Positions 1-24,270 of a stretch of 24,270 nucleotides of DNA are shown piece after piece (position 1 is the first letter of the stretch; the number at the start of each line of letters is the position of its first letter). The stretch spans positions 1 through 24,270 of IMG/VR virus record IMGVR_UViG_3300029309_000340, one strand, 5' to 3'. The stretch comes from a virus. Below the pieces are notes generated by a model, which was not told where the DNA came from, did no database searches, and saw only the letters and a program-made list of their open reading frames with translations. A program made the translations under genes and the position numbers.

Positions 1-1
1 A

Positions 2-733
2 GATAATTCAGTAACACTTGGTAATAGTTCTGTGGCTAATTTTTATTTAGCACCGGGAAATACATCTGGTCAGACTATAAATTTTAATGATGCTGGTGCA
101 GGTGGATTTATACAATATGACCATAGTGATGATCAAATGAAATTTGCCTCTGCTAATACTATTAATGCTAGATTATATAATGGAAGATTAGAACCCGGAT
201 CTGATGATACTCAAGATTTAGGAAGTACAACAAGGGCATGGCATACTTTATATGTAAAAGATGGTATAAACTTTCCAGATGATGCTTCTGCAAATCCAAG
301 TTCAGATGCAAATACTCTGGATAACTACGAAGAAGGTACATGGACTCCTGTTCTATCAGATGGTACAAATAATTTTACTATGGTGGCTAATAACAATGGA
401 AACTATACAAAAGTTGGAAGAGCTGTTCATTTTAATGCTGAATTTGGCACAGGCAGTATAGGTTCTGCGAGTGGTGCATTACTTTTAACAGGATTACCAT
501 TTACTTCAGCGGCAGTCAGCACCTCAGAAGGATGTTGCAATTTTGGTTTTATAAGAAAGTTTAATTATTCATCAAATGCTATTCAATTAAGTGCCATGGT
601 AAATGGTGGTGATACAACTATTAGCTTTTTTGAATCAGTTGATGATAGTACTGAAATTACAGTTCAATGTTCACAAGCTGATTTTGCTGGAACAGGTTTT
701 TTTATGAGAATTAGTGGAACATATTTTGTTTAA
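2..733 (+). CDS. Tail fibre/tail spike-like protein, 3' part (5' end outside window)
   Basis: The reading frame is open from base 2 with no stop, so the gene begins upstream of the window. The GTG at 32 is an internal valine codon, not a start. The visible part begins DNSVTLGNSSVANF. It then carries a segment common in phage tail fibres: LEPGSDDTQDLGSTTRAWHTLYV followed by the junction NTLDNYEEGTWTPVLSDG. After this comes a beta-rich, Ser/Thr/Gly-rich C-terminal domain of about 130 residues that would be the exposed, probably receptor-facing tip (inference). The YEEGTWTP junction is widely seen between shaft and tip domains in marine and other phage fibres. There is a 26-base gap before the next gene and no terminator. 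Confidence 0.8.
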   Translation, partial: DNSVTLGNSSVANFYLAPGNTSGQTINFNDAGAGGFIQYDHSDDQMKFASANTINARLYNGRLEPGSDDTQDLGSTTRAWHTLYVKDGINFPDDASANPSSDANTLDNYEEGTWTPVLSDGTNNFTMVANNNGNYTKVGRAVHFNAEFGTGSIGSASGALLLTGLPFTSAAVSTSEGCCNFGFIRKFNYSSNAIQLSAMVNGGDTTISFFESVDDSTEITVQCSQADFAGTGFFMRISGTYFV

Positions 734-759
734 TTGGATAATTAAAAAGGAAAAATAAT

Positions 760-1005
760 ATGGCTTTATCAAAAGTAGAAAAAGATGATTATGAAGTAAG
801 AGGTGAGTACAAACACATTCAAGTACGCACTAAAATATCTATCATGGAAGATGGGGCAGAACTGTCTTACAAGTATCATAGAAAAGTATTAACGCCAAAT
901 ATGGATGTATCTGGAGAGTCAGCAGAAATACAGGCTTTAGCTAGTGCTTTGTGGACAGATGAAATAAAAAAAGCATGGGCAGATAAACAGGCTGAAGAAG
1001 TTTAA
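760..1005 (+). CDS. Small phage protein of unknown function (81 aa)
   Basis: I do not recognise a characterised family. The ATG is preceded by AAGGA at about 8 bases. The protein is acidic and soluble, with a predicted beta-rich first half (YEVRGEYKHIQVRTKISIM) and a helical C-terminus (AEIQALASALWTDEIKKAWADK). It has no signal peptide or membrane segment. It sits directly after the fibre gene and before other small genes, so it may be a fibre-associated or chaperone-like accessory protein; that is context only. Confidence 0.75.
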   Translation: MALSKVEKDDYEVRGEYKHIQVRTKISIMEDGAELSYKYHRKVLTPNMDVSGESAEIQALASALWTDEIKKAWADKQAEEV

Positions 1006-1022
1006 CAAATAAGGAGTCAATA

Positions 1023-1307
1023 ATGGCCAAAAAAGAAAAAGAAAAGCCAGTCTTGAATCTAGATGGTAAGGAATATATCATAGAGGATATGACTGATTTA
1101 CAAAAAGAAAAAGCAGGAGAGGTTGCTTTGTATCAAAATCATGTAAGTGACATACAAAACAAGCTATCTACAAACGCTTTTATGAGACAGCAATTAGTTG
1201 AATGTGAAAAGGTATTTGTAGACAAACATCAAAAAGGTGTTAAAGAGCTAAAGCAAATGCTAGAAAATGACCACTCACCACATGATATGGGAGATGAAAA
1301 CGACTAA
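1023..1307 (+). CDS. Small helical phage protein (94 aa), unknown function
   Basis: AAGGAG lies 6 bases before the ATG. The protein starts with a Lys/Glu-rich stretch and then LNLDGKEYIIEDMTDLQKEKAG. This '(G)KEY-IEDM-D-QK' start is shared by many short phage proteins of unknown function (DUF6447-like; recalled, not checked). A long helix or coiled coil follows with Asn/Gln-rich positions, then an acidic tail. The stop TAA shares its last base with the next ATG (TAATG), indicating translational coupling. Confidence 0.75.
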   Translation: MAKKEKEKPVLNLDGKEYIIEDMTDLQKEKAGEVALYQNHVSDIQNKLSTNAFMRQQLVECEKVFVDKHQKGVKELKQMLENDHSPHDMGDEND

Positions 1308-1597
1308 TGCTAATAAGGAAAAGTTCTAAGGGTCACGACCTAAAGTTGTATAGAAATACAACTCCGGGTGCGACTCGTACAAAGAAATATCCAGACGGTA
1401 CAACAGAGACCCTTACTTATCCTTCTAGGTATAATTACTTTTTAGTTTACAATGGAGAAGTCATAAAGAGAAGCAATAGTTGGGATACAATAGAAGAAGC
1501 TTATGTTGATAAATGCGATGATGAACATGGTGGTGGGGCAGGAAGAATGTTAGTAGGTAAGCATGAGCTTGTAAATAACGTTATAACAGAGAAATGA
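1307..1597 (+). CDS. Hypothetical protein (96 aa)
   Basis: The start overlaps the preceding stop by one base. The protein is soluble and basic at the N-terminus, beta-rich (YNYFLVYNGEVIKRSNSWDTIEEAY), and has a short HGGGAGRM segment near residue 80. The 'visible by N-[GN]E-x-I-x-[RK]-[ST]-x-SWD-IEEAY' pattern looks like a small two-layer alpha/beta fold, but I cannot name a family. The next gene overlaps it by an ATGA, so the block is translated as one unit. Confidence 0.7.
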   Translation: MLIRKSSKGHDLKLYRNTTPGATRTKKYPDGTTETLTYPSRYNYFLVYNGEVIKRSNSWDTIEEAYVDKCDDEHGGGAGRMLVGKHELVNNVITEK

Positions 1598-1887
1598 AGA
1601 ATCCTTTAGCAACATTAGTATCATGGCAATATAAAACTGGTCAGCTAGACGGTTGGACAGCGTATCATTTAGCGGCTGGTGCTTTTTTATGTAAAATATT
1701 TCAATGGTTACATTGGTCAGATTTTTGGTGTGTCATGGGTGTATTTATTATAGGTGTATTGTGGGAGATATTTGAGTGGGTTATTGAAGGCGATGAGGAA
1801 ACATACGGAACCAAAAAAGCGTGGGCATATAACACTATGGCTGATATAATTGTAGAAACTGGTATAGCTTGGTGGATGGTGCTATGA
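1594..1887 (+). CDS. Small polytopic membrane protein (97 aa)
   Basis: The start lies in an ATGA overlap with the upstream stop. Three hydrophobic stretches are visible: about residues 22-38, 43-62 and 82-97. Conserved-looking polar positions sit within them (H25 in TAYHLAAG, WEIFEW at 57-62, N80/D84 in NTMADIIVETG). The H...WEIxE...D pattern recalls VanZ/DUF2238-type small membrane proteins; this is a resemblance, not an assignment. It opens a run of membrane proteins (1594-2940), so a holin-like or lysis-accessory role is possible. The C-terminus WWMVL ends inside the last hydrophobic stretch. Confidence 0.7.
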   Translation: MKNPLATLVSWQYKTGQLDGWTAYHLAAGAFLCKIFQWLHWSDFWCVMGVFIIGVLWEIFEWVIEGDEETYGTKKAWAYNTMADIIVETGIAWWMVL

Positions 1888-2063
1888 ACAAAACAATTAA
1901 AACATTAAAGAACGGAGATTTTGAAGTTGTACATACGAGTTATAACATTCCTGTTAAGTATATTTCTAATTCACAGTTGCACAAATCAAGGGTGGGTAGT
2001 AGCAAACATACCAATAGGAGAAGAGGAAAGGTTTACGAATACAGTGTTTGTGGAGATAGTTGA
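1884..2063 (+). CDS. Possible small protein (59 aa) overlapping the lipoprotein-like ORF
   Basis: The ATG at 1884 forms an ATGA overlap with the preceding stop, the usual arrangement in this operon, which is the main support for it. There is no good ribosome site. Residues 1-28 (MNKTIKTLKNGDFEVVHTSY...) read like normal protein. The rest is basic and low in hydrophobics (SRVGSSKHTNRRRGK) and looks like an out-of-frame read of the overlapping gene at 1921-2160. Either this is a real nested pair, or the two frames are one gene broken by a frameshift near 1970-2000. Confidence 0.4.
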   Translation: MNKTIKTLKNGDFEVVHTSYNIPVKYISNSQLHKSRVGSSKHTNRRRGKVYEYSVCGDS

Positions 2064-2160
2064 TGCTGACTCTATTACACATTTGTTCTATGGTCGTTTG
2101 TCTGATTATACTAATTGGTGCTATCTACATAATGATTGGGAAAAAGTCGAGGTAAAGTGA
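1921..2160 (+). CDS. Putative small lipoprotein (about 79 aa), non-ATG start
   Basis: There is no ATG. The start is TTG at 1921 (GGAG only 3 bases upstream) or TTG at 1927 (GGAG 9 bases upstream). The N-terminus reads Lys, a hydrophobic run VITFLLSIFL, then IHSC followed by TNQG. This resembles a signal-peptidase II lipobox, although His at -2 is atypical. The mature part is acidic and beta-like (NTVFVEIVDADSITHLFYG). The TGA stop overlaps the GTG of the next gene (GTGA), which supports this frame being real. Between membrane proteins it could be an outer-membrane spanin-type subunit (inference). The alternative is a frameshifted single gene with 1884-2063. Confidence 0.55.
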   Translation: MKLYIRVITFLLSIFLIHSCTNQGWVVANIPIGEEERFTNTVFVEIVDADSITHLFYGRLSDYTNWCYLHNDWEKVEVK

Positions 2161-2477
2161 GTGCGAAGCCAGATACCGCTAGAAGCTATAGGACTGCTAT
2201 TCTTGACGATAACGCCATTGTTAGTATTAACCTTAAATGGCTGGGTCAAATTGCGGTTCTTATCGGAATGTTGGTATATGGTTATTGGCAAATTGAAACT
2301 AGGATTGCAAAACTTGAAGATAATGTTCTTGTTGCAAATGAACAAATTGGGGATTTGCTTAGTAAACATATCATGGAGGAAAGGGCTGAGCGAGAAGAGT
2401 TGGCAGAGAAAGTAGCTTTTTACGAAAAAGAGTTTAATATTAATCCTCTAAGCTGGGGTAAAAGAAAAAAGAAATAA
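2157..2477 (+). CDS. Single-pass membrane protein with coiled coil (106 aa), lysis-type
   Basis: I chose the GTG at 2157 because GAGG lies 4 bases upstream and it makes a GTGA overlap with the previous stop. A TTG at 2136 would add 7 residues without support. Residues 1-27 are polar, 28-45 form one membrane segment (LGQIAVLIGMLVYGYW), and 46-92 form a charged coiled coil (ETRIAKLEDNVLVANEQIGDLL...EREELAEKV). The tail is basic (GKRKKK). One anchor plus a coil is the layout of inner-membrane spanins and of several holin-like proteins. Its coupling to the lipoprotein-like ORF makes a two-component spanin conceivable, though the homology is unproven. Confidence 0.72.
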   Translation: MSAKPDTARSYRTAILDDNAIVSINLKWLGQIAVLIGMLVYGYWQIETRIAKLEDNVLVANEQIGDLLSKHIMEERAEREELAEKVAFYEKEFNINPLSWGKRKKK

Positions 2478-2794
2478 TGGATTTTTTAGCAATATACGGT
2501 GAAGCAGGAATGATAGGAGTGGTTGGTGCTATGTTCGTATATTTAGTCATATCATTATCAAATAAAAGTGCAAAACAACAAGAGCAGTTAGAGAATTTAA
2601 AGATTGAAAACAAGGGCCAGTCAGAAACATTGCAGAATATGGAAGGCATGATTATAAAACTAATTAACAGGTGGAATCAATCAGACGATAAACTAGATCG
2701 CAAGTTTGATGCTCTAACAAAAGAGATAAACGACTTAGACAATCAGGTTTCTAGAATAGATGGTTCTTTAAGTAGGATAAACGGTAAACACTAA
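2477..2794 (+). CDS. Holin-like protein, N-terminal TM plus coiled coil (105 aa; BhlA/UviB-like layout)
   Basis: The TAATG overlap fixes the start. Residues 10-27 (GMIGVVGAMFVYLVISLS) are the only hydrophobic segment. Residues 28-100 are a long heptad-rich region (KQQEQLENLKIENKGQSETLQNM...LDRKFDALTKEINDL). The very short N-terminus, one membrane span and long cytosolic coil match the BhlA/UviB-type holin-like family, including the 'IIKLINRWNQSDDK' stretch often seen in such proteins. It lies next to another single-pass coiled-coil protein and a 48-aa membrane protein. A role in membrane permeabilisation is inferred from layout and context. Confidence 0.72.
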   Translation: MDFLAIYGEAGMIGVVGAMFVYLVISLSNKSAKQQEQLENLKIENKGQSETLQNMEGMIIKLINRWNQSDDKLDRKFDALTKEINDLDNQVSRIDGSLSRINGKH

Positions 2795-2940
2795 TGGATA
2801 GTTTAAAAGTAACTGGACTGAGCACAAGCTTAGGTGTTGTATACTGGACAGATTTACTGTCTGGTGTTTTAATGTGTATAATGTTTGCAGTGCAAATTTA
2901 TTATTTGTATTTAAAAACCAAGAAAATAAAGGAAAATTAA
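2794..2940 (+). CDS. 48-aa single-pass membrane protein
   Basis: This is a short gene found by reading the gap. Its ATG overlaps the previous stop by one base (TAATG) and its TAA abuts the next ATG at 2941. The protein is MDSLKVTGLSTSLGVVYW..., with one hydrophobic span at about residues 20-43 and a basic tail (KTKKIKEN). Perfect packing between two genes and a clean hydrophobic/basic layout argue that it is real. Its function is unknown; it is probably part of the same membrane/lysis cluster. Confidence 0.75.
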   Translation: MDSLKVTGLSTSLGVVYWTDLLSGVLMCIMFAVQIYYLYLKTKKIKEN

Positions 2941-3168
2941 ATGGATATTAAGTCAATGTTAGTAAAGCTTGCCGAAGAGCAGGCAGATAAGATGCAAGAA
3001 GAAGCTTTGAAGCATTTAGCATCGGATGAGTTCACAAAAAATTTAGCTACAAAAATTAACGAGAAGGTAAATATACCTTGGATCAACGAAGAAAAAGAGC
3101 AGGAGCTTTTTGAGAAGTTGGTTGATGTAATGACAGATATGCTAGAAGGTGTATTTAAAGGTAAGTAA
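2941..3168 (+). CDS. Small helical protein (75 aa), unknown
   Basis: AAAGGA lies about 9 bases before the ATG. The protein is acidic and almost wholly helical (LVKLAEEQADKMQEEALKHL, then EEKEQELFEKLVDVMTDMLEGVF), with no membrane segment. The conserved-looking middle NEKVNIPWINEEKEQ is a short linker between two helices. It sits between the membrane-protein cluster and the large tail gene, whose ATG overlaps its stop. I do not recognise the family. Confidence 0.75.
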   Translation: MDIKSMLVKLAEEQADKMQEEALKHLASDEFTKNLATKINEKVNIPWINEEKEQELFEKLVDVMTDMLEGVFKGK

Positions 3169-3572
3169 TGCCTAAACAGATATACAAAATAAATGACTGG
3201 TCTGGTGGTATGAATAACCGTAAAGACCCTAGAGACTTGCCAGACAGGCAGTATCCGTTTATTAAGAATATGTCTATTGATGCATTGGGAAAGATAAAAA
3301 CTGCTGGTGGCCTATATAATCACATTGAAGACTCCGATGGTTCTACAAACTTAACTCAATACATTCCTTCTGTAAGCAATACAGTTTTAGGTGGCTTTGG
3401 TTTGTTTTATTTTGAGTCAGATCATAGTAAAGATGCAGATCAAACTATAACGGAAACCAAAAGCGGTACAGCATTGACTATTGGTACAAGTGACGGTAAC
3501 ATAGCTTTTGTTCAGGTGTCTACAAATCCAGACGGGAATACCCAAGCACCGGAGCAAGGAAGTGGCCTGTAA
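3168..3572 (+). CDS. N-terminal fragment of a large tail structural protein, ended by in-frame TAA
   Basis: The start MPKQIYKINDWSGGMNNRKDPRDLPDRQ is typical of large tail tube/nozzle-type proteins of marine podo-like phages (an N-terminal SGGMN/DPRD block, then 'IDALGKIKTAGG'). After 134 codons the frame stops at TAA (3570-3572). The same frame continues immediately with ATG at 3573 for 937 more codons. The expected product is one protein of about 1070 aa. The stop could be a point mutation (CAA to TAA is one base), a sequence error, a readthrough site or a true gene split. As a separate 134-aa protein it has no recognisable independent role. Confidence 0.7.
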   Translation: MPKQIYKINDWSGGMNNRKDPRDLPDRQYPFIKNMSIDALGKIKTAGGLYNHIEDSDGSTNLTQYIPSVSNTVLGGFGLFYFESDHSKDADQTITETKSGTALTIGTSDGNIAFVQVSTNPDGNTQAPEQGSGL

Positions 3573-6386
3573 ATGCCAATACCTTCAACTTCATATTTAA
3601 AGCTAGTAGGTGGTGCAACTTCTACCATAAGTACTATATTTACCAGTAGCTTAATTAAGGTTGGTGATCTAGTAAAGATTACAGGTACGGAAGAAAACAA
3701 TGGTATTTTTCTAGTTGCTCAGGTTGTAGATAACTTAAATAGCGGTTCTGGCTTAGGTAGTACATTTACAGATAATACGAGATCTACCGCATTACCTACT
3801 CCAACAACAACAATTATAATGGATGGGGCTAATACGAACATAACTGCTGGCTTGTCTGTAAGTGGAACTCACATAAAAGCTGGGACAGTTGTTGCTTCCG
3901 TGACTCAAACAAGTGATCCTGCTACTTTTGAAATATCAGAGGCAACATTATCAAATGTTTCTGGGGGAACAACCTTAACCTTTGGCGATAGAGATGTATA
4001 CTATGTATTAAAAGGAACTGGCATTACAAATGAAGATGATACTGGTGCTAATCCTACCATACGAGTTATTCGATCTACTGGCGATAAAATGTGTGCGTTG
4101 GGAAAAAGAGGAACAAGTGCAAATGCGGCTGGTGTAGATGTTTGGTCTAATAATGCTACTACAGATTATACGCAAACGGGTAATGGTTGGACTAACAGAA
4201 AGATAAACCCAACGCTAGCAGGTATAAATGGTGCTAAATATATATATCATTTTGTAGATGAGGTTTTGCGAGTATGCGATACAGAGACTACTAACACAAG
4301 TATTATAAAATGGTTTGGGTATATACAAAGAAATCAATTTAATCATAATTTAGGATTGACGATTGCAGAGTGGCAAGAGCATTCAAGCGTGCTAAGATCA
4401 CCAGAGACAAACAGTGACAGTCTTACAATAGCATTTGGTCACACAACCCATGCAACTGACACAGCAGGTGCATACTTTCTTGAGGCTAGCAATAAATCAA
4501 GAGGGGTAGCTAGAAAATTAAGAAATGCAAGTGACACTGCTTTATTATTAGATGGTTCTGTAAATGCAACCTCTAACTCTTTTGTGTTTGACGATGGAAC
4601 TAATGATGTTTTAGACCAAAACTTTGCCGGTGAATTGATAACAATTAATACAGATTATGATGCTAGACCAACTGAAATATTATTTTGTACAAAACCTGCG
4701 GCTGGGTTAGCGGCTAATGTTCAATACGAAAGAAATTATGGTGGTGTAGGGTCAGACAGTTACTCAGATAACGAAACTCCTATATTAAGAAGAGGTGTAG
4801 GTTTTAATATTGGTGTTAGCAATGGTACAGCGGATGGTGATTGGGAAGGTTTGACATACGAATTTTATCAAAGTTTTTTATATGATGGAAACCAAGAGTC
4901 TGTGCCTGTTAGAATGGGGGACGGTGCGGCTACGATAGCGGCATTTACTCATTCGCAAACAGCAGGCAAGTCTATGAGAGTTTCTGTATATGCTGATGTT
5001 GCATATCCCGGCAGAATATCTGGTGGAAGAATATACATTAGAGAAGCTAATACAGATAATGAGTTAGCTTTACTTGCAGACATAGATATTGTAAAGGGTG
5101 TACGAACCACTATAGATGGAGATCACGTAGCTTGGACAGAAAATGCCACTGCTGTTGACAAAGGTTTTTGTGTGGTTGCAGATGCCACAGGAAATGCAAG
5201 TAAGCCAAACTTAGATACATACACAACAATAAATGGATTTTCACCAGACGTAAAGTATGTATCATTAGGTGGTGCAGGTGAATCGTATCAAGCTTCTATT
5301 GTAGAAAATAGAAGAACATTTATAGGAAACGTAAGAGTTATTGGTGCTTCTGGGGAGCTAGAAACTTTTGGTGACAGAATTATGTATAGCGAAATCAATA
5401 AGTTTGACACGATACTGCCACATAATTTTATAGATGTTTCTAAGGGTGACTATGGGGTATACACAGCCTTACAAGCTTATGCTGATAGGTTGGTAGCCTT
5501 TAAGCATAATCTAGTTCATATCATCAATATAGCAAGTCCTAGCCCAGCAAGTTGGTATTTAGAAGAAACAATAAAATATTCTGGTGTAAATAAAAATTTT
5601 AGCGTAACAAAAACAAAGTATGGCATAGCTTGGGTTGCGGAAGATGGGTGTTACATATATGACGGTCAAAAAGTTACAAACCTTATTAAAGATAAGTTAG
5701 CGGTTAGCAAAGCTTCTTTTCTTGGCACAGGTGCAGATAAAACATGGAACGCATGGTATCGTGGCACAGCAAACGTAAAAGACCCTATGATTGGTTACGA
5801 TAGCATTAGTAACTCATTGGTTATTATGAGAAGCCCCAACGACTCTTCTGACAATTCAGATGAAGGTTGGATATATGATTTTGATTCAGATGGTTGGGTA
5901 TTTCACGATCTTATTTTTACAGACAGTCATTTATTTAGCAACTTTTCTACAGATTGGAACAATAATTTAATTGTAGCCACTAACAACAATGCATCACATA
6001 CTACTACTAGCTTTAAAAAGTTTTTGCCTATTAGTCTCGCAAATGCACATCAAGTATTTATTACAAGAGATATAGATTTTGGTGAGCCCGGTATTATTAA
6101 AAAAGTATACAAAGTTATTGTTACTTACAAATCTAATGGCTCTGTAACAACTCCTTTTAAATATGCTATTGATGGTAAGCAAAATTTTTCTACTGGTGGC
6201 GGTGGTACATTTACAGGTAATTTAGCAGATACCAGTGGTGCATGGGACGTGGTAACATTAACTCCAGCTTCTACTATAGAATGTCAAAGCCTACAGATAC
6301 AGTTTGCGGCTACTACATCTGGAGTGTATGAGTTTAATGACATTAGCATTGAATACAGATACATTAGAAACAAAAATGTTACCTAA
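3573..6386 (+). CDS. Large tail structural protein (937 aa), probably tail tubular/nozzle-like; C-terminal part of a split gene
   Basis: This shares frame with 3168-3572 and starts right after its stop. A weak AAGGA/GGAAG lies 10-12 bases before the ATG, so separate initiation is possible. It begins with beta modules, including VGDLVKITGTEENNGIFLVAQVV, a small repeat fold common in virion proteins. Later segments resemble beta-propeller-type tail proteins (WYLEETIKYSGVNKNFSVTKTKYGIAWVAEDGCYIYDGQKVTNLI). Few hydrophobic stretches and high Thr/Ser/Gly/Asn fit a virion surface or tail tube component. By analogy with T7-group tail tubular protein B or P22 gp10-type proteins it would close the tail channel. 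That is inferred from size, start motif and order, not established. Confidence 0.75.
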   Translation: MPIPSTSYLKLVGGATSTISTIFTSSLIKVGDLVKITGTEENNGIFLVAQVVDNLNSGSGLGSTFTDNTRSTALPTPTTTIIMDGANTNITAGLSVSGTHIKAGTVVASVTQTSDPATFEISEATLSNVSGGTTLTFGDRDVYYVLKGTGITNEDDTGANPTIRVIRSTGDKMCALGKRGTSANAAGVDVWSNNATTDYTQTGNGWTNRKINPTLAGINGAKYIYHFVDEVLRVCDTETTNTSIIKWFGYIQRNQFNHNLGLTIAEWQEHSSVLRSPETNSDSLTIAFGHTTHATDTAGAYFLEASNKSRGVARKLRNASDTALLLDGSVNATSNSFVFDDGTNDVLDQNFAGELITINTDYDARPTEILFCTKPAAGLAANVQYERNYGGVGSDSYSDNETPILRRGVGFNIGVSNGTADGDWEGLTYEFYQSFLYDGNQESVPVRMGDGAATIAAFTHSQTAGKSMRVSVYADVAYPGRISGGRIYIREANTDNELALLADIDIVKGVRTTIDGDHVAWTENATAVDKGFCVVADATGNASKPNLDTYTTINGFSPDVKYVSLGGAGESYQASIVENRRTFIGNVRVIGASGELETFGDRIMYSEINKFDTILPHNFIDVSKGDYGVYTALQAYADRLVAFKHNLVHIINIASPSPASWYLEETIKYSGVNKNFSVTKTKYGIAWVAEDGCYIYDGQKVTNLIKDKLAVSKASFLGTGADKTWNAWYRGTANVKDPMIGYDSISNSLVIMRSPNDSSDNSDEGWIYDFDSDGWVFHDLIFTDSHLFSNFSTDWNNNLIVATNNNASHTTTSFKKFLPISLANAHQVFITRDIDFGEPGIIKKVYKVIVTYKSNGSVTTPFKYAIDGKQNFSTGGGGTFTGNLADTSGAWDVVTLTPASTIECQSLQIQFAATTSGVYEFNDISIEYRYIRNKNVT

Positions 6387-7066
6387 TGGATAGAGAAACC
6401 AGAAGAATCCAAAACACAAAACAAGCCTCTGTAGAATTTCAAGGTAAGCCATCTCTAAATGGTATGGTAGAAGGGCAGATTGCTATTGAGAAAAAATCAA
6501 ATAGCCAGTTAGCAATATATAGAAAAAAGTTTGGACAGTTATGGAAATCGTACATGTCCAATAACGGTGATCAGTATGTAGATAGAACACTTAATGCTAA
6601 CACTTTAAAGTATTCACATAAATTTATAGATTATCGAACATTTATTCACAATTTTCCTGATAACATAGGAACAGATGTTACGTTTTTGCCTTGGCAGGGC
6701 ACTGGAGAGCAAGCTAACATGAATAATGCTACAAGTGCCTTTCTAACTCCTTACACTATAACCTGTCAAAAAATATTGTTTAGACCAGAATCCTTAGCGG
6801 CAGGGACAACAACAGCAGACATTACATTTACAATACATAGACAAGACGATGGAGATACAAATACAGATACAGTTGCTAGATTTACATATCAGCCTGAGCT
6901 TGTTAGCAATACCGTACTAACTATAAATGAATCTGACTTTAACAATTCTCCAAAAGTAGAGGCTGGAGCTAAAGTTGGTATAAGTATTGCGGCTAACCCT
7001 GATCCTGCTGGTGCTACTATAGACTATTATATTACATCAGTTTGGCGAGTAGAGGTGGAAATATGA
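6386..7066 (+). CDS. Tail-associated structural protein (226 aa)
   Basis: The ATG overlaps the preceding TAA by one base. Residues 15-65 (VEFQGKPSLNGMVEGQIAIEKKSNSQLAIYRKKFGQLWKSYMSN) form an attachment-type domain often seen at the start of short tail proteins: 'N-G-M-x-[ED]-G-Q-x-A-I' followed by 'LAIYRKKFG-LW'. From about 75 it is a beta sandwich (ITCQKILFRPESLAAGTTTADITFTIHRQDDG...DYYITSVWRVEVEI). It is translationally coupled to the large tail protein, so it is likely a tail appendage or head-tail component. The gap to the next gene is 33 bases. Confidence 0.72.
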   Translation: MDRETRRIQNTKQASVEFQGKPSLNGMVEGQIAIEKKSNSQLAIYRKKFGQLWKSYMSNNGDQYVDRTLNANTLKYSHKFIDYRTFIHNFPDNIGTDVTFLPWQGTGEQANMNNATSAFLTPYTITCQKILFRPESLAAGTTTADITFTIHRQDDGDTNTDTVARFTYQPELVSNTVLTINESDFNNSPKVEAGAKVGISIAANPDPAGATIDYYITSVWRVEVEI

Positions 7067-7099
7067 TAAAAACTTTATTAAATTCAAAGGAATTATACC

Positions 7100-8647
7100 A
7101 TGATTGAACATTCCTCAAAATCAAAAGGTTATTTACCTATGAAATCAGGCCCTAATATGATGGGCTTTGATATGGGTAAATCTGGTAGCTTAATGGAGAT
7201 GATGCAGAATGGTGGGCAACCTAGTCGTGGTGCGGCTATGCTTGCTCAGGCAACACAAAGACAAAGCGATATAAAAAAATTAGAAGATCAACAGAGAGCA
7301 GAAGCCAAAAGACAAAAACGTGGTGGTTTGTTTGGTAGTATTGGTGGTTTAGCTGGTGGATTGCTTGGTTCAGCCGCATTAGGTGCTCTTGGTATAAGCA
7401 CTGGTGGTTTAGGTTTGGGATTAGCCGCTGGTCTTGGAACCGCTTTAGGTAGGAGAGCAGGTGAAGGCATTGGTGCTGGTAAAACAAGAAAAGCAGACAC
7501 AGAAGGAACGGTATTTGCACAGCAGGATTTTAGAGATGTAGAACAAGCTAGCAGAGATTACACTAGAGGAATGGGTGAAAGAGCCATAGTATCCGGTTTA
7601 AAGGCAGGTCTTTCTGCTGGTTTAACTCCGGGTGGTGGTATATATGGAAAGGCAAAAAGTTTTGGAATAAGAAACATGCCAAGACAGGCATTTCAAAGAG
7701 TTGCTCCTGTTGCAACCGATGTACAAAATATAGTATCTACGCCTATGTCTGCTGACTTACCTAGTGCTATATCGGGAACAGAAGAAGCTTACTTGCAAAG
7801 TTTATCTGCAATGGATGCTTCTAACGTAGATAGCTTATCTGGTCTAATTGGTGGGGCTCAGGATTCTGCTCAGGCTTTTGCTAATAGGCCCCAAGGATTA
7901 GAGTTTTTAGGTGATTCTGCAATGGGTGTGCCATTAGAGCCTATAACATTTGCAGGAAGCTCTGGTGTAGATGCTTCAGATTCTAATCTTTTAGGCTTGG
8001 TTTATAGAAGTCAACAAGGCCCTTCTGAGTCTGGTGTTGGTTATAACAGAGGTGCTTTATTAAATGAATTGCTTTCTGCATCGCCATATCAAACCAATGT
8101 AGTCGCAGGTATGGAAGATGGTGGACTTATTGAATATCAGTACGGTGGAGGAGTTAGTGGCATACAAGGTATTTTACAGGATGCTGGTATTACCGCATCT
8201 CCAGAGCAACTAGCTTTATTTGAACAGTTTGACCCCAGTTCTTTAAATGAATTAGCATCTGGTTTACAAAGCAGTCTTCTTTCTGGAACTCAACAGTCAC
8301 AACAGCAACAAGCTGGTATGGGATTTGCTGGTTCTGGTGTGGTACAGCAACAACAGTCACAGCAAAGAGAAAGCCTTATGGGCCAACTTGAGTCTGCACA
8401 AGACAGAGCGGCTAGACAATTTGAGTCACAAACATTGGGAGAGGCGGCTAGCTTGATAAATCAAGGTGCAGAGTTTAGTGGCTTTACAGCTCCACCACCT
8501 ACAGTTTCAAGCTTACCAACGTCAGATCAAGGTGCTGTAACCTTTAATGGTGTTGGTTATGTTTGGGACAATGACTCTGGTCAGTACATTACTCAGGATC
8601 AATTTGAGCAAGGTATGAGTGAATATTATGATGATCTATATGATTAA
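7100..8647 (+). CDS. Gly-rich internal virion/ejection-type protein (515 aa)
   Basis: AAGGA lies 8 bases before the ATG. Residues 50-73 form a charged helix (RQSDIKKLEDQQRAEAKRQK). Residues 74-120 are very Gly/Ala/Leu-rich (GGLFGSIGGLAGGLLGSAALG...GLGLAAGLGTALG), like a membrane-inserting hairpin. About 120-330 is mixed; 385-440 is Gln/Ser-rich (SQQQQAGMGF...QQQQSQQRE). The C-terminus is acidic (YYDDLYD). A Gly-zipper hairpin in a mid-size protein just before a coiled-coil protein and a giant protein matches the gp14/gp15/gp16-like ejection block of T7-group phages in layout. No sequence homology to T7 gp14 is claimed. Confidence 0.68.
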   Translation: MIEHSSKSKGYLPMKSGPNMMGFDMGKSGSLMEMMQNGGQPSRGAAMLAQATQRQSDIKKLEDQQRAEAKRQKRGGLFGSIGGLAGGLLGSAALGALGISTGGLGLGLAAGLGTALGRRAGEGIGAGKTRKADTEGTVFAQQDFRDVEQASRDYTRGMGERAIVSGLKAGLSAGLTPGGGIYGKAKSFGIRNMPRQAFQRVAPVATDVQNIVSTPMSADLPSAISGTEEAYLQSLSAMDASNVDSLSGLIGGAQDSAQAFANRPQGLEFLGDSAMGVPLEPITFAGSSGVDASDSNLLGLVYRSQQGPSESGVGYNRGALLNELLSASPYQTNVVAGMEDGGLIEYQYGGGVSGIQGILQDAGITASPEQLALFEQFDPSSLNELASGLQSSLLSGTQQSQQQQAGMGFAGSGVVQQQQSQQRESLMGQLESAQDRAARQFESQTLGEAASLINQGAEFSGFTAPPPTVSSLPTSDQGAVTFNGVGYVWDNDSGQYITQDQFEQGMSEYYDDLYD

Positions 8648-8658
8648 GGACAATTACG

Positions 8659-9555
8659 ATGCCCGGACACACTAGAAGTATATATAGCAGAAGACAAAGG
8701 TTAGGCCCTACTAGGTTTGACAATCCCCTTGCAGACTTTTTAGATAGACTGCCAGATTATTTTAATCAGTATCAGCAAATGGAGCTTGCTCGTGACAGGC
8801 AAAGATTAGCAGATAAGAGATATAATGATCAGCAAGACCGTCAAAAAATGTTAGATCAGCAAAGAGAGGAGGATAGAGAGTATAGAAGAGAAATAGATTT
8901 TATAAATGCTGTTCCAGAAAGCCAAAGAGGGGCGGCTATGGCAAAGTCTTCTATTGAGAATATTAGTAGGGCTGGTGATGCTATATTAGAAAGTCAAAAT
9001 AAGTTTAATGAAATGCTCTATCCTCTTGACACGGAAAGTAGTGAATATGAAGAGAAGTTGAAGGGGGCTTTACAAAGTCCTAATCTTACGATTAATCAAA
9101 AAAAAATGGTTAATCAACAACTGAACAAGATACAAAGCAAAAGAAACTTTACAAACGCAAGGACACTTATTGATAATTTACAGGATAGTCCTGATAAAAT
9201 TGCTTTAGGTATTAGACTTGATTCTGGTGATCTTGATGGCGTGCTAAAAGAAATAAACAAAAGAGAGTCTAAGAAAAAAGAAGAACTGTCTCCTCCAGAG
9301 CAGTTTACTCAACAATTAATTAGTCAGCCTAATCAAATTGATAAGATAATAGAAAGCATAGATCAGGATTTAAACTCTGGATTAAGGAAAAGAAAGAACC
9401 TTCCACCATTAACTCCTGATCAAATTAAACAACGAATTGAATTAAGAAGGAATCTTGTTAATAGTAGGTTTGATTTAATTCAGCCTTTAATACAAGGATT
9501 TGCTCCTCCTGAAAGCACTATTGTTCAAGATAAATTTTTACCAGATTTTGACTAA
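8659..9555 (+). CDS. Coiled-coil virion protein (298 aa), probable internal/ejection component
   Basis: AAGGA lies about 8 bases upstream of the ATG. The N-terminus is basic (MPGHTRSIYSRRQRLGPTRF). Residues 35-80 are a very charged Gln/Arg/Asp helix (QYQQMELARDRQRLADKRYNDQQDRQKM...), and helical stretches continue to the end. There is no membrane segment. The middle position between the Gly-rich 515-aa and the 1715-aa proteins suggests a second ejection-block component (analogous to gp15 by order only). The stop is 2 bases before the next ATG. Confidence 0.68.
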   Translation: MPGHTRSIYSRRQRLGPTRFDNPLADFLDRLPDYFNQYQQMELARDRQRLADKRYNDQQDRQKMLDQQREEDREYRREIDFINAVPESQRGAAMAKSSIENISRAGDAILESQNKFNEMLYPLDTESSEYEEKLKGALQSPNLTINQKKMVNQQLNKIQSKRNFTNARTLIDNLQDSPDKIALGIRLDSGDLDGVLKEINKRESKKKEELSPPEQFTQQLISQPNQIDKIIESIDQDLNSGLRKRKNLPPLTPDQIKQRIELRRNLVNSRFDLIQPLIQGFAPPESTIVQDKFLPDFD

Positions 9556-9557
9556 AA

Positions 9558-12500
9558 ATGTCACAAAGGCATATAAAATCACTATATGATACTGCAATTA
9601 AGGAATACCCAGAGAACACAAACTTTGGAACTTTAGATGAATTTTATGAAAAGATACAAGACCCCGCAAAGAGTAAAATATTATATGATGGCTTAACTCG
9701 AAAAGGCTATACAAACTTAGGTAGTTACGAATCTTTTCAAACAAAAATATCCAGTAAAGCTCCAGAGATAACAGCAGATTCTGTTCTTGTTATCCCTGAA
9801 GAGGTTGAAGCCCCAACAGAAACAAACCTTCAAAAAATAATGAGAGCACTAGAGGAAGGTCGTGACAATCCTCAGTTTATTATGAGTGCAATGAAGGATA
9901 ATGATCCTATAAAAAGGCTTAATGAATCCATATCAAAGATGCCTAAGTTTGCAGGGTTGATTCCAACAGATCAAATAACTGGCCTGCCTAGAGTACAACC
10001 ACCACCTACAGAATTTAGAAAGAAGTATGATGCATTAGATGATGATGGTAAGTATGCCTTATATAAGTCTGAAGTTGTTAAAAGAAAAAGAGAAAAAAAC
10101 ATTAGTGAAAGAGATGCATGGAAAGAGGTGTATAAAGAGACAGGCAAAACACCTCCGGGTCTTTTAGACCTAGCCTTAGAAAAATCTATTGCGGGTGGCG
10201 TATTAAGATTGTTTGGTAGGGATATAGGTTTTGACATTAAAGACTATCCAGAGAGAGAAGAAACGCTTTCCTTAGATGCCTTAGAAGATTTTGCAACGGG
10301 TGCTTTATCTTTGGTGATGCCAGTAGATGCTTTGTTGTTTGCTTTTGGCGGTGGTGTTGGTGCTAGAGCAGGATTAAAAGGTGTTAACGCTGTTAAGAGT
10401 CAGGTAAAGCAAATAGGCAAGTTTGCTGATGAAGTTGCTTTAAAAATATCTAAGTCAAAAAAGATACCATTGCCACAGGCAAGGGTAATTACAAAAAATG
10501 CAGTTAGTAGGATTACAGGTGGTGCTGGAGGGTTTGGTGCTTTTGATGCCGGTAGAAACATAGTAGACCAGATTGAGCTCACAGGAGAGGTTGACGTTGT
10601 AGAAGCTACTAAAGCTTTTGCAAAGGGTGTTGTAACTGGAGGAACAGTAGGTGTTCTTGGTGCGGCTGGTTCTTATGCTGGTGGAAAACCTGCTGAATTT
10701 GTTTCTGAAGTTTTTGGTCTTGGAACTGTAGGGCCTTTATTGGAGGGTGAGCTAAAGATTACTGGAGAAGAAGGTGTTATTGAAAGTAAGGAAGCAAGAG
10801 ATAGATATTTTCGTGGTTTGGTAGATGCCTCTGGAACTATCGTTGGTTTGCGACTACTAAAACAATTGAAGCCAAGGCAACAAAAAGTTATTCAAGAAAG
10901 AATAGCAGAAGAAATAAGAGTCCGTGCTGAAGAAACAGGTCAGTCTGAAGTAAAGATTGCTAACGAAATACAAGGTGAATTAAAAACTGCTGTTCAGCTA
11001 GCAATGGAAGGGAAGTCTCCAGAGAAAATAAGCAACATAGAAAAGAGAGAATCTTTTGGAAAGAATAGAGAAAGACTTAAAGAAACAGTTGAGAGAACTT
11101 TTGATAGGGTAAATAAAGAGGTAAAAGAATTAGCAAAAGATATGGATGCTTTGGAAAAGGCAGGGACTGAACAGTCTATAATGGATCAATATCAGAACAG
11201 AATAGACCGTAAAATAGAGTTTCAAAATATGTTAGCTGAGGATTTAAATATAATTACACCTAGACAAGTTAGAGAAGACGGAGTTGCCAACCCTCAGAAT
11301 GTGCAGACTGGGCCACTTCTTTTGCCTCCTAAATATGAATCTCCTATAAAAATACAAACTGTTTACAGGACTAAAGAAGATGCTAAGACAATTTTAGCAG
11401 AGCTTGACAGGAAAGCAATAGAGGCAGAAAAAAGATCGAAAGAACAAGAGATTGCAAAAGATAGGGCTTTACAAAAAGGGTATGAGCCTTTATTTCCTTC
11501 AACTAATATTCCTAAAATTTTTGGTGCAGAAAGATTGCTGGTAAATCCGTCCTCTCCTAGATCAACTGAGAATTTATCTATTGCCTTTCATCCTCCAAAG
11601 CTAGGTAAAATGCAGAATGCAGAGTTGCTTAAAAAGCAAGCCGCAGAAAAAAATAAATCAAGCAGAGTACCTGTTCAACAATTACCACCTGAAAAAAAGT
11701 TAGAAGGATACCAGTTACAAAAAGAATTTAGTGACTTAACAGAGACTCTTAGGGTAAATGAAAATAGGCTTTCTTCTGAAAACTTAACACAAAGAGAAAA
11801 GTTAAACATTGAAAGGTCAAACGAAAGAGTCAAAGATTTAATTTCAGAAGCTCAAGAAAGTGCAAATTCAAAAGGTATTGAATTGCAAATTTTTATGGGT
11901 ATCCCTACTCCTAAAATATTAAAAGATTTATTTGGATCATCTAAGAACAAACCAAAGAGTTTATTGGCTCCTGATATAAATAAAAAATATGAAAATGCTA
12001 TAAAAAGATTAAATGAAAAGTTACCTGAAGAAACTCCTCAAATCGATCCCAAGCAAAAACCAGAGTTTGTATCAGAAGCTAAATACAGAAATAACATTAT
12101 AGACCCAACATTTTTTGCCACTGATATGGTGAACAGAATTCGATTTAGCGGAGGACAAACAGCAACAAGGATATCTGATCTAGCTAGGCAAGCAATAGAC
12201 ATTAAGAAAACAGTAAGTGGTCAACTGTCAGAAGTCGTTTTTCCTGCACAAAAGATCATGGGTTCATCTCCTTTCTCAAAAGACGGTAGAGCGGTTTTTA
12301 ATTTATCTGAACTTAAAAAAGTAAATATAAATGGTCAGGAAGTGTATCAAAACAAAATGCTTTCTGGTATAGAGGGTATGGATGTTTTTAAGTACAATAA
12401 AAATGAAATGAAAATAATAGAGCTTGCTAGGGATGTTATTGAAGCTAGGGGCAAGCAAATGGAAAGAGCTGGGTTGGTACAGCAAAAGCCAGATGGTTCA

Positions 12501-14705
12501 ATAGAACCTTTTAAAGTCTTGGGAAGAAATATAGCACCAAGAATAATGAGCCCTGAATTTTATAGTATACTTGAATTACCAGTAAGTCATCCTCATTTTA
12601 AAATATTAATTAAGGAGTGGGCAAAGGCAAATCCCGGCAATTCATATGAAGACATAAAGGCGTACTTTGAATCTCAGGCAAAAAACTTTAAAGGAGAAAG
12701 GGGTCAGGGTGAAGCAGGTTACCCAACCAGAACAACCCAAGCAGAACATAGCAGGATATGGAGTAATGTCCCTCATGCAATAAAAATTGAAGGTGAAGTT
12801 GTTCCAATGGTTGAACACAGACCTTTTCAATACATTAGTAGGTTAGCTGAAACAGGATCTGCTAGAATTGGAGTTGTTAAAACATTTGGTCAAGAGCTCA
12901 ATAATACTAGTGTCGTTGAGGATTTAAAACTTCAATTTGAAAGAGAGGGTGGTAATCCTCAATTAGTACATGACTTAGTAAAATCTATTAGCGGTGTTCC
13001 TGTTGAGCCTCCTTTAATTGTTGGCAGAAATTATGCCTACTCCAACATGGCAAGAGCTCAAAGAGGACTTGGTATTGGTGTTGATTTTATGAAGAACTCT
13101 GCACTTTCAATTTCTTTTTTTACGAATACATTTGAACCCCTTGGAAACGTAAGAAAACATGCCGGGATGCCGGGAATGTTGAAATCGATATTTAATATAA
13201 CCACTAATCCAAAAGCTGTTACAGAATTTTTAAGGTTGCAAGGTGCTATAACATCAGAAGTAAGAAACTTTTCTATAGATAGGAGTAGACCTTTTGAGTC
13301 TTTAGGTAATGCGGTATCAGATTTTCAAAGAAGGTTATTTGGCTTTCAATATGCAAATGAGTTTCAAGAGGTATTAGCGGCTCAAGTTTACAAGGACAAA
13401 ATAAATAATAAATTTAAACAAGGGAAAGGAACTTCAAAAGATGCTTTATTGCTTAGAGAATTAGATTTTACAAGAGATCAAGCTGAGGCAATAATAAAAG
13501 GAACAGCACCTCAAGAGCTATATGATGCCGTAATTAGAACAGCCGCCTCTAAGCTTACAGGTGGTGCTCAAGCTAGAGGGGAGCAGTCTAGATTGGAGCA
13601 AAATAAATATTATAAAGCAGGTATTAAGTTTGATCAATACGCACAGACAAAACTTAGATCTCTTGTTAGAAGTATGCTTACTTATAAAGAAGCTATTAAA
13701 GAGGGTGCTAAGGAAGGAGATTATAAGAAGTGGGTTGATGCAAACAGATTAATGGCTAGTGAAATATTAGGAACTGCAATATCTGGTATGACCACTCAAA
13801 TTTTGCTATCATTAATTTATGGAGGTACAGATAATTTAAGAATAAAATTTAATGAAATAACAGGTGAAGAGCCTGTAGATGTAGACCTACCCGTTATTGG
13901 TAAAGTTCCAATACCTCAACTAGAAACTCAACAAGTAGAGGTTCCCGTTATAGGTGAAACTACATTGCCAACTGGCAGGTCTTTAAAAACATTAGCTGAT
14001 TTTGCTGTAGAATCTTATGTCTATTCTGCTTTTGCCGGTGTTTATGGCAGTCTTTTGCAATCAACGTCAGAAGGTAAATTAATGCAAAATCCTTTAGAGT
14101 TGTCTTTTCCTGTTCAGGTTTTAGAGGAAGGGATAAAAGCTTATAAAGGAGAAAAAGGAAGATATGCTTATAAAGAAGCAGATGAAAGATTTTATGAGGC
14201 AATTAAAAGATTTTTTCCTGTTAATAGATTTGCAAGAACAGTAGCAGTTGCTACAGGATTTGGAAATCCACAAGCACAAAAAAACGACAACGCTATTAGG
14301 GCTTATTACAGATGGAAGTTTAAAAATAAATACGGTGGCAGGTATAGCGGTAACTTAGATGAAGATATTAAAAATTTTAGAAAAAATATGTCTAGTGCTT
14401 ATGAAGTAATAAAAAACAGTAAAGACCCCCTAGGAACTGATGCCGAAATAGCTAATGACTTTGTAGAAAAAGCCTTGAATGTCAAGGGAAAAAGTCAGAG
14501 CAGTGCGATATCATCTATAAGGGCTAGAATGTTTCTAAGTAAATCAAAAATAGCACCGGGAAAAGATTTTGAAACTGAAGAAGAAAGAAGAGAAGATTTA
14601 AAAAGAACTATAGGAATACAGGCTTACGAAGTATTAGAAGCCCACGACAGAAGGCTAGAAGATTATATAGAATACGATATTAAAACAATGTTTAAAGATT
14701 ATTAA
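9558..14705 (+). CDS. Giant internal virion protein (1715 aa), gp16-like by size and position
   Basis: The start at 9558 has no clear Shine-Dalgarno but lies 2 bases after the previous stop, so it is probably coupled. Residues 8-65 hold two copies of a short module: LYD, then 'GTLDEFYEKIQD' and 'GSYESFQTKISS'. This module recurs at the start of very large phage proteins. Residues about 246-266 (ATGALSLVMPVDALLFAFGGG), 320-332 and 355-376 are Gly-rich hydrophobic patches. A long charged helical region fills 380-800. A last hydrophobic patch lies near 1400-1420 (GTAISGMTTQILLSLIYGG), and the C-terminus is Lys/Arg/Glu-rich. It is larger than T7 gp16 (about 1300 aa). I see no convincing lytic transglycosylase motif. 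It ends in a 4-base overlap with the opposing gene. Confidence 0.72.
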   Translation: MSQRHIKSLYDTAIKEYPENTNFGTLDEFYEKIQDPAKSKILYDGLTRKGYTNLGSYESFQTKISSKAPEITADSVLVIPEEVEAPTETNLQKIMRALEEGRDNPQFIMSAMKDNDPIKRLNESISKMPKFAGLIPTDQITGLPRVQPPPTEFRKKYDALDDDGKYALYKSEVVKRKREKNISERDAWKEVYKETGKTPPGLLDLALEKSIAGGVLRLFGRDIGFDIKDYPEREETLSLDALEDFATGALSLVMPVDALLFAFGGGVGARAGLKGVNAVKSQVKQIGKFADEVALKISKSKKIPLPQARVITKNAVSRITGGAGGFGAFDAGRNIVDQIELTGEVDVVEATKAFAKGVVTGGTVGVLGAAGSYAGGKPAEFVSEVFGLGTVGPLLEGELKITGEEGVIESKEARDRYFRGLVDASGTIVGLRLLKQLKPRQQKVIQERIAEEIRVRAEETGQSEVKIANEIQGELKTAVQLAMEGKSPEKISNIEKRESFGKNRERLKETVERTFDRVNKEVKELAKDMDALEKAGTEQSIMDQYQNRIDRKIEFQNMLAEDLNIITPRQVREDGVANPQNVQTGPLLLPPKYESPIKIQTVYRTKEDAKTILAELDRKAIEAEKRSKEQEIAKDRALQKGYEPLFPSTNIPKIFGAERLLVNPSSPRSTENLSIAFHPPKLGKMQNAELLKKQAAEKNKSSRVPVQQLPPEKKLEGYQLQKEFSDLTETLRVNENRLSSENLTQREKLNIERSNERVKDLISEAQESANSKGIELQIFMGIPTPKILKDLFGSSKNKPKSLLAPDINKKYENAIKRLNEKLPEETPQIDPKQKPEFVSEAKYRNNIIDPTFFATDMVNRIRFSGGQTATRISDLARQAIDIKKTVSGQLSEVVFPAQKIMGSSPFSKDGRAVFNLSELKKVNINGQEVYQNKMLSGIEGMDVFKYNKNEMKIIELARDVIEARGKQMERAGLVQQKPDGSIEPFKVLGRNIAPRIMSPEFYSILELPVSHPHFKILIKEWAKANPGNSYEDIKAYFESQAKNFKGERGQGEAGYPTRTTQAEHSRIWSNVPHAIKIEGEVVPMVEHRPFQYISRLAETGSARIGVVKTFGQELNNTSVVEDLKLQFEREGGNPQLVHDLVKSISGVPVEPPLIVGRNYAYSNMARAQRGLGIGVDFMKNSALSISFFTNTFEPLGNVRKHAGMPGMLKSIFNITTNPKAVTEFLRLQGAITSEVRNFSIDRSRPFESLGNAVSDFQRRLFGFQYANEFQEVLAAQVYKDKINNKFKQGKGTSKDALLLRELDFTRDQAEAIIKGTAPQELYDAVIRTAASKLTGGAQARGEQSRLEQNKYYKAGIKFDQYAQTKLRSLVRSMLTYKEAIKEGAKEGDYKKWVDANRLMASEILGTAISGMTTQILLSLIYGGTDNLRIKFNEITGEEPVDVDLPVIGKVPIPQLETQQVEVPVIGETTLPTGRSLKTLADFAVESYVYSAFAGVYGSLLQSTSEGKLMQNPLELSFPVQVLEEGIKAYKGEKGRYAYKEADERFYEAIKRFFPVNRFARTVAVATGFGNPQAQKNDNAIRAYYRWKFKNKYGGRYSGNLDEDIKNFRKNMSSAYEVIKNSKDPLGTDAEIANDFVEKALNVKGKSQSSAISSIRARMFLSKSKIAPGKDFETEEERREDLKRTIGIQAYEVLEAHDRRLEDYIEYDIKTMFKDY

Positions 14706-14899
14706 TCCTGTGCATAAAGCAACGTTTCTTCTGCAAATTCTGGAAACCCATGCTTCTCCCAAAATTTAGCCAATCTTTCGTAATATACTTTTGTTGTAAT
14801 ACGTTTCTTTTTTAAATCTTTAATGATTACCATAAACTCAGAAACCAGTTCAGGTTCCATAGATTGTTCTTCTACTGGAAAGTCATCCATTATATCCAT
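14702..14899 (-). CDS. Small acidic protein (65 aa), last gene of the early arm
   Basis: The start overlaps the stop of the upstream gene by one base (TAATG). The N-terminal third is acidic (MDIMDDFPVEEQSMEPELVSEF). Two helices follow, with a basic turn (KDLKKKRITTKVYYERLAKFWEKHGFPEFAEE). No family is recognised; helix-turn-helix-like spacing is possible but not convincing. Its TAA lies inside the same TTAA as the stop of the opposing 1715-aa gene, so the two arms physically overlap. Confidence 0.65.
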   Translation of the reverse strand: MDIMDDFPVEEQSMEPELVSEFMVIIKDLKKKRITTKVYYERLAKFWEKHGFPEFAEETLLYAQD

Positions 14900-15201
14900 T
14901 ACTTACTACTCCTTATTTGTATAGAAAAAAGTTCTTCTTTCTTTTTCTTTGTATATGTAGACCTTTGACTCTTTGTCATCTTCAACCAACAGTCTGGAAG
15001 TGAAGAAACTTGAGTGTCATAACTACCTGCAACACCACAAAATTTTCTAAGTTGGTCATCATTTTTCTGCTTTTGTGGATTAAAATACGATTTACCGCAA
15101 AAACCACAGGTTCTATTGGTTTTACTGCAAATTTCAAACATTGCCTCTAAAAAACCCCCTCTAATCTCACGATTACGGCTGTAAAATAAATTATTGGACA
15201 T
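14899..15201 (-). CDS. Cys-rich small protein (100 aa), possible zinc binding
   Basis: C32-x2-C35 (CGFCGKSYF) is a zinc-knuckle-like half. C25, C55 (KFCGVAG) and C71 (PDCW) are possible further ligands, but the spacing is not a standard ribbon. The C-terminus is basic (KMTKSQRSTYTKKKKEE). Only a weak AGG lies upstream of the ATG. A GC hairpin at 15233-15248 separates it from the preceding gene. Its role is unknown; the Cys and basic content suggest nucleic-acid contact, as inference. Confidence 0.62.
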   Translation of the reverse strand: MSNNLFYSRNREIRGGFLEAMFEICSKTNRTCGFCGKSYFNPQKQKNDDQLRKFCGVAGSYDTQVSSLPDCWLKMTKSQRSTYTKKKKEELFSIQIRSSK

Positions 15202-15232
15202 AAGTATCGCCTAAATAAAAACTATTGAATAA

Positions 15233-15248
15233 GGGGGCCGTAGCCCCC
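15233..15248 (-). terminator. GC-rich intercistronic hairpin, weak terminator candidate
   Basis: GGGGGC (15233-15238) and GCCCCC (15243-15248) pair perfectly around the loop CGTA. The outer AATA/TATT can extend the stem after one mismatch. It begins 17 bases after the stop of the 69-aa gene at 15265. On the - strand the hairpin is followed by TTATTCAATAG and, later, TTTTTATTT, so the U-tract is poor. It may be a leaky terminator or an mRNA-stabilising stem; the next genes continue in the same direction. Confidence 0.55.
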
Positions 15249-15264
15249 CTATTATTAACAAGAC

Positions 15265-15474
15265 CTAAAATGGCGTTTTTTTCTTGTACTCTTCCTTAAA
15301 CTGACCAGAAAGATACCTATCTCCCTTATCGGTTTCGTTAATCCAAAGAGAAAAATCTTTCTTCTCTCCGTTTACCATACCGTTGCCAGTGTAGTCAGGC
15401 TTTTTATCGCCGTCTTTTTTGTACTTGTTTTTCCACAGCGTAAAGCTGTTGTCTTTTATTTTGTATTCGGCCAT
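15265..15474 (-). CDS. Small conserved-type phage protein (69 aa)
   Basis: AGGAGG lies 4 bases before the ATG. Pattern: MAEYKIKDNSFTLWKNKYK, a charged linker, PDYTGNGMVNGEKKDFSLWIN, then DRYLSGQFKEEYKKK. The 'N-x-x-x-L-[FW]-[KN]-N ... PDYTG-x-x-[MV]-[NI]-G-x-x-x-x-x-x-W-[IV]-[NE]' layout recurs in small phage proteins of unknown function. It looks like a five-stranded, OB-like beta protein. A nucleic-acid binding role is possible because it follows recombination genes, but that is inference. Confidence 0.7.
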   Translation of the reverse strand: MAEYKIKDNSFTLWKNKYKKDGDKKPDYTGNGMVNGEKKDFSLWINETDKGDRYLSGQFKEEYKKKTPF

Positions 15475-15497
15475 TTTGCCTCCTAGTTATGGGCAAC

Positions 15498-15707
15498 CTA
15501 ATTCATTACCTTTTTTAGCCAACCGAGAGACTTTACACTGTCATTCTCTTTGTAAGAATCAGGTCGCCCTGTTTTGTTATTCAATCTTGTTTGAAGCTCT
15601 ACCATTCTTTTATAAGTTGATCCGTTTGGTGAGACTCTACCTTCTTTAATAATTTTTTTGTAATATGTAACCATACTTTTTGCCCCCATCAATTTATTGT
15701 TCTTCAT
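15498..15707 (-). CDS. Small basic protein (69 aa), unknown
   Basis: AAGGAG lies 7 bases before the ATG, which sits inside the 3' end of the upstream gene (14-base overlap). The protein is Lys/Arg-rich and helical (SMVTYYKKIIKEGRVSPNGSTYKRMVELQTRLNNKTGR), with no Cys and no membrane segment. The high charge and position after a resolvase-like gene hint at a DNA-associated role. No family is recognised. Confidence 0.68.
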   Translation of the reverse strand: MKNNKLMGAKSMVTYYKKIIKEGRVSPNGSTYKRMVELQTRLNNKTGRPDSYKENDSVKSLGWLKKVMN

Positions 15708-16029
15708 TTGCCATCTCCTTCATTATAGATAATGTGTTAATAAAATATTCATAGTCTAATACAATGTAAGGCTTGCCACGATCTTCACGAATTACTACAC
15801 CGTGCTCTTGTTTCTCTGGCTTCATCCACATTGCTATTTGTTTTCTTCTTTTGCATCCAAAGTATTGACCTTCTATTTCTATATCTCCTTGCTCGTGCTG
15901 TGCACCGCCTCGGTCTCTGTTAAAAGCTTCGAGCCCTGCTTCTTTCGCCATTCGTACTGCTTGTCTCTGTAACTCTGCACCACGTTGCCTTGCTCTTCTA
16001 CCACGCCTTACGTTTTTAGGATTTTTCAT
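15694..16029 (-). CDS. PD-(D/E)XK Holliday-junction-resolvase-like protein (111 aa), atypical active site
   Basis: The ATG makes an ATGA overlap with the upstream gene. The sequence follows the small Hjc/phage resolvase-type layout: Arg-rich start, RGAELQRQA (E19), RDRGGAQHEQGDIEI (D49), YFGCKRRKQIAMWM (K60), then a beta strand near the C-terminus (KPYIVLDYEYFIN). In this fold D ... E-x-K carries catalysis. Here the E position (two before K60) is Gly58, codon GGA, one base from GAA. E51, E53 or the downstream residues might replace it, or the enzyme may be inactive. It lies in a cluster with two other nuclease-fold proteins. Assignment is by motif reading only. Confidence 0.68.
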   Translation of the reverse strand: MKNPKNVRRGRRARQRGAELQRQAVRMAKEAGLEAFNRDRGGAQHEQGDIEIEGQYFGCKRRKQIAMWMKPEKQEHGVVIREDRGKPYIVLDYEYFINTLSIMKEMANEEQ

Positions 16030-16196
16030 ACTGCTAACCTCATTTTACTATGCACCTTTTTATTTCTACAACGAGGGCAACTCATGTAAAGTCTTTTGGA
16101 ATCTGACCAGTGAGTATTGTCACACTTGCCACATTCATACAAATACTCTATGACATAATGACCATTTACATATTTTGTTCTAGTAAGGTCAAACAT
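16026..16196 (-). CDS. 56-aa zinc-ribbon protein
   Basis: This short gene was read directly. The ATG (16194-16196) starts inside the 3' end of the upstream gene, and the TGA overlaps the next gene's ATG (ATGA). Protein: MFDLTRTKYVNGHYVIEYLYECGKC..., with C22-x2-C25 and C40-x2-C43 (SCPRC), a classic four-Cys zinc ribbon on a beta hairpin, and a basic C-terminus (RNKKVHSKMR). Likely a small nucleic-acid or protein adaptor coupled to the resolvase-like gene; its function is unproven. Confidence 0.75.
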   Translation of the reverse strand: MFDLTRTKYVNGHYVIEYLYECGKCDNTHWSDSKRLYMSCPRCRNKKVHSKMRLAV

Positions 16197-16443
16197 TATT
16201 TATTACCGATCCCTCTACTGTTAATTGTTCTTCTCTTAATCTATCTAAAATTGCATTGTTTTCTTTGTCTTTCATGTTAGACTCAATTCTCTTCATATCT
16301 TTCAATAAAGACTTGTATGGCTTAATGTAACTATGCATATCATTATCTTTAAAACTTAGTATAGCCATGTTCAATGCGTTAATATGCAGTGAAACCTCTT
16401 CTTTGGAATACTTAATTAAAGCTGTGCAAGTATATTTTTTCAT
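16189..16443 (-). CDS. Small helical protein (84 aa), unknown
   Basis: The ATG makes an ATGA overlap with the upstream nuclease-like gene. The first 18 residues look like a beta strand (MKKYTCTALIKYSKEEVSL). The rest is helical and charged (YIKPYKSLLKDMKRIESNMKDKENNAILDRLREEQ). No membrane segment and no motif that I can name. It lies between two nuclease-fold genes, so a role in the same recombination/repair module is plausible. Confidence 0.68.
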   Translation of the reverse strand: MKKYTCTALIKYSKEEVSLHINALNMAILSFKDNDMHSYIKPYKSLLKDMKRIESNMKDKENNAILDRLREEQLTVEGSVINNV

Positions 16444-16904
16444 AATAGTTCTGCTCCTCTTTTTACTGGCAGATATGCATTGGTTCTAACAATGCTACCA
16501 CCGTTAATTGTTTTCTGTGTCTTTGTATTTTTAACGTCAAAATCAAACAGAAAGTTTCCATATTTATCTGTGATTTTCCAATACATAATAATCTCATCTG
16601 GTATCAAATAAAGAAAGCCAATGAAAGGAACTCTCAAAAGCTGTGATAGTTTTCTACCATCAAGTATTTTATCAAATGTTACAAGCCAAGACCCAAACTC
16701 CCTAAGTTTCATAAGACTCATATCTCTACACTTAGACTCGAAAATTCCTGTAAGCTGATTGTCTTGTGAAATCATACCATCTACTTTCGCATCCATATCC
16801 TTATCTGTCTCTATGATATTTACATTTGTCAATACGCTTATTCTTTCAAGCATAATTCTTTCATACTCTAAAGACTTCTGTCCTTTTTTTGTTAGTATAT
16901 CCAT
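16440..16904 (-). CDS. PD-(D/E)XK nuclease-like protein (154 aa)
   Basis: The start overlaps the upstream stop by one base. Residues 13-22 (EYERIMLERI) carry a helix with acidic residues. D42 in AKVDGMI is followed 14 residues on by E56-S-K58 in GIFESKCRDMS. This D-x(n)-E-x-K pattern on a beta hairpin is the core of the PD-(D/E)XK fold. A following helix and strand (LREFGSWLVTFDKI, VPFIGFLYLIPDEIIMYW) complete it. The substrate is unknown. Its place between an SSB-like gene and a resolvase-like gene suggests DNA recombination or end processing. Confidence 0.62.
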   Translation of the reverse strand: MDILTKKGQKSLEYERIMLERISVLTNVNIIETDKDMDAKVDGMISQDNQLTGIFESKCRDMSLMKLREFGSWLVTFDKILDGRKLSQLLRVPFIGFLYLIPDEIIMYWKITDKYGNFLFDFDVKNTKTQKTINGGSIVRTNAYLPVKRGAELL

Positions 16905-17377
16905 TAGAATGGTACAGGTGGTTGTTCTAGTAATTGTATTACTGTGGCTACAGGATAGTAAACCTCTGTATCTAGATCGTTTATAAACTTCTTTCTGTAT
17001 ACATCTATTAATACCTTAGCCATTTTAATATCGTGAAGATAGAGGAAGGGCAGTTGATTACCCTTCCCATCTTCTTTCCTAAGCTTCATCATGGAGATGA
17101 ATTTTGCAAAGCCCCAGTTCTTCTTGTGCTCGTATAACGAATCTTCCGTCTTCTTGTATCTGAATATCCCATTATCCTTTACGATACTATCAGCATAGTC
17201 GGGATGCTCGTCCTTGTCTATTTCGTATTCAGGTTTGAATATATCTGCCACATACCTACCAAACTTTACGTTATTAGATATATCCATACTTACAATACTA
17301 GCGGTGTATCTTCCCGCAGGGACTGACTTACTGAAATCAAGCGGATCATCAGGGTAAAATGCATCTCCTAAATCCAT
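16904..17377 (-). CDS. SSB-like/recombination-associated protein (157 aa)
   Basis: The start follows the previous stop by one base and has no strong ribosome site, so it is probably coupled. The pattern PAGRYTASIVSMDISNNVKFGRYVADIFKPEYEI is a beta-barrel start typical of phage SSB-like/DUF669-type proteins that accompany annealases and exonucleases. A central segment IFRYKKTEDSLYEHKKNWGFAKFISMM follows. The C-terminus VATVIQLLEQPPVPF ends in aromatic/Pro residues, a feature some SSBs use as a protein-contact tail. No sequence match could be tested. Role inferred: binding single-stranded DNA near the Cas4-like nuclease. Confidence 0.5.
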   Translation of the reverse strand: MDLGDAFYPDDPLDFSKSVPAGRYTASIVSMDISNNVKFGRYVADIFKPEYEIDKDEHPDYADSIVKDNGIFRYKKTEDSLYEHKKNWGFAKFISMMKLRKEDGKGNQLPFLYLHDIKMAKVLIDVYRKKFINDLDTEVYYPVATVIQLLEQPPVPF

Positions 17378-17378
17378 C

Positions 17379-17786
17379 TTAGGCTGACTTCATTACCTCT
17401 ATTTTAGATAGACATGCATCTAAATTATCAATAGTAATGTTACCATTCTTTAACTGGTATAGCACCTTGTTTCTGTTTTTAGCACCTAAAGACTGTACTG
17501 CTTTTTTAATCTGCTTCTCAACATATTCATCATCTGTTTCTTTAATTACTGTGCCGTTAAACTTATCCTTTACCTCCTTCACCAGTTCTTCATCTGTCAT
17601 AGCTTCTTTCTTATCAAGCATCTCTTTAATACCGTGATAGCCATGTATGATAAACTGCACCCATTTTTCCATTGTCTTCATATTATCGGGTGTAAGGTCA
17701 TGTCCTTTTTCAATGAAGGCTACTGCGACACCATGTCGTATTTTACCTTCTGTTATCTTATCCCAATCGGGTTGTTTGTCGCTCAT
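17379..17786 (-). CDS. Recombination-module protein of unknown function (135 aa)
   Basis: I chose the ATG at 17786 rather than an ATG 12 codons upstream at 17822. AAGGAGT lies 6 bases before it, and it forms an ATGA overlap with the Cas4-like gene. The N-terminus (SDKQPDWDKITEGKIRHGVAVAFIEKG) resembles the short 'WDKI-x-x-GK-R-x-x-V' starts of helper proteins in phage recombination operons. The rest is charged and helical (EELVKEVKDKF...EKQIKKAVQSL). No annealase motif is visible. Coupling to the nuclease upstream and the SSB-like gene downstream supports a shared pathway. Confidence 0.65.
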   Translation of the reverse strand: MSDKQPDWDKITEGKIRHGVAVAFIEKGHDLTPDNMKTMEKWVQFIIHGYHGIKEMLDKKEAMTDEELVKEVKDKFNGTVIKETDDEYVEKQIKKAVQSLGAKNRNKVLYQLKNGNITIDNLDACLSKIEVMKSA

Positions 17787-18511
17787 AGATCGACTCCTTT
17801 CTCTTTGTATCCACCGCCACATACTTCATAGAAGTTGCAATACTTAGGGTTGCACTCCCATTTGTATACAGGAGCTATGCCTAACTCTATAGGTGGATTA
17901 CCTGTTTTAAAATTCTCTTTAACATAGTACCAATACTCTTTTGCTTTTTTAATATATGATACTGGTATAACCTTTTCTCTCATTCTTGAATTGTCTTTGT
18001 TATAATATAGTAACGCTAGTTTCTTTAATTTGTTCCCAGTATGTTCTTCTACCCACCAACCGTATGTACCTAGCTGTATATTATAATTAACAGCAGGGTT
18101 AGGGTCTGGCTTACGACCAAACAAACCTTTCCACTTCCAAGCATTACATGTTTTTATATCGTACAATGCGTTATCTTCAACAATAGCAACATCTAGAAAC
18201 CCACGTACGTTTACGTCAGGTAATCGTATTTCACGTTCTATCATTATCTGAGAACCATTAATTCTTGCATAATCCATTAGTGCTTCCTGAATATCTCCAT
18301 GCACTAAGTCTCCAAGTCTAAATAGTCTCATGGTGTTGTCATCTATTTCTTTAGGCTCTACCTCTGCAACATGTTGGAAGTAATGTTTACGAACACACAT
18401 TCCAGATGATGAAGCATGAAACCACTCTTCTTTTCCTTGATACCTTTTTTTCCTATGCAGTTCGTTACCCTTTCGTAACCAGTCTTCATATATCTTTTGA
18501 ATGTCTAGCAT
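17783..18511 (-). CDS. Cas4/RecB-like PD-(D/E)XK exonuclease with Fe-S cysteines (242 aa)
   Basis: All Cas4-family landmarks can be read: C39 in SSSGMCVRKHYF, H71 in RLGDLVHGDIQEAL, D107 in RGFLDVAIV, D118-I-K120 in ALYDIKT, Q146-x3-Y150 in NIQLGTYGWW, then C220, C225 and C231 (WECNPKYCNFYEVCGG). One N-terminal plus three C-terminal Cys is the 4Fe-4S arrangement of Cas4/AddB nucleases. Asp118 replaces the more common Glu of E-x-K. It probably resects DNA ends for phage recombination. The ATG has no Shine-Dalgarno (AAAAAATAAATT upstream), and an 80-base inverted-repeat structure lies 24 bases upstream. No cas1/cas2 or repeat array is present, so it is not a CRISPR gene. Confidence 0.85.
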   Translation of the reverse strand: MLDIQKIYEDWLRKGNELHRKKRYQGKEEWFHASSSGMCVRKHYFQHVAEVEPKEIDDNTMRLFRLGDLVHGDIQEALMDYARINGSQIMIEREIRLPDVNVRGFLDVAIVEDNALYDIKTCNAWKWKGLFGRKPDPNPAVNYNIQLGTYGWWVEEHTGNKLKKLALLYYNKDNSRMREKVIPVSYIKKAKEYWYYVKENFKTGNPPIELGIAPVYKWECNPKYCNFYEVCGGGYKEKGVDL

Positions 18512-18535
18512 AATTTATTTTTTGATAAAACGGGG

Positions 18536-18615
18536 CAGGGCAGACCCTTTGAGATGTGTAGTTGCGGAGTGGATCGGAAAATTCGTTGGAGCAAAAACCG
18601 ATCCTGTCTGCCCTG
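18536..18615 (-). promoter_or_regulatory. Structured 5' element upstream of the Cas4-like gene
   Basis: A perfect 9-bp outer stem pairs CAGGGCAGA (18536-18544) with TCTGCCCTG (18607-18615). Inside it a perfect 7-bp stem pairs GGATCGG (18571-18577) with CCGATCC (18598-18604). On the - strand, TTGC in the inner loop can pair with GCAA in the joining strand (possible pseudoknot). The 3' arm of the outer stem can alternatively fold as AGGG-TCTG-CCCT, which would exclude the outer stem. The element is much richer in GC than its surroundings. It ends 24 bases before an ATG with no Shine-Dalgarno. It does not fit a tRNA cloverleaf. An mRNA leader control element is the best guess. Confidence 0.6.
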
Positions 18616-18627
18616 TAATAATTTCAT

Positions 18628-18816
18628 TTAATCTTTTGTCTCCAATGTTTTTTCTTTGTCTGAATAGAAGTTAATCTCTATCACAGCACCTTCATCTGTC
18701 TTGGCATATATAGTCTTGACGTAGTACTTGCCATTCCTAATAGCTGATGTCTCAGTAGACAAAGACTTAACGTTATGTACGTTAACCTCTTGATAGTTTC
18801 CTAATGTTGACTGCAT
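18628..18816 (-). CDS. Small beta-type protein (62 aa), unknown
   Basis: AAAGGA lies 3 bases before the ATG, with a further AAGGA just upstream. The gene starts 35 bases inside the 3' end of its neighbour in another frame. The protein has no Cys and no membrane segment. It is beta-rich (VNVHNVKSLSTETSAIRNGKYYVKTIYAKTDEGAVIEINFYSD), like a short beta barrel. No family is recognised. It is the last gene before the structured leader of the nuclease operon. Confidence 0.65.
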   Translation of the reverse strand: MQSTLGNYQEVNVHNVKSLSTETSAIRNGKYYVKTIYAKTDEGAVIEINFYSDKEKTLETKD

Positions 18817-19021
18817 TGTCCTTTCCTTGTTCTTGTTGTGCCCATTTGTCTAGTGCTGTTAGCTCATCTGCTTCTGCTTTCTGCACAAACTCTAGGGCTT
18901 TTCTTAGTCCACTAATCTCAGCGAAATAATAATCGTTAGATGGATTATCGTCCCACTGCTTCTCCACATTAGTGATCTCCTTAGCTAGTTGATATTTCAG
19001 TTTACTTAATACTGTAAACAC
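18782..19021 (-). CDS. Small helical protein (79 aa), GTG start
   Basis: The start is GTG (19019-19021) with AAAGGAG 6 bases upstream. The protein is mostly helical and acidic: LSKLKYQLAKEITNVEKQW, then ISGLRKALEFVQKAEADELTALDKWAQQEQ. The layout of two long helices looks like a helical hairpin. No motif allows naming. It follows the HNH gene by 24 bases. Confidence 0.65.
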   Translation of the reverse strand: MFTVLSKLKYQLAKEITNVEKQWDDNPSNDYYFAEISGLRKALEFVQKAEADELTALDKWAQQEQGKDNAVNIRKLSRG

Positions 19022-19045
19022 TGTCTTCTCCTTTTTGTTGTTCTA

Positions 19046-19564
19046 TTATGTAACGCATCGTTTACTGATTTGTTCCCGTTTTTTATTATATTTTTTTACA
19101 ATATCTTGTATGTTCTTCATGTAGTCAAATTGCTTATGGGTCTTTAAGTGATGGCAGTTCCTACATCTTATCTTGCACTTCTGTATTTCCTTCTCTATGG
19201 TTTCCCATTTGTATCCTGCTCTAACAAGGCTACCAACTCCTTCGGTTGGTCTTAGCCTCCCTCTCTTCTTGATTCCCTTAACATGATCAAACTCCAGAAG
19301 TCGATGGTCGTTCTCACCACAATCTACACAGCCATGAATAAAGTACTCCATGAATATCTTCTCATAGTTCTCTTTTGTTACACGAGCCCTTCTTTCCCTG
19401 ACCTGCTGTATCCTGTGTTGCCTATGAGATTCATACCACGTATCGTTGTGATACTTCTTCTGACACACCTTACAGGAGTATTGTCTACCATCGGGTTTAG
19501 CACGATTGATATAAAACTCCTTACGGGGTTTCTCTTCTTTGCATGTGGCACATCTCTTCAACAT
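19046..19564 (-). CDS. HNH endonuclease with N-terminal zinc finger (172 aa)
   Basis: Residues C5-x2-C8 and C31-x2-C34 (RCATCKEEKPRKEFY ... YSCKVCQKKYH) form a first zinc module. The HNH core follows: C79-x2-C82 (GCVDCGENDHRLLEFDHV, D93-H94), then C134-x2-C137-H138 (IRCRNCHHLKTHKQ). This belongs to a well-known group of phage and bacterial HNH proteins with 'LEFDHV-G-K ... EI-KC-I-C-NCH'. It cleaves DNA; a free-standing homing endonuclease or a packaging/host-DNA nuclease are both possible. The ATG lacks a good ribosome site. An 11-bp hairpin with a 3-base bulge (19227-19258) lies within the gene. Confidence 0.85.
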   Translation of the reverse strand: MLKRCATCKEEKPRKEFYINRAKPDGRQYSCKVCQKKYHNDTWYESHRQHRIQQVRERRARVTKENYEKIFMEYFIHGCVDCGENDHRLLEFDHVKGIKKRGRLRPTEGVGSLVRAGYKWETIEKEIQKCKIRCRNCHHLKTHKQFDYMKNIQDIVKKYNKKREQISKRCVT

Positions 19565-19616
19565 CTCAAGTTTCGATTCTTTTTAATTTAGTTATAATTA
19601 TTTTCAATTACCACAA

Positions 19617-19847
19617 TTAATATACGAGCTTCCATGCTTTCTTATATGTCTCCCCGACAACTCCACATTGAATCAGTCTCTGGCTGTGTAGGTAATCTGC
19701 TTCTCTCTCTCCTATCTCTCCATCTTGGTAATAGTTTTCAGGTGCATGTTCTGGAAACATGATGGCATCTATCTGTTCTTTGTTTAGCTTTCTGTAATCA
19801 ATGCCAATTTCTGTAAGTGATTCTATTGTATACTTATCTAGTTTCAT
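19617..19847 (-). CDS. Hypothetical protein (76 aa)
   Basis: I chose the ATG at 19847 (AGGGG 6 bases upstream) over one 7 codons earlier, because the upstream gene ends at 19834. Acidic helical protein: MKLDKYTIESLTEIGIDYRKLNKEQIDAIMFPEHAPENYYQDGE..., ending KKAWKLVY. No recognised domain. The middle 'PENYYQDGEIGEREADYLH' is rich in Asp/Glu/Tyr. It is followed by 52 AT-rich bases before the HNH gene, in which I see no clear promoter. Confidence 0.65.
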   Translation of the reverse strand: MKLDKYTIESLTEIGIDYRKLNKEQIDAIMFPEHAPENYYQDGEIGEREADYLHSQRLIQCGVVGETYKKAWKLVY

Positions 19848-20019
19848 CAGTGACCCCTTCTGTCTCATTTGATTTACCTGAGTCTACATCTATCTCTAGA
19901 TATTTCTCATCATCCATAACATAACCAATCGCATCTTTTTTCAGGATAGACTTAGCTTCCTCAACTGACTCAGCTTCCACAAACCCACTAGCTGTTATTG
20001 TCCAGTAATACTCTTTCAT
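19834..20019 (-). CDS. Small protein (61 aa) of beta-beta-alpha type
   Basis: The ATG makes an ATGA overlap with the upstream gene. The first half MKEYYWTITASGFVEAESVEEAKSILKK is a strand-strand-helix module with a 'V-x-A-x-S-x-E-E-A' helix start. This recurs in small phage proteins of unknown function. The C-terminal half is acidic and polar (EIDVDSGKSNETEGVTDETR). No further clues. Confidence 0.65.
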   Translation of the reverse strand: MKEYYWTITASGFVEAESVEEAKSILKKDAIGYVMDDEKYLEIDVDSGKSNETEGVTDETR

Positions 20020-20213
20020 TGTTGTCCCTGCCTTGTTTTAACACCTGATACACTTAACACGACTTCATCACAATCATCAATGCCTAGACACTCCCTGACC
20101 TCTACCCAAGTCTTGAGTCTATAGAAGTCCTCTGGGTACAGATTAAGATGTCTAACACAAGGCTCATATCCTTTGTCTTTTAGCTTTAGTTTTTGTTTCT
20201 TAGTTAGTTTCAT
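20016..20213 (-). CDS. Small basic N-terminus protein (65 aa), unknown
   Basis: AAAAAGGAG lies upstream, just after the GC hairpin at 20232-20251. The N-terminus is strongly basic (MKLTKKQKLKLKDKGYEPCVRH). The middle (LYPEDFYRLKTWVEVRECLGIDDCDEVVLSV) is helical then strand. Three Cys have no zinc-type spacing. Ends in an ATGA overlap with the next gene. No family is recognised. Confidence 0.65.
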   Translation of the reverse strand: MKLTKKQKLKLKDKGYEPCVRHLNLYPEDFYRLKTWVEVRECLGIDDCDEVVLSVSGVKTRQGQQ

Positions 20214-20231
20214 TACTTGCTCCTTTTTATA

Positions 20232-20251
20232 GGGGCGGGTTGCCCCGCCCC
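20232..20251 (-). repeat. Perfect 8-bp GC intercistronic hairpin
   Basis: GGGGCGGG (20232-20239) pairs perfectly with CCCGCCCC (20244-20251) around the loop TTGC. It begins 8 bases after the stop of the gene at 20260. On the - strand it is followed by TATAAAAAGGAG, so it lacks a U-tract and is probably not a standard terminator. An RNase-blocking or processing stem between two sub-operons is more likely. Confidence 0.7.
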
Positions 20252-20259
20252 AGTTTAGT

Positions 20260-20505
20260 TTACGCTACCTGATCTGACTTTAACCAGTCAATCATCTCTC
20301 TGTATCTTTTCCTAATAACCTCATCTACAAACACCTTAACATAAGGCTTCTTATCGTATATCTCTTCTGACGGCACTACCATACACTCCGCACTAGATAG
20401 TCCTTGATGATACAACATGTATTCCAACCATTCTATTACATCTTGTTTAGACTCAAACAAAGATTGTTTTTTATCATTCTTTCTTGTTGTCATAGGTAAT
20501 TTCAT
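20260..20505 (-). CDS. Hypothetical protein (81 aa), first gene after promoter copy C
   Basis: AAAGGAG lies 6 bases before the ATG, about 40 bases downstream of the predicted start of transcription from the module at 20545-20581. Polar N-terminus (TTRKNDKKQSLFESKQ), then helix-strand-helix (DVIEWLEYMLYHQGLSSAECMVVPSEEIYDKKPYVKVFVDEVIRKRYREMIDWL). The strand pair reads like a small alpha/beta fold. No motif is recognised. Confidence 0.68.
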   Translation of the reverse strand: MKLPMTTRKNDKKQSLFESKQDVIEWLEYMLYHQGLSSAECMVVPSEEIYDKKPYVKVFVDEVIRKRYREMIDWLKSDQVA

Positions 20506-20544
20506 AATAGCTCCTTTTTATTATTGTTGTTTTAAGCTTCGTGC

Positions 20545-20581
20545 TTACTTATTAAACGCACCAAGTTTCAAAAAGTTTCAA
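20545..20581 (-). promoter_or_regulatory. Promoter-like 37-bp module, copy C
   Basis: On the - strand it runs from TTGAAAC (20581) to AATAAGTAA (ending at 20545). TTGAAA acts as a -35 box and TTTAAT as a -10 box, 19 bases apart. The layout and length match copies at 22478-22514 and 23812-23848. TGAAACTT is directly repeated with a 10-base period at the upstream end, a possible operator. It sits in the gap between the gene ending at 20583 and the gene starting at 20505. Confidence 0.62.
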
Positions 20582-20582
20582 A

Positions 20583-20876
20583 TTAATTTTTCACGTCAAA
20601 GATATGGTAGACCTCAACATGCGTATTGCAATCATAATTTGAGCAGGTAAAGTTAGATACGATACCTTCGCTTTGTTCGTCTTCATACACCTCTTGGACA
20701 TCGTGATCGCCACCCCATATTAACTCTGACTTACATTGCCAACAGCGGAACAATTTGCAATCGTTTTCATCCTGAGCTTTGATAACATCCTTGAGTCTCT
20801 TGATCTTCTTATCCCGCCTTTCCACCATAGCTTCATACTGTAGTAGTTCTAGCTGTAACTCCTTATATTTATTCAT
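20583..20876 (-). CDS. Coiled-coil plus zinc-ribbon protein (97 aa)
   Basis: The ATG makes an ATGA overlap with the 34-aa membrane gene. Residues 1-35 form a heptad helix (YKELQLELLQYEAMVERRDKKIKRLKDVI). C45-x2-C48 (FRCWQCKSELIWGGDHD) and C78-x4-C83 (FTCSNYDCNTHVEVYHI) make a ribbon. A coil plus C-terminal ribbon is a recurring build in small phage proteins. It is probably dimeric and binds a nucleic acid or a protein; the target is unknown. Confidence 0.72.
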   Translation of the reverse strand: MNKYKELQLELLQYEAMVERRDKKIKRLKDVIKAQDENDCKLFRCWQCKSELIWGGDHDVQEVYEDEQSEGIVSNFTCSNYDCNTHVEVYHIFDVKN

Positions 20877-20977
20877 TTACGAAACCTCTTCTTCTTTTCA
20901 CGCTTCACTTCATCTATAGAAACTACAAACGCTGTGCATAAAATTATGATGAATAGCAAGATAACTAACTCTGTCAC
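20873..20977 (-). CDS. 34-aa single-pass membrane protein (GTG start)
   Basis: GTG (20975-20977) with GGAGG 5 bases upstream, in a GTGA overlap with the preceding gene. Protein: MTELVILLFIIILCTAFVVS as one membrane span, then a very basic tail with KREKKKRFRK. The frame stays open upstream to an ATG at 21082, but that part is the out-of-frame shadow of the 43-aa gene. The short start is preferred because of its ribosome site and overlap. Confidence 0.75.
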   Translation of the reverse strand: MTELVILLFIIILCTAFVVSIDEVKREKKKRFRK

Positions 20978-21105
20978 TTTCCCCTCCAGTCTTGGATTGT
21001 GTAAACTACTAAAGTTACCAAAAACATACCCATTGAGAAAGCTACCAAACCCATACCCAATATGAGAAAGTTTACTATCCATTCCGCTAAGTCTATCAGT
21101 ATCAT
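20974..21105 (-). CDS. 43-aa membrane protein
   Basis: AAGGAGG lies 4 bases before the ATG, one of the strongest sites in the window, and the ATG makes an ATGA overlap with the upstream gene. Protein: MILIDLAEWIVNFLILGMG..., with a hydrophobic region at about residues 8-36 and the polar tail TIQDWRGK. It is the second of three consecutive short membrane proteins. Function unknown; a membrane role in takeover, exclusion or lysis timing is only a guess. Confidence 0.78.
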   Translation of the reverse strand: MILIDLAEWIVNFLILGMGLVAFSMGMFLVTLVVYTIQDWRGK

Positions 21106-21245
21106 CTGTCCTCCTTCAGTTTCTTAATCTCAGTTCTTATATACCATCTCATCAAGTAGTGGTAGATAAGATGTAGCACCGCAAGGTATACCACCATAAA
21201 AACATCAAACCCATTCTCTGATAAAGACTGTAACCAGTGTATCAT
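21102..21245 (-). CDS. 47-aa single-pass membrane protein
   Basis: GGAGG lies 6 bases before the ATG. Protein: MIHWLQSLSENGFDVFMVVY..., with one hydrophobic span at about 13-31 followed by a basic tail (MRWYIRTEIKKLKEDR). The TGA overlaps the next ATG. It is first in a coupled set of three membrane microproteins. No family is recognised. Confidence 0.77.
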   Translation of the reverse strand: MIHWLQSLSENGFDVFMVVYLAVLHLIYHYLMRWYIRTEIKKLKEDR

Positions 21246-21246
21246 G

Positions 21247-21417
21247 TTATTCCTCCACCTGCTTTGCTCTTTTTAATACCCATGTTTCCCAAGCTATTGT
21301 TACCAGTTCTTCATTCAATCCATACTCACTAGCAATATGTTCTAGTTCTCTTTCAATAGCTTCGTCTAAATCAGGATGAACTAACTCAGCTAACTTGTCT
21401 AACTCATAACCTTTCAT
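21247..21417 (-). CDS. 56-aa acidic helical protein
   Basis: The ATG makes an ATGA overlap with the 37-aa gene. Protein: MKGYELDKLAELVHPDLDEA..., then ELEHIASEYGLNEELVTIAWETWVLKRAKQ. Two or three helices, no Cys, no membrane segment. The end carries the GGAGG of the next gene. Function unknown; the helices and charge suggest a small protein-binding factor. Confidence 0.75.
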   Translation of the reverse strand: MKGYELDKLAELVHPDLDEAIERELEHIASEYGLNEELVTIAWETWVLKRAKQVEE

Positions 21418-21527
21418 CTTTTACTTCTCCTTTTGTACTTACGCTTTTTCTTGGGAGTTACAGAAACTGGTTTGTCTCCAAGAATTGTTTTTATTACCAG
21501 TTCTATTGCTTTTGTAAAGCTATTCAT
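21414..21527 (-). CDS. 37-aa basic microprotein
   Basis: AAGGAG lies upstream of the ATG (21525-21527), which overlaps the 3' end of the Nmad1-like gene by 8 bases. The protein begins MNSFTKAIELVIKTILGDKP as a possible amphipathic helix. It ends with a strongly basic tail (PKKKRKYKRRSKR) suited to nucleic-acid or membrane-surface binding. The tail may partly reflect the AAGGAG of the next gene being encoded as K-R-R. Confidence 0.68.
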   Translation of the reverse strand: MNSFTKAIELVIKTILGDKPVSVTPKKKRKYKRRSKR

Positions 21528-21852
21528 TTACTTCTCCTTTTTGTTTATATGTTCTTATCATACAGACTAATAACAAAAGATAGTTAATGATGTCCATAAT
21601 CCTACCCTCTATACTTTCCGAGTATTCTTTTCCATCTTTAAAATAGTTAAAAACACTACTTGTGTGCTTCAGTAAATATACAGAAAGTACCTTCATTGGT
21701 GATAGCCCTAATGTTTTTGCTATGTTCTCGAAGTTCCATAAAACATTTGAGTTATGGTGTCCTTCTGTATACTCAATACGTTTGTCGTCTGAAAGTTTGA
21801 GAGTTTTCTTGAGGAAGTCCTCTCTCATAAATTGATATTCTTTTGAGTTCAT
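21520..21852 (-). CDS. DUF1599/Nmad1-like protein (110 aa)
   Basis: AGGAG lies 6 bases before the ATG, which makes an ATGA overlap with the upstream gene. The pattern DDKRIEYTEGHHNSNVLWNFENIAKTLGLSPMKVLSVYLLKH..., then EGRIMDIINYLLLL matches the DUF1599 family as I recall it ('nucleotide modification associated domain 1'). That is an all-helical protein seen in phages and linked by context to base modification. Key visible residues are N35-N40-F41, K62-H63, E82-x-R84-x2-D87-x2-N90-Y91. A MazG-like nucleotide pocket is possible. No partner hydroxylase or transferase lies in the window. Confidence 0.65.
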   Translation of the reverse strand: MNSKEYQFMREDFLKKTLKLSDDKRIEYTEGHHNSNVLWNFENIAKTLGLSPMKVLSVYLLKHTSSVFNYFKDGKEYSESIEGRIMDIINYLLLLVCMIRTYKQKGEVNE

Positions 21853-22043
21853 AAGTTTCTCCTAGTTTCAAAGTATAAATTAATTTCATCTCTGTACAGT
21901 TTGCTTGTAGAAATCGGATCATTTATGAAACTTGCTATCACTTCACAAAAGTCTTTTTTCTTTAGTTTGCAGTTGTCAATATCTAGTTCAAAGAACATAA
22001 CTACATCCTCCCTAGTTATCTTTTTTGTCATTGGATACGGCAT
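21849..22043 (-). CDS. Small protein (64 aa), unknown
   Basis: AAAGGAG lies 5 bases before the ATG at 22043, which favours that start over the internal ATG four codons on. It overlaps the upstream gene by 32 bases. Sequence: ITREDVVMFFELDIDNCKLKKKDFCEVIASFIND, helix-rich with two Cys, then LYFETRRNL. The TGA overlaps the start of the Nmad1-like gene. No family is recognised. Confidence 0.65.
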   Translation of the reverse strand: MPYPMTKKITREDVVMFFELDIDNCKLKKKDFCEVIASFINDPISTSKLYRDEINLYFETRRNL

Positions 22044-22251
22044 GTTTACTCCTTTTTCTATTTAGCGTATCTGTAAATGAATTATAGGCATTCTCTGTTG
22101 TATTGCCCCATAAGATAGCTTCTCTTTCTACCCATTCTTTACTATTCCATTCTTTCTTTTTATCACGCTCTAGTTTTAACTTTAGTTCTTCCAAGTATCT
22201 TTTTGCACTATCGTAACCCATGTCAGTTACCAGACCTTTTATTTTACCCAT
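22012..22251 (-). CDS. Hypothetical protein (79 aa)
   Basis: TAATG overlap with the upstream gene, with AAGGAG just upstream. Highly charged helix in the first half (YDSAKRYLEELKLKLERDKKKEW), Trp-containing middle (NSKEWVEREAILWGNTTENAY), basic tail (NRKRSKHAVSNDKKD). No membrane segment, no motif recognised. Confidence 0.65.
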   Translation of the reverse strand: MGKIKGLVTDMGYDSAKRYLEELKLKLERDKKKEWNSKEWVEREAILWGNTTENAYNSFTDTLNRKRSKHAVSNDKKDN

Positions 22252-22457
22252 TACTTCTCCTTATGCCCCCATTGTTTTTTGATGTATTTCTTGATCTCAC
22301 TTTTAAATATGATGTTTTTTGTATACCCTTTTTTATGACTCCAATCATCATTACAAATATGATCGTTGCACATATCGTCATCTAAATCTTCTATAAATTG
22401 TCCCTCTCCCCAAAAGTCATATTCACAATCTTCACAAACCATTTTTACTTCTATCAT
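22251..22457 (-). CDS. Cys-rich small protein (68 aa), possible zinc site; first gene after promoter copy B
   Basis: AAGGAG lies upstream of the ATG, only about 20 bases downstream of the predicted transcription start of the 22478-22514 module. C8-x2-C11 (MVCEDCEYDFWGEGQ) and C30-x4-C35 (DMCNDHICNDD) give a C-x2-C/C-x4-C set like that of the 97-aa protein at 20583. The middle is acidic (EDLDDD) and the C-terminus is basic (KSEIKKYIKKQWGHKEK). Function unknown. Confidence 0.68.
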   Translation of the reverse strand: MIEVKMVCEDCEYDFWGEGQFIEDLDDDMCNDHICNDDWSHKKGYTKNIIFKSEIKKYIKKQWGHKEK

Positions 22458-22477
22458 TATATATCTCCTTTTTTTAT

Positions 22478-22514
22478 TTACTTATATAACTACACACTTA
22501 ATTAAAAGTTCCAA
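22478..22514 (-). promoter_or_regulatory. Promoter-like 37-bp module, copy B
   Basis: On the - strand it runs from TTGGAAC (22514) to ATAAGTAA (ending at 22478). TTGGAA acts as -35 and TTATAT as -10, 19 bases apart, with GTAG before the -10 as in copy A. It sits in the 63-base gap between the genes at 22521 and 22457. The transcript leader would be about 20 bases and begins close to the ribosome site. Confidence 0.65.
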
Positions 22515-22520
22515 TTTATT

Positions 22521-23027
22521 TTAATAATGTACATCTGCGGGTACTACAAAAACCTTTTGATCTCTTTCTTCTTCTGTAATATCTATACCGCCCCACTTGG
22601 TTAATGCATTGTTTAAATGGTTCCTAGACTTTATCCCTTCACCATCAGTATCATACATCCACACTCCTGAACCTTGATACATTCCAATAGAATAATAGTG
22701 GTGCTGAAGATGATTTTCTTTCAGAGATTGTATGATTTCTAGATCACTCTTATTTTCTGTAATCTTGCGTATCTCCTGTAAGTGATACCTCATATCCCTT
22801 AATGTGTTTCTCCACCCGTCTACCACCAATTTACGCCCTTCTGCGGTGCTTATCTCGGATACGGGTTGCAACCTATCGCCCCAATACGAAGTACCACCCT
22901 CATCAAAAGTATCGTAGTAGTCAAATGGATACTGCCCTTCGCATAGGTTATCCATGTTATTTCTAGCTTTGGAAATCGCCTCACTTCCAGAATTAGCGTA
23001 TACAATATTTCTTATTATCATGTGCAT
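22521..23027 (-). CDS. Hypothetical phage protein (168 aa)
   Basis: AAGGAG lies 9 bases before the ATG. Start MHMIIRNIVYANSGSEAISKARNNMDNL is a strand plus helix with the 'A-x-S-x-x-E-A' helix start seen in phage small proteins. Middle: YPFDYYDTFDEGGTSYWGDRLQPV, then a long helix (LRDMRYHLQEIRKITENKSDLEIIQSL). The C-terminus holds two aromatic strands (YYSIGMYQGSGVWMYDTDGEGIKS) and ends VFVVPADVHY. No catalytic pattern is recognised. It is one of the longer early genes and transcribed from copy A. Confidence 0.7.
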   Translation of the reverse strand: MHMIIRNIVYANSGSEAISKARNNMDNLCEGQYPFDYYDTFDEGGTSYWGDRLQPVSEISTAEGRKLVVDGWRNTLRDMRYHLQEIRKITENKSDLEIIQSLKENHLQHHYYSIGMYQGSGVWMYDTDGEGIKSRNHLNNALTKWGGIDITEEERDQKVFVVPADVHY

Positions 23028-23028
23028 T

Positions 23029-23211
23029 TTATTTGCTCCTTTTATTTAGTTTCTTACACAATTCTTTTGCTTCTTGTAAGTCTGTAAAATCGTATGACAT
23101 TGTTCTTTCGTTCTTGTTATCTGTACCATCATAAGGCTCACCATCAGAAACTTGGTATTCTTTTTGCTTTCCATCTTCTGTTAAACCTTCTACTATTATC
23201 CACTTCTGCAT
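23029..23211 (-). CDS. Small protein (60 aa), unknown
   Basis: TAATG overlap with the upstream gene. A strand-turn-strand-helix build: MQKWIIVEGLTEDGKQKEYQV..., a charged Asp/Asn/Arg loop, MSYDFTDLQEAKELCKKLNKRSK. A 'DL-x-EA' helix start like its neighbours suggests a small common fold used repeatedly in this arm. The stop is 1 base from the next gene. Confidence 0.65.
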   Translation of the reverse strand: MQKWIIVEGLTEDGKQKEYQVSDGEPYDGTDNKNERTMSYDFTDLQEAKELCKKLNKRSK

Positions 23212-23510
23212 TACTCTTCCTCCTCATCATGTATCTCATCCCAGAGATGTTTAGCCACCTCATAGAAATTGACTTGTTTTATAGAACTGTTTACCATGTC
23301 GCTTATAAAGCCATGTTCGTATTCATGTGAGTTCAATGCATTATCAGCCATTTCGATTGCCCACTCTTCTAATCTTTTGGATAAGTCGTATTCATTTTGA
23401 CAATCAAACGCCATTTTTAAAGCGTAACCATAGTCTGCTTCTGTGTTTGTGATCCACAAATTAAAATTCCAAGTTTCATAATTTGTCCATCCGTTGTATT
23501 CATTAGTCAT
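23211..23510 (-). CDS. 'GWTNYETW' family phage protein (99 aa; DUF7249-like)
   Basis: Residues 6-22 read NGWTNYETWNFNLWITN, the signature of a small family spread over phages and plasmids (recalled as DUF7249). The rest is helical: ADYGYALKMAFDC, LSKRLEEWAIEMADNAL, then NFYEVAKHLWDEIHDEEEE. The acidic tail fits proteins that bind host factors. Biochemical function is unknown. Overlaps its upstream neighbour by 8 bases and its downstream neighbour by 1. Confidence 0.78.
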   Translation of the reverse strand: MTNEYNGWTNYETWNFNLWITNTEADYGYALKMAFDCQNEYDLSKRLEEWAIEMADNALNSHEYEHGFISDMVNSSIKQVNFYEVAKHLWDEIHDEEEE

Positions 23511-23718
23511 TTTCAGAACCCTCCTCTATTTCCCAACTTAACCAATTTATAAACATTCTCTGCACTTGGATAGAAGACCTACCTATTACATTTACATTTT
23601 TCATTTCTGTTTTATTGACTTGAGGATTTTGAACCATAGTGAATTTCATATCATTATTTAATGATCTCCACCAATGCAATGCTTTTTTCCTCGCATCATT
23701 TACGATTATATTGCTCAT
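23503..23718 (-). CDS. Small phage protein (71 aa), 'ALHWWRSL' type
   Basis: AAAAGGAG lies 11 bases before the ATG. Sequence: NDARKKALHWWRSLNNDMKFTMVQNPQVN, a helix followed by a strand, then SSIQVQRMFINWLSWEIEEGSEND. The 'A-x-x-WW-x-S-L' helix is a motif I associate with small uncharacterised phage proteins. It is the first gene after promoter copy A and the structured leader at 23743-23808. Confidence 0.68.
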   Translation of the reverse strand: MSNIIVNDARKKALHWWRSLNNDMKFTMVQNPQVNKTEMKNVNVIGRSSIQVQRMFINWLSWEIEEGSEND

Positions 23719-23742
23719 TTATTACTGCTCCTTTTATTTTTT

Positions 23743-23808
23743 GGCGAGGGTACTAAGATTATCAATTTAATGATTAGGGTAATTACTCCCTCTATCGTTC
23801 TCCTCGCC
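23743..23808 (-). promoter_or_regulatory. Structured leader starting at a predicted transcript 5' end
   Basis: A perfect 7-bp GC stem pairs GGCGAGG (23743-23749) with CCTCGCC (23802-23808). Inside, on the - strand, AGGG/CCCT and ATCA/TGAT can form two small hairpins, giving a three-way junction. Copy A of the promoter module predicts transcription to start near 23811, 1-4 bases before the stem. The last base of the stem is 24 bases before the ATG of the 71-aa gene. On the - strand the stem is followed by AAAAAAT, so it is not a terminator. Confidence 0.6.
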
Positions 23809-23811
23809 TAT

Positions 23812-23848
23812 TTACTTATTATACTACGCTATTTGTTAAATGTTCCAA
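23812..23848 (-). promoter_or_regulatory. Promoter-like 37-bp module, copy A
   Basis: On the - strand it runs from TTGGAAC (23848) to AATAAGTAA (ending at 23812). TTGGAA acts as -35, TATAAT is a perfect sigma70-type -10, spacer 19 bases. It overlaps the last 30 bases of the 56-aa gene. It would drive the genes at 23718 and downstream, at least as far as the gap at 22521. Confidence 0.7.
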
Positions 23849-23989
23849 ATTATTTTTTAATTCTTTTATATCGTTATTAAATGCTTTTAAAGTTTCTTTT
23901 TCATCTAACTTCAACACACCATTTTTATTCTTTTTAAAAATTAATGTTACCTCAAAATCCTCTGTTACTGTGTAATATGTTTCTTTCAT
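23819..23989 (-). CDS. 56-aa small protein, unknown
   Basis: Read directly from the gap. The ATG makes an ATGA overlap with the upstream gene, with GGGGAAAAA just before it. Protein: MKETYYTVTEDFEVTLIFKKN..., strand-rich first half, then a helix (KAFNNDIKELKNNLEHLTNSVV) with coil-like leucines. No family is recognised. Promoter copy A lies over its last codons. Confidence 0.73.
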   Translation of the reverse strand: MKETYYTVTEDFEVTLIFKKNKNGVLKLDEKETLKAFNNDIKELKNNLEHLTNSVV

Positions 23990-24171
23990 TTTTTCCCCTT
24001 ATTTTTAAATTCTATGGTGTATTCCTCGACACCTTCTTCCAATAATTTTACTACTTTCCTTGCAAAAATATCTGTAAAGCTACCGTATGAATCCCCCATT
24101 GCTTTAGCAATCAGTGATGTTTTCAAACTTCTATATACTTTGTTATCAATATGTAGCTTTATAGTTTTCAA
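23986..24171 (-). CDS. Small ribbon-helix-helix-like protein (61 aa), TTG start
   Basis: The codon just before TTG (24169-24171) is the TAA of the upstream gene in the same frame, so the start is TTG or later. GAGG lies 8 bases upstream. Sequence: KTIKLHIDNKVYRSLKTSLIAK, a first strand then a helix, then SYGSFTDIFARKVVKLLEEGVEEY. The strand-helix-helix order and 'S-x-x-D-x-x-x-R' second helix resemble CopG/Arc-type small DNA-binding proteins. An early regulator is possible; the assignment is tentative. Confidence 0.55.
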   Translation of the reverse strand: MKTIKLHIDNKVYRSLKTSLIAKAMGDSYGSFTDIFARKVVKLLEEGVEEYTIEFKNKGKK

Positions 24172-24270
24172 TTACTTTTCCTCTAGTATCTTTTTTTCTT
24201 CTTTTGTTAGTTCGATACCCATTTTATTTTTAATCTCGATCCAACTTTTATCCTGACTAAAATCAGGCAA
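24172..24270 (-). CDS. C-terminal end of a gene cut by the right edge
   Basis: The frame is open from the window edge to TAA (24172-24174), 32 codons: ends FSQDKSWIEIKNKMGIELTKEEKKILEEK. The charged helix-rich end carries the GAGG of the next gene. Nothing can be said of its function from this fragment. A later ATG inside it (Met17) is possible but would give only 16 aa. Confidence 0.6.
   Translation of the reverse strand: MPDFSQDKSWIEIKNKMGIELTKEEKKILEEK

What the first reader, a model, noticed from the sequence alone, without database searches (positions are those of the whole stretch)
20545..23848. Three copies of a 37-bp promoter module with fixed geometry in the early arm
The three main - strand gaps (23812-23848, 22478-22514, 20545-20581) each hold the same layout: TTGRAAC, then exactly the same distance to a TATAAT/TTATAT/TTTAAT box, then a shared TAAGTAA end. 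Total length is 37 in all three. The -35/-10 spacer is 19 bases, longer than the 17-base optimum, and the bases after the -10 are better conserved than parts of the -10. That suggests a specific host sigma/activator preference or a phage factor. These modules would split the early arm into sub-operons.
Basis: partly seen in the sequence, partly recalled or inferred. Interest (0 to 1): 0.7.

Follow-up and report, generated by a model that had tools for sequence, protein, structure and literature searches.

The report
Phage early promoters resembling stress-sigma promoters
A family of uncultured phages drives its early genes from many copies of a promoter that looks not like the ordinary bacterial one but like those read by stress-response (ECF) sigma factors, and it matches a site conserved next to such a sigma gene in the marine bacteria that may be its host.

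Summary
In detail: three 37-bp minus-strand modules at the stated coordinates. With a matrix that excludes their own orthologues they score 35-40; the next window site scores 9.6 and the best of 300 shuffles 19.8. One copy (23812-23848) is not in a gap but overlaps the end of ORF 23819-23989.

Related IMG/VR contigs carry the same module family, almost only on the early strand (223 sites against 4 above score 15). The conserved letters are GGAAC-N16/17-[CA]GT[AT]TA plus a discriminator. TTG, A-11 and T-7, which a sigma-70 promoter should keep, are weaker. This is the layout of group-4 (ECF) sigma promoters.

The only close relative found in GTDB genomes lies in a Marinimicrobia MAG. In 27 of 28 orthologous loci of that family the same motif (GGAACTTT-N13-[GA]GTTATA) sits about 187 nt before an RpoE/SigW-like ECF sigma gene, with codons frozen at DNA level. 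Window copy 22478-22514 matches this pattern exactly.

Best reading: early promoters read by host RNA polymerase with an ECF sigma, splitting the early arm into sub-operons. No experiment exists, and the host link rests on one bin.

The parts
23812..23848 (-). Module copy 1, TTGGAACATTTAACAAATAGCGTAGTATAATAAGTAA: GGAAC 23842-23846, N16, AGTATAAT 23818-23825, AAGTAA 23812-23817; predicted start about 23811. Overlaps the 3' end of ORF 23819-23989.
   Evidence: score 39.8 with orthologue-free matrix; same class in relatives L009, L010, L074
22478..22514 (-). Module copy 2, TTGGAACTTTTAATTAAGTGTGTAGTTATATAAGTAA: GGAAC 22508-22512, N16, AGTTATAT 22484-22491; predicted start about 22477. Exact match to the pattern conserved upstream of the Marinimicrobia ECF sigma gene.
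   Evidence: score 35.4
20545..20581 (-). Module copy 3, TTGAAACTTTTTGAAACTTGGTGCGTTTAATAAGTAA: GAAAC 20575-20579 (GGAAC in the relatives with this class), N16, CGTTTAAT 20551-20558; predicted start about 20544.
   Evidence: score 35.1; relatives
23503..23718 (-). 71-aa ORF, first gene after copy 1 (leader about 93 nt)
   Evidence: inference
22251..22457 (-). 68-aa ORF, first gene after copy 2 (leader about 20 nt with AAAGGAG)
   Evidence: inference
20260..20505 (-). 81-aa ORF, first gene after copy 3 (leader about 39 nt with AAAGGAG)
   Evidence: inference
23743..23808 (-). 66-nt element closed by a 7-bp stem GGCGAGG/CCTCGCC, beginning 3 nt after the predicted start of copy 1; role unknown
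   Evidence: fold -19.3 kcal/mol, one further copy in L084
19042..19078 (-). Weak candidate CGGGAAC-N16-CGTTACAT, inside the 3' end of the HNH ORF 19046-19564; may be only coding sequence
   Evidence: score 4.9, below shuffles; also in close relatives

Best explanation
The modules are transcription promoters of the phage's early arm. They are recognised by host RNA polymerase carrying a group-4 (ECF) sigma factor, through GGAAC at -35 and [CA]GT[AT]TA at -10, 16-17 nt apart, followed by a conserved discriminator (AAGTAA) and a start at about the next base. Several copies per genome split the early arm into sub-operons, and copies come and go with gene cassettes. The likeliest reader is the RpoE/SigW-like ECF sigma of Marinimicrobia, whose conserved upstream site has the same letters and spacing; the phage would mimic that site. 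Shown by sequence: the motif family, its geometry, strand bias and copy number, and the frozen site before the host sigma gene. Inferred: promoter activity, the sigma class, the host, autoregulation of the sigma gene, and the start site.
For: Three window copies far above chance. In relatives 141 distinct sites on the early strand and 0 on the other; second set 223 early, 4 opposite, 0 reversed control above score 15. Leave-one-column-out conservation: GGAAC 1.00/.94/.93/.94/1.00, [A/C] G.75 T.96 in the -10, T-7 only .36. GGAAC to [AC]GT[AT][AT]A spacing peaks at 16 (40 clusters) and 17 (13) on the early strand only. Ribosome-binding sites follow the module. Structured RNAs in relatives begin two bases after the base following the module. 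Literature: EcfG GGAAC-N16-CGTT with near-invariant AAC and flexible -10 (PMC7083833); SigT GGAAC-N16-CGTT near -35 of starts (PMC4287350); RpoE GGAACTT and SigW ATTGAAACCTTT (PMC8103513). Host: exonuclease relative in Marinimicrobia MAG UBA7303 with ECF sigmas; the motif about 187 nt before the RpoE/SigW-like gene in 27 of 28 loci, 19 of 20 exact family matches at that gene, no reversed-control match, 14 distinct exact matches on phage early strands and none opposite.
Against: No expression or binding data. The host link is one binned 9.6-kb contig, which itself carries no strong module. GGAAC-N16/17-CGTW is not enriched genome-wide in the MAG (26 against 38 control) and GGAAC is not enriched in 74 upstream regions, so no wider ECF regulon was seen. 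The GTATAA variant, common in the phages, has no exact match in 33 family genomes. The host site lies inside a holA-like reading frame, so part of its conservation is protein constraint. The -10 keeps some TATAA resemblance (A-9 .78, A-8 .77).
Confidence: 0.6

Rival explanations
1. Promoters for the host's primary (sigma-70 type) holoenzyme with an unusual -35 and a 19-bp spacer, perhaps because the host's primary sigma has its own preferences.
For: TTG precedes or overlaps the -35 in many copies; the -10 often reads TATAAT, TATAAC or TATAGT; early promoters of most phages that rely on host polymerase are of this type (general knowledge).
Against: C-31 and both Gs are near-invariant while T-37 (.71), T-36 (.62), A-11 (.68) and T-7 (.36) are not; TGGGAAC, ATGGAAC and CGGGAAC copies break TTG but keep GGAAC; no TTGACA/TATAAT spacing peak on either strand.
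Confidence: 0.2
2. Promoters that need a phage-encoded sigma factor or activator that binds TTGGAAC.
For: Motif is confined to phage early arms in high copy; most early ORFs have no known function.
Against: No sigma, polymerase or activator domain in 80 ORFs of two relatives and the window or in large late ORFs; sites of the same type also stand before the first early gene of relatives, which must be read before phage proteins exist; the host carries the same motif.
Confidence: 0.13
3. Not promoters but conserved linkers or recombination sites for exchange of gene cassettes.
For: Copies sit at gene borders and come and go with neighbouring genes: after the 168-aa gene some relatives have the module, others go straight to GGAGG and another gene.
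Against: A linker should conserve one continuous stretch; here two boxes and their spacing are conserved and the spacer is free. Strict orientation, ribosome-binding sites downstream and RNAs beginning at the predicted start point to promoters.
Confidence: 0.05

Closest known systems
ECF (group-4) sigma promoters: alphaproteobacterial EcfG/SigT (GGAAC-N16-CGTT), E. coli RpoE (GGAACTT), B. subtilis SigW (ATTGAAACCTTT at -35)
   Same: GGAAC or GAAAC -35 with invariant AAC, 16-17 nt gap, short flexible CGT-like -10.
   Different: In phage early arms rather than stress regulons; -10 often extends to GTATAA, a variant with no exact match in 33 genomes of the candidate host family; candidate host is not an alphaproteobacterium.
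Site upstream of the RpoE/SigW-like sigma gene of Marinimicrobia (described here, not previously characterised to my knowledge)
   Same: TGGAACTTT-N14-GTTATA, identical letters and gap in window copy 2.
   Different: Once per genome, inside a holA-like ORF; no TAAGTAA discriminator.
PeSL elements (promoter early stem-loop) of T4-like phages (from memory; no paper found in the library)
   Same: Repeated early promoters at gene-cassette borders in a phage that uses host RNA polymerase.
   Different: Those are sigma-70 promoters joined to a stem-loop; here the motif is ECF-like and most copies have no stem-loop.

Membership tests
ECF (group-4) sigma promoter | -35 GGAAC with near-invariant AAC | tested here: met
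   left-out columns 1.00/.94/.93/.94/1.00; window copy 3 has GAAAC
ECF (group-4) sigma promoter | 16-17 nt to a short CGT-like -10 | tested here: met
   peaks at 16 and 17, early strand only; [A/C] .89, G .75, T .96
ECF (group-4) sigma promoter | transcript starts about 35 nt after the first G of GGAAC | tested here: inconclusive
   only indirect, from structured RNAs beginning at the expected place in relatives
ECF (group-4) sigma promoter | recognised by an ECF holoenzyme | not testable with these tools
   needs in vitro transcription
EcfG general stress regulon promoter | alphaproteobacterial host with EcfG | tested here: inconclusive
   only host clue is a Marinimicrobia MAG with RpoE/SigW-like and FecI-like sigmas
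Sigma-70 promoter | TTGACA at -35, 16-18 nt spacer | tested here: not met
   TTGGAA with 19 nt; no TTGACA spacing peak
Sigma-70 promoter | -10 with conserved A-11 and T-7 | tested here: not met
   A-11 .68, T-7 .36 in the larger set.67 and .63 in the first set
PeSL of T4-like phages | promoter joined to a stem-loop, repeated and shuffled | tested here: not met
   repeated and shuffled, but in the window only copy 1 is followed by a stem-loop

The most novel reading that the evidence does not exclude
These phages tie their early genes to the host's envelope-stress ECF sigma: attack on the envelope frees the sigma from its anti-sigma, and the phage's many copies of the sigma's own promoter turn that alarm into early phage transcription.
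Probability: 0.25. Interest if true: 0.88.

Novelty: new variant of a known kind. Interest (0 to 1): 0.68.

Why it matters
Phages that rely on host RNA polymerase are normally thought to start with the primary sigma factor. A phage family whose early arm is built on ECF-type promoters would mean that infection depends on, or senses, a host stress pathway. It also gives a sequence-only clue to host identity for uncultured marine phages, and a testable target motif for an ECF sigma of Marinimicrobia, a phylum with little experimental access.

Tried and rejected
Isolate relatives: none by nucleotide search, nor with five of the seven proteins tried; terminase and HNH nuclease hit only distant homologues. 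Portal protein in GTDB genomes: none. A 34-bp short variant suspected at first turned out to be an ungapped relative with the same TTGGAA-N19-TATAAG register. Host housekeeping promoter search in 294 kb of the MAG: no clear consensus. ECF motif genome-wide in the MAG: not enriched. Canonical sigma-70 spacing in the phage arms: no peak. Rfam: no family for the associated RNAs. ARAGORN calls on the associated RNA contradict each other (Leu, Ser, Arg), so it is not an ordinary tRNA. Literature on phages using ECF sigma: nothing relevant found; PeSL papers not in the library. A first opposite-strand comparison was spoiled by wrongly oriented loci and was redone.

Full report
WHAT IS THERE. The window is a whole 24,270-base IMG/VR virus record. 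Genes on the plus strand (32-14705, probably structural) and on the minus strand (Cas4-like exonuclease, RusA-like resolvase, HNH nuclease and many small ORFs) converge at 14702. 'Early' for the minus arm is an inference from gene content. The three modules lie on the minus strand at the stated coordinates and are 37 nt long. Copy 1 overlaps the last codons of ORF 23819-23989; copies 2 and 3 start 6 and 1 nt after a stop codon. Each is followed by an ORF with a ribosome-binding site after a leader of about 93, 20 and 39 nt.

CHANCE. With a matrix trained only on relatives, after removal of every site within 5 mismatches of the window copies, the three score 39.8, 35.4 and 35.1. Nothing else in the window exceeds 9.6, and the maximum of 300 dinucleotide shuffles is 19.8.

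RELATIVES. The 168-aa ORF upstream of copy 2 found 33 related loci and the exonuclease found 80 (best 80 of 140 kept), down to 54% identity. Many are the same contigs, so the two sets are not independent. The modules recur, oriented with the early genes: 141 distinct sites on the early strand and none on the other in the first set. In the second set, above score 15, there are 223 early, 4 opposite and 0 in reversed controls. Classes differ in the spacer, and the module comes and goes at a given gene border.

WHAT IS CONSERVED. To limit circularity each column was left out of the matrix in turn. Conserved: G-35 1.00, G-34 .94, A-33 .93, A-32 .94, C-31 1.00, then Ts; a free spacer; A/C-14, G-13 .75, T-12 .96, A-11 .68, T-10 .71, A-9 .78, A-8 .77; T-7 only .36; T-3 .76, A-2 .89 (one search is similar except for T-7.63). 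The gap from GGAAC to [AC]GT[AT][AT]A peaks sharply at 16 and 17 on the early strand only. A smaller count at 25 probably comes from the AAGTAA discriminator. TTGACA/TATAAT pairs show no peak. A sigma-70 promoter would keep TTG, A-11 and T-7. An ECF promoter keeps GGAAC and a short CGT-like -10 at 16-17 nt: EcfG GGAAC-N16-CGTT with nearly invariant AAC and -10 variants TGTT, CATT and GGTT (PMC7083833); Caulobacter SigT, the same motif, near -35 of starts (PMC4287350); RpoE GGAACTT and SigW ATTGAAACCTTT (PMC8103513). Copy 3 (GAAAC-N16-CGTT; GGAAC in the relatives of its class) differs from the EcfG consensus by one base.

START SITE. In relatives the module is followed directly by a structured RNA whose first paired base is the third base after the module. 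This fits a start at about the first base after AAGTAA. It is indirect, because such RNAs may be processed.

WHO READS IT. No sigma, RNA polymerase or activator domain was found in 80 ORFs of two relatives and the window, nor in the large late ORFs. The only close relative in GTDB genomes is a 9.6-kb phage contig binned in MAG Candidatus Marinimicrobia UBA7303. That MAG encodes two ECF sigmas, one RpoE/SigW-like with a possible anti-sigma ORF after it (anti-sigma by position only), one FecI-like with a FecR-like neighbour.

THE HOST SITE. Upstream of the RpoE/SigW-like gene, at -187 or -188 from its start, 26 of 28 orthologous loci match GGAAC-N16/17-NGT. A 27th has the same stretch but with a different count or ambiguous bases, and the last (L251) is cut off before the GGAAC position. 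The consensus is GGAACTTT-N13-[GA]GTTATAT. The site lies in a holA-like reading frame (naming from memory of the protein), so protein constraint had to be weighed. GGA is used 27/27, ACT 25/27, GGT 20/20, and where Gly became Ser it is AGT, keeping GTTA. Nine other conserved codons of at least 4-fold degeneracy have top shares of only 0.26-0.73. All three motif codons exceed all nine, a rank chance of 1 in 220, ignoring shared ancestry. In a sister group Phe became Leu while GGAACTTT was kept. Of 20 exact matches to TGGAACTTTN{13,14}GTTATA reported in the family, 19 by my count lie at this gene, with no reversed-control match. Phylum-wide there are 26 matches; those of the family and of the sister group checked lie at this gene with one exception (L298 was too short to show the gene). 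In an outgroup phylum 3 matches equal the control. Phage early strands hold 14 distinct exact matches, the opposite strand none, with the same gap; window copy 2 is one.

LIMITS. The host link is one bin, and that contig itself carries no strong module. The GTATAA variant has no exact match in the 33 genomes. Genome-wide GGAAC-N16/17-CGTW is not enriched in the MAG. No expression data exist. My confidence: promoters about 0.93; ECF-type about 0.7-0.75; the Marinimicrobia ECF specifically about 0.5.

Noticed in passing
L002, L011, L012, L028, L032, L036, L037, L068, L070 and others; more diverse: L092, L093, L094, L096, L107: A 148-230-nt structured RNA with tRNA-like ends (7-bp acceptor-like stem, T-arm) and a conserved core AAGGTGAAAAGTAAATCTATGG...GAGCCTTG, often directly after a module. 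Acceptor and T-stem pairs differ between viruses yet stay paired (the extraction required pairing, so covariation is partly by construction). Not in Rfam, not an ordinary tRNA by ARAGORN.
   Followed up: partly
window 23743-23808 (minus strand); also L084: A different 66-nt element with a 7-bp closing stem GGCGAGG/CCTCGCC just after module copy 1.
   Followed up: partly
window 20232-20251; L061, L078: A GC-rich hairpin GGGGCGGG-TTGC-CCCGCCCC downstream of the 81-aa ORF; in relatives a similar hairpin stands directly before a module.
   Followed up: no
G007 (L074) about 8400-9060, and homologous stretches in G004 and G010: The divergent region before the first early gene of relatives holds long TATAGTATATA-type low-complexity DNA, a GGAAC-N17-CGTATA site and a long untranslated leader.
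   Followed up: no
L093 about 9040-9130, upstream of the tRNA-like RNA: A second stretch resembling the RNA core (GGTGGAAAGTAGATCCAGATAAGTG) stands in tandem before it.
   Followed up: no
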